Of a DNA stretch of 40,206 nt, positions 1 through 40,206 are shown in pieces. The DNA lies in the NCBI GenBank assembly GCA_003598085.1, contig QZKU01000117.1, positions 1 through 40,206 of the forward strand, given 5' to 3'. Under the pieces are notes generated by a model. It ran no database searches, was not told the origin of the DNA, and saw only the letters and a list, made by a program, of their open reading frames with translations. How positions within the stretch are numbered: position 1 is the stretch's first letter; each line of letters opens with the position of its first letter. The translations under genes were made by a program, and so were the position numbers. The stretch comes from Candidatus Abyssobacteria bacterium SURF_5 (GTDB lineage Bacteria > Abyssobacteria > SURF-5).

Positions 1-150
1 TTGCCGAAAGGTTGCTTTCACAACTCCTTTCTAGCAGAAGAGTTCGAAGATGTCCATTCATTTTTACTAAAGATCACCAACTAATTTGGAGAAGAACCAG
101 TTTTGTTTTGGATAATCCGGCCAAAAAGGTCGAGTTCTACGGCTTAAGAG
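1..150. other. Left-edge stretch without a recognised gene
   Basis: I see no convincing gene here. A reading frame on the plus strand crosses this stretch but runs into the antisense of the deoxyhypusine synthase-like gene, has no ribosome binding site and has no recognisable protein signature. Confidence 0.5.
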
Positions 151-152
151 TG

Positions 153-185
153 CTGTCATCCCCGCGAAAGCAAGAATCCATCTTC
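153..185. repeat. REP-like repeat, copy 1 (degenerate)
   Basis: This stretch contains CTGTCATCCCCGCGAAAG followed by CAAGAATCCATCTTC. It matches the element at 13703-13734 nearly base for base, but its palindrome is decayed. It lies between the window edge and the 3' end of the deoxyhypusine synthase-like gene. Short palindromes with a CATTCCCGCGAA-type core occur dispersed between genes in many bacteria; assignment to a named family is inference. Confidence 0.5.
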
Positions 186-220
186 ATTTCAGCAGTGATT
201 TCTTCTTCTGGCGCTTCTTT

Positions 221-1288
221 TCACGTCCGCTTCCCCAAAGACTCAAGCACGGCTTTAACCAGGATCGGCCAGGCGATCGTCGCATCCGAACGGACTTCCG
301 CAAAGCGCCCGCCTTCTTCGCGCGGAAGAAATTTTCCCCAGGAGACGCCCTCCGTGTACGGACACCCGCTCAGACCGCCCCAGTGGACCGGTTCAGGGCA
401 AATCCTGACGCCGTACTTGAAGCGGGGGATGGAGAATTCAGTGCCCAGCCGCATATTGATGATGTCAAAGAATGGGCCTACCTGCTGCCCCCAATTACGA
501 GGGACGCCTCCGCCGATCGTGAAGATGCCCAGTGTCTTCGCCCGTTGAATGCGGCGAGCGTAATCGAAAAGGTCGAGGAACGGATTGAACGGCGGAACCG
601 AAGTGAAAAACTTGTTGACATCGACCTCATCGCCCTTTTTCGTGCTGAGCGCCAGCGAATGAGTAGCCACATCCAAACCGAGCTCCGAATCGGTGAAGGC
701 GGGGACATAAATGGGAACCCCGCGCCGATATGCAGAAGCAAGAACGCTCGGCTCTTGCCCTTGCTCGACCAGGCGCTTTCCGAACTCTCGATTGATCTCA
801 CTCGAGCAGGTCGGCCGGGTCCAGTCGAAATCCTTGAGAACGCTCCGGGTGAATTTCTCGGCCTGCGACAAATTGGCCTCCATCTCAAGGGTGTCGTAGA
901 CCCGATTGTATCCCCATTTATAGAGGGTGCTGTCGGGGATTTTGGGATCATGCTTATAATGAACGCCGCCGATGGCTTCGGTCAATCCGTGAGCCATCAG
1001 TGCGCCCGTGCTGATCAGGATGTGGATCAGTCCGTTGTCGATCATATCGCACAGAACTTTTCCCATTTTTGCGATGGTCATCGCGCCGGACAAAGTGGCC
1101 ACAATGGTGCAGGACGGATCCCGCGCCATCTCCATGAAAACCTCGTAAGCTTCTCCCAATTCGCGCCCGCCAAAAGCCGTTTTCGACATTTGGCGAAGTA
1201 GATCGGAGAAGGTGCTCACCTTTTGCAGGTCAAGTGTTTCGAGCGGCTCAAGGCCGTCTTCCCGGCCGTCATGCAGCGTCCTATCCAC
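221..1288 (-). CDS. Deoxyhypusine synthase-like protein
   Basis: The 355-residue product looks like the deoxyhypusine synthase family throughout. It has an N-terminal glycine-rich LSGAM segment, a VPIYVPAFTDSELG stretch and the C-terminal VSWGK box. K319 in that box aligns with the lysine that forms the enzyme-butylamine intermediate in eukaryotic enzymes. Those enzymes use NAD and spermidine to modify eIF5A. Bacteria lack eIF5A, and some bacterial members make homospermidine instead, so the real acceptor is open. The start is a GTG with GGGGAG seven bases upstream. The gene is divergent from the deacylase-like gene and has its own promoter at 1383-1411. Length is normal for the family and no key residue is obviously missing. 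Confidence 0.88.
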   Translation of the reverse strand: MDRTLHDGREDGLEPLETLDLQKVSTFSDLLRQMSKTAFGGRELGEAYEVFMEMARDPSCTIVATLSGAMTIAKMGKVLCDMIDNGLIHILISTGALMAHGLTEAIGGVHYKHDPKIPDSTLYKWGYNRVYDTLEMEANLSQAEKFTRSVLKDFDWTRPTCSSEINREFGKRLVEQGQEPSVLASAYRRGVPIYVPAFTDSELGLDVATHSLALSTKKGDEVDVNKFFTSVPPFNPFLDLFDYARRIQRAKTLGIFTIGGGVPRNWGQQVGPFFDIINMRLGTEFSIPRFKYGVRICPEPVHWGGLSGCPYTEGVSWGKFLPREEGGRFAEVRSDATIAWPILVKAVLESLGKRT

Positions 1289-1382
1289 GAATAATCTCCC
1301 CTCGGGTTGTGAATGTATCGCAAAAATTTCTCTTTTTCATTGATCACCGGAACCGGTCCGGGCTTGCCTCGGAATTGAGGAA

Positions 1383-1411
1383 ATTCTATAGAAGCTGTCG
1401 GCGAGTGTCAA
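1383..1411 (-). promoter_or_regulatory. Sigma-70 promoter for the deoxyhypusine synthase-like gene
   Basis: On the minus strand a perfect TTGACA -35 box (1406-1411) and TAGAAT -10 box (1383-1388) are separated by 17 bases. Transcription would begin near 1376 and give an untranslated leader of about 88 bases before the GTG start. It lies back to back with the plus-strand promoter at 1415-1444. Confidence 0.7.
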
Positions 1412-1414
1412 GGT

Positions 1415-1450
1415 TTGGACGGGAACCCATATACGTGCTAGAATAGCACG
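1415..1450 (+). promoter_or_regulatory. Sigma-70 promoter with overlapping palindromic operator
   Basis: TTGGAC (1415-1420) and TAGAAT (1439-1444) are 18 bases apart, with an extended -10 TGC. The -10 box sits inside a perfect 7-bp-arm inverted repeat, CGTGCTA-GAA-TAGCACG (1434-1450), a likely site for a repressor that would block polymerase. The predicted start of transcription is near 1451, which leaves a leader of about 35 bases for the deacylase-like gene at 1487. Confidence 0.6.
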
Positions 1451-1486
1451 CCCCTTTCTTTCCCGGCTTCCCAAAGGAGGAACTTC

Positions 1487-3139
1487 ATGAGTAATACCAT
1501 ACTGATCAAGAATGGAACGGTGATGGACGGCTCCGGCTCGCCCGCCTACAGAGCTGATATTCTGATCGAACAAGACCGCATTGCCGATATCGGATCGTTT
1601 CCCAATGCGAACGCCGCGAAAACGATAGACGCGGCAGGTCTCGCAATCGCTCCAGGATTTATCGATGTCCATACCCATCTGGATTTTTTCCTGCCGTGCC
1701 GCCGTCATGCCACCGTTCTCGAGAGCTGGGCGCGACAGGGGGTAACCACCATCATTGCCGGCAACTGCGGCCTGAGTCCTGCGCCAATCAACCATGCTTA
1801 TGAGGAAACGGTCAGCACATACTGGAACTTCTCGCTTCCATACGACGGCCTCTCGTACGAATGGACTACGATGGCGGAGTACCTGAATTTCCTGGAAAGG
1901 AACGGGCAGGCCTTCAACACGGCCATCCTCACCGGCCATGGCATGCTCAGAACGAATGTCATGGGATTTCAGGCGCGCTTTGCGAATCCAGACGAGATAT
2001 CTCAAATGAAGCGTATGCTGAAGGAATCGCTCGAAGGCGGCTCTATCGGTCTGTCGCTCGGCCTCTACTACGTGCCCGGCATCTACTCGAATACCGACGA
2101 GATCATGGAGATATCCTCGGTCCTGCGCGACTATCATGCGCCGCTGGTTCCGCATACGCGCGGGATGAGCGAAACATATCCGGAGGCCGTTCAGGAAGTC
2201 GTATCGGTTGCCGAGGAGGCGCAGATTCCTTTGCACATCTCTCATTTTGGCAGCTTCGTGCGCGATGACCCATCCGTGCTTGAGCGCGCAATAACGACGG
2301 TGAGGGAAGCCGCTCAGCGCGGAGTGAAAATCGGGCATGACTATATTCCCTATTCCACCGGATCGACGGCGCTGATCTCGCTCTTTCCGCCTGAAGTGTT
2401 TGACGGCGGATTGGACAAGTTTTTCGCGCGGATCGAGGACCCGGTCGTTCGCCGGCGCATCGTGCACGGCTGGGAAACCGTCGTGCCGGCTTGGCCGAAT
2501 TGGGAACATAGCTGGTGGACCGATAACCACTACCATAACGCCTTCAGCTCCTGGTCGCTGATCTGCTTGAGCGGGTTCCGCAAAGAAAAGAACACGCAGT
2601 TCGAGAACATGAGCGTCGACCAGATCGCCGCCACCTTGAACAGGGATCCGTTCGAAACGGTATTCGATCTTACTTTGGAGGAGGAAGGAAAACTTATTGT
2701 GACCGGCGGCGGTTTCGATAATCCAATGGACGACGAGCACATCATGAAGGCTCTGTGCGATCCCGATTGCTCCGTCGCCACCGACATCGTCGGCGCCGAC
2801 TTCAACTCAATAAATCCGGTCGCCTACGGCGCCTTCACCCGGGTGCTCGGAAGGTTTGCACGCGATGCGGGCGTGATGACGCAGGAAGAAGCCATCCGCA
2901 AAATGACCTCGCTTCCCGCCAAACAGATGGGATTGAAGGAACGCGGTTCACTCAAGAAGGGTTTTTACGCCGACATCACGGTTTTCAATCCGAAAACCGT
3001 CATCGACCGGGCAACTTTCGGGAATCCATATCAATTCTCGGACGGAATAGAATACGTGCTGATCAACGGAAAGCCGGTTCTGGAGCGCGGAACATACAAT
3101 GCCGGCGCTTTCGCGGGAAAGGTGCTCAGACGGACATAA
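1487..3139 (+). CDS. N-acyl-D-amino-acid deacylase family amidohydrolase
   Basis: The 550-residue protein is a typical D-aminoacylase/dihydroorotase-type metal-dependent amidohydrolase. Metal-binding H62 and H64 lie in VHTHLD, followed by GNCG (C94), a PHTRG box (H223) and HISHFG (H250, H253). A TD pair in SVATDIVGAD fits the catalytic aspartate region. A C-terminal strand domain carries the usual GFYADITVFNP signature. Characterised relatives remove acyl groups from N-acyl-D-amino acids or act on related cyclic amides; the substrate here cannot be told. AAAGGAGG precedes the ATG at good spacing. A terminator follows the stop codon, so the gene is probably monocistronic. There is no signal peptide, so it should be cytoplasmic. 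Confidence 0.87.
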   Translation: MSNTILIKNGTVMDGSGSPAYRADILIEQDRIADIGSFPNANAAKTIDAAGLAIAPGFIDVHTHLDFFLPCRRHATVLESWARQGVTTIIAGNCGLSPAPINHAYEETVSTYWNFSLPYDGLSYEWTTMAEYLNFLERNGQAFNTAILTGHGMLRTNVMGFQARFANPDEISQMKRMLKESLEGGSIGLSLGLYYVPGIYSNTDEIMEISSVLRDYHAPLVPHTRGMSETYPEAVQEVVSVAEEAQIPLHISHFGSFVRDDPSVLERAITTVREAAQRGVKIGHDYIPYSTGSTALISLFPPEVFDGGLDKFFARIEDPVVRRRIVHGWETVVPAWPNWEHSWWTDNHYHNAFSSWSLICLSGFRKEKNTQFENMSVDQIAATLNRDPFETVFDLTLEEEGKLIVTGGGFDNPMDDEHIMKALCDPDCSVATDIVGADFNSINPVAYGAFTRVLGRFARDAGVMTQEEAIRKMTSLPAKQMGLKERGSLKKGFYADITVFNPKTVIDRATFGNPYQFSDGIEYVLINGKPVLERGTYNAGAFAGKVLRRT

Positions 3140-3147
3140 CGCGCTGA

Positions 3148-3175
3148 CGGCGCGCTTTTGCGGCGTGCCGGTTTT
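3148..3175 (+). terminator. Intrinsic terminator after the deacylase-like gene
   Basis: CGGCGCGC (3148-3155) pairs with GCGTGCCG (3163-3170) across a 7-base loop, with one G-U pair, and is followed by GTTTT. It starts nine bases after the stop codon. The T tract is short, so termination strength is uncertain. Confidence 0.55.
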
Positions 3176-3285
3176 ATGACGTTCTTGAGCGGCAGCCGAC
3201 TCTTGCTGCGCTCGTTGCGGGAATACCGGAAAACGAACATAAAGAGAAGTTGCTAAAGCCTGTAAACACTGTTGCCCCTCTAGCA

Positions 3286-4335
3286 TCAGAGAACAGCCGG
3301 GACGGCATCAGTCTGCAGCGTTCTCCCCATCACGCGCACGAAGGGCTCGATCTGATGCATCATCTCTCCGAACTGCTCCATATTTAAGCTTTGCGCGCCG
3401 TCGCTCAGAGCCCTGTCCGGGCTTGGATGCACCTCCACCAGCAGACCATCGGCTCCCGCAGCAACCGCAGCGCGAGCCATCGGGATCACCAACTCTCGAA
3501 CACCCGTTCCATGACTCGGATCAACCACGACCGGCAGGTGCGTCTCCTGCTTCGCAACGGCAACAGCGCTCAGGTCGAGTGTGTTGCGGGTCATCGTTTC
3601 AAATGAGCGGATACCGCGCTCGCATAAAATGACGTTCGGGTTTCCGTTTGCAAGCAGGTATTCGGCGGCCATCAGCCACTCTTCAATCGTGCAGGCCATC
3701 CCGCGTTTCAACAGGACCGGTTTCTGGCTTTCGGCGACCTTGCAAAGGAGCGCCGTGTTCTGCGCATTTCTCGTTCCGATCTGAATCAGGTCGGCCGACG
3801 CGACGACCGCACCGAGATGCGCCTCGGAAAGGAGTTCGGTCACCACCGGCAGACCCGTCAGCTCTCTTGCCCGTTCCAACAAGCGCAGGCCTTCGTTGCC
3901 GAGACCCTGGAAACTGTATGGCGAGGTGCGCGGTTTGAAGGCCCCTCCGCGCAGCACATGAGCACCGTGGATCTTGATTCCTTCCGCGGCCTCTAATATC
4001 GTTTCCTCTTCCACACAGCACGGCCCCGCCATTACAACGAATGTATCGCCGCCTACCGGGGTTCCGGAAACATCTATGATGCTTGCATGTGGATGAACGA
4101 GACGGCTGGCCAGCTTATATTGTTTTGAAATGGGGATTACCGACTCGACGAAATCGAGAGCGGCAAATCCGGCGAGGGCTTCGGCCCATCCATTGGTCTC
4201 CACTGCAATCAACAGGGTGCGTTCTTTGCCTCGGGAAATGCGGCAGCGACAGCCTGCCCGGCGGGCTTTTTCGGCAACGCTTTCGATATCGTCCTGCGTG
4301 GCCTCTTTTTTCAGTACAATTACCATCGTCCTCAC
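3286..4335 (-). CDS. aroF: 3-deoxy-7-phosphoheptulonate (DAHP) synthase
   Basis: The 349-residue enzyme condenses phosphoenolpyruvate with erythrose 4-phosphate, the first step of the shikimate pathway to Phe, Tyr and Trp. Residues 1-70 form the ferredoxin-like regulatory domain seen in the Thermotoga-type short enzymes. The TIM barrel then shows GPCCVE, KPRTSPYSFQG, KRGM, the metal-binding cysteine in GPC, DPSHGTG and EVHPSPDRALSDG. The start is an ATG with GAAGGAG upstream. The gene stands alone behind a promoter, an aromatic-rich leader peptide and a terminator-like hairpin (4381-4599), which points to attenuation by charged aromatic tRNAs. This would be a second control layer beside feedback on the N-terminal domain. 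The symbol aroF is used in the generic sense for this enzyme. Confidence 0.93.
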   Translation of the reverse strand: MRTMVIVLKKEATQDDIESVAEKARRAGCRCRISRGKERTLLIAVETNGWAEALAGFAALDFVESVIPISKQYKLASRLVHPHASIIDVSGTPVGGDTFVVMAGPCCVEEETILEAAEGIKIHGAHVLRGGAFKPRTSPYSFQGLGNEGLRLLERARELTGLPVVTELLSEAHLGAVVASADLIQIGTRNAQNTALLCKVAESQKPVLLKRGMACTIEEWLMAAEYLLANGNPNVILCERGIRSFETMTRNTLDLSAVAVAKQETHLPVVVDPSHGTGVRELVIPMARAAVAAGADGLLVEVHPSPDRALSDGAQSLNMEQFGEMMHQIEPFVRVMGRTLQTDAVPAVL

Positions 4336-4380
4336 TCCTTCACGCTCTTCTGATCAGACCCGACAGCTTGAATTTTCGCC

Positions 4381-4419
4381 AAAAAACAAAAAAGGCCGCG
4401 GGCTTTTATGCCCGTGGCC
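4381..4419 (-). terminator. Attenuator terminator in the aroF leader
   Basis: In the minus-strand transcript GGCCACGGGC (4419-4410) pairs with GCCCGCGGCC (4403-4394) around a six-base loop. Nine of ten pairs form and one is an A-C mismatch. TTTTTTGTTTTTT follows at 4393-4381. It lies between the leader peptide stop and the aroF start, so it would stop transcription before the structural gene. Its 5' arm (4415-4407) can instead pair with the end of the leader-peptide coding region (4468-4460, TGTGCCCGT), nine pairs with one G-U, giving an antiterminator. Confidence 0.85.
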
Positions 4420-4446
4420 TGTTTACTTATCTGTGTGGGGAGCTAA

Positions 4447-4521
4447 TTATTCAAGGCGGACGGGCACAGGACGCCACCAGCTAAAGTAATAAAACCAAAA
4501 GTTTCTTACTGCCGGCGTCAT
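4447..4521 (-). CDS. Aromatic-rich leader peptide of aroF (24 aa)
   Basis: This is a 24-codon frame, ATG to TAA. Codons 8-16 read Phe-Trp-Phe-Tyr-Tyr-Phe-Ser-Trp-Trp: eight of nine are aromatic and all three aromatic amino acids are present. AAGGA lies about ten bases upstream of the ATG. The start region (acagga at 4526-4521 and cgcc at 4517-4514) can pair with GGCGTCCTGT at 4475-4466, protecting the terminator. A ribosome stalled on the aromatic codons would mask that arm and let the antiterminator (4468-4460 with 4415-4407) form. This is the layout of trpL/pheL-type leaders. A stall at the last Trp codons might cover part of the antiterminator arm, so the upstream Phe/Trp/Tyr codons may matter more. 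Confidence 0.88.
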   Translation of the reverse strand: MTPAVRNFWFYYFSWWRPVPVRLE

Positions 4522-4571
4522 CCTGTGACTTTCCTTGAAAAAATGTAACTCCACTCTTTCGAATTTAAACT

Positions 4572-4599
4572 ATTATATCAGCGAATTAGAAAAAGTCAA
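4572..4599 (-). promoter_or_regulatory. Sigma-70 promoter of the aroF leader transcript
   Basis: On the minus strand TTGACT (4599-4594) and TATAAT (4577-4572) are 16 bases apart, with an extended -10 TGA. Predicted transcription start is near 4565, about 44 bases before the leader peptide ATG. It is strong, as expected for a gene held in check by attenuation. Confidence 0.8.
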
Positions 4600-4637
4600 G
4601 TCTTTTTACGGTTTTTGTTGCGTCCGCGGAAATTCTC

Positions 4638-7358
4638 CTAATATGCCTCCTCCGGTAAACGAATTCCTTCGGGCGCAGGAAGCTGATCTTCCGGCGGGAT
4701 TTCAGCTTCCTCAGCGGCGGGAGGAACTGTCTCCGGTTCGGCCTCCTCTTCAGGCGCAGGCGGCGGCGCCTCATCTCTTGCGCCTCCGCCAATGAACATG
4801 GGATTGACTTCGGGGCTCGAAATTGGGCCGGTAACGGCGAAATCCGTTGAGATTACGGCTTCCTTTGCTCCCTTGAGGATACCTCCAATAAGCGGGATTT
4901 CGGCCATGACCGAGGTAAGGGCTCCAAGCGGGGTTGCCGAAACCCGCAAATCCACGGTTTTGCTAATGTAATCTATTTCACCGGTTGCTATTAAATCTAT
5001 AATGCCGCCGTGGAATCGAAAGTCGTCCACTTGTGCTGTTCCTTCCGCCAGAACAAAATCGCCTTCGATCGTTGTATACGCAACCGAAGTTATGTCCAAT
5101 GACCTGCCGCCGGTTCTGAACAAGTTGATAACCGTATTGGCAACAACTATTTCGCGCAGCCCGGGTATCAGGACGGTGCCCAAAGGTATCTGGGTAAAGT
5201 TGATGATGGTTGTGAGGACGGGAGATTGTTCCACTTTTCCGCCTCTGGCGGTGGCCTCGATGTCCCCCTTCAGTGAACTCAGAGTCTGCTCGTTATTGCC
5301 GGCCACCCCCTGTACTGTTACTTTGGCATCAAGGGAGCCGGTCATCTGTCCCGCGATAACATCGAATTGATCCAACATCTCCGCTATCTTCATATCCCTG
5401 GCCTCGAGGTTCGCCTTCCATAGAACCTGCTGAGGAGAGGGAGTAAATTCCAGGATTCCTCGCAATTCCCCACTAAAAATAATGACGGAAAAGGGATCAA
5501 GAACAAGACTTTCTTCAGGTGATGTTAATGTCGTCGAGAGAGCCCCTGTCTCGATCCCTCTCGTATAAACCGAATCCGCTTCTATTACCAGGTTCAATGC
5601 GATATCTTGGAGTAAAGGGGCGCGCGGCTCACCTTCCCGCGTGTCCTCCGTTTCAATGGCAGCCATTATTTTCTCGATGTCCATCCTCTGCGTGCGTAAT
5701 GTTCCTCGAATAGTGGGTGACGAGAAATCGGTAAGCTCCACATCAAGATTGTATGGAGACTGAGCGAACGAAAATTGTGCGTTTTGAACGCCCACCTCCT
5801 GGTCGGCGACCCGCAACTGAGCATTCAGCCCGGTGATCGGCTCCTTCAGCGGGCCCGCCGTGAGCTCGGCATTCCGAAGTGTCACATCCCCCCGATACTG
5901 CACTTCGCGGACCGTTTGCGCTTCCTTTGAAATGGTCGCGTCGAATGTCATCTCGCCCTCCGGAAACGCCACGGCCGGAAGCCGGTCCAGCAATCGAAGC
6001 GGGAAATCGGCGGCTTCAAAAGTTGCCTCTGCCCATGGCGCTTTCTCCGACCCGAGGCTGCCCTTGCCGCTAACGGAGGAATCTCCCATAGTCAGTTCGA
6101 ATTCGTCGACGCTCAGCGCCTGACCGAACGAATATCGGCCGGCGGTTGAAAGCGAGCCGGGAGCCTGAATATCTTTTCGCAGGACATTGGGAATGGTGAA
6201 TCCCGCCCTTTCCAGATTCAGATCAGTGCGAAATACGACTTCTTGTTTTGTGGCCCTTACCGAAATTTCGCCTTCCACCACCCCATCAGGCTCAAGACGG
6301 TACGCGAGTGATTCGTCCAATGCGGTAAAAAGCGGCTCCGGTACGATAAGTGTTTCTCCGGAGAACTCGGCAGACCTCTCATCCGACCATAGGTTTGTCG
6401 CGGTCCCGGAAAGCGAACCCCTGCTGTTTCCGAAATTTACGATGACGCTGTCGACCCGGAAGGTGCCTGCATCCGCCTCAAGGACGCCTGCCAGAGTACC
6501 CTCTGTGGGAATGCCTCTGGTTACGCTTCGATCAAAGGCGTACGTGCCGGTCATACGCACATTGTCCAGCGGACCTTTTCCCTCGGCTGAGAAAGCCGCC
6601 ACTTGTGCCTTCTCTTCAAGAGCGACTCCTCCCAATTCGGATAGCGGCCCTTCTTTCAAGGCGGTTCCGGAAACTTGCAAATCGATGGTGGGCCGGGGGG
6701 CCTGAAGATTCGATATTGTTCCCACGAAATCTGCGCGCAAAGGAGGGAGATATAAAGACGCCGCATCGATCAGCACTTGCCCTCTTCTCAGTCGAACGGT
6801 TGCGACTATGCCTTTGATGGCCAAAAGCATGTCCCGGTCTCTTTCAAATATCTGGATAATTCCGTTCCGAATGAAAATCGGACCCAAAGTGACTTCCGCA
6901 CCGGGTTCCTCCTCCTGCGATTGAGGCTCGACCATTTTCTCAAAGTTCCAGGCGCCGCCCTCGGTTCTCCTTAAATTCACGAGCGGCGACCCAAGCTCGA
7001 TTCTCGTTATGGGATTCTCATCTCTGAAAAAATTTAACGGATTGATGTGGAGAACAACCTCTCTTGCTCTGAACTCTTGCAGGGAAGTTTCGGGATCGGT
7101 GATGACCACCTGACTCATCACCAGCTTCGCAGGCGAGAAATAATCGATCCTCAACCCATAAATTTCCACCTGGTTGTCCAACCGGCGCGCAAGCTGGTTT
7201 TGGATGTACTTCCTGATCTGCTCGCGCGGAAAGAAAAGCAGGAGGGCGATAAACAGAATTACAAGGAGGAGGATGCTGAGGAAAATCGCAAAAATGATTC
7301 GAAAGACTCTTCTCTTGCCGTCATCCTGTCCATCATCCGGAGGAGTCATAGCGCTCAC
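4638..7358 (-). CDS. AsmA-family envelope protein
   Basis: The 906-residue product has a basic cytoplasmic start, one transmembrane helix (about 19-43) and a long beta-rich region full of LTDFSSPTIRGTL-like strands. It ends with the AsmA-like C-terminal module (TIINFTQIPLGTVLIP, IIDLIATGEIDYISKTVDLRVSATP). The last ~60 residues are rich in Pro, Glu and Ala. AsmA/TamB-type proteins bridge the periplasm and are linked to phospholipid transport and outer-membrane integrity; the specific role here is inferred. The start is a GTG at 7358, inside the end of the CBS gene. An ATG at 7349 is an equally possible start and neither has a strong ribosome binding site. The overlap suggests translational coupling in the antiporter-CBS-AsmA run. 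Confidence 0.85.
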   Translation of the reverse strand: MSAMTPPDDGQDDGKRRVFRIIFAIFLSILLLVILFIALLLFFPREQIRKYIQNQLARRLDNQVEIYGLRIDYFSPAKLVMSQVVITDPETSLQEFRAREVVLHINPLNFFRDENPITRIELGSPLVNLRRTEGGAWNFEKMVEPQSQEEEPGAEVTLGPIFIRNGIIQIFERDRDMLLAIKGIVATVRLRRGQVLIDAASLYLPPLRADFVGTISNLQAPRPTIDLQVSGTALKEGPLSELGGVALEEKAQVAAFSAEGKGPLDNVRMTGTYAFDRSVTRGIPTEGTLAGVLEADAGTFRVDSVIVNFGNSRGSLSGTATNLWSDERSAEFSGETLIVPEPLFTALDESLAYRLEPDGVVEGEISVRATKQEVVFRTDLNLERAGFTIPNVLRKDIQAPGSLSTAGRYSFGQALSVDEFELTMGDSSVSGKGSLGSEKAPWAEATFEAADFPLRLLDRLPAVAFPEGEMTFDATISKEAQTVREVQYRGDVTLRNAELTAGPLKEPITGLNAQLRVADQEVGVQNAQFSFAQSPYNLDVELTDFSSPTIRGTLRTQRMDIEKIMAAIETEDTREGEPRAPLLQDIALNLVIEADSVYTRGIETGALSTTLTSPEESLVLDPFSVIIFSGELRGILEFTPSPQQVLWKANLEARDMKIAEMLDQFDVIAGQMTGSLDAKVTVQGVAGNNEQTLSSLKGDIEATARGGKVEQSPVLTTIINFTQIPLGTVLIPGLREIVVANTVINLFRTGGRSLDITSVAYTTIEGDFVLAEGTAQVDDFRFHGGIIDLIATGEIDYISKTVDLRVSATPLGALTSVMAEIPLIGGILKGAKEAVISTDFAVTGPISSPEVNPMFIGGGARDEAPPPAPEEEAEPETVPPAAEEAEIPPEDQLPAPEGIRLPEEAY

Positions 7359-7785
7359 GCTGCTCGATGCGCTTCTGCGCGCTGATACCTTTGATTAACT
7401 CGAAACAATCGAGGTTGCCGATTACTTTATTGTTCTCAACAACGGGAATATCTTCCATATTATGCACCACAGCGATTCTAAGCGCTTGCTCAAGATCGTC
7501 ATCGGGACCAACCGATTCGGCCTCTCGCATAATATCGGCAGCGGTGATCGCCAAAATCTCATGAAGCACAAAAACCGTCCTCTTCCGAAGATATTTCGCC
7601 CCCAATATCTGAAGGACGTCCTTGGTACTGATTACACCGATTAATCTCTCGTCCTGATCGATCACAAAAACGGATCGCGAAGCCGGGTTGCGGGAAATTA
7701 TCTGGATGATTACCTCGATCGTCGTGTTTGCTGTCACTATATCTACTTCAGGCGTAATTGTCTTAAAATGGTTGCGTACCTTCAT
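7333..7785 (-). CDS. CBS-domain pair protein
   Basis: The 150-residue protein consists of two CBS domains, with VFVIDQDERLIGVISTKDVLQIL in the first half and a second copy ending IPVVENNKVIGNLDCFELIKGI. CBS pairs usually bind adenine nucleotides and regulate enzymes or transporters. I chose the ATG at 7785 because GAGGAAG lies six bases before it; an upstream ATG at 7800 lacks such a site. The gene overlaps the end of the antiporter gene and the start of the AsmA-like gene, so the three are probably co-translated. A role in sensing energy or ion status for the neighbouring antiporter is plausible but inferred. Confidence 0.85.
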   Translation of the reverse strand: MKVRNHFKTITPEVDIVTANTTIEVIIQIISRNPASRSVFVIDQDERLIGVISTKDVLQILGAKYLRKRTVFVLHEILAITAADIMREAESVGPDDDLEQALRIAVVHNMEDIPVVENNKVIGNLDCFELIKGISAQKRIEQRERYDSSG

Positions 7786-8968
7786 GGGGTTCTTCCTCAT
7801 GGTAGAAGCGGTTAATCGCCCATTTCAATAGAGTCGGGGTAACCAGAATAGTCGCCACCGACATGAATGCGGCCGCGGAAAATGTTTTGTGATCGATAAT
7901 TCCGCCGTCCAGCCCAAGGTTCGCCACGATCAGGCCAACCTCGCCTCGCGGGATCATCCCAATGCCGATTATAACGGCCGATGACAGGCTCATGCGGGAT
8001 GCAACGCCGCCGATAATGCCCCCAATTACTTTGGTTGCAATCGCAATTGCGGAAAAAACAAGTGCGAACACAATCGCGCTCCATAACTGGTCCAAATGGA
8101 CGGACATCCCGATTGATACAAAGAAAATGGGAGCCATAAAGTAATAGATCGGCTCTACCTGCTCCTGGATTGCCGGTCCTTCGGCCGTCTTCCCAAAGAT
8201 GAGACCGATAAGAAATGCGCCGACAATCGTTGCAAGTCCAGCCAATTGGGCCAAATACGAAAACAGAAAGGTTAAGCCGAGTATCATCACGAACAGGGCG
8301 CCCTCTCCTTCCAAACGTCTGAGCCAGCGCGTCAGCGGCGGAACTGCAAACCAGAAGAAGGGGAACACCACAAGCAGATAGAAAGCTCCCTTGGCCACAG
8401 TCATGCCGATGCCGTCCTGCCCGCCCGCACCCGTTAACGTCAACACCACGGCCAGCACCAGAAGCCCCGCTATGTCATCTATGACCGCTGCTGCCAGAAT
8501 GGTTTGCGCTAATTTCGACCGGGTTAAATCCATATCCATTAAAGTCCGGGCCGTTATGGCCACACTGGTCGCGGTCAATATAGCCCCGAAAAACAAGGCC
8601 CCTTGCCAGCTTACTCCCATGGCTCTGCCCATAATCCATCCCGCGAGAAACGGAACGGCGATTCCCGCGCCCGCAATAACGGCTGCGCGAGCACCAACCC
8701 TTCGCAGATGAGCCACTTTTGTCTCGAGGCCCAGCATAAAGATCATGAAGATAATGCCGATCTCGGCGAAAATCTCCAGAATCGTGGATTCATGAAATAA
8801 CCCGAAAATGGACGGACCGATGATCACGCCGGCCAATATCTCTCCCAGCATCGGGCTCTGCTTGAGACGGTTGAAAATCTCGCCGCCCAACTTCGCCGCG
8901 AGCAAAATGACCGCCAGCTCAAGAATCCATTCGGCCGCTGTTATCCCTTCTTGAGGTATATCTGCCAA
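7763..8968 (-). CDS. CPA2-type cation/proton antiporter
   Basis: The 401-residue, strongly hydrophobic protein has about 12 transmembrane segments. It carries the family signatures SPMLGEILAGVIIGPSIFG near the N-terminus, ATSVAITARTLMD and the AAVIDDIAGLLVLAVV box with the paired aspartates of the ion site. It ends in a short cytoplasmic tail without a TrkA-N domain, so it is closer to GerN/NapA-like Na+ or K+/H+ antiporters than to full-length KefB/KefC. The start is a TTG with AAGGAG seven bases upstream. The downstream CBS gene overlaps its 3' end and could supply the missing regulatory domain in trans. Confidence 0.87.
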   Translation of the reverse strand: MADIPQEGITAAEWILELAVILLAAKLGGEIFNRLKQSPMLGEILAGVIIGPSIFGLFHESTILEIFAEIGIIFMIFMLGLETKVAHLRRVGARAAVIAGAGIAVPFLAGWIMGRAMGVSWQGALFFGAILTATSVAITARTLMDMDLTRSKLAQTILAAAVIDDIAGLLVLAVVLTLTGAGGQDGIGMTVAKGAFYLLVVFPFFWFAVPPLTRWLRRLEGEGALFVMILGLTFLFSYLAQLAGLATIVGAFLIGLIFGKTAEGPAIQEQVEPIYYFMAPIFFVSIGMSVHLDQLWSAIVFALVFSAIAIATKVIGGIIGGVASRMSLSSAVIIGIGMIPRGEVGLIVANLGLDGGIIDHKTFSAAAFMSVATILVTPTLLKWAINRFYHEEEPHEGTQPF

Positions 8969-9042
8969 ATATCTTCTCCTTCACTTTATGCGGGAAACCC
9001 CCGTGCGGCCAGTGATCCATGAATCACCAATTCAAGATTTTC

Positions 9043-9048
9043 ATTATA
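9043..9048 (-). promoter_or_regulatory. Probable -10 box for the antiporter operon
   Basis: TATAAT on the minus strand lies about 70 bases upstream of the antiporter TTG start. A hexamer TTCCTC 17 bases further upstream is a poor -35 match, so the promoter may be weak or activator-dependent. Confidence 0.4.
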
Positions 9049-9090
9049 CAGGATGATGCGTATCTGAGGAAGAGAAGTGGAAAAAAGTAT

Positions 9091-9125
9091 CCGACCGGTC
9101 CGACACGTCGGACACGTCCGACCCG
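9091..9125. repeat. Alternating inverted GTCCGAC repeats
   Basis: GTCCGAC and its complement GTCGGAC alternate at two-base spacing: GTCCGAC-AC-GTCGGAC-AC-GTCCGAC, with a further partial CCGAC copy at the left. Any two neighbours form a perfect 7-bp palindrome. It lies directly after the rnpB terminator and before the antiporter promoter. It could be a multi-site operator or a small mobile-type repeat. Confidence 0.5.
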
Positions 9126-9129
9126 TGGC

Positions 9130-9162
9130 AAAAAAAGAGGGGAAAACCAGATGGTTTCCCCC
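9130..9162 (-). terminator. rnpB terminator
   Basis: On the minus strand GGGGGAAACC (9162-9153) pairs with GGTTTTCCCC (9148-9139) around a four-base loop and is followed by a run of T at 9136-9131. The pair that would be A-C in plus-strand RNA is a G-U wobble in the minus-strand transcript, which confirms orientation. It starts about 12 bases after the 3' end of RNase P RNA. Confidence 0.85.
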
Positions 9163-9173
9163 TTAAAATTTTT

Positions 9174-9532
9174 GGAGCGGGCGCGTAAGCCGAGTTCTGT
9201 CCGGCCGATTGGCCGTGATGGTCATTCATCTGGGACGCCTGTTACCAGGCGCCTCAAGCGACCTAACCCGGAGGCACACGGAACGGGCCGCTCCATCGCC
9301 CCCCTATTTGGTCTTGCTCCGGATGGGGTTTGCCAGGCCGGCGAGTCGCCCCGCCGCCGGTGCGCTCTTACCGCACCTTTTCACCCTTACCACGCCAAGG
9401 CGTGGCGGTATCTTTTCTGTTGCACTTTCCTTGGGGTCGCCCCCACTCGCCGTTAGCGAGCATCCCGCCCGGTGGAGCTCGGACTTTCCTCGGATTCCGT
9501 TCCTCAGAATCCGCGACCATCCGGCCCACTCC
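9174..9532 (-). ncRNA. rnpB: RNase P RNA, bacterial class A
   Basis: The minus strand shows the conserved landmarks in order: GAGGAAAGTCCGAGCTCC, an ACAGAAA stretch, TAAGGGTGAAAAGGTGCGGTA with GAGCGCACCG, AGACCAAATAGG, GGCCCGTTCCG, CCGGGTTAGGTCGCTTGAG, CAGATGAATGACCATC and ACAGAACTCGGCTTAC. GGAGTGGG at the 5' end pairs with CCCGCTCC at the 3' end to close helix P1, which fixes the length at about 359 nt. This RNA is the catalytic subunit that trims 5' leaders from tRNA precursors. It has its own promoter and terminator and is divergent from the HDOD gene. Confidence 0.96.
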
Positions 9533-9539
9533 ATTTTTC

Positions 9540-9568
9540 ATTATAGCAGATCAGTAAAACCCCCACAA
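9540..9568 (-). promoter_or_regulatory. rnpB promoter
   Basis: On the minus strand TTGTGG (9568-9563) and TATAAT (9545-9540) are 17 bases apart, with an extended -10 TGC. The predicted transcription start at about 9532 coincides with the first base of the P1 helix of RNase P RNA. Confidence 0.8.
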
Positions 9569-9614
9569 GCGCGCCGTAATGAAAAGTTTCCCCTTTTCTA
9601 CAACCGGTAAAAGT

Positions 9615-9644
9615 TTGCCAAACCCCAAGCGCTTGTGGTACAAT
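9615..9644 (+). promoter_or_regulatory. Sigma-70 promoter for the HDOD gene
   Basis: TTGCCA (9615-9620) and TACAAT (9639-9644) are 18 bases apart, with an extended -10 TGG. Predicted start is near 9651. That rules out the GTG at 9635 as a start codon and favours the ATG at 9701. Confidence 0.65.
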
Positions 9645-9700
9645 ACGCGAGCATGCGGGCGGAGATAGGGCGAATTTCTCGGGGGAAGCTCGTTCGGGAA

Positions 9701-10606
9701 ATGGCTACGCAGCGAGTGAAAAAAATCCGGCAAGAGGTCAGCCAAATAGGCGCGCTTCCCACTCTTCCCGAGATACCTATGAAGATTCTGAGGCTGGTCG
9801 CCGACGAAGAGTCTTCAATGAAGGACATAGCCAAGATCATCGAGACCGACCCTTCCCTCGCCGCGAATATCCTCAAAGTGTCCAATTCGCCCTATTATGG
9901 GGTCCGTGAAAGGGTGGGGTCCCTGAAGCTGGCGCTGGCGATCCTGGGGCTCAACGAGATTATCAATATCGTAACCAGCATCTCCATCGTTCGCATGTTT
10001 CCCACACCCAAGAGAAAAAGCGGCTTTAATCGCCTCAAATTCTGGCGGCATTCTTTCGGGACGGCGTGCGCCGCTCAAATGCTCGCACGCGAGTTGAAGT
10101 TCGATCTGGAAGGCGTTGAATTTGTCGCCGGATTGATTCACGATATCGGAAAATTGGTCATTGACCAATATTTCCACCCCAAGATGAAAGAAATAGAATC
10201 TGTTTGCGCGAAAGAAGATCTCGAAGTAAATGAAGCCGAAGTCAAAGTCATGGGGGTCGATCATGCATTGATTGGGTCGTGGCTCGCTGACAGTTGGCAC
10301 TTGCCGGGAACACTGGTCGATGCCATCGAATACCATCACCGCCCATTGGACGTTCTGACGCTTGCCAGACCGAGCGAACAGCCGTTCCTGACCGCAGTCG
10401 TTCATTTGGCCGATATTCTCGCGTCGGAACCCGAGCTAAATTTTACCGAAAGCTCCGCATCTTCTCATTTTTTCGAAGGAAACCTGTCATGGAAAATCAT
10501 CCTGGCCGAACGGCCCGATCTCGATAGGCAGTCAATTGACGAATTGAAGAACAAATACGAGCTCTATAGGGAAAAAGTAAATGAACTGGTGACGGCGGTT
10601 TCCTGA
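9701..10606 (+). CDS. HDOD-domain signalling protein
   Basis: The 301-residue protein is essentially one HDOD domain: LPTLPEIPMKILRLV, the ETDPSLAANILKVSNSPYYG core, then a FVAGLIHDIGKLVIDQ segment that keeps an HD pair. HDOD proteins are common partners of response regulators and diguanylate-type signalling and are thought to act as output or scaffold domains. Enzymatic activity is usually absent or unproven. I chose the ATG at 9701 because the promoter -10 box overlaps the upstream frame; an ATG at 9653 would need a nearly leaderless message. The next gene, a sigma-54 activator, starts 17 bases after the stop, so the two likely form an operon. Confidence 0.85.
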   Translation: MATQRVKKIRQEVSQIGALPTLPEIPMKILRLVADEESSMKDIAKIIETDPSLAANILKVSNSPYYGVRERVGSLKLALAILGLNEIINIVTSISIVRMFPTPKRKSGFNRLKFWRHSFGTACAAQMLARELKFDLEGVEFVAGLIHDIGKLVIDQYFHPKMKEIESVCAKEDLEVNEAEVKVMGVDHALIGSWLADSWHLPGTLVDAIEYHHRPLDVLTLARPSEQPFLTAVVHLADILASEPELNFTESSASSHFFEGNLSWKIILAERPDLDRQSIDELKNKYELYREKVNELVTAVS

Positions 10607-10623
10607 ACCCAAAGAAGGGGGAA

Positions 10624-11985
10624 ATGAGACACATACTTGTTATCAGTAAAGACGACGGCTTAAAGGAGCAACTCCTCCGCTCTCTGCAGGATTCACAGGC
10701 AAAAATCGACTGGGCCCGCAACTTCGATAGTGCGATGTCGCTCTCAACCGAACTGCAGTACGACGTGGCTTTGCTCGAAGTGCAGCGGTTTGATTCAGCT
10801 TCTCGCGAATTCCTCCGCGACTACCTCCAGCAGAGTCCCCAGAGCCTCCTCATTCCTGTTTCGCCCAACGCTCCATTGGACGAAGCGATGGAAGCCATTC
10901 GCGCCGGGGCCGCCGACTTTATCCACGAGCCGGCCGATGCCGCGCTCATCAAAAGCCGGATCGAACGGTGCCTCGAGAACCGGCGAATGAAAAACGAGAT
11001 CAATTTCCTGCGGCACACTCAGCCCCATATCTACAAATTCGATGATATCGTCGGCGTTTCCGCGGCGATGAAAAAGGTGTTCGCACTCCTCAATCGCGTC
11101 TCTCCCACCGATGCAACCGTCCTCATTCTCGGCGAAACAGGAACCGGCAAAGAGCTCATTGCCGGAGCCATTCATTTCAACAGTCCGCGCGCGAAAAACA
11201 GCTTCGTCAGGGTCAATTGCGCGGCCTTGCCGGAAAACCTCCTCGAAAGCGAGCTGTTCGGTCATGAGAAGGGGGCCTTCACGGGCGCTCATCGCCAGCG
11301 CGTCGGGCGCTTTGAACAAGCCGATTCAGGCACCATCTTTCTCGACGAAATCGGAGACATGGGCGCCAGCACCCAGGCCAAAATTCTGCGCGTGCTGCAG
11401 GAACACCAGTTCGAGCGCCTTGGCGGCACCCAGACTATCAGCGTCGATGTCCGCGTCATCGCAGCCACCAACAAGGACCTGTCACAATTAATGAATGAGG
11501 GAAAGTTTCGGGACGACCTCTTCTATCGCCTCAACGTCGTCACCATCGAACTTGCTCCCCTTCGAGAACGAACCGAAGATGTCGAGCCACTCGTGAACTT
11601 CTTCTTGAAAAAATATGCGGGTCAGATAAACAACCAGGTCAACGGCGTCTCCGCCGCGGCCCTCAAGACGCTGAAAGAGTATCACTGGCCGGGAAACATT
11701 CGCCAGCTTCAAAACGTAATCGAGCGCGCGGTCATCATGTGCGAGGGCAACAAGGTTCAACCCGAGCACATCGCCCTCTACGACAAAAAACCGCCCCAGA
11801 AAAAGGACATCCTGAATATCCCCGATGGCGGCGTCAAACTGGAAGAAGTCGAGCGCCAGCTCATTTGCCAGGCCCTCGAGCGAGCAGGCTGGGTCCAAAA
11901 AAACGCGGCCAAACTTCTCGGAATCAGTCCCCGCGTCATCAATTATAAGATTAAAAAGCACGATATCAGGCGGTTCCAGGAATAG
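10624..11985 (+). CDS. Sigma-54 activator with degenerate receiver domain
   Basis: The 453-residue protein has the NtrC layout. A receiver-like domain spans 1-120, an AAA+ domain follows with GETGTGKE (Walker A), the GAFTGA loop that contacts sigma-54 and FLDEIGDM (Walker B), and a Fis-type helix-turn-helix lies at the C-terminus. The receiver is abnormal: the phosphoacceptor position is Glu (E52 in LLEVQ) and the usual KP pair reads EP. It is therefore unlikely to be switched by phosphorylation and may be constitutively active or controlled by protein contact, for instance with the HDOD protein encoded just upstream. GGGGGAA precedes the ATG. Targets are unknown. Confidence 0.9.
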   Translation: MRHILVISKDDGLKEQLLRSLQDSQAKIDWARNFDSAMSLSTELQYDVALLEVQRFDSASREFLRDYLQQSPQSLLIPVSPNAPLDEAMEAIRAGAADFIHEPADAALIKSRIERCLENRRMKNEINFLRHTQPHIYKFDDIVGVSAAMKKVFALLNRVSPTDATVLILGETGTGKELIAGAIHFNSPRAKNSFVRVNCAALPENLLESELFGHEKGAFTGAHRQRVGRFEQADSGTIFLDEIGDMGASTQAKILRVLQEHQFERLGGTQTISVDVRVIAATNKDLSQLMNEGKFRDDLFYRLNVVTIELAPLRERTEDVEPLVNFFLKKYAGQINNQVNGVSAAALKTLKEYHWPGNIRQLQNVIERAVIMCEGNKVQPEHIALYDKKPPQKKDILNIPDGGVKLEEVERQLICQALERAGWVQKNAAKLLGISPRVINYKIKKHDIRRFQE

Positions 11986-12111
11986 ACCGGAGGCGTCGCC
12001 GCTCCCTGCCGGTTTCCGATCAAAACTGAACGGTCTCCTTCACCCGCCTATTAAATTCCACCGGGGTTGATTGCGGATGCCGCCGCACAAGTTTTCGGCC
12101 GTGGAGGCCGC

Positions 12112-12807
12112 ATGATTTCATCGAATCTCATAAAAGAGACGGTCATATCCTTGGGCGCCGATCTGTGCGCCATCGCGCCGGTCGATAGATTCGCAGATGC
12201 TCCGACCGGATTCCACCCGCAGGATATCTGCAGCGATTGCAGAAGCGTCTTGGTCTTTGCCAAACGGCTTCCGCTCGCAACCATCTCAGCCAAAAGCTGC
12301 ATCCCCTACACGTTCGCAAACTCCGCCGTCACCCAGGAAGTGGACCTGCTCACCCTTGAAATCAGCCGGAGCTTGGAGCTGAGCGGGATTGGCGCCGTCC
12401 CGATCCCATCAGACGACCCCTACGAGCATTGGGAACCGAATCGATCATACGGCAGGGCCATCCTGTCGCTGCGCCATGCGGGATACCTCGCCGGTCTCGG
12501 AATCCTGGGAAAGAACACGCTTCTCATAAACGACAGATACGGAAACATGATTCAGCTCGGAGCGGTGCTGCTCGACGTGGATCTCGCCGGTGACCCGCTT
12601 GCAATCTACGAGGCATGCCCGCAATCCTGCCGCCTATGCATCGACTCCTGCCCGGCCGGCGCATTAGACGGGGAGACTGTCAACCAGCACCTTTGCCGGC
12701 CGCTGTCAATTTTTAGAAACGAGAAAGGATATCTTCTCAAGAAGTGCTATGAATGCCGCGCAGTCTGCCCGCATTTTGCCGGATTAGAAAACGGGGGTGA
12801 AAGATGA
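12112..12807 (+). CDS. Double [4Fe-4S] cluster protein, epoxyqueuosine reductase-like
   Basis: The 231-residue protein resembles the N-terminal and ferredoxin parts of QueG-type proteins. It has GYLAGLGILGKNTLLIN in the middle and two cluster motifs at the end, CPQSCRLCIDSCP and C-x(n)-CYECRAVCP. It is much shorter than QueG and lacks HEAT repeats, so it is probably a relative with an unassigned redox role. I chose the ATG at 12112 because GGAGG lies four bases upstream. Its stop overlaps the next start by four bases (ATGA), so it is translationally coupled to the lipoprotein gene. Confidence 0.8.
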   Translation: MISSNLIKETVISLGADLCAIAPVDRFADAPTGFHPQDICSDCRSVLVFAKRLPLATISAKSCIPYTFANSAVTQEVDLLTLEISRSLELSGIGAVPIPSDDPYEHWEPNRSYGRAILSLRHAGYLAGLGILGKNTLLINDRYGNMIQLGAVLLDVDLAGDPLAIYEACPQSCRLCIDSCPAGALDGETVNQHLCRPLSIFRNEKGYLLKKCYECRAVCPHFAGLENGGER

Positions 12808-13346
12808 AGGCCGCCTTTTCTGTCACTTCGCTGAAAATCGCGTTGGTCCTTCTTATTACGGCAACGCTGGTTTCAGCCTGCGGAAGACAGAAGAAAAGGT
12901 ATTTTGCACAGGTGACGCCGCTCCTCGAACAGAACGAAGCGGTTGACGGGCGCGTCGCGAAGCTCCCGAAGATTAATGCGTTCAAGGACCCCGACTTCCT
13001 CACAAAGCTCGACGGCTACGTCTCTTCAAAACAGAAAATTCTGACGGAGTTGGAGACCATCAAGCCGCCCTTCCTCCTTTCGACTACCCACGCGAAACTG
13101 CTTCAGGCAATGGAAAATGGCATTCGCTACCTCCAATCCGAGCGGGAGAAATTTTTGATCGCGGCCGAAAAAATGTCGCAGAACCCGGCTTCGTCCGGAG
13201 AGCCGATTGAGATGGAGATCATCCGCGAGTATCAAGCGCAATCGGCCGCATACCAGGCCGATATGAAAGAGCAGCTCATGAAGCAGCAGTATCAGAAACT
13301 CTATTATGAAGCGAAGGACGAACTCGAGCGCGCCAAGAAATTTTAG
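12804..13346 (+). CDS. Putative lipoprotein, helical
   Basis: The 180-residue product has a signal peptide ending in the lipobox VSAC, so it should be lipidated at C26 after export. The mature part is strongly charged and looks alpha-helical, with a long possible coiled coil near the C-terminus (EYQAQSAAYQADMKEQLM). I do not recognise a family. It overlaps the double-cluster protein gene by four bases and has a ribosome binding site within that gene's 3' end. Confidence 0.78.
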   Translation: MKAAFSVTSLKIALVLLITATLVSACGRQKKRYFAQVTPLLEQNEAVDGRVAKLPKINAFKDPDFLTKLDGYVSSKQKILTELETIKPPFLLSTTHAKLLQAMENGIRYLQSEREKFLIAAEKMSQNPASSGEPIEMEIIREYQAQSAAYQADMKEQLMKQQYQKLYYEAKDELERAKKF

Positions 13347-13436
13347 GTCCATTATCAGAGACAGGGTCACCCACTGCTCAAGAAAAATCAAACTGTTCGA
13401 CATTGCAATGGGAACTCTCAAACCTCCAACGATCGC

Positions 13437-13660
13437 ACTGGGGACTGTCCCAAGCGAAGGGGACTGGCTCCATTTACGGAATTCATGTCTTTTTGAATTC
13501 GTAGATACGGGTCTGCAACCCTGGCGCCTGTCCCCGAAGCAACAATCCGAGTTTTACGGCGCACGGGACGACTGGTTCCATTTACGGAATGCGATGGGGA
13601 CTGTCCCAAGAATTACGGGCCGCGTCTTTTAGGCTGTAGATTCGGGGCTGTCCCCATCGC
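13437..13660. repeat. Cluster of GGGACTGTCCC palindromes and direct repeats
   Basis: This non-coding stretch between the lipoprotein and crotonase genes holds several copies of GGGGACTGTCCC or its degenerate forms (near 13440, 13458, 13528, 13595 and 13644). A direct repeat GACTGGYTCCATTTACGGAAT occurs at 13461 and 13570. Such GGGGACTGTCCCC units are seen in many genomes as REP-type elements moved by RAYT/IS200-like transposases; no transposase is present here. The surrounding 13347-13436 and 13661-13702 show nothing else. Confidence 0.6.
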
Positions 13661-13702
13661 AAACAACCAGCAATCATCCGACACATTCACTGTACCAGCT
13701 TT

Positions 13703-13734
13703 CTGTCATTCCCGCGAAGCGGGAATCCATCTTC
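13703..13734. repeat. REP-like repeat, copy 2 (intact palindrome)
   Basis: ATTCCCGC-GAA-GCGGGAAT forms a perfect 8-bp-arm hairpin inside CTGTCATTCCCGCG followed by AAGCGGGAATCCATCTTC. The flanks CTGTCAT and AATCCATCTTC are shared with the degenerate copy at 153-185. It lies about 100 bases upstream of the crotonase gene. Confidence 0.6.
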
Positions 13735-13832
13735 CTCCTGTTGAAAGCGACGCCCCGCTCAACGGAGGAGACTCGTGAAAGTCCACAAGCAAATGCAAAA
13801 AGCCTGAGAAGCGATAAGGAGATAAACCTCTC

Positions 13833-14618
13833 ATGGAATTTCAGCACATCAAATATCACAAAAGCGCCTCTGTCGCCACCATCATCTTGAATCGCCCCAA
13901 ACGGCTGAACGCGCTCATCCACGCCATGATTCGCGAAATGCATGAGGCTCTCCGGGATGCAAGCGAAGACGACGGCGTTCGTGCCGTTGTTCTGAAAGGA
14001 GAAGGCCGCGCTTTCTGCTCGGGCGATGACATGACCGAGATGGTCGATCATTTACGCCCGCTCCCGATGCAGGGAAGGGAAGACTTTCGCCCCGAGGGTT
14101 ATCACAGCCTGGTCATTGCCCTGCGCGAGCTAAGAAAACCGGTCATCGCGGCGGTGCAGGGATACGCTCTTGGAGCCGGCTTCGAGCTGGCGCTTGCATC
14201 TGATTTCATCATTGCCGAAGAAAACGCAAAATTCGGCATGGTCCTCATGACCCGCGGAATGGTCGGCGGAACCTACCTGCTTCCGCGGCTCGTGGGTCTG
14301 CACCGGGCAACGGAATTGATACTGCTGGGGGAAATGTTCGATGCCCGGCGCGCTGAAGCCCTCGGCTTCATCCATAAAATCGTGTCTGCCGACAAGCTTG
14401 AAGAAGAAACCGGTCACCTGGCCGCCCGCCTCGCCGAAGGACCCACGGCCGCCATCGGGATCGCAAAAACGGCGATCCACAGGGGCTTGAGCATGAGTTT
14501 ACGCGAGGGAATGGAATACCAGGGACTCGCGCTCTCGCTCTCGATCATGACCGACGACTTTCGCGAAGGCGTCCTCGCCTTCGTCGAGAAGCGCAAGCCG
14601 AATTACTCTGGAAACTGA
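13833..14618 (+). CDS. Enoyl-CoA hydratase/isomerase family (crotonase) protein
   Basis: The 261-residue protein is a standard crotonase fold. It has the N-terminal LNRPKRLNAL, the first oxyanion-hole segment AFCSGDDM, and AAVQGYALGAGFELALASDF, whose AGFELAL stretch carries the second oxyanion-hole glycine. Members hydrate enoyl-CoA esters in beta-oxidation or catalyse isomerisation, dehalogenation or decarboxylation. In place of one hydratase glutamate the sequence reads RGMVGGTYLLPRLVG, so the exact reaction is uncertain. AAGGAG lies about a dozen bases upstream of the ATG. The gene stands alone between a repeat-rich gap and the convergent kinase gene. Confidence 0.87.
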   Translation: MEFQHIKYHKSASVATIILNRPKRLNALIHAMIREMHEALRDASEDDGVRAVVLKGEGRAFCSGDDMTEMVDHLRPLPMQGREDFRPEGYHSLVIALRELRKPVIAAVQGYALGAGFELALASDFIIAEENAKFGMVLMTRGMVGGTYLLPRLVGLHRATELILLGEMFDARRAEALGFIHKIVSADKLEEETGHLAARLAEGPTAAIGIAKTAIHRGLSMSLREGMEYQGLALSLSIMTDDFREGVLAFVEKRKPNYSGN

Positions 14619-14681
14619 TAGCCGCATCGAACTATTTTTCTAAAGCCAACAAGAGGAATAACGTGGACGCGGCCACTCATC

Positions 14682-16826
14682 TCATTTTGCCGTTACGGCG
14701 GCAAACGTGCTTTTGGCCGTCCCCGGATTCTCGGTTAGGGGAGGCCAGTCAGGCGCGTTGATCGTTCCACAGTACGCCCACCAGTCGAATATATCCGCCG
14801 GAAGATAATGCTTGGGGAATGAGATCGACGCTTGCGCCCCTCGCACTTCCATCTGAAAATCTTTTGGCGATATTTCTATTCCATCTTTGCGCGATCTATC
14901 CGACGTCTTGTTCCAACCGACGTTCCAACCGTTGCTGTCAAGGTTGAGAGAGATGAGATATTCGTAGCCGAGGCTCGATTGGCCGGTTCTTATGTCGCGG
15001 TCAATATCGGCGAAGAAGACGATGTCAATCCGTCTGTTAGCCATTTCGCCGGGTTCCGGAAAAGCCTCTGCCGTATGAATCGATAAGGTGTAACGTTCCT
15101 CACGTAATGCCGCCTCGGCCTGGAGGATGTCCAAATATCGCCGGGAAGCGTCGCCGTGCAGGTTTCCTGCGGGATCGGACACGCCGACACGCTGGGAAGC
15201 GTTTTCATCAGGGCTCGCCGGTCGTTCCACGAAGGAGTACTTTTTTCCGTCGACCACGGCGCTCTCCAGGTTGAGAACCTGCCCCGAGTTGTCGATCCTG
15301 CGCACCGGACCGATTCCTTTCGCCATCCAGACTTCAAAGGTATATATGTCTGACATCCCGCCGCCGACACTGACAAACTGAGTGAGCGAAACCAGCAAAT
15401 GCATGCATTCAAGCGGGACGCCGTTCGCCATGGTAATCGTTTCAACTTTATCGAAAACCGTGCTGCAAGCTCCCGACATCGTCGCGATCTGTACGCCTTT
15501 CAGGTCGTAAACGGGCGCATTCTGGAGCCTGGTGCTCTTGTGATAGCCCGGAGCGATTTTTCTGTCCATGACGGCTTCCTCCGTGCAGAAAACAGTGGCG
15601 ACACCATCGGGATTCTGATGCTTCAGCTGCCACCAGCCCGCCACATCGGAAGCCGCCCAAACGACAAGTCCGTCGGAATGTTCCATTCTTGCCGCCATCT
15701 TCCCGCATATCTGGTCGAATCCTGCAACACTTTGGGTGAGGATACCGCCATCGGAAGTCCTGAACACCCACTGGTCACCCACGCTCAGCGGGTGGTAATC
15801 CTGGATGTCGTAGTGATAAGCTTGAGTTTCGTTTGTCGGGGGATTAGCACTGTCGCGTTTCAACGTGACAAACCCGATGAAAAACAAGAATGTTGTCAGG
15901 CAGAGCAGACCGGCCGCATAAAAAAATGTTTTCCGGTTTGCCTGCTTTCGCTCTCTTTGCAGGAGTCTCTCCGTGTCTTCTTTGTACTTGGATTGAAAAT
16001 CACGAATGGCCTTCAAGAACGCTCGGGCGGAATCGTATCGCTTTTCCTTTTTCTTGTTCATCGACCGCGCGATAATATCGCACAACTGGCGCGGAATCTC
16101 AGGATTGAGAGCCTTGATATCGGGAGGGTCTTCATAGATGATCTTGTGCATGAGCGCCATATTGTCCGGAGCCGAAAAGGGCATTCTGCCTGTCAGCATC
16201 TCGTAGAAAACGACTCCGAGCGAATAGATATCGGTGCGCGCATCGAGCTCCTCGCCCCGGCATTGCTCCGGCGACATGTACTTGGGAGTGCCAAGAAGCG
16301 CTCCCGTCTGCGTGATCTCGGACATATCCGAAACAAGTTTTGCGAGCCCAAAATCCATCACCTTGACTCTGCCCACCTGGTCGATCATGATGTTGGAAGG
16401 CTTGATGTCGCGGTGAATGATGTTGCACTTGTGAGCATGCGCCAGCGCCGACGCGGCCTGCACCATTATCTTTAACGCCGCCGGCGGGCTCAAAAAACCT
16501 TTCCCATCCAGTATCTCCTTGAGCGACTGTCCCTTGACATATTCCATGCTGAAGAAGTGGATGCCGTCTTCCTCGCCGATGTCGTATATCTGCACGATGT
16601 TTTTGTGATCAAGCTGTGCCACGGCCAGAGCTTCCCGGCGAAATCGCTTGACGAAAGAGGCGTCGCGGCTGAGTTCGGGATACAGCGCCTTCAGGGCGAC
16701 TATGCGGTTGAGCGAGACCTGCCTGGCCTTGTAGACCATTCCCATCCCGCCCCTTCCGAGAATCTTCTCGATCTCGTAGTTGCCGAGGGTTGCCCCGGCG
16801 AGTTGACCGATATCCAATAGAGCCAA
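14682..16826 (-). CDS. Transmembrane PknB-type Ser/Thr kinase with sensor domain
   Basis: The 714-residue protein starts with a complete kinase domain (about 15-270): GRGGMG nucleotide loop, K46 in VALKAL, HRDIKPSN (catalytic D140), DFG (158-160) and the SPEQ activation-segment end. A juxtamembrane coiled stretch and one transmembrane helix (about 300-322) follow. The external part has a sensor-like domain (340-532) opening with YHPLSVGDQWVF and a second beta-rich domain. Residues 340-532 are clearly related to the secreted protein at 21007-21846. Both candidate starts are TTG; I prefer 16826 because GGAGG lies eight bases before it, over 16841 which has none. The gene is divergent from an FHA-containing sigma-54 activator, a likely phosphorylation-dependent partner. 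Confidence 0.92.
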   Translation of the reverse strand: MALLDIGQLAGATLGNYEIEKILGRGGMGMVYKARQVSLNRIVALKALYPELSRDASFVKRFRREALAVAQLDHKNIVQIYDIGEEDGIHFFSMEYVKGQSLKEILDGKGFLSPPAALKIMVQAASALAHAHKCNIIHRDIKPSNIMIDQVGRVKVMDFGLAKLVSDMSEITQTGALLGTPKYMSPEQCRGEELDARTDIYSLGVVFYEMLTGRMPFSAPDNMALMHKIIYEDPPDIKALNPEIPRQLCDIIARSMNKKKEKRYDSARAFLKAIRDFQSKYKEDTERLLQRERKQANRKTFFYAAGLLCLTTFLFFIGFVTLKRDSANPPTNETQAYHYDIQDYHPLSVGDQWVFRTSDGGILTQSVAGFDQICGKMAARMEHSDGLVVWAASDVAGWWQLKHQNPDGVATVFCTEEAVMDRKIAPGYHKSTRLQNAPVYDLKGVQIATMSGACSTVFDKVETITMANGVPLECMHLLVSLTQFVSVGGGMSDIYTFEVWMAKGIGPVRRIDNSGQVLNLESAVVDGKKYSFVERPASPDENASQRVGVSDPAGNLHGDASRRYLDILQAEAALREERYTLSIHTAEAFPEPGEMANRRIDIVFFADIDRDIRTGQSSLGYEYLISLNLDSNGWNVGWNKTSDRSRKDGIEISPKDFQMEVRGAQASISFPKHYLPADIFDWWAYCGTINAPDWPPLTENPGTAKSTFAAVTAK

Positions 16827-16875
16827 ACTCACATCCTCCAAGCGCCAGACGGTGTCTCATGTCCCGCCGCCCAAG

Positions 16876-16904
16876 ATGATATCATATTGTTAATGTTGAC
16901 TCAA
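16876..16904 (-). promoter_or_regulatory. Sigma-70 promoter of the kinase gene
   Basis: On the minus strand TTGAGT (16904-16899) and TATCAT (16881-16876) are 17 bases apart, with an extended -10 TGA. It would start transcription near 16869, about 43 bases upstream of the chosen TTG start. Confidence 0.6.
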
Positions 16905-16959
16905 TTGTTTGTTGATTCAACTCCTCTTCGTTGGAATGGAAATTGACAACTTGCTTTGG

Positions 16960-16965
16960 TATAAT
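16960..16965 (+). promoter_or_regulatory. Extended -10 promoter of the FHA activator gene
   Basis: TATAAT is preceded by TGG, an extended -10. The hexamer at the correct distance for -35 (TGGAAA) is poor. A perfect TTGACA at 16943 is only 11 bases upstream and cannot serve with this -10. Predicted start near 16972 places the message start before the ATG at 17008. Confidence 0.55.
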
Positions 16966-17007
16966 GTCTTTCGGTTTACCTTAGAGTTATTGGCGGCGGG
17001 ACTGATA

Positions 17008-18837
17008 ATGGCGCGGTTGACCGCAATACGAGGCCCTCACAAGGGCGCGTTCTATGACTTGGAACACCCCGAAACGGTAATCGGCCGTTTGCGCACCTGC
17101 AGCATCTGTCTGCACGACGCCGCAGTTGGAAGACAGCACGCCAAAATCATCCTGCGCGGCGAAAACGCCTCCGTTGTCGACCTGAAAAGCAAGGCGGGAA
17201 TATACGTTAACGGGAGAAAAGTTGTCTCCGCCAAGCTTGCCGACGGCGACGTGATCCGCATAGGGAATTCAACATTCTCCTTCTCCACCGACCGAAGCGG
17301 GCCGCGAACCACAGAAGAGATGGTGGTGCTTGCGAGCCTCAAAGCCGAGGAGACTGATAGGGCCCGGCTGGCGCTCTCCCGGCAAGCGGCCTCGGAAAAA
17401 GGTGAACTGGCTTTCTTGTATGAGGTCGCCGACTCTCTCCTGCCCGAGACGCAGAGCGAGCGTCTGTTGCAAACGATACTCGATCTGCTGTCACGCCGAT
17501 TTCAACCGGCGGGCGCTCATATCTTCCTTGTGAATTCGAACACCAAAGAACTGGAACTGCATGCTTCCCGGTCCGACTCCGAAGTGCCGCCGATCAGCAG
17601 GACAATGGTCGGACAATCGTACGATAATCGGGAAAGCCTGCTGGTTCAGAACGCCCACGCAGACCCGCGTTTTTCCGACGCGCAAAGTGTCCGCCTGTAT
17701 CAGATTCGTTCAGCAGTCTGTGTGCCGCTGGGCCGGCTCGGCGTCATCAACCTCTGCCACACTTCCACGCGCCGCTCATTCACTCATACCGACTTGACAT
17801 CGCTGTCCATCATTGCGGCTCTCGCCTCGCCTGCTCTCGAAAAAGCCCTGCATCTCGAGACGGTCGAACAGAAAGTGCAGGAACTAACAAGCATCGTGAA
17901 AGGCCAGTACAATATCGTCGGGAAAAGCGCCGCCATCAGAAACGTCTTTGAGCTTATCGGGCGCGCCGCGAAAACCAACTCGACCGTCCTGATCCTGGGC
18001 GAGAGCGGAACCGGGAAGGAATTGGTTGCGCGCGCCTTGCACTTCAACAGCGAGCGAAGCGGGAGACCGTTTGTGGCGGTCAATTGCGCCTCGCTGGCGG
18101 AAAGCCTGGTCGAAAGCGAATTGTTCGGCCATGAAAAAGGCGCTTTTACCGGGGCGGTCGAAGCCCGGCCGGGGAAATTCGAGCAGGCCGACGGCGGCAC
18201 CCTGTTCCTTGACGAAATCGGCGAGTTGAGGCCGGCGGTGCAGGCGAAACTCCTGCGGGTGCTCGAGGACGGCGTCGTGCAGCGGATCGGCAGCGTGAAA
18301 GACCGCAAGGTTAATGTGCGTCTGCTCGCTGCCAGCAACCGCGACTTGCGGGCGGACGCCGCCAGGGGTATCTTCCGGCAGGACCTGCTCTACAGGCTCG
18401 AAGTCATCCAGATACCGATTCCGCCTCTCCGGCGCCGCGTTGAAGACATACCGATGCTCATCGAACATTTCATCGAAATGTTTCGCAACAAATCGAACCG
18501 CTGGGTACGGGGCGTCTCTGATGAGGCGCTGCATTCGATGAAGTCGTATTCGTGGCCGGGCAACGTGCGCGAATTGAAGAACGTTATTGAAAGGTGCATG
18601 GTCCTCGGAAGGCACGACCGAATCGAAAAGGAGGACGTGCTCCAATTCGGACTAAGCGAATTTGTCGCCCCTCACGCTCAACCAACCAGAACACTCAGTG
18701 AAATCGAGAGGGAGCACATCATGAACGTGCTCCGACAGTGCGGCGGCCGTAAAGGAGAGGCTGCGAAACTCCTGGGCATCGACCGCAAGACGCTCTTCCG
18801 CAAACTCGAATCATTCGGGTCGGAGCAGAATATCTGA
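17008..18837 (+). CDS. FHA-GAF sigma-54-dependent activator with Fis HTH
   Basis: The 609-residue regulator combines four modules. An FHA domain (2-95; GR at 26-27, GRQH at 41-44, YVNG) reads phosphothreonine. A GAF domain (about 135-290) may bind a small ligand. An AAA+ domain (about 305-545) has [14 protein letters not shown] and [10 protein letters not shown]-terminal Fis-type HTH ([22 protein letters not shown]) completes it. FHA in place of a receiver implies control by Ser/Thr phosphorylation, and a kinase gene lies divergent next door. I chose the ATG at 17008 because the promoter lies at 16960 and the FHA fold begins there. Likely targets are the two sigma-54 promoters at 19041 and 23389, each with a matching palindrome pair. 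Confidence 0.92.
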
Positions 18838-18916
18838 CCAGCCGCTCCCGGATATCATTAGTCCTGATACATCCTCTATTCTCCACCTGATCCAGATTCC
18901 TAATCCAAAATCTCAT

Positions 18917-18955
18917 GAGGCATCACGCCCCATTTCGCATCGGGCATTCTGCCCC
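18917..18955. promoter_or_regulatory. Enhancer (UAS) A: tandem palindromes for a sigma-54 activator
   Basis: Two related inverted repeats lie 24 bp apart centre to centre: GGCATCACGCC (18919-18929) and GGGCATTCTGCCC (18942-18954, perfect 5-bp arms). They begin 80 bases after the activator gene and sit 93 bp (second centre) upstream of the -24 element at 19041. The same pair and the same spacing recur at 23265-23303. The flanks are also alike, up to GAAATC about ten bases to the right. Confidence 0.75.
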
Positions 18956-19040
18956 AAAAACCGGAAATCTTGTCTCCTGATTTGCATCAGAAGACTTATA
19001 AGTTGCAGCTTCTCCAGTAGTTACATCAGTCGCAGGACTA

Positions 19041-19056
19041 TGGCAAACTGTTTGCT
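19041..19056 (+). promoter_or_regulatory. Sigma-54 promoter A
   Basis: TGGCAAACTGTTTGCT has the -24 GG and -12 GC separated by exactly ten bases and closely matches the TGGCAC-N5-TTGCW consensus. Transcription would start near 19067 and run into the FG-GAP gene at 19184 with a leader of about 117 bases. It stands 93 bp from the enhancer palindromes. The rest of the 18838-19183 gap holds no gene that I can support. Confidence 0.8.
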
Positions 19057-19183
19057 CTTTCCGTCAATTGCTATTGCCCGCCAGGTGTACGCATGAAATG
19101 AAGCATCCGGTTCAAATGTCGCGGAAATGTACGAGGAGCCCAGCTGGCTCGCAACAAGGATTGTTCTAAAGAGGGAGGCTATT

Positions 19184-20818
19184 ATGAGAAGGCTGCTGGT
19201 TTCAACGGTTTTTGCGTTGGCTGTCCTGTTGTATCAGACATTCGCTCATGGCGACCCTGTCCTCAAGGCCGGCTGGCCGGTGAAGGCAAATGTTCACATT
19301 TTCGGCTCGTGTGTCACCGGTGACATAGTCGGTGACGCCAACAAAGAAGTTATTTGCCTGTCGGCTAACCCGGGCTGGTACGACTGGTCCGCCTCCGTTT
19401 ATGCATGGGATAGATATGGTTCTCCCTTGCCGGGTTTTCCCAAGTATCTCGGGGCAACAGGATGGACTAACTTCGGTCAGGGTTCTCCCGCACTGGCTGA
19501 TATCGACGGTGACGGATCACTTGAGATAATCGGTTCGGGCGGCGGAAAAATCTACATTCTGAACGGTGATGGAACCTATCAATCAGGATGGCCAATCAAC
19601 TTAAATACAAATTCCTCGCCTGCAATCAGCGACCTCGATGGAAATGGGAACCTGGACCTCGTCGTCGGCGGGCATGACGGCAAAGTATATGCGTGGAACA
19701 GCTCCGGTACAAGCCTTGCCGGTTGGCCGGTCACAACCGCAGGCGAGGTAATATTTGCAACGCCCGCGATCGCCGATATTGATGAAGACGGCAAGCCGGA
19801 GGTTGTCATCGGTTCAGCCGACGACTTTGTCTACGTTAGAAACGGCGACGGAACACCGGTGACCGGTTGGCCGAAATCTGCCGGCGCGGATATCAGATCC
19901 TCCGCCGCGGTCGGCGATATCGACGATGACGGCGAACTGGAGATCGTGGTCGGTACGAACGGCAATCGGGTCTATGCCTGGGACGCGGACGGGACTCTCG
20001 TCAGCGGCTGGCCCGTATCCACAGGAGGCGCGGTGGAATCGTCACCCGCGCTTGGCGATATCGACGGCGACGCCTCGCTCGAGGTCGTTGTCGGATGTTT
20101 GGATGACAAAGTCTACGCGTGGAACGGCGATGGTACTGCGGTAATCGGCTGGCCCGTGGCGGCCGGCGGCGACGTCTATTCGTCTCCCGGCCTCGTGGAC
20201 CTCGACGGCGACAACGCCCTCGAAGTCGCTGTCGGCGTTTACACCGGGACGGTTCGCATTTGGAACGGTGACGGCGGGCTGTTATATGACCTTTCCGAGC
20301 CGGGTGCTATTCTCTATAGCTCTCCCGCATTTAATGATATCGACAATGACGGCAGCCTCGAAATGGCTATCGGCGACGAAAGCGGCTGGGTCTACTGCTG
20401 GGACTTTGGGGCGGGCACATATGATCCCGCTTTGCTCGCTTGGCCGATGTTCCATCACGATTCATGGCATACCGGCCTGTACGAGGGCGGCTCTCTCTGG
20501 TTCATCATCTATCCGGAAAAGCCGTCATATCGTGCGGGAGAAACGCTTAAGGTTTACGTACAGGTCATGAACCCCGGCGCCGGTATTCCCGTCGAAGTCA
20601 AAACCTGGATGAAGGACCCGGACGGCTACTTGCAGTCGTTGAAGAAACTGCCCGAAATCGACTTGCCCGCCGTTTTCACGAGTACCTTTCTCATCTATAA
20701 ACACACGTTCGTAGCCGGCGACCCTGACGGAATATACACGCTGGGCGCGGCTCTGGAGGACCCGATCACGGTGGAGGTCTTCACGCGGGACACCGCCGAC
20801 TTCACCTTTACGCCATAA
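19184..20818 (+). CDS. Secreted FG-GAP/VCBS repeat (beta-propeller) protein
   Basis: The 544-residue protein has a Sec signal peptide and about seven repeats of the type DIDGDGxLEIVVGxxDGKVYAWNxDG-GWP. These are FG-GAP repeats with calcium-binding DxDxDG loops that fold into an integrin-alpha-like beta-propeller. A C-terminal beta-sandwich follows (IIYPEKPSYRAGETLKVYVQVMN). Such proteins are surface or secreted adhesins or ligand binders. The ATG at 19184 has GGGAGG five bases upstream and begins the signal peptide. It is the first gene after sigma-54 promoter A, so it is probably activated by the kinase/FHA regulator pair. No catalytic residues are evident. Confidence 0.88.
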   Translation: MRRLLVSTVFALAVLLYQTFAHGDPVLKAGWPVKANVHIFGSCVTGDIVGDANKEVICLSANPGWYDWSASVYAWDRYGSPLPGFPKYLGATGWTNFGQGSPALADIDGDGSLEIIGSGGGKIYILNGDGTYQSGWPINLNTNSSPAISDLDGNGNLDLVVGGHDGKVYAWNSSGTSLAGWPVTTAGEVIFATPAIADIDEDGKPEVVIGSADDFVYVRNGDGTPVTGWPKSAGADIRSSAAVGDIDDDGELEIVVGTNGNRVYAWDADGTLVSGWPVSTGGAVESSPALGDIDGDASLEVVVGCLDDKVYAWNGDGTAVIGWPVAAGGDVYSSPGLVDLDGDNALEVAVGVYTGTVRIWNGDGGLLYDLSEPGAILYSSPAFNDIDNDGSLEMAIGDESGWVYCWDFGAGTYDPALLAWPMFHHDSWHTGLYEGGSLWFIIYPEKPSYRAGETLKVYVQVMNPGAGIPVEVKTWMKDPDGYLQSLKKLPEIDLPAVFTSTFLIYKHTFVAGDPDGIYTLGAALEDPITVEVFTRDTADFTFTP

Positions 20819-20885
20819 AGCCTGCCTGGGCGAAAGAAACTGTGTCCGATAGAAGGCTCCTTTCACTGTCGGAAGCGCGCGGATG

Positions 20886-20921
20886 CGGAGAGGACGCATC
20901 AACAAGGAATGCTCCTCTCCG
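20886..20921 (+). other. Long stable hairpin between operon genes
   Basis: CGGAGAGGA (20886-20894) pairs perfectly with TCCTCTCCG (20913-20921). GCAT/ATGC extends the stem inside after one bulged base, leaving a nine-base loop. There is no T tract after it, so it is not a standard terminator. It may stabilise or process the message between the FG-GAP gene and the next gene and set their ratio. Confidence 0.5.
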
Positions 20922-21006
20922 TAATCCCCGGCGGCTATTCGATTTCATCTGAAGCCGGTTTGAAACCCTCGGCTCACTCGAGGGCACAACAAAAGGAGGA
21001 GAAATC

Positions 21007-21846
21007 ATGAAAAGACTGATAACCGTCGTTGCGACAATTGCGTTTCTCGCGCTTACCGCCTCGCCCGGACTCTCCGTTCCGCTCGACATCACGAGCGCCG
21101 GCATGGAGGTAACCGGCCCCACCACATTCACCATGCACAACGGACTCGTTGGGCCACATCTGTATTGGGCGGCCTTCCAGTGGAACCCATTGAAGCTGGC
21201 TTTCCAGATGACGGGGAGTTACGGCGTCGAAGACCCGACGTTCAAGGCCATGGAATATTATCCGCTCGAAGTCGGCAACACGTGGACATACGCGCGTTCC
21301 GGCGGGGGCACATTGACGATAACCGTGACGGGAACCGACGAAATCTGCGGCGTGACCTGTATGCGGATGGAAAATTCGGACGGAAAGATCGATTGGTACG
21401 TGAGCGACGATACCGGCGTGTGGTTGGTCCAGACTCAGAATCCGGACTACTCGTACGTCGTTTTTTGCCCGGTTCAGATATGCAACCCATACGGATATAT
21501 CGGATTCTCGAAGCTCACTCCGTATGAGGACGCGCCGATCTATATGTCGGGCGGCATCCCGATTGGAAGCATGACCGGCTACATGAGCTACACCGGAAAC
21601 GGCCTCGAAACAGTTGCCACCCCGGCCGGCACGTTCCCTGATTGTGTCCGCGCTAACCTGGCTCATTCCTATACGACAACCTGGCACACGGCCGTCATGA
21701 ACGACGAACTGTGGTTCGCCAAGGGGATCGGCCTGGTAAAAAATATAACCATGACGGCGACGGCGCTCGACGGCTCACTCGTCGAGAGCTTCACCGAAGT
21801 GCTCATCCTCGAGAGCGCGACGGTCGGAGGCGTCTCCTATCCGTAG
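21007..21846 (+). CDS. Secreted homologue of the kinase sensor domain
   Basis: The 279-residue product has a signal peptide (about 1-23) and then a domain (82-279) starting EYYPLEVGNTWTY. It aligns along its length with residues 340-532 of the Ser/Thr kinase encoded at 14682-16826: DEICG against DQICG, RMENSDG against RMEHSDG, QTQNPD against KHQNPD, APIY against APVY, AKGIGLVKN against AKGIGPVRR, and LESATVGG against LESAVVDG. It is therefore a soluble version of the kinase's external domain, possibly competing for or presenting its ligand. AAAGGAGGAG precedes the ATG. It lies in the promoter A gene run. The fold and ligand are not known to me. Confidence 0.85.
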   Translation: MKRLITVVATIAFLALTASPGLSVPLDITSAGMEVTGPTTFTMHNGLVGPHLYWAAFQWNPLKLAFQMTGSYGVEDPTFKAMEYYPLEVGNTWTYARSGGGTLTITVTGTDEICGVTCMRMENSDGKIDWYVSDDTGVWLVQTQNPDYSYVVFCPVQICNPYGYIGFSKLTPYEDAPIYMSGGIPIGSMTGYMSYTGNGLETVATPAGTFPDCVRANLAHSYTTTWHTAVMNDELWFAKGIGLVKNITMTATALDGSLVESFTEVLILESATVGGVSYP

Positions 21847-21897
21847 AGAGACTCAAAGAAACATGGGGAAACCGTGATTCGAAAGGAAGGGAACAAA

Positions 21898-22773
21898 ATG
21901 AAACCTCGAAACCTGTTTCTTGCGTTTGTGCCAGCGGCGATGGTTTTGCTGGCCTCAAGCGTTTCGGCCGCAGATTGGTCCTGTCCGACGGATTCCGTGA
22001 AGGCGTGGGCAATGTGCGTCATGGAGAGACTGGACGCGTTGGAGACCGAAAACGCCGCCCTGCAGGCCAGAGTGGACGAATTAGAAGGCAAGCTCGCCTG
22101 TGTGAGTATGGAAGCCGGAGAAATTGACGGTCTCGCCGGTCCGCACCTCATCTTTACAGGTGTCAATATCCATATCAGGAGCGGTAGCGGCTCGACGATC
22201 AATATGCCATGGCCCGATCCTCCGTCAGGTCTTGGAAACCTGATCATAGGATATAACGAAGAGCCAGATGGTCTTTTGGCGGGTGAAAGGGGCGGCTCCC
22301 ATAACCTGGTTGTAGGACCCGAACACCGCTACTCGAGCTATGGAGGCCTGATTGCCGGGTTCCATAATACTTCTTCCTGGTTGTACACGTCGGTAACAGG
22401 CGGAGAAAACAACAGGGCGGGCGGCTATGCGGCCAGCGTGAGTGGCGGGTTCAATAACGATTCCGCCGGCTGGGCTACCAGCGTAAGCGGCGGGTCGTAC
22501 AACAAGGCCGCCGGCTCCGGAGCCGGATTCGCGGCGTCAGTCAGCGGCGGCAGCTACAATCGGGCTGCAGGCGACAATTCGAGCGTCAGCGGTGGATGGG
22601 ACAACACGGCCGGCGCAGTCCATTCCACCGTCAGTGGCGGCAATTCCAACACGGCAAGCGGCCTCTCAGCAAGCGTCAGCGGGGGCGGGTCGAATGTCGC
22701 GGCGCATGATGTCTCCACCGTGAGCGGAGGATGGGGCACCACGACTTCCTCGGATTTCGATCACGTGCCCTGA
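21898..22773 (+). CDS. Secreted YadA-head-like SVSGG repeat protein
   Basis: The 291-residue product has a signal peptide (MKPRNLFLAFVPAAMVLLASS), a short heptad coiled coil (ERLDALETENAALQARVDELE) and then eight repeats of about 14-15 residues, SVSGGxxNxAAG, like the heads of trimeric autotransporter adhesins. It ends abruptly at SDFDHVP without a membrane anchor or the usual closing domain, so it may be a secreted fragment or a 3'-truncated gene. The ATG at 21898 has AAGGAAGGG upstream. It follows the sensor-like gene closely. The stand-alone HTH gene begins 132 bases after its stop, where the duplicated regulator segment starts. Confidence 0.8.
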   Translation: MKPRNLFLAFVPAAMVLLASSVSAADWSCPTDSVKAWAMCVMERLDALETENAALQARVDELEGKLACVSMEAGEIDGLAGPHLIFTGVNIHIRSGSGSTINMPWPDPPSGLGNLIIGYNEEPDGLLAGERGGSHNLVVGPEHRYSSYGGLIAGFHNTSSWLYTSVTGGENNRAGGYAASVSGGFNNDSAGWATSVSGGSYNKAAGSGAGFAASVSGGSYNRAAGDNSSVSGGWDNTAGAVHSTVSGGNSNTASGLSASVSGGGSNVAAHDVSTVSGGWGTTTSSDFDHVP

Positions 22774-22904
22774 TCCTGGGAACAGCGACAGAGAAGGAGA
22801 TCGCGGCTCGCGAGCATCTTTCGGCGATCAGGCTCATCGCTCATAAGGGAAAATCAACGCCGGCGCATCAGGTTCGCCGGACGAGGAGAAGAAGGGAGGC
22901 GAAA

Positions 22905-23120
22905 ATGAGCGATCAGGATGTGGTGGAGTTTCGACTGAGGCAAGCAGATGCCGCGGCCGATCAGCGAATAAAAACGCTCGATGAAATCGAGAAGGAACAT
23001 ATCATGAGCGTGCTCGAAAAATGCGGTGGCCGAAAAGGAGAGGCCGCAAAACTCCTTGGCATCGACCGCAAAACCCTCTTTCGAAAAGTGAAGGCGCTGA
23101 AACCGGAGCAGAATATTTGA
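22905..23120 (+). CDS. Stand-alone Fis-type HTH protein, partial paralogue of the FHA activator
   Basis: The 71-residue product consists of little more than a Fis-type DNA-binding domain. From DVVEFRL to the end it matches the C-terminus of the FHA activator (DVLQFGL ... [21 protein letters not shown] ... EQNI), and the DNA is alike too. It lacks FHA, GAF and AAA+ domains, so it cannot activate sigma-54. The ATG has GGGAGG five bases upstream, an excellent ribosome binding site, which argues that it is expressed rather than debris. It probably binds the same palindromes as the activator and could act as a competitor. It sits just upstream of enhancer B. The alternative is a leftover of a duplication. 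Confidence 0.78.
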   Translation: MSDQDVVEFRLRQADAAADQRIKTLDEIEKEHIMSVLEKCGGRKGEAAKLLGIDRKTLFRKVKALKPEQNI

Positions 23121-23264
23121 TCCGCCATTCTATCTCTGCACCATGAATCGGAATTGCCTTTCCTTTAAATCTGCCTTCGGCCAAATGCGTCGAAGAGAAC
23201 ATCGAGTGGGAAGTGCGGATGCGCCTCCCAGAATTTCAATCGAAAATCGAGAATTTAGAGTTGT

Positions 23265-23303
23265 GAGGCATCCTGCCCCATCTCGCTTTGGGCATTCCGC
23301 CCC
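23265..23303. promoter_or_regulatory. Enhancer (UAS) B: second tandem palindrome pair
   Basis: GGCATCCTGCC (23267-23277) and GGGCATTCCGCCC (23290-23302) are 24 bp apart centre to centre, as in enhancer A. The second centre is again 93 bp upstream of a sigma-54 -24 element (23389). The 53-base block from GAGGCAT to GAAATC is largely the same in both copies, while the 85 bases before each promoter differ. Confidence 0.75.
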
Positions 23304-23388
23304 ATTCGCCAGAAATCCCGGCCGCGCTATCCGGCCGACCGTCTGCCAAATCTTTATGTATCAACTGCTTATGTCTGATAGCCATTAG

Positions 23389-23404
23389 TGGCAATTCAAT
23401 TGCT
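23389..23404 (+). promoter_or_regulatory. Sigma-54 promoter B
   Basis: TGGCAATTCAATTGCT has GG and GC ten bases apart, an excellent -24/-12 match. Transcription would start near 23415, a few tens of bases before the small membrane protein gene at 23450. The rest of the 23121-23449 gap holds enhancer B and no gene that I can support. Confidence 0.8.
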
Positions 23405-23449
23405 CTGTCTGTCGACTGGACCCTCGACGGGAAAAGAGGAATGAGGACG

Positions 23450-23596
23450 ATGGCGCGCGGCCTTTTCAAAACCGGAAATAAGAAGATTCTCCTGTGGAAG
23501 AAGACCGTTGGCCTCTCGTGGGCGGAAATCTGGCTCTTGGTCCTCGTTATCATCATGGCGGGCGCCATCGTGGCCTTTTTGGCGGTGGCACGGTAA
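23450..23596 (+). CDS. Small single-pass membrane protein (48 aa)
   Basis: The product is a short basic cytoplasmic segment (ARGLFKTGNKKILLWKKT) followed by one transmembrane helix (about 25-45, EIWLLVLVIIMAGAIVAFLAV). GAGGA lies nine bases upstream of this ATG; an ATG at 23441 would add three residues but sits almost on the ribosome binding site. It is the first gene after sigma-54 promoter B. No family is recognised. Small single-pass proteins in regulated operons often modulate a membrane partner, such as the kinase or the membrane ATPase here, but this is inference. Confidence 0.6.
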   Translation: MARGLFKTGNKKILLWKKTVGLSWAEIWLLVLVIIMAGAIVAFLAVAR

Positions 23597-23715
23597 GAGG
23601 TTGTTCGGCAGGTGTATTTGTGAAACTGTCTGCATTAAAGGCGACGCCCTCATCAGTTCGGCGGCCGAGTCCAACATGGGCAAGTAATGGCGCGGGACTC
23701 AACACCACGTGGAAA

Positions 23716-23748
23716 GGGGCGGGTATGCGCCTCGCGCATCCCCGCTCC
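23716..23748 (+). other. Long imperfect hairpin between operon B genes
   Basis: GGGGCGGGTATGCGC (23716-23730) and GCGCATCCCCGCTCC (23734-23748) form a 15-position stem with two non-Watson-Crick positions and a three-base loop. CTTTTTG follows only about 13 bases later, so it could be a leaky terminator or a processing site. It would lower expression of downstream genes relative to the small membrane protein. The rest of 23597-23850 shows no gene. Confidence 0.45.
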
Positions 23749-23780
23749 GCCGCTGATTCGCCTTTTTGCGCTTCATTTTA

Positions 23781-23786
23781 TATAAT
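23781..23786 (+). promoter_or_regulatory. Possible internal -10 box
   Basis: TATAAT lies 65 bases before the ATG at 23851. The hexamer TTCGCC 18 bases upstream is a weak -35. It may give basal sigma-70 transcription of the later genes independent of promoter B. Confidence 0.3.
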
Positions 23787-23850
23787 GACGGAAAAGCGCG
23801 AACCGATCAAAAATTTCACACCCGAAACGATTCGAGAGCACGCGGGACTC

Positions 23851-25452
23851 ATGAGACTCTATGCCCTGATCGCAGCGTCATTCCTCTGCCTCATTTCCGT
23901 CGCCGCTGCGGATGAAAACTTCACGCAAGACATCTATGTGCCCGCCACATCCGAAGGCGTAGAATTCATTGCCCCTGCAGATGGCTCCTATCGCTTCACG
24001 ATAACCGGCGGCGCCGCTCAGGCGTGCCCGCCGAGTGCGGCGCCCGGACATCCGGACTGGCACGGCTGGAATACCATGGTGCTTATTTACAAGAACCGTC
24101 ATGCTGAATGGGGCGGAGGCCCTTTTGCGCCCGACAACCCTCATCCTGCCAATTGGGATGCCGCTGTCGGAAACATCGGCATGCAACCCACCCGTGAGGC
24201 TGCGGAAAGTGCGGGGAAAGGCCTTTCCTGCCAAATGTTCCTGGGAAAGAACGAGTATGCAAGACTGCTTGTCCATGATTCCCGGGGATTCTTTCATGAT
24301 AATTCCGGAGGAGTCCATCTCTTGATCTCGCTCGTCGGTGATGCAACGCAGGCCGGCGCCGGCTCGGCGCAAGCGAATGACTGCGACAGCTTCGATCTTC
24401 TGGGCGAAGGCAAGGAAATTCTTGAAACGGCTTCAGGGACAGAGGTTTTTAGATACGGGTGGCAGAACAACGAATACAGAATATTGGAGGCAATTGAACG
24501 CTTTCATTACGAACCGGGAACCCGCGAGGCGTTCGGTCAGCAGTGGGACTTCGCGCCGTTGGGCGTCCTTCATACAACCGCGGAACCGGCACAATTCGGA
24601 TCGACAATGCTTGTCTGGAATTCCGAACGCTATGGCGAGGCCAAGGGCCGCGTTTTATGCGATCAAACCGCCTGGGAACGGTCAACAGGGCCCAAACCCG
24701 GCGACGTCTTCAGACTGACTGGAACCGTTGATCAGCCGTTTTCCGCTCCTTTCATCCCCGATACCTCGCTATACGACTTCGAATGGACCCTCTTTCAAAC
24801 CGCTACAGACGTGAAAAAAGCCTCCGATCGCGACCACGGCGAATATGTTTCAAAGATCACCTGGGAATGGAACGGGATACTCTATGCGAAACCGAAGACC
24901 GCATTCGCGAATCGCGGCGCAAGTCCCCCTTTGCGACCCTGTTTTTACACAGGCTTCGACTCGCCGAATCTCGATGAATGGCAAATACCTTCGGGCAGTT
25001 GGACCGTTTCCGACGGCGTCCTCGCTTCCAGCGGCTTCTTCGGCGAGGAAATAATCCTTACCGGCAAAACGTGGAAAAATTGCAGAATATGCTTTCGCAT
25101 GAGGTTCGCCTCCGGCATCGATGATTTCTGGGTCCAATTTCGCAGAAATTTCCACGGAGACCCGCCGGGATACTCCTGCTACCAAATCGACGGCGGCACG
25201 GGCAAGTTCCGCTATCAGAACATCAGAGAAAAATATCGGGACATCAGCAAGATGATTTTAGCGCCGAAGGGCGACCAGAGATGGCATACCTTTGAGCTGG
25301 TTATAAGAGATGCTTCCGCCGAATGCCTCATAGACGGAAAACCGATTGTGTCTGCACAGAGATGCCCAATTGATGCCGGCCAGATCGGTTTTCGAACCTT
25401 AAATACACGCGTTGAAGTCGATTACGTGCGCGTCGAAGATATCAGCAACTGA
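23851..25452 (+). CDS. Secreted protein with C-terminal LamG-like module
   Basis: The 533-residue product begins with a clear signal peptide (MRLYALIAASFLCLISVAAA). The N-terminal half resembles no family I can name. The C-terminal ~170 residues (FYTGFDSPNLDEWQIPSGSW ... VEVDYVRVEDI) look like a concanavalin/3-keto-disaccharide hydrolase-type beta-sandwich. A second copy occurs in the membrane protein at 25981-27918 (FDSLRLSEWL ... VEIDDLHIEHL). I chose this ATG because it starts the signal peptide and lies after the hairpin; upstream in-frame codons have no exported-protein character. It may bind carbohydrate or a cell-wall polymer. It lies in the promoter B gene run. Confidence 0.78.
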   Translation: MRLYALIAASFLCLISVAAADENFTQDIYVPATSEGVEFIAPADGSYRFTITGGAAQACPPSAAPGHPDWHGWNTMVLIYKNRHAEWGGGPFAPDNPHPANWDAAVGNIGMQPTREAAESAGKGLSCQMFLGKNEYARLLVHDSRGFFHDNSGGVHLLISLVGDATQAGAGSAQANDCDSFDLLGEGKEILETASGTEVFRYGWQNNEYRILEAIERFHYEPGTREAFGQQWDFAPLGVLHTTAEPAQFGSTMLVWNSERYGEAKGRVLCDQTAWERSTGPKPGDVFRLTGTVDQPFSAPFIPDTSLYDFEWTLFQTATDVKKASDRDHGEYVSKITWEWNGILYAKPKTAFANRGASPPLRPCFYTGFDSPNLDEWQIPSGSWTVSDGVLASSGFFGEEIILTGKTWKNCRICFRMRFASGIDDFWVQFRRNFHGDPPGYSCYQIDGGTGKFRYQNIREKYRDISKMILAPKGDQRWHTFELVIRDASAECLIDGKPIVSAQRCPIDAGQIGFRTLNTRVEVDYVRVEDISN

Positions 25453-25473
25453 TTTTCTAAAGGAGGCTCAGTT

Positions 25474-25947
25474 ATGAAAGCGTGCGGAAAAGGATTGACC
25501 TTCTTGTTTCTTCTTCTCGTGATATCCATTGCTCCATCAGGAACAGCATCGGCCCAATCGGCTGACCAGGCCGCGATTAACCGTGTGCTCGATCAACTCG
25601 AGGAGGCCTACGTCAACGAGAACATGGGCCTGCTTTCCTCGCTGATCTCTGATTCAGGTTTTATCCTGCTTATCAAGAAACCCGCCGACCCTTCAATGGC
25701 TCTTGTTCTGAACAAAGCGCAGCTTCTTGACGGAACGGCAAAACGGTGGGCGGACGAGGACTTCCTCGAACACAAGCACGTCAACCGCCGAATCATCATA
25801 GATGGACCCATAGCGAAGTCCATCAGCGTCATGAAAGAACAAACAAAAGCGCGCAAAAAGATGGAAAGCCCTATCTTTCATATATTGGCTAAAGAGGATA
25901 CGCAGTGGCGTCTGGTCTTCAGCGCCTCCGCCCTCGGAGATGAATGA
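25474..25947 (+). CDS. Secreted NTF2/SnoaL-like protein
   Basis: The 157-residue product has a signal peptide ending near TASAQ. The body fits the SnoaL/DUF4440 cone fold: a long first helix (QAAINRVLDQLEEAYVNENMGLLSSLISD), a middle RRIIIDGPIAKSISVMKEQ strand pair and a closing WRLVFSASAL strand. Such exported members usually bind a small ligand or a protein; no catalytic set is visible. AAAGGAGG precedes the ATG. It is 21 bases after the previous gene and 33 bases before the next, so it is part of the same operon. Confidence 0.7.
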   Translation: MKACGKGLTFLFLLLVISIAPSGTASAQSADQAAINRVLDQLEEAYVNENMGLLSSLISDSGFILLIKKPADPSMALVLNKAQLLDGTAKRWADEDFLEHKHVNRRIIIDGPIAKSISVMKEQTKARKKMESPIFHILAKEDTQWRLVFSASALGDE

Positions 25948-25980
25948 CCCGTTCCTGAAGGCAATCAGACGGAGAAAACC

Positions 25981-27918
25981 ATGATGCAAACCTGCACGCG
26001 ATGCAAAGAAGAATTTGACGAAAAGCCCCACCTCGACAAGCAGGGGCGGCCATTCTGCGACGACTGTTATGAGGAACTGCAGGCGCGAAAGCGGTCGAGA
26101 TTGCAGCAAAAACCAGCAACGTCACACCCGAACCCGGGAGACAATCGGCGGGCGCCGGGTCTGTTCCGGAGCAAGAGAACTCTCGCAATACTGTTGACGT
26201 GCGCCGTCCTGCTCGCCGGAACCGCATGGCTGCTGCTGGCGGAGCCCGGCGAGTTTGTGATCCGGGCAAAAGACTTTCCGATGGCGCCCGGCCTCAGATG
26301 GACGTATACGGCAACCGCCAATGAATCTCCCGACCTTATGTTCAACGTCGTCGTGCAGGCGGAGAGCGTGGAAGGCAACCCCGGCCTGATCCGGATGGAC
26401 TACTTCAGCGAGGCGGGAGGAACACGACAAACCTATTGGCGTAAGATGGAAAACGCGGTGGCTGAATACGCGGAGAAGGACGAAACCTCGCTGGTTCGCA
26501 AGTTCGAGTTCCCCGCCCGGGTGGGCTCGGAATGGAACATGAGCTTTCCCGGGTTCGACTTGGTCTACGGGGTTGATTCCGTGCGAGTCTCAGCGACTGC
26601 CGTCGAGGAAGTGACCGTTCCCTTTGGGACCCTTCGTTGCTTGAGGATGGAAGCTGATGTAAGTCAGATCGAGCAGGTGAAAAGCCTCACGCAGTGGCTG
26701 GCCCCGGGCGTCGGATTCGTAAGACAAGAATCGGTTACCGATCAAAATTCGGGCACTGTCTTGCTGACTGATTTTCGAAAAACGGATGAAAGCTTCGCCC
26801 GCACGATAACGCCGCCGGAGTATCATTCGAACTTTGACTCCCTTCGCCTGAGCGAGTGGCTGGTTCATCCGCCAAGCCATTGGACGGCGCGAGAAGGAGT
26901 CCTGCGCTCAAACGGCGAAGGGGGTGAGACCCTCACGCTGAAACCATACATCTGGCGAGATTGCAGAGTCAGGTTTCGCGCAAGACTTCTTTCCGGCGGC
27001 GACATGTGGCTCAGCTTCCGCGGCAATTTCCTGAGTGATCCGCGGGGCTATTCCTATGTTCAACTCGATAACGGCACGCTGAAAATCAGGCATAACAACT
27101 GGCAAAACTGGCAGAACATCAGCGACAATGTTCCCTTTCAGATGGACGACACATGGCGAGAGGTGGAATGCCTCGTAAACGGCCCAGATGTGGAATGCCT
27201 TGTGGACGGCCGACCCGTGGTGAAGACAAAAAAGTGCCCGTCGCAGATCGGCATGGTCGGATTCCGCGCGCTGAACACAAAGGTGGAGATCGATGACCTG
27301 CATATCGAGCATCTCGAAGGCGCTCCACTTCGGAAAGCGGATGAAACGCGTGACTATTTCCCCCTCGCAATCGGAAGTGAGTGGCGCTACCGCGGTCAGG
27401 ACGGCAAGGAAATCATTACGCGGTGCGCGGGCAACACGCAGTTGAACGGAAGGGAAGTGATCGTGCGCGAAGATGTTGACGGAGTGAAACTGTACTTCGA
27501 GAAAAGACCCGACGGCGTATATCTGGCAGGCGTTCTCGTGCCCGTTGTCTCTCCCGAAATAGCCGCCCTGGACCCGCCGTCTCTCTATATCAGTCCTTCT
27601 CCGAAAGTGGGCGACCGCTGGCATCATGACGGAAAGATGCACGCGGCGGACGGAGTGCGCGACGAGATCGTTGATTTCGAGATCCTGAGTTCGGAAACAG
27701 TAACCGTTCCCGCCGGTATTTTCGATAACTGCCTGAGATTGCATGTCAAAGCATTTACCACAATAGATGGCAAGCGTCAGATATACGAGGACGTCGAGGA
27801 ATGGTTCGCGCCGAACGTTGGGATGATCAAATTCTATTACGCAAAGGCCCCCTGGGAAGAACATGCAAGCAACACTTACAAATATGAATTAGTGTCTTTT
27901 GAAATAGAGGGAAGTTAG
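25981..27918 (+). CDS. Membrane protein with zinc-ribbon N-terminus and external sensor-like domains
   Basis: The 645-residue protein starts with a treble-clef-like CxxC (C5, C8) and CxxC (C26, C29) that should bind zinc in the cytoplasm. One transmembrane helix (about 67-87) follows. Outside there is a first domain (FPMAPGLRWTYT ... EEVTVPFGTLRCLRM ... WLAPGVGFV), a LamG-like module shared with the protein at 23851-25452, and a second domain of the first type (YFPLAIGSEWRY ... VTVPAGIFDNCLRLHV ... WFAPNVGMIKF). The PL-x(2)-G-x(2)-W opening also occurs in the kinase sensor and its secreted homologue. I infer an envelope receptor or scaffold in the same system. Translation starts at MMQT, with CGGAGA upstream. 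Confidence 0.75.
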   Translation: MMQTCTRCKEEFDEKPHLDKQGRPFCDDCYEELQARKRSRLQQKPATSHPNPGDNRRAPGLFRSKRTLAILLTCAVLLAGTAWLLLAEPGEFVIRAKDFPMAPGLRWTYTATANESPDLMFNVVVQAESVEGNPGLIRMDYFSEAGGTRQTYWRKMENAVAEYAEKDETSLVRKFEFPARVGSEWNMSFPGFDLVYGVDSVRVSATAVEEVTVPFGTLRCLRMEADVSQIEQVKSLTQWLAPGVGFVRQESVTDQNSGTVLLTDFRKTDESFARTITPPEYHSNFDSLRLSEWLVHPPSHWTAREGVLRSNGEGGETLTLKPYIWRDCRVRFRARLLSGGDMWLSFRGNFLSDPRGYSYVQLDNGTLKIRHNNWQNWQNISDNVPFQMDDTWREVECLVNGPDVECLVDGRPVVKTKKCPSQIGMVGFRALNTKVEIDDLHIEHLEGAPLRKADETRDYFPLAIGSEWRYRGQDGKEIITRCAGNTQLNGREVIVREDVDGVKLYFEKRPDGVYLAGVLVPVVSPEIAALDPPSLYISPSPKVGDRWHHDGKMHAADGVRDEIVDFEILSSETVTVPAGIFDNCLRLHVKAFTTIDGKRQIYEDVEEWFAPNVGMIKFYYAKAPWEEHASNTYKYELVSFEIEGS

Positions 27919-27968
27919 GAGCCATCGACAGGAATTGCCGTCTGGCCGATTAAAGAGGATGCCGACCA

Positions 27969-30900
27969 TTGGACAGGATAGATGCCCTGAAAAACCGCAT
28001 TTCAGAAACGCCCGGCGATCCCATCTTGCACTACGAACTGGGGAAACTGCTCTATCAAAAAAATGATTTCGATGGCGCGGTCCAGGTCCTGAAGAGATCG
28101 ATCGAGTTGGCGCCCGAAAAAATTAATGTTCATCTCCTTCTGGCCAAGGCCTATGCAAAAAATCACAACTATTTCAATGCCAAGGCGCAATATCAGAAAA
28201 TCCTCTCGCTCGATCCATCCAACCAGATGGCCCATATGAATCTTGGTTTCGTTTATGAGCTTTACCTCAAAGATGCGCCCCGCGCCCTGGCGCATTACCA
28301 AAAATATGTCGAGTTGGGCGGTAAGGACCCGCGCATCATTCGGCGCGTCGAGGAGCGCGCCGAAGATCTGAAAAAGGGGAGAATTTTCTCGAAACCGTCC
28401 AGCCGTCAAGAAGAACGGAAACAATCAGGCATTGCCGCAGTCGCGCAAGAAAAGGCGGCCTCTGAAACGTTGCGCGAAGTGTATCGGCTGCGGGACCGGG
28501 CGACAGCGGCTATCAGCGAGAACAGAGACTCCCTCAAAAGGGGCCTCTCTGCATTGGCCGTGTTCGTCATCCTCCTTCAGTGTCTTCGTGCTTTCCCCGT
28601 CGCGCCCCCCTACATTCACCTCTTTGCGGCACTGGCGCTTGCGGGTCTGACGGCACTGCACGCTTCGTTCGGACTGGCCGCCGGCCTGACGGTTATGTTT
28701 TTCCCGATCGCCTTCCACAGCCCTTTGCTGGGCTATCTCTACGCCGGCGGCGCCTTCCTGTTGTTCGTCTCATATGGCGCCCAATATCCGGGAAAAGCCC
28801 TTGCCGTCCTGCTCATGCCGCAATTGCTGAAATTGAATCTCGCATATTCTGTCCCTCTGGGGGCCGCTATCCTGATGGGCGCCGGCGCAGGCGCGGGACT
28901 CGGGGCGGTGGCCTCAATCGCGGGGTTGGGGTACATGGTCGCCGGAAATATCCATCAACTGGGGCCGCTGGCCCTAAACCTTGCGGGCGCACCCACGATG
29001 GCCTCCTTGCCGCCTGTCGCCGACCCCGATTTCTTCCTCAAGTTTCAATGGATCAAGTCGATGGCTTCACCGGAAGTGAGCCGCGCCTTTCAAACGTTCT
29101 TCCATGCGCTGTATCCGGCGCTCCTGCATCCCCCGATTGTTTTTCTGCAAATCGGCGCCTGGGGAATTGCCGGTTATGCGGCCGGTAAACTCTACCAGAA
29201 ACGCAGTCCCCTGTTCCTCGCATCCGCCCTCGGGGCGGCAGCGTCCGTTTTTCTCCTGCAGGCTGTCATCGTGGAAAGCCTCCCGGGAGACCATATCTTT
29301 TCTTCCTGGATGCTGCTCAAGTCACTCGTCTTTTCGGTTGTGCTCGTCGCCTTGCTTGTGTTCTTTAAGGTCACCGTGCAGGAAAAGGAATTCAGTGAAG
29401 AATTGGGTGACATTAGGTGGGACTCGATCGGCGGACTTGAAGATGTGAAACGGGAAATCCAGGCCGTGACCCAGCACCAGTTCGAGCGTCGTTCTTCACG
29501 GCTGGCGAAGAAATACGACCTGAAGGCGACCAAAGGCATTCTCTTCTATGGACCTCCCGGGTGCGGCAAGACCATGTTCGCCAAGGTGCTCGCCAAGGAA
29601 GTCGGCGCGTCATTCTACTCGGTGAAAGGCTCCGACTTCCGGTCGATGTGGTACGGAGAAACCGAGAAAAACTTGACCAAAATCTTCGAGCAGGCCCGGC
29701 AAAACTCGCCTTCAGTCATTTTCTTCGACGAGATCGACAACATGCTGGGCAAGCGCGGCGAGACCATGACCAGCGACTCCCCGGAAAAAAGGATTGTCGC
29801 GATTTTTCTCTCAGAAATGGACGGGGTCAAATCGATTCGAAACGTGCTCGTGGTCGGAGCGACGAATGAACCCGATCTGATAGACCCGGCGGCCCTGCGC
29901 CCCGGCCGGTTCGACAAACTCATCTACATCCCGCTGCCGGATGCGAAAGGCAGGGAGAAGATTTTCCGGGTCCATCTCAAGAAAAAACCGCTCGCGGAAG
30001 GAATCGATTTCCCCAAGCTTGCCCGGCTGACCGAACGGTTTTCGGGCGCCGACATAGCGGACGTTTGCTCGAAAGTCGCCGAACAGGCCATGCAAGAGAG
30101 CCTGCGTACGGGCAAGAAGATAGATATCGACATGACTGCGCTCCAACGGCAGATCAAATCCTCCAAGCCCTCGGTTTCCCTGAAGCTTCTTCGGAAATAT
30201 GAGGAACTGCAGGAAAAATACAGCCGCAGGACGATCAAATCCGAAACCGGCGCCGCTGAGGAGAAACAGAGATACTCGTGGAATCAGGTCGGAGGCCTTG
30301 AGCAGGTGAAAAAGGAACTGATCGAAGCGGTCGAGACGCCATTGACGAAACCGCAACTGTACGAGAAATACAAAATCAAACCCCCAAAAGGAATCCTTCT
30401 CTATGGGCCTCCCGGCTGTGGAAAGACGCTGATGGCAAAGGTCGTCGCCGGCCAGTGCGGCGCCCACTTCTTGTCGGTCGACCTGAAAAAGGAAACCACC
30501 GACGGCATCAAGGAATGGTTTATCCGGGCAAGGGAAAACAAGCCAAGCGTCCTCTTCTTTGACGAGATCGATTCGATCGCAGCTTCCAGAGATTTCGGCA
30601 TGATGGCCGGTCACGGCCTTGTGACGCAACTGCTGGTGGAACTCGACGGAATGGAGGACTTGAAGCAGGTGGTAATCATCGCTGCAACCAACAAACCCGA
30701 TCATCTCGACAGCGCGCTCATGCGGCCCGGCCGGTTCGACCGACTGATCTACATTCCTCCGCCCGACGAGTCCTCAAGATTGGAGATACTGAGAATCCAT
30801 CTGCAAGACAAGCCGCTCACCGACGACGTGGATTTGGGGACAATCGCCCGACAGACCGATAACTATTCCGGCGCCGACCTCGGCGCGCTCTGTTACGAAG

Positions 30901-31052
30901 CGTCTATGTGCTTGATCCGAAAAGCCGACGCCCCGCATCCGCGAATTACCGGTGAGGACATCACCTTGGCAATGGAAAAAATAAAATCATCCATTGCGCC
31001 CGAAGACCTGTCGTATTTCGAAGAAATGAAAACGAAATACTCGCGAGGCTGA
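27969..31052 (+). CDS. Membrane-anchored TPR and tandem AAA+ (CDC48-like) ATPase
   Basis: The 1027-residue protein has TPR repeats at about 15-120, several hydrophobic helices between about 192 and 470, and two AAA+ domains. D1 has Walker A GPPGCGKT at 528-535, Walker B IFFDEID at 584-590 and an aromatic pore loop in RSMWYGETE. D2 has Walker A at 813-820 and Walker B LFFDEID at 862-868. Both keep the RPGRFD arginine-finger region. D2 lacks the usual aromatic pore loop, reading DLKKETTDGIKEW. The double ATPase is of the p97/CDC48 type; a polytopic membrane insert with TPRs is unusual and resembles FtsH in concept, without a protease domain. The start is a TTG with only a distant GAGG. It closes the gene run after promoter B and may extract or assemble envelope proteins. 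Confidence 0.88.
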   Translation: MDRIDALKNRISETPGDPILHYELGKLLYQKNDFDGAVQVLKRSIELAPEKINVHLLLAKAYAKNHNYFNAKAQYQKILSLDPSNQMAHMNLGFVYELYLKDAPRALAHYQKYVELGGKDPRIIRRVEERAEDLKKGRIFSKPSSRQEERKQSGIAAVAQEKAASETLREVYRLRDRATAAISENRDSLKRGLSALAVFVILLQCLRAFPVAPPYIHLFAALALAGLTALHASFGLAAGLTVMFFPIAFHSPLLGYLYAGGAFLLFVSYGAQYPGKALAVLLMPQLLKLNLAYSVPLGAAILMGAGAGAGLGAVASIAGLGYMVAGNIHQLGPLALNLAGAPTMASLPPVADPDFFLKFQWIKSMASPEVSRAFQTFFHALYPALLHPPIVFLQIGAWGIAGYAAGKLYQKRSPLFLASALGAAASVFLLQAVIVESLPGDHIFSSWMLLKSLVFSVVLVALLVFFKVTVQEKEFSEELGDIRWDSIGGLEDVKREIQAVTQHQFERRSSRLAKKYDLKATKGILFYGPPGCGKTMFAKVLAKEVGASFYSVKGSDFRSMWYGETEKNLTKIFEQARQNSPSVIFFDEIDNMLGKRGETMTSDSPEKRIVAIFLSEMDGVKSIRNVLVVGATNEPDLIDPAALRPGRFDKLIYIPLPDAKGREKIFRVHLKKKPLAEGIDFPKLARLTERFSGADIADVCSKVAEQAMQESLRTGKKIDIDMTALQRQIKSSKPSVSLKLLRKYEELQEKYSRRTIKSETGAAEEKQRYSWNQVGGLEQVKKELIEAVETPLTKPQLYEKYKIKPPKGILLYGPPGCGKTLMAKVVAGQCGAHFLSVDLKKETTDGIKEWFIRARENKPSVLFFDEIDSIAASRDFGMMAGHGLVTQLLVELDGMEDLKQVVIIAATNKPDHLDSALMRPGRFDRLIYIPPPDESSRLEILRIHLQDKPLTDDVDLGTIARQTDNYSGADLGALCYEASMCLIRKADAPHPRITGEDITLAMEKIKSSIAPEDLSYFEEMKTKYSRG

Positions 31053-31086
31053 ACGGTGCCGCTGTCAGAGCTTTCGAGCCTGCTAT

Positions 31087-31542
31087 TTAATAATAGCTGT
31101 GGACCTCCCGATTCCACTCGGGATCGTCAAGTCTTTGCCAGTCGTTCCGCCCAAAACTCGGAGCATTGTCGAACTTGCTCTTATCCAGGCTCAATACAAG
31201 CCTGCCGTCTTTCATCTCCGCCTTTGCGTCTTTCCACGGAACAGGAACGAGGCGCTCGGCGCCTTCAATTTCGTCACGCGCCAAGACCAGGTACTCGATC
31301 CGGCCGTCGTCGGAAAAAAGGATTTCCTCGACCATTCCGAGCCGCTCTCCACGCTCATTCCGGGCAACACTGCCGATGAGTTCCTCGGTTTTGTATACCT
31401 CGGATGTTTTCTCTATTCTCCCGGTTTCCGGATTGAATCCTTCCGGCAGACCCCATGCTACCGCTTCTTTTTCAAAAGCTCCGGCCGTCAGAAACAGGCT
31501 GATGACAAAAGCTATCGTCGCTATTATATTAAACGCCTTCAT
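31087..31542 (-). CDS. Exported PRC-barrel protein
   Basis: The 151-residue product has a signal peptide (MKAFNIIATIAFVISLFLTAGA) and a PRC-barrel domain from about 45 to 115 (KTEELIGSVARNERGERLGMVEEILFSDDGRIEYLVLA). PRC-barrel proteins are small adaptor or RNA-binding folds, often exported in bacteria with unknown role. AAGGAGG lies seven bases before the ATG. It converges on the AAA+ ATPase gene, with 34 bases between the stops. A promoter lies at 31609-31637. Confidence 0.82.
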   Translation of the reverse strand: MKAFNIIATIAFVISLFLTAGAFEKEAVAWGLPEGFNPETGRIEKTSEVYKTEELIGSVARNERGERLGMVEEILFSDDGRIEYLVLARDEIEGAERLVPVPWKDAKAEMKDGRLVLSLDKSKFDNAPSFGRNDWQRLDDPEWNREVHSYY

Positions 31543-31608
31543 GATACTTCCTCCTTATTAATTCCTTTTAGAAGCCGAATTCGTTGATAAACGCATGATC
31601 GCATCCTC

Positions 31609-31637
31609 TATATAAAAATGCCATAAATTCGCCTCAA
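31609..31637 (-). promoter_or_regulatory. Sigma-70 promoter of the PRC-barrel gene
   Basis: On the minus strand TTGAGG (31637-31632) and TATATA (31614-31609) are 17 bases apart, about 67 bases upstream of the start codon. Confidence 0.5.
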
Positions 31638-31682
31638 ACGACAGTAAAGGGAAGAATACGATCACGCTTTTCTCAAAGCGTT

Positions 31683-31710
31683 CGCGGAAGAAATCCGCGT
31701 CTGTTATAGT
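31683..31710 (+). promoter_or_regulatory. Putative operator and -10 box upstream of the EcsC-family gene
   Basis: The perfect inverted repeat CGCGGA-AGAAA-TCCGCG (31683-31699) lies directly in front of TATAGT (31705-31710), where the -35 element would be. No good -35 is present, so an activator or repressor may act here. Confidence 0.35.
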
Positions 31711-31769
31711 ATTTCAGTAATTGTTGCGGGTTTTTGGATTGGACACAAAGATTCGGACGAGAGCAGGGA

Positions 31770-32546
31770 ATGGAAATCTCAAAAGAGGATCATGAAGACC
31801 TGGTATATGCCAAAGGGCTCCTGGAAAATCCGGGTCTGGTGGCAAAGATAGTTGCGGTCGCCGGAAGGCCCATCGAAAAAAGCCTCGCGATGCTGCCGGA
31901 GAACTGGATGACGATCGTTCACGATGCCTCCAGAAAGGCGCTCGAGAAGGCGCTTGATTATGCGATACGAACGTTGGAGCGGCGGTCCCAATTTCCGGCA
32001 TTTGTTTATCATAAGTCTTCCGTGGCTTTATCGGGCGGCCTGGCAGGCGCCGTCGGGCTGGCTGCGCTTCCCTTCGAGCTCCCCTTTTCCACCGTGATGA
32101 TGCTGCGCTCGATCGCCGACATCGCCAGGAGCGAGGGAGAGGATATCCAGAATCCCGAGACGAAACTCGCCATGCTGGAGGTCTTCGCGCTTGGCGGGGG
32201 AACACAGAAGGATGAGGCCGCCGAAACCGGCTATTATGCGGTGCGCACCTCGCTCGCCGCGCTTGTCTCGGACGCAACCAGTCACTTCACCGGGCGAAGG
32301 ATCGCCGGCAGAGGCAGCCCGTTGTTGCTGCGGCTTCTTGATTCGATCGCGTCGCGCTTCGGGATCGTGGTCTCGCAAAAAGCGATGGCCACCGCGGTCC
32401 CTGTCGTCGGCGCGGCCAGCGGAGCGATCATCAACATGATTTTTCTGAATCACTTCCAGGACATCGCCCGCGGCCATTTCATCGTTCGGCGCCTCGAGCG
32501 CAAATACGGCCAGGAGCTGATTCGGAGCGAATATAATGACATCTGA
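31770..32546 (+). CDS. EcsC family protein
   Basis: The 258-residue protein matches the EcsC family. It has an N-terminal helical part, a hydrophobic glycine-rich stretch (SVALSGGLAGAVGLAALPFELPFSTVMMLRSIADIA) and a second hydrophobic stretch near the C-terminus (MATAVPVVGAASGAIINMIF). The family is named after a Bacillus gene next to an ABC transporter, and its function is poorly known. I chose the ATG at 31770, with AGCAGGG just upstream, over the TTG at 31734, which has no ribosome binding site. Membrane association is likely. Confidence 0.8.
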   Translation: MEISKEDHEDLVYAKGLLENPGLVAKIVAVAGRPIEKSLAMLPENWMTIVHDASRKALEKALDYAIRTLERRSQFPAFVYHKSSVALSGGLAGAVGLAALPFELPFSTVMMLRSIADIARSEGEDIQNPETKLAMLEVFALGGGTQKDEAAETGYYAVRTSLAALVSDATSHFTGRRIAGRGSPLLLRLLDSIASRFGIVVSQKAMATAVPVVGAASGAIINMIFLNHFQDIARGHFIVRRLERKYGQELIRSEYNDI

Positions 32547-32618
32547 AATCGCCGGTTACGCGCCTTCCCAAAGGTAAAAATCCTCTTTCCATTGCTCGGC
32601 TGCCGAATCAGCGCCAAT

Positions 32619-32648
32619 TTGATTACAGGAAAGAGTTTGTGCTATAAT
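32619..32648 (+). promoter_or_regulatory. Sigma-70 promoter for the HD-domain gene
   Basis: TTGATT (32619-32624) and TATAAT (32643-32648) are 18 bases apart, with an extended -10 TGC. The start of the HD gene lies 39 bases after the -10 box. Confidence 0.65.
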
Positions 32649-32686
32649 TTGGAAACTTTCGCCTTTGCCTGCAGGGTCAAATAAAC

Positions 32687-33448
32687 ATGACCGCAGAGGA
32701 TTATAAACAAGCCAGAGAATTGGCGGAGCAAATAGCTAATTCGTTCGCAGCGCCCAAGTTCTGTACCGATCTCCGAACCGAAAGAGACCTCTCCTTCAGG
32801 ATGCTTCATGCAGACCCTCTCCTGGAACGATCCCGCCAAATCGTTGTGGCGAGAGAGGAGCATTTCGGCCACGGGCTGAAGCATACCGAGAAGGTGGCCG
32901 TGGACGCCGGCGCCATCATACAAAACGAGACCGCCCGGCAGCGTTTTGAGCCGGAGCGGGTAAGTCGGATCATGCTGCTCGTCCACCTGGCTTCGATGTT
33001 TCATGACGTGTGCAGGCGGATGCGCGATCACGCCCAAAACGGCGCGCTGGTCGCGGAAGAAATCCTGGCCGATTTCCCGCTGCAAGACCGTGAGCGCGTA
33101 TGGATAGTGCAGGCGATCCGAAATCATGAGGCGTTTACGGAGCCGACTCCTCTGGATTGCCATGAGGGCCAGATGATCAGCGACGCGCTCTACGACGCCG
33201 ACAAGTTCCGCTGGGGACCGGACAACTTCACCGACACGCTGTGGGATATGATCTCGAACGAAGATATCCCGATTCAACTGATACTGACCCATTTCCCCAA
33301 AGGGATGGCGGGAATACGGAAAATCGCGGGCACATTCCGTTCGGTGACGGGAAAGCAGTACGGCCCCGAATACATCGAGATCGGACTGGCAATAGGCAAT
33401 CGGCTCTATGAGGAGCTTGTGCGGAAGTTCCCTTCCCAAACAAGCTGA
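32687..33448 (+). CDS. HD-domain phosphohydrolase-like protein
   Basis: The 253-residue protein contains an HD fold: H in HGLKHTEKV, the HD pair in ASMFHDVCRR, further His residues in RDHAQNGALVAEE and RNHEAF, and the closing Asp in LYDADKFRW. HD proteins hydrolyse nucleotides, phosphoesters or cyclic dinucleotides; the substrate cannot be read from the sequence. The response regulator gene starts 19 bases after its stop, so they are probably co-transcribed. The ribosome binding site is weak (CAGGG). Confidence 0.82.
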   Translation: MTAEDYKQARELAEQIANSFAAPKFCTDLRTERDLSFRMLHADPLLERSRQIVVAREEHFGHGLKHTEKVAVDAGAIIQNETARQRFEPERVSRIMLLVHLASMFHDVCRRMRDHAQNGALVAEEILADFPLQDRERVWIVQAIRNHEAFTEPTPLDCHEGQMISDALYDADKFRWGPDNFTDTLWDMISNEDIPIQLILTHFPKGMAGIRKIAGTFRSVTGKQYGPEYIEIGLAIGNRLYEELVRKFPSQTS

Positions 33449-33466
33449 TGGTCCGCGTATAACCAT

Positions 33467-33985
33467 ATGTCCGCAAAAAAGATAGATAGACCTCGCATCT
33501 TGATTGTCGATGACGACGAGGATATCCTCGATATCACGCAGACCTTCCTGGAGTCGCGCGGATATGAGGTCGTCCTCGCACGGTCGGGCGAACAGGCGCT
33601 CAAGGAGGTGGAGCGTTCGCGGCCTACTCTCATTCTGCTCGACGTGATGATGCCCAAAATGGACGGATTCTGGCTGTGCAGAGTGATCAAGTCCGACCCT
33701 CGCCATCGGCTGACTCCGATCATTTTCCTGACGGCAAAAGATGACGCCCAGAGCCGCATCGAGGGCCAGAAGTGCGGCGGAGACGACTATCTCACAAAAC
33801 CCTTCGACGTTGATTCTCTCGAGGTTCGCATCAAGGCGCAGCTCAAGAAGGTGTCGAAACTCGAGCTTGTCGACAAGATCGAACGCCTGCTCGGCATGTC
33901 TGAATCGCAAGGGTTTCTCGCGAAGCTGGACTACGACGAGCTCTCGATCTTGCTGGACCATATCCAGGAACGACTTAAACAGTAG
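33467..33985 (+). CDS. Response regulator receiver protein
   Basis: The 172-residue protein is a receiver domain (about 10-125) with an intact active site: the acidic DDDED cluster near residue 15, phosphoacceptor D59 in LILLDV, T89 in LTAKDD, and K111 in LTKPF. A short helical tail without a DNA-binding domain follows. It probably acts as a shuttle or on a partner protein. It lies between the HD-domain gene and the DUF3108 gene in a tight run. No histidine kinase is encoded in this window. Confidence 0.9.
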   Translation: MSAKKIDRPRILIVDDDEDILDITQTFLESRGYEVVLARSGEQALKEVERSRPTLILLDVMMPKMDGFWLCRVIKSDPRHRLTPIIFLTAKDDAQSRIEGQKCGGDDYLTKPFDVDSLEVRIKAQLKKVSKLELVDKIERLLGMSESQGFLAKLDYDELSILLDHIQERLKQ

Positions 33986-33996
33986 GGAGAAGTTAA

Positions 33997-34866
33997 ATGT
34001 TGTACTTGTTACGAACGAGCCCGCGGGTCCGACTGCTCATCATTCTCTTGTGCGTCCTCGCGCCGCTCGCTTTCGGCGCCCCTTCGCTTGCCGGCAAATC
34101 CGTGCCCGATGAGAATTCCCCCGCCTTGGAGGAATTCAGAATCCCGATTCCCAAGGGCAAATATACGTATCGCTTCAGTTGGAACGGAATTCCCTCGGCT
34201 GAAAGCGAGTTGTTTGTGACCGTCGAAAATGAGGAGAAACAGCCGTATTATTGCTTTTCAGCGTCGGCGCGCACTTCGAAATTCGCCGACTTATTCTGGA
34301 AAATGAGGGCGAACGTCACTGCCTTTGTCGATCCGGCAACCGGGCGCACCCTGAAGATGAAGGTATACGACCAGCAAAACAAGAAGGTTAAAACAACCGA
34401 GACAATCTTTAATTACAACTCCTCCGAAGCGTACTACACCCGCTGGAAACAGGGGGAAATGAAGCAGAAAACCATCCAGTTGGAAACCGGCACCGTCGAT
34501 CCTGTTTCCTTCTGCCTCTCACTGAGCAGCCAGGAACTGCAGGTGGGCGACTCGCGGCGCCTCCTGGTGCTCGTCCAGGATGATCCCTACGAAGTCAGTT
34601 ACACCGTGGAGAAGCGGGAACCGGTTAACGTCGCGGGTTATCAAATGGACGCCCTGCGAATCCAGCCGCAGTTCGTAAAGATAGAGGATAAACCGGAGCG
34701 CAAACCCCCAAAGATCAAGGTCATGACTCTGTGGATTAGTGAATCCGAACCCCACATCCCGCTCAAAATGCAGAGTAAGACTTTCATAGGACATGTGACA
34801 GCCGAGCTTGTGAACGTGGAGCCGATCGCACCGGCTGCCGATTCGCCAAAGTTGTCGAAGATATAG
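33997..34866 (+). CDS. DUF3108-like exported protein
   Basis: The 289-residue product has an N-terminal hydrophobic signal and a beta-rich body of DUF3108 type (GKYTYRFSWNGIPSAESELFVTVE, a following DLFWKMRANVTAFVDPATGRTLKMKV, and VDPVSFCLSLSS). Related proteins are periplasmic and of unknown function. GTAGGGAG precedes the start. It follows the response regulator gene by 11 bases, so it is likely in the same operon. Confidence 0.78.
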   Translation: MLYLLRTSPRVRLLIILLCVLAPLAFGAPSLAGKSVPDENSPALEEFRIPIPKGKYTYRFSWNGIPSAESELFVTVENEEKQPYYCFSASARTSKFADLFWKMRANVTAFVDPATGRTLKMKVYDQQNKKVKTTETIFNYNSSEAYYTRWKQGEMKQKTIQLETGTVDPVSFCLSLSSQELQVGDSRRLLVLVQDDPYEVSYTVEKREPVNVAGYQMDALRIQPQFVKIEDKPERKPPKIKVMTLWISESEPHIPLKMQSKTFIGHVTAELVNVEPIAPAADSPKLSKI

Positions 34867-34931
34867 ACGGCGGAAAGAAATCGCGGCCCTCAAGCCCCCG
34901 ATGAGCAGCGGGGGAGAACTGCCAGTGACGC

Positions 34932-35618
34932 ATGAAACAACAGTGGCGCGTCCCATTCGTCTGCATCGCAGCCGTTCTCTTTCTCGTTATCCATCGCTAT
35001 GCGGATATCGGCTCACTCGTTGAAATGCTCCTGCCGTCCCACTCTCTCTTCAATCCGGCAAGGCCGCTCTACCAGCGTTTGGCCTCCGGCTGTTCCACCT
35101 TCCTTGTTCTCGGCCTCCTCCCCGCCATGCTCGGCTGCATCCTGTGGGACCAAAAACCATCACAGTGGGGGCTCTCACTCGGACATGACCCGCTGAAGAA
35201 CACCGGCCTTGCCGTCGGCTGCCTTGCCGTTCTCATTCCGATTATCGCTTATGCCTCATCCTTTCCCGCCGTCACGGCCGGACGCCCCGAAAATTTCATC
35301 GCGGCCATGTATCCGGAGGCATTTCTCCTTTACGAAATCGGCATCCTGGTCTTCCTTATGGGATGGGAATTCTTCTTTCGCGGGTTTCTGCTCTTTGGGC
35401 TGGCAAATTCTATTGGCAATGCCGCTATCTATGTTCTTATGATTCCCGCGGTCGCCTTGAAACTGGGCAGATCGCCGCTTGAGACTCTGGCCGAAGTCCC
35501 CACCGCAATCCTTCTCGGCCATCTGGCTCTCAAGACCGGCTCCATCTGGTACGGCCTCTTTTTGCATTGGGGATTCCTTTTGACCCTCGACCTGATAGTG
35601 ATTTACCGCCCTTTCTGA
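34932..35618 (+). CDS. CPBP-family intramembrane protease-like protein
   Basis: The 228-residue protein has six or more hydrophobic segments and a motif GWEFFFRGFLLFGL that matches the family's EExxxR box, except that the first glutamate is Trp. A later GLFLHWGFLLTLD segment corresponds to the second histidine-containing motif. Relatives include prenyl-protein and bacteriocin-processing proteases and membrane-maturation proteins. The changed residue makes activity uncertain. The gene begins 65 bases after the DUF3108 gene and probably belongs to the same run. Confidence 0.72.
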   Translation: MKQQWRVPFVCIAAVLFLVIHRYADIGSLVEMLLPSHSLFNPARPLYQRLASGCSTFLVLGLLPAMLGCILWDQKPSQWGLSLGHDPLKNTGLAVGCLAVLIPIIAYASSFPAVTAGRPENFIAAMYPEAFLLYEIGILVFLMGWEFFFRGFLLFGLANSIGNAAIYVLMIPAVALKLGRSPLETLAEVPTAILLGHLALKTGSIWYGLFLHWGFLLTLDLIVIYRPF

Positions 35619-35689
35619 TCGGGTGTTTTCAATCCGCTAAACATCCACATTTAACCTCCACGGCCGACATTTACCGAAAATTTCGCCTT

Positions 35690-35708
35690 CTGTTCCATTT
35701 TAGAACAG
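35690..35708. promoter_or_regulatory. Palindromic operator CTGTTC-N7-GAACAG
   Basis: A perfect 6-bp-arm inverted repeat lies six bases before the -35 box of the promoter at 35715. The size and position suit a dimeric regulator, perhaps the NtrC-type protein encoded downstream (autoregulation). The outer CTGT/ACAG resemble LexA half-sites, but the spacing differs. Confidence 0.45.
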
Positions 35709-35714
35709 TTGCAC

Positions 35715-35743
35715 TTGATTCATGGTAAATCTTTGGTTATAAT
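35715..35743 (+). promoter_or_regulatory. Sigma-70 promoter of the NtrC-type regulator
   Basis: TTGATT (35715-35720) and TATAAT (35738-35743) are 17 bases apart. Predicted transcription start is near 35750, about 45 bases upstream of the ATG. Confidence 0.75.
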
Positions 35744-35794
35744 TTAGATAGCTTAAAGCTAATATAACTGCAAATCTGACGTTCGGAGATCGTT

Positions 35795-37210
35795 ATGGCG
35801 CTAATACTCCTTGCGGAAAAAGACCATAAATTGGGGTCCGCCCTTAAACAAGAGCTTGCTCGAGCGGGTCACGAAACGACCACAGCCCTCACCCAGGAAG
35901 AGACATTGAAGTTTCTCTCTGTTCGCAGCTATGAGATTATCATTCTTGACATGGATATCATGCGCGAGAGCGACTTCGACCTGATCAACTTCATCAAGCA
36001 GTCCCAGCCGATGTCCGAAATTCTGCTCACGACCCGGATCGAAGAGATAGAGAAAGCTGTAAGATCACTAAGACGCGGGGCTTACATGTATTTCGTCAAG
36101 CCGTTCGACTCCTCCGACTTGCTGTTTGGGATTGAGAGTGCGCTCAAGAATCTGGAGCGCTCCATGGCTTTCCGGGAATACGAGCGCTCTGCCTTCATCG
36201 ATATGATGGGCGATAGTCCCGCCATCCGGAAAATGATTAATCTGGCGACGAAAGTAGCCCCGACGGATTCCACCGTTTTGCTCCTGGGAGAAAGCGGAAC
36301 CGGGAAAGAGATCATCGCCGAATATATTCATCGCATGAGCAACAGGTATGACAAGCCTTTTCTGGCGATCAACTGCAGCGCACTGCCGGAAACCCTCCTC
36401 GAAAGCGAGTTGTTCGGATATGTAAAAGGCGCGTTTACCGGCGCCGCCGGCGATCGGAAAGGGTTATTCGAAGAAGGCAATAACGGCACCATCTTTCTGG
36501 ACGAAGTCGGCGACATGCCGCTGATCACCCAGGTGAAACTGCTTCGCGTGCTCGAAAACCGCGAGGTGCGGCGGCTCGGAGAGAACAAGATCATCAAGGT
36601 AAATGTGCGCATCATAGCCGCCACCAATCAGGACCTGCTTGTCGCAATGCAGGAGAAACGATTCCGCGATGACCTCTTCTTCCGCCTCAACGTCATCCAG
36701 ATCAAGATACCTCCGCTGAGGGAGAGGATGGACTCGCTGCCCTCGCTCATCCGGTACTTCATCGCCAAATTTAACAGGCGCTTCAACCGCAAGATCAGGG
36801 AGATCGACCGGCAGGCTCTCTTCATCCTGGCGAATTATCAGTACCCGGGGAACGTGCGGGAACTCGAAAATATCATCGAGCATGCGGTGATCATGGCCGA
36901 CGACGATGTGATCCGGGCCAATAGCCTGCCCGAGTATCTGCAGGTCATAAAGAAACCGATGCTGGCTCTTCCGAGCGGGATGGAAGAAGCTGTCGCAGCG
37001 GCCGCAAGCGAAGCGCAACCGGCAGAACCGGAATTCATCACCCTGAGTGAGATGGAAAAACGCCTGATTACCGATACGCTTATCAAGTGCGGGGGAAATC
37101 AGACGGTCGCCGCCGAAAAGCTGGGCATTTCACGCTCTACTCTCTGGAGAAAAATGAAAGAGTATAACATCAGGACCTCCTTCGCTCCTGAGGAAGTGAG
37201 CGTACAATAA
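35795..37210 (+). CDS. NtrC-family sigma-54 response regulator
   Basis: The 471-residue protein has a receiver domain (1-120) with phosphoacceptor D52 (IIILDMD) and the lysine of VKPFD. An AAA+ domain follows with [14 protein letters not shown] and FLDEVGDM, and a Fis-type HTH (GGNQTVAAEKLGISRSTLWRKMKEY) lies at the C-terminus. It should activate sigma-54 promoters after phosphorylation by a histidine kinase that is not in this window. Only part of the receiver's acidic pocket is standard (LLAEKDHK). The gene has its own promoter and a palindrome just upstream. It is the third such activator in 27 kb. Confidence 0.92.
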   Translation: MALILLAEKDHKLGSALKQELARAGHETTTALTQEETLKFLSVRSYEIIILDMDIMRESDFDLINFIKQSQPMSEILLTTRIEEIEKAVRSLRRGAYMYFVKPFDSSDLLFGIESALKNLERSMAFREYERSAFIDMMGDSPAIRKMINLATKVAPTDSTVLLLGESGTGKEIIAEYIHRMSNRYDKPFLAINCSALPETLLESELFGYVKGAFTGAAGDRKGLFEEGNNGTIFLDEVGDMPLITQVKLLRVLENREVRRLGENKIIKVNVRIIAATNQDLLVAMQEKRFRDDLFFRLNVIQIKIPPLRERMDSLPSLIRYFIAKFNRRFNRKIREIDRQALFILANYQYPGNVRELENIIEHAVIMADDDVIRANSLPEYLQVIKKPMLALPSGMEEAVAAAASEAQPAEPEFITLSEMEKRLITDTLIKCGGNQTVAAEKLGISRSTLWRKMKEYNIRTSFAPEEVSVQ

Positions 37211-37301
37211 TCTCTTTTCACGGCTTCTTTCAGTGTGACTTTGGTCATAGTCTTCCCGCCGGATACCTGCTATTGTAATCATCAGAAAGGCGGTGAAATA
37301 G

Positions 37302-37694
37302 ATGGCAATCAAGCGCAAGATCGTTCACATCAGCGAGGAAAAATGCACCGGCTGCGGCGCGTGCGTCGTCCCCTGCGCCGAGGGCGCAATTGAAATAGTC
37401 AACGGCAAAGCTCGCTTGATCGGGGAAAGCCTGTGTGACGGAGCGGGATTCTGTCTCGGCATCTGTCCTGAAGGCGCGATGACCATCGAGGAACGCGAAG
37501 CCGATGCGTTCTCTCACGAGGCGGTTCAGGAGCACCTGTCGCAACAGAGCAGCAAAGAAACTCCTGTGCTCGAATGCTTCCGGTGCGGAAATCCGGAGAC
37601 CGAAACGGTCCTCATTCCCTGCCGCAGCGCCGGCGAGAGCCTGTGGGTCTGCGTCAGGTGTCTGCCGCCCCTCATCCACGGCGGAGGCCACTGA
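37302..37694 (+). CDS. 4Fe-4S ferredoxin with C-terminal zinc-ribbon-like domain
   Basis: The 130-residue protein starts with a cluster motif CTGCGACVVPC (C15, C18, C21, C25). A second, CDGAGFCLGICP, gives a two-cluster ferredoxin of the type seen in anaerobes. The C-terminus (CFRCGN ... CVRCLPPLIHGGG) has two CxxC pairs and looks like a zinc or rubredoxin-like knuckle. It probably carries electrons to an unknown partner. AAAGGCGG precedes the ATG. Its stop overlaps the start of the HD-domain gene (TGATG), so the two are translationally coupled. Confidence 0.85.
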   Translation: MAIKRKIVHISEEKCTGCGACVVPCAEGAIEIVNGKARLIGESLCDGAGFCLGICPEGAMTIEEREADAFSHEAVQEHLSQQSSKETPVLECFRCGNPETETVLIPCRSAGESLWVCVRCLPPLIHGGGH

Positions 37695-38191
37695 TGATGG
37701 AAAACGTCCCAAAGGAGGCCATTACCGCCGAAATGCAAAGAGTGTTCGGCGCGGACACGCGGCGGATCAATCACGCCCTCGATGTCTTGTCCTTTGCCGA
37801 GCGCATCTTGCTGAAAGAAACAGCCGATCGCGGTGTCGTTGTGCCAGCGGCGCTGCTCCACGATATCGGCATCCATGAGGCTGAAAGAAAATACAACAGC
37901 ACGGCTGCAGTCTATCAACAGATAGAAGGTCCGCCTATCGCAAAAGGAATCCTGACTGAATTGGGAATGCAGCCGCATCTCGTATCGGAGGTGTGCGATA
38001 TCATCGCGCATCATCATGCTCCGCGCGCCGATGAGTCGTCGAATTTCAAGGTGCTCTATGACGCCGATCTCATCGTCAATCTGCGCGACGATTTCTCCCA
38101 CCTCTCCCAAAGCCGGCTCAAAGAGAAAATCGACCGCATGTTTTTCACCGAGGCGGGGCGGCGCCTCGCCGCCGAGATTCTGCTGAAGTAG
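37694..38191 (+). CDS. HD-domain hydrolase
   Basis: The 165-residue protein is a compact HD domain: H27 in RINHALDV, the HD pair in AALLHDIGIHEAE, HHH in IIAHHHAPR, and the closing Asp in LYDADLIVNL. It is likely a metal-dependent phosphohydrolase; the substrate is unknown. GGAGG lies six bases before the ATG at 37694, and an in-frame ATG follows immediately at 37697. It overlaps the ferredoxin gene by one base, which suggests a shared function, for example ferredoxin-linked redox control. Confidence 0.83.
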   Translation: MMENVPKEAITAEMQRVFGADTRRINHALDVLSFAERILLKETADRGVVVPAALLHDIGIHEAERKYNSTAAVYQQIEGPPIAKGILTELGMQPHLVSEVCDIIAHHHAPRADESSNFKVLYDADLIVNLRDDFSHLSQSRLKEKIDRMFFTEAGRRLAAEILLK

Positions 38192-38233
38192 CGGATCAGC
38201 CCATATCGGTCAAATCGTTCACCACCTGCAGGG

Positions 38234-38271
38234 AAAAAAATAACGGGGGAAACCATTTTGGTTCCCCCCGT
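38234..38271 (-). terminator. Terminator after the MopE-like gene
   Basis: ACGGGGGAAACC (38243-38254) and GGTTCCCCCCGT (38260-38271) form a 12-position stem. Its single plus-strand mismatch becomes a G-U pair in the minus-strand RNA, where a T-rich tract (38240-38234) follows. The hairpin core is nearly the same as that of the rnpB terminator. It may also slow plus-strand transcription from the HD gene. Confidence 0.75.
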
Positions 38272-38324
38272 GTCTTTGCAGTGAGATGCCCCAGATCTAT
38301 ATCAACATCAACTATGGGTGCCGC

Positions 38325-40206
38325 TCAGTTCCTCTTGTGCCAATCGGGCCTCCCGTCGTGCTCCTTGTCTTCCGACATCAGGTCTTCTGTGTCTGGAATG
38401 CCATCTCCATCGTCGTCCGTATCATCGACATCCGGAATGCCGTCCAGGTCCGTATCTTCGAGAACCGGCTTGGCGATTCCGTCGCGGACCACCAGCACAC
38501 CATAGGTTGTAAGATCCTGACACTCCTGCGACCAGCCGGTCTGGGTTTTCCAGACTTCGATGGTCCCCGGCGAACAGCCGTTCTTGATCTCGCCGTTATT
38601 TTGCCCGGGCTTGCAATCGAGGATCTGCTCGCACGTGCAACCGTAAGTGCTTGCGAGACTCATACCGTCGACGATTCCCGCCTGCGGGTCGTTCACCTCA
38701 AGGACACCGTCGCCGTCGATATCGGCGTAGTTATTCGGCTTCAGTTCGACGGTCGGGATAGATTCGGGCAGTATCGTGCCGAGACACTTGTCGGCGCCGC
38801 TGCAGTCGTTGACAGCGTCCGCATCGGCATCGCGGTTATCCACTCCCGTGGAAGGATCGGTGTCGTAGCTGCCGAAGCCATCGTCGCAGTCGTTGTCGAT
38901 TCCGTCGCATATTTCCTCTGCGCCATAATGAACGTTGGCGTTGGTGTCATCACAATCGCGACCCTGCCACAGACTGCAGAAGAACGTACCGACCCTGTAT
39001 CCGTCGCCGTCTTGATCGCATCCTTCGCATAAGCTGTCGCCGCCCAGGCAGTCCTGATCGACTCCATCCTCGCACACTTCGGGAGCGTTCGGATGTATAT
39101 CGGCTGCGCACGTGTAAGTTTGGCCGCAATCGGGGACGTCTAGCGAGGGATCGTCAATGCAGTCACCCTCGCATTCGATGTTGTACCCGTCTCCATCCAG
39201 GTCTGTATCGTATTGGACCGAAAGGCATCCGGCCCCATCGTTGGTCGCGCAGTAATAATCGAAATAGATGTTCCCGTAGCAGCCGTCGATCATGCAATCG
39301 GCGTCAAGATTCCCCTCGTCCTCGTTGCCATCGCAATTATCATCAACGCCGTTACAGATTTCCGCCGCGCCAGGATTCACCGCATCGTTGCCGTCGTCGC
39401 AATCACGAGCGGGGCCGGCGCAGATACTGTATCCATCTCCATCATTATCGATGGGGATGTTGTCGCAGGCGTCAATCTCTTCATTGCAGGAATCAGCGGT
39501 GCAGGATTCTCCATCATCGCATGCAACGGGGACTCCCGGCTGGCAATCAAGCGCAGGGTCGCAATATTCCATGCCGTCGCAATAGACGCCGTTATCGCAG
39601 TACGCATCGTTCGGCGTATGGGCTACGAGATCATTTGTCTCATCACACCAGTCGGTCGTACATGCAATACCGTCGTCGACGGCCGGCGCGATTCCGGGCT
39701 GACAACCGGCTGAGCCGCCGCAGCTTTCGGCGCCATCGCAGTACAGGCCATTGTCGCACAAAGCGTCGCCGCCGTCATCAACAACGCCATTGCAATTGTT
39801 GTCCAGGCCATCACAGATTTCACTTGCCGGGAGACCAGGCGAGCAAGTGTTTACCATGCTTCCGGCAATACAAGCAAGCGATCCGGTTGAGGCGCACTCG
39901 CCGACTCCACAGGAAGTCGGTATCGGCACATACGCATCGTCGGCTAGGCCGTTACAGTTCTGGTCGAGGCCATCGCAATCGTCATCGAGGCCAGTGGGTG
40001 AACCGGCCGCACAAGTATCCTGGAGAGTGCCGCTCACGCACACCATCTGACCGGCGGCCGCACATTCTCCTACACCGCAGGAGGTCGCGGTTGGTACATA
40101 GGCATCGTCGGCGACGCCGTTACAGTTTTGGTCCAGTCCGTCGCAATTATCATCCAAACCGGTGGGTGAACCGGCGACGCAGGTATCCTGTAGCGAGCCG
40201 CTCACG
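38325..40206 (-). CDS. MopE-like Asp/Cys metal-binding repeat protein, 5' end beyond the window
   Basis: At least 626 residues are present and the frame stays open to the right edge, so the start and signal peptide are missing. It is built from many copies of the MopE-type motif (ICDGLDNNCNGVVDD and variants), a putative metal-binding repeat found in secreted proteins of Myxococcota and methanotrophs. The first visible 110 residues are two nearly perfect tandem copies of a 56-residue unit (168 bp). The C-terminus has DxDxDG thrombospondin-type-3-like calcium loops (DTDLDGIPDVDDTDDDGDG) and ends in a basic tail. It is likely a large extracellular or surface protein. Many disulfides are possible. 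Confidence 0.87.
   Translation of the reverse strand, partial: VSGSLQDTCVAGSPTGLDDNCDGLDQNCNGVADDAYVPTATSCGVGECAAAGQMVCVSGTLQDTCAAGSPTGLDDDCDGLDQNCNGLADDAYVPIPTSCGVGECASTGSLACIAGSMVNTCSPGLPASEICDGLDNNCNGVVDDGGDALCDNGLYCDGAESCGGSAGCQPGIAPAVDDGIACTTDWCDETNDLVAHTPNDAYCDNGVYCDGMEYCDPALDCQPGVPVACDDGESCTADSCNEEIDACDNIPIDNDGDGYSICAGPARDCDDGNDAVNPGAAEICNGVDDNCDGNEDEGNLDADCMIDGCYGNIYFDYYCATNDGAGCLSVQYDTDLDGDGYNIECEGDCIDDPSLDVPDCGQTYTCAADIHPNAPEVCEDGVDQDCLGGDSLCEGCDQDGDGYRVGTFFCSLWQGRDCDDTNANVHYGAEEICDGIDNDCDDGFGSYDTDPSTGVDNRDADADAVNDCSGADKCLGTILPESIPTVELKPNNYADIDGDGVLEVNDPQAGIVDGMSLASTYGCTCEQILDCKPGQNNGEIKNGCSPGTIEVWKTQTGWSQECQDLTTYGVLVVRDGIAKPVLEDTDLDGIPDVDDTDDDGDGIPDTEDLMSEDKEHDGRPDWHKRN

Follow-up and report, generated by a model that had tools for sequence, protein, structure and literature searches.

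A predicted ribosome-mediated attenuator at a DAHP synthase gene, with codons for phenylalanine, tyrosine and tryptophan in one leader

The entry enzyme of aromatic amino acid biosynthesis, DAHP synthase, must answer to three end products, a task that E. coli meets with repressors and with three isozymes, each of which is inhibited by a single amino acid. The E. coli attenuators pheL-pheA, trpL-trp and pheM-pheST are each tuned to one amino acid and act on terminal branches or a synthetase. Multivalent leaders are known from thrABC (Thr/Ile) and ilvGMEDA (Ile/Val/Leu). For DAHP synthase itself, an attenuator has been described at aroR-aroF of C. glutamicum (Neshat et al. 2014, as described in PMC11802643; PMC4046766), where the leader carries Phe-Tyr-Phe and is reported to respond to Phe and not to Tyr. 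Furthermore, Table 7 of PMC1173090 lists putative attenuators from Merino's database before aroA(I-beta) or aroA(I-alpha)-tyrA operons of Thermoanaerobacter, Thermus, Enterococcus and Vibrio.

The window, by which we mean the whole 40,206-nucleotide stretch of DNA that was analysed, carries a DAHP synthase gene, aroF1, that is preceded by the elements of an attenuator (Table 1). A sequence-only reading of this DNA had proposed a promoter, a 24-codon leader with FWFYYFSWW at codons 8-16 and a hairpin followed by a T tract, and all of these were recovered exactly where that reading had placed them. The leader comprises three Phe, two Tyr and three Trp codons, i.e. eight aromatic codons within codons 8-16. 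The terminator is located between the leader ORF and aroF1, and the aroF1 product works in the biosynthesis of the very residues that the leader would sense. In the predicted fold, the terminator pairs 4419-4410 with 4403-4394 with one A.C mismatch (-21.1 kcal/mol) and is followed by TTTTTT. The competing antiterminator proposed in the earlier reading, 4468-4460 with 4415-4407, is present as well, but it was not complete as described, since a second helix (4457-4454/4420-4417) had been missed; the two helices together amount to -19.3 kcal/mol. Likewise, the protector helix, previously drawn as 4526-4514 with 4475-4466, does exist but is larger in the fold, where 4539-4511 faces 4481-4450 and the helix thereby takes in the Shine-Dalgarno sequence and start codon of the leader itself. 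This arrangement very probably constitutes a ribosome-mediated transcription attenuator, through which the joint charging of tRNA-Phe, tRNA-Tyr and tRNA-Trp would control the DAHP synthase gene. Elsewhere in the window, a bacterial RNase P RNA of class A (316 bits) was detected at positions 9170-9532 on the minus strand.

Table 1. Features of the aroF1 leader region in the window
Feature	Positions	Strand	Remarks
Promoter TTGACT-16 nt-TATAAT, extended -10 TG	4572..4599	-	-35 4599-4594, -10 4577-4572; 11/12 consensus matches
Shine-Dalgarno AAGGA of leader peptide, also in protector helix	4532..4536	-	Predicted fold: 4539-4533 pairs with 4456-4450
Leader peptide ORF, MTPAVRNFWFYYFSWWRPVPVRLE*, 24 codons	4447..4521	-	Orthologous leaders in both relatives
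Putative regulatory aromatic codons 8-16, F W F Y Y F S W W	4474..4500	-	8/9 aromatic
Segment 1, 5' side of protector	4511..4539	-	Pairs with 4481-4450; covariation, three sequences
Segment 2, 3' side of protector; part 4468-4454 is antiterminator 5' side	4450..4481	-	Fold; near-invariant sequence
Segment 3, antiterminator 3' side; part 4419-4410 is terminator 5' arm	4407..4420	-	Fold, three genomes
Intrinsic terminator, hairpin and T tract	4388..4420	-	Scan match, fold, conserved in relatives
aroF1, DAHP synthase type I-beta, ATG at 4326, 346 aa	3286..4326	-	NF006421 469 bits, TIGR01361 376 bits

Neither the aromatic block nor the fold resembles what shuffled sequences yield. Among the 737 short ORFs of the 40-kb window, the leader alone has more than five aromatic residues in nine codons, and more than six in nine codons were obtained in none of 5000 shuffles of the intergenic region. 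The leader RNA folds with z = -7.0 relative to dinucleotide shuffles, while the window's antiterminator pairing was equalled by 5 of 200 spacer shuffles. Strong alternative RNA structures of this kind could also belong to a ligand-binding riboswitch or a T-box instead of a translation-coupled device. However, no Rfam match was found at this locus or at L004, the corresponding locus of a relative, and the structures run through a conserved ORF that is rich in aromatic codons and has a Shine-Dalgarno sequence, which leaves such a control element with next to no probability.

The comparison set consisted of three genomes of the phylum (the window, G001 and G002). Both other genomes contain an orthologous aroF with 73-74% identity, each with its own leader (MSSARKYFRFYFSWWYSVPARLG and MPSARRYYGFFYFSWWRSVPARLR), in which the aromatic runs are YFRFYFSWW and YYGFFYFSWW, so that F, Y and W occur in each. 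The aromatic codon cluster and hairpin that the sequence-only reading had called for upstream of aroF in close relatives were thus found in both, along with the promoter and all three helices. The promoters of the relatives (TTGACA/TTGACT-16-TATAAT with TG) have the same spacing as in the window, and protector, antiterminator (both helices) and terminator are predicted in all three genomes. When the leader blocks are aligned, F and Y interchange, one W is replaced by G or R, and the sole gap is exactly one codon. Segment 2 is near-invariant (AGCTGGTGG..CTGTGCCCG..CGCCT). The covariation that the earlier reading had looked to in orthologous leaders was observed in part. In the protector, four pairs are altered on both sides across the three sequences versus 0-1 in slid controls, a level reached by 30 of 500 column shuffles, and support is moderate with three sequences. 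The antiterminator pairs are invariant in these close sequences and hence without covariation signal.

The conservation of these elements as a set also bears on a simpler reading of the hairpin, namely that it merely terminates transcription of the preceding gene (ORF 4638-7358), the small ORF being fortuitous or encoding a conserved small protein. This upstream ORF indeed ends at 4638 on the same strand, and a scan of 4200-4900 gave no other terminator on that strand. Yet the upstream ORF and the hairpin are separated by a strong promoter, which the aroF genes of the relatives retain as a unit with leader and hairpin. Moreover, a plain terminator would leave antiterminator and protector without a role, and leaders of this kind appear again at unrelated DAHP synthase loci (see below). 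We regard this explanation as highly improbable and retain the attenuator as the preferred reading.

Under attenuation, a ribosome translating the leader would stall within codons 8-16 when any one of Phe, Tyr or Trp is scarce. The stalled ribosome would hold the protector open, so that segment 2 could form the antiterminator with segment 3, and RNA polymerase would read through into aroF. With all three amino acids plentiful, the ribosome would reach codons 18-25 and cover segment 2; segment 3 would then pair with segment 4 and RNA polymerase would stop at the T tract near 4388. On an untranslated leader the protector would hold segment 2, which likewise favours termination. The predicted logic is thus ON if any residue is short and OFF if all three are present. 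The sequence and the folding model would predict that the leader is transcribed and translated, that ribosomes stall on it and that Phe, Tyr and Trp each evoke a response.

Folding calculations place the switch where this mechanism needs it. The RNA 3' of the ribosome was folded with the ribosome at each codon, assuming a footprint of 11 or 14 bases past the A site. With the A site anywhere from codon 8 to codon 14, the full antiterminator could form, at -18 to -20 kcal/mol (window), -19 to -22 kcal/mol (G002) and -24 to -27 kcal/mol (G001). At W15 and W16 the window's antiterminator dropped to -18 and -9 kcal/mol, respectively, and past codon 18 to about -3 kcal/mol. The antiterminator behaved alike in the other two genomes, being weaker at the last two Trp codons and gone from codon 18. 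Since in every one of the three genomes the switch falls where the aromatic block ends, a shortage of any one residue should open the gene. The mutually exclusive pairings of the earlier reading are in this way borne out, by computation only, in the four genomes folded with the ribosome at each codon. Its suggestion that the device would 'sum' the aromatic supply fails, because a ribosome stalls at whichever residue runs short and the leader would therefore report that any one is scarce. With the long footprint, the last Trp codon leaves a weak antiterminator of -9 kcal/mol. As codons 15 and 16 sit at the edge of the switch, Trp may be sensed at lower gain, although Trp codon 9, which occurs in the window only, is well placed for antiterminator release according to the folding.

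A covariance model built from the three phylum leaders was run on 98 genomes. It gave a weak match (31.6 bits) in G033, which alone represents another phylum in the genome collection used, upstream of a DAHP synthase gene (L123 1501-1665, minus strand). The leader at this locus, MGNRKAYFFNGYRFFWGYFWFSRSPSPCVFT*, contains F, Y and W and is followed by an antiterminator of -25 kcal/mol and a terminator; in the folding calculations its switch likewise comes after the last aromatic codons. Segment 2 of the G033 leader (GCCCGTCGCCT) resembles that of the window but encodes a different peptide, SRSPSPCVFT, which suggests, from the sequences compared, either that the RNA rather than the peptide end is conserved or that the two have converged. 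The model matches at L120, L121 and L122 were rejected as chance hits or plain hairpins, since the matched strand lacks an aromatic leader in front of a DAHP synthase gene. The L120 match, also in G033 (1501-1663, plus strand; 42.9 bits), lies upstream of an unrelated ORF (1859-3163) and represents a two-hairpin leader; no aromatic leader ORF was found there on the matched strand.

The G033 leader is informative with respect to the possibility that control is exerted not by codon-dependent stalling but by the leader peptide itself, in trans or as a nascent chain, in the manner of peTrpL or TnaC. Such an action would fit the peptide end VPxRL, which is conserved in the three close genomes, and for Sinorhizobium a Trp leader peptide has been reported to act in trans (PMC7298713). 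However, the RNA accounts for this end: the codons of VPxRL supply the antiterminator with its 5' side, and the similar bases of G033 encode another peptide. In addition, both the order and the make-up of the aromatic block are variable, which codon sensing predicts. An action of the peptide itself is therefore very unlikely, and codon-dependent stalling remains the preferred reading.

Comparable leaders, defined as ORFs that have 6 or more aromatic residues within 10 codons and a terminator behind them, were sought in the regions upstream of 209 DAHP synthase genes, of which 79 came from genome contigs and the others from a spread of 251 genomes. Such a leader was present in 38 of the 209 regions, compared with 1, 0, 3, 2 and 0 in five dinucleotide-shuffled sets; the 38 are no frequency estimate, because the regions include paralogues and related species. 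Twelve leaders had F, Y and W within the block; three are those of the present phylum, and the remaining nine (L123, L127, L129, L138, L152, L204, L209, L222 and L236) represent eight other families. In 10 of 18 leaders examined by folding (window, L093, L004, L123, L129, L138, L222, L236, L202 and L180), the antiterminator pairing was lost at most three codons from the last aromatic codon of the scored block. The same test gave no clear antiterminator switching off after the aromatic block in L127, L152, L204, L209 and L017, and hence not all 38 are to be taken as complete attenuators. L204 and L209, which belong to one family, have sister leaders (MASTERLNHFFGFYFGYYYWTQ and MASTERLVRLFNFYFGYYWTW) with terminators, and perhaps use another switching geometry. 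Further survey leaders contained F and Y only, chiefly instances of a conserved Clostridia leader (L012, L017, L021, L024, L025, L027, L034, L037, L039, L049, L053, L055, L063 and L076). This leader reads MK..(Y/F)YFYFYFN..FSISR, with Phe and Tyr and no Trp in the block, and is followed by a terminator. A Phe/Tyr-rich leader was also found in a named isolate, Massiliimalia massiliensis (L069).

These Phe/Tyr leaders raise the question whether the attenuator of the window works but effectively senses only one or two residues, Phe or Phe plus Tyr, with the WW pair kept mainly for its bases in the protector. Many of the Clostridia leaders at DAHP synthase genes contain F and Y alone, and the Phe-Tyr-Phe leader of C. 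glutamicum aroR answers to Phe only. The bases AGCTGGTGG are invariant and paired in the protector, and a stall at the last Trp codon leaves a weaker antiterminator in the folding. Against this, the third Trp of the window, at codon 9, is ideally placed and lies outside the invariant bases, and Trp also occurs in the leaders of other families, whose RNA sequence is unrelated. We hold a restricted sensor to be possible but unlikely, and continue with sensing of all three residues as the preferred reading.

The genome of the window has two type I-beta DAHP synthases and a third, weaker family match. No aromatic leader was found at the unattenuated paralogue aroF2, by either the leader scan or the covariance model, and we therefore assign the leader to the aroF1 orthologue. 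Scanning of the trpE/pabB-type and pheA loci of the three genomes likewise revealed no aromatic leaders. The two isozymes also differ in the ferredoxin-like domain, which carries feedback inhibition in the Thermotoga enzyme. This regulatory domain (PF18152) is full in aroF2 (79.2 bits) and weaker in aroF1 of the window (47.5 bits), and gave no match in aroF1 of the two relatives (L004 and L093). Domain loss is not obligatory, because the DAHP synthase of G033 retains the domain together with a leader. We infer a division of labour, with one isozyme under transcriptional control and one under allostery. More broadly, we are inclined, with some reservation, towards the compound view that multi-aromatic leader attenuators are widespread and largely unrecognised on type I-beta DAHP synthase genes in many phyla and that, in this lineage, allosteric feedback has given way to transcriptional sensing, with the ferredoxin-like domain disappearing from the attenuated isozyme and persisting in the unattenuated one. 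If the three-way sensor holds true, attenuation and allostery could substitute for each other, several end products could be read on a single RNA, and a ready-made aromatic sensor would be at hand for engineering. The survey supplies concrete loci for testing, including that of Massiliimalia massiliensis.

Protector, antiterminator, terminator and regulatory codons are shared with the E. coli attenuators pheL-pheA, trpL-trp and pheM-pheST, but the putative sensor of the window sits on the common first step, whereas those act on terminal branches or a synthetase. One such leader would perform the task of the three E. coli isozymes, with any shortage opening the gene. The statement of the sequence-only reading that leaders are usually tuned to one amino acid needs qualification, and multivalence is not new in itself, because the thr and ilvGMEDA leaders already sense several amino acids; they resemble the present leader in serving several amino acids of a shared pathway and differ in the amino acids and the pathway concerned. 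For the predictions from Merino's database, the part of PMC1173090 drawn on here gives terminator and antiterminator only, with no leader peptide or three-residue sensor reported. A leader with all three aromatic residues was not found described in the literature searched, a body that mostly excluded subscription papers. The mechanism is classic ribosome-mediated attenuation and its nearest known relative is C. glutamicum aroR, with which the window shares an aromatic-codon leader upstream of a DAHP synthase gene and, as predicted here, ribosome-mediated control of termination. It is not of the aroR type, however, since aroR has Phe-Tyr-Phe and no Trp, whereas the leader of the window has eight aromatic codons for all three residues. 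What appears to be new, judging from the sequences, is the putative three-way sensor, its breadth, and its association with an enzyme whose allosteric domain is lost in the two relatives or weakened in the window.

Follow-up and report, generated by a model that had tools for sequence, protein, structure and literature searches.

The two sigma-54-type promoter blocks in a 40,206-nt stretch of DNA from Candidatus Abyssobacteria bacterium SURF_5 (the window, which spans an entire contig of the 5.10-Mb genome) are best explained as a single local sigma-54 circuit under the control of the adjacent FHA-GAF activator. The second block (block B) would have arisen by duplication from the first (block A), and the copy of the activator's helix-turn-helix (HTH) domain that came with it would have been kept as a gene whose product may modulate the circuit. 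We assign this combined reading a probability of roughly 0.7.

Results

Two sigma-54 blocks with a common enhancer pair

Each block consists of two enhancer dyads followed by a -24/-12 promoter, all on the forward strand. In block A, dyad A1 (GAGGC-ATCAC-GCCCC, 18917–18931, centre 18924; GGCATCACGCCCC at 18919) and dyad A2 (CGGGC-ATTCT-GCCCC, 18941–18955, centre 18948; GGCATTCTGCCCC at 18943) precede promoter A (TGGCAAACTGTTTGC, 19041–19055). Block B is built alike, with dyad B1 (GAGGC-ATCCT-GCCCC, 23265–23279, centre 23272; GGCATCCTGCCCC at 23267), dyad B2 (TGGGC-ATTCC-GCCCC, 23289–23303, centre 23296; GGCATTCCGCCCC at 23291) and promoter B (TGGCAATTCAATTGC, 23389–23403). Both promoters are exact matches to the consensus TGGCA-N6-TTGC, with GG and GC 10 bp apart, and are well supported by their sequence as sigma-54 promoters. 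The genome encodes sigma-54 itself (rpoN; one Sigma54_CBD match, 3e-60, in a 500-aa frame).

The dyad centres lie 24 bp apart within each block, and in both blocks 93 bp separate the centre of the second dyad from the first base of the -24 element, just as a preliminary description of this DNA had claimed. The palindromes that it gave as GGCAT/GCCCC are present at the 24-bp distance; the dyads are better described as a 15-bp 5-5-5 element, (G/C/T)RGGC-N5-GCCCC. This geometry of 5-bp half-sites around a 5-bp centre fits dimers of Fis/NtrC-type HTH domains, a comparable case being the G-N13-C of NinH (PMC7166090).

Genome-wide distribution of the enhancer pair

A genome-wide search for the two-palindrome pattern with an 8–14 bp gap returned exactly two matches in 5.1 Mb, blocks A and B, and none for a reversed control pattern; about 7e-6 dyad pairs at 24 bp are expected from base composition. 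Exact single dyad sites are found nine times in the genome versus about eight expected from base composition, and four of these nine are the dyads of the two blocks. With three mismatches allowed, no further convincing pair was found genome-wide, and the additional matches resemble those of the control. Strict sigma-54 consensus sites number 91 in the genome, against 35 for a reversed control pattern. The surroundings of the other 89 were scanned with a dyad PWM, its motif built from the four related sites; the dyad pair is absent upstream of all of them, and the best PWM scores follow the shuffled null.

The preliminary description had considered that the palindromes might be a dispersed repeat unrelated to sigma-54 promoters. 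We reject this alternative because the pair occurs at only two places in the 5.1-Mb genome, both times at a sigma-54 promoter. A larger regulon was rejected as well: the lone high-scoring site, GGCAACATGCCCC, lies between two divergent promoters on contig C145 and is unpaired. Since the dyad pair is unique to blocks A and B, the regulon of the dyad appears to be confined to two operons, as far as a motif derived from four related sites can tell.

Two further loci are other sigma-54 circuits in the same genome. Each has a pair of strict sigma-54 promoters in divergent orientation, separated by about 300 bp that contain different palindromes, around 488–554 and 668 in one locus (L228; contig C145:44224-45330) and at 541–562 in the other (L151; contig C15:10158-11257).

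The adjacent activator and a divergent kinase

The gene at 17008–18837 (forward strand) encodes a sigma-54 enhancer-binding protein of FHA-GAF-AAA+-Fis HTH architecture (Pfam FHA and GAF; Sigma54_activat, 7e-68; HTH_8, 1e-13). Counted from the ATG at 17008 the protein has 609 aa; the longest ORF begins with a TTG at 16909. Its assignment as an enhancer-binding protein follows from a Sigma54_activat AAA+ domain with an intact GAFTGA and from a C-terminal Fis-type HTH; GESGTGKE and GTLFLDEI are also in the sequence. The gene ends about 78–80 bp before dyad A1. Together, adjacency, the uniqueness of the dyad pair and the dyad geometry argue strongly that this is the protein that binds the dyads.

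Another Fis-type activator of the genome could bind them instead, because the genome has 30 HTH_8 matches, and two more activators are encoded in the window (10624–11985 and 35795–37210). The site pairs, however, are found only beside the FHA activator and beside the copy of its HTH, and the copied HTH has kept the same recognition segment (see below). We consider control by one of these other proteins improbable.

A Ser/Thr protein kinase gene (14682–16841, reverse strand; Pfam Pkinase, 7e-58) is divergent from the activator gene, and its product is predicted to span the membrane once and putatively carries an extracytoplasmic domain. FHA domains bind phosphothreonine, which makes the kinase a candidate input to the activator and suggests that kinase-FHA coupling possibly acts upstream of it.

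A search of two genomes of the same family gave no activator orthologue; the best match reached about 30% over the FHA-GAF part. Nor was an orthologous locus found, 80 public loci yielding only distant relatives; all conclusions therefore rest on one genome.

Two adjacent predicted operons

Gene order predicts an operon 1 at 19184–23120 and an operon 2 at 23441–31052, with all genes on the forward strand. The first gene after promoter A (19184–20818) encodes a predicted secreted FG-GAP beta-propeller protein (signal-peptide-like N-terminus; FG-GAP_3, 4e-30). It is followed by a gene for a predicted secreted DUF3108-like protein (21007–21846; Pfam DUF3108_like, 4e-7), by one for a predicted secreted protein with short SVSGG..N repeats (21898–22773; ORF from 21874 or 21898, signal-peptide-like start) and by the 71-aa HTH gene treated below (22905–23120). 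No family match was found for the 21898–22773 product; its repeats are reminiscent of trimeric-adhesin head repeats. The extent of operon 1 is uncertain because of internal gaps of 189 and 132 bp, and a terminator scan between the operons gave fewer matches than in shuffles.

Directly after promoter B, operon 2 begins with a gene for a 51-aa putative single-membrane-span protein (23441–23596; GAGG before the ATG), for which no family was found. The genes that follow encode a predicted secreted protein with a 3-keto-disaccharide-hydrolase-like domain (23785–25452; Pfam PF06439, 1e-8), a small protein with a signal-peptide-like N-terminus and no family (25474–25947), a protein that combines DUF3108-like domains with a 3-keto-disaccharide-hydrolase-like domain by profile match (25981–27918) and has paralogues in the 21007 and 23785 products, and lastly a 1027-aa protein (27969–31052). 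The last has an unusual composition, in which TPR, predicted membrane segments and two CDC48-type AAA+ ATPase domains are fused. The co-regulated set of about ten genes proposed in the preliminary description is plausible in the form of two adjacent sets, with a count of about nine.

The C-terminal half of the kinase is 34.6% identical to the 21007–21846 product over about 200 aa (E about 1e-31), and the similarity of its putative extracytoplasmic half to the 25981–27918 product is weaker. A DUF3108-like domain is common to the putative external half of the kinase, the 21007–21846 product and part of the 25981–27918 product. Putative sensor and putative target products hence appear to be related in sequence.

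Elsewhere in the window, the reverse strand encodes a deoxyhypusine-synthase-family protein, here in a bacterium, at 221–1288 (NCBIfam scores below the equivalog cut-offs) and a protein at 38325–40205 in which four putative metal-binding motifs of the MopE type occur.

A partial duplication links the blocks

Local alignment is continuous from the last codons of the activator gene across its HTH, both dyads and promoter A, and ends about 25 bases beyond the promoter; the partner tract runs from 22891 to about 23430. Block B is accordingly well supported, at the level of sequence comparison, as a diverged partial duplication of activator 3' end, enhancer pair and promoter. Other pieces of the activator were looked for upstream of the 71-aa HTH gene and none were found. 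Because block B is such a duplicate, the two blocks are not independent, and their equal 93-bp spacing is inherited. The earlier view of the blocks as co-regulated through a common enhancer pair holds; their relation by descent, and the duplicated stand-alone HTH gene, had been overlooked.

The spacer between dyad 2 and promoter has kept its length and diverged in sequence, as was also noted before: it measures 85 bases in both blocks, and ungapped comparison matches 31 of 83 bases versus 20.9 expected by shuffling (P about 0.008). Spacer homology is nevertheless weak, since the alignment test over 85 bases gives P of only 0.04–0.12, depending on gap cost. The segment between stop codon and first dyad has 78 bases in block A and 143 in block B, with no detectable similarity. 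Exact retention of the spacer length beside a neighbour that went from 78 to 143 bases is compatible with a length constraint.

These same lengths could be taken to mean that the distance from enhancer to promoter was selected for helical phasing of the loop, as the preliminary description had suggested. This proposal is not supported by our analysis, and we regard it as unlikely. Phasing is not inferable from only two cases that are related by descent, and the genome has no third such promoter. At 10.5 bp per turn, moreover, 93 bp make 8.9 turns and 24 bp make 2.3, neither of them whole, and a zero net change in length could be due to chance.

An exact match to the E. coli-type IHF consensus (TATCAACTGCTTA, 23359–23371) lies in the spacer of block B, and four HU/IHF-family genes are present in the genome. 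IHF-assisted looping was rejected as an explanation: the exact consensus is found in the block B spacer only, and the count of matches to this E. coli-type consensus in the window is the chance expectation.

The copied HTH as a stand-alone gene

The last gene of predicted operon 1 (22905–23120, forward strand) encodes a 71-aa Fis/NtrC-type HTH protein, an HTH_8 domain (1e-14) without an AAA+ domain. It is a paralogue of the activator C-terminus, with 63% identity to the activator tail, and in a tree of 80 HTH sequences it is the sister of the activator HTH (support 0.87). Its predicted model (single sequence, mean pLDDT 86) resembles the DNA-binding domains of ZraR and NtrC4 as well as Fis. 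We considered and rejected a Fis orthologue, given the sister relation to the adjacent activator's HTH and a best PDB sequence match to ZraR. Of 91 HTH_8 matches in three genomes of the family, no other lies in a short frame: this one has 136 aa and the next smallest 244 aa. A few short HTH_8 frames occur in other phyla. A Shine-Dalgarno-like GGGAGG lies just 5' of the ATG, where the homologous region begins.

The main rival to a competitor role for this protein is an ordinary duplication that brought the second operon under the same control, with the 71-aa ORF left as a role-less, decaying remnant and the spacing simply inherited. In line with this, the homology tract covers exactly the activator 3' end and the target promoter, and gene-end fragments are common by-products of duplication. 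A selection test over the whole HTH core (39 codons; dN about 0.09 and dS 0.7–0.9 between copy and activator) is not decisive, as neutrality gives P about 0.21 under the most lenient assumption, that all amino-acid changes fell on the copy's branch. Decay fits less well with the 22-residue recognition segment, which is identical to that of the activator at 22 of 22 positions despite nine nucleotide differences, all silent (P about 0.004 if half of the nine were neutral on the copy's branch). It also fits less well with a frame that is open, with no stop codon, with the GGGAGG that precedes its ATG and with the lack of any other activator remnant upstream. A remnant is a serious possibility on this evidence, albeit one that we lean against.

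Discussion

In the single local circuit that we favour, the Ser/Thr kinase possibly activates the 17008–18837 protein via its FHA domain. From the pair of 15-bp dyads that precedes either promoter, the bound activator would reach sigma-54 RNA polymerase by looping, at 19041 as at 23389, and switch on two neighbouring operons whose products are mostly exported proteins. Block B would have been formed when activator 3' end, enhancer pair and promoter were partially duplicated, the copied HTH being retained as a 71-aa Fis-like gene at the predicted end of operon 1. Since that gene is predicted to be the last in operon 1, its product would be made when the circuit is on. The 71-aa protein may be an HTH-only modulator that binds these dyads as well; we hypothesize that it is a competitor at the same enhancers, the simplest such role, and that it would exert negative feedback.

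A stronger form of this hypothesis holds that the activator gave rise, in place, to an HTH-only anti-activator, so that a tail made from operon 1 competes at both enhancers and closes a negative feedback loop, which would make the locus an extant counterpart of the origin proposed for Fis. We offer it tentatively and think it doubtful as a whole. No natural HTH-only competitor of an enhancer-binding protein was found in the literature with the terms tried, which is weak evidence of absence.

Promoters, activator and paired enhancers all belong to known types; the unusual element is an in-place duplication that appears to have freed the HTH of an activator as a gene. Such an event suggests how a sigma-54 regulon could expand: when the promoter unit that is copied overlaps the end of the activator gene, a second operon would come under control. 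A free DNA-binding domain of the same specificity would be a by-product of such copying. If the 71-aa protein does act as a competitor, the locus would provide a testable model, in a living lineage, of the descent of Fis-like proteins from NtrC-like activators.

Comparison with known systems

The activator resembles those of the NtrC/ZraR type in its AAA+ domain with GAFTGA, its Fis-type HTH and its putative paired 15-bp dyads around 90–120 bp upstream of a -24/-12 promoter. It differs from them in that FHA and GAF domains replace the receiver. The NtrC consensus is GCACC-N5-GGTGC, whereas the dyad here is RGGC-N5-GCCCC.

Ser/Thr kinases are the presumed partners of the FHA enhancer-binding proteins of Myxococcus xanthus, and the present system has in common with these an FHA domain on a sigma-54 activator. 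Here, in contrast, a GAF domain intervenes. The kinase gene lies next door in divergent orientation, and the putative external half of the kinase has a relative among the putative target products. Enhancer-binding proteins with FHA domains are known from M. xanthus (Jelsbak et al. 2005, cited in PMC12288465).

An origin of Fis from an HTH of NtrC has been proposed (Morett and Bork 1998, cited in PMC7166090). The site of phage lambda NinH, G-N13-C, is related to the Fis consensus (PMC7166090). Like Fis and NinH, the 71-aa protein is small and HTH-only, has the same fold and is derived from or related to the C-terminus of an enhancer-binding protein. It differs from Fis in being without the extra N-terminal part and in having no known role in recombination. 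Unlike either, its gene is a local copy that sits beside its parent and the parent's putative sites, with the recognition segment unchanged, and by analogy the freed HTH may represent a local counterpart of the proposed transition from NtrC to Fis.
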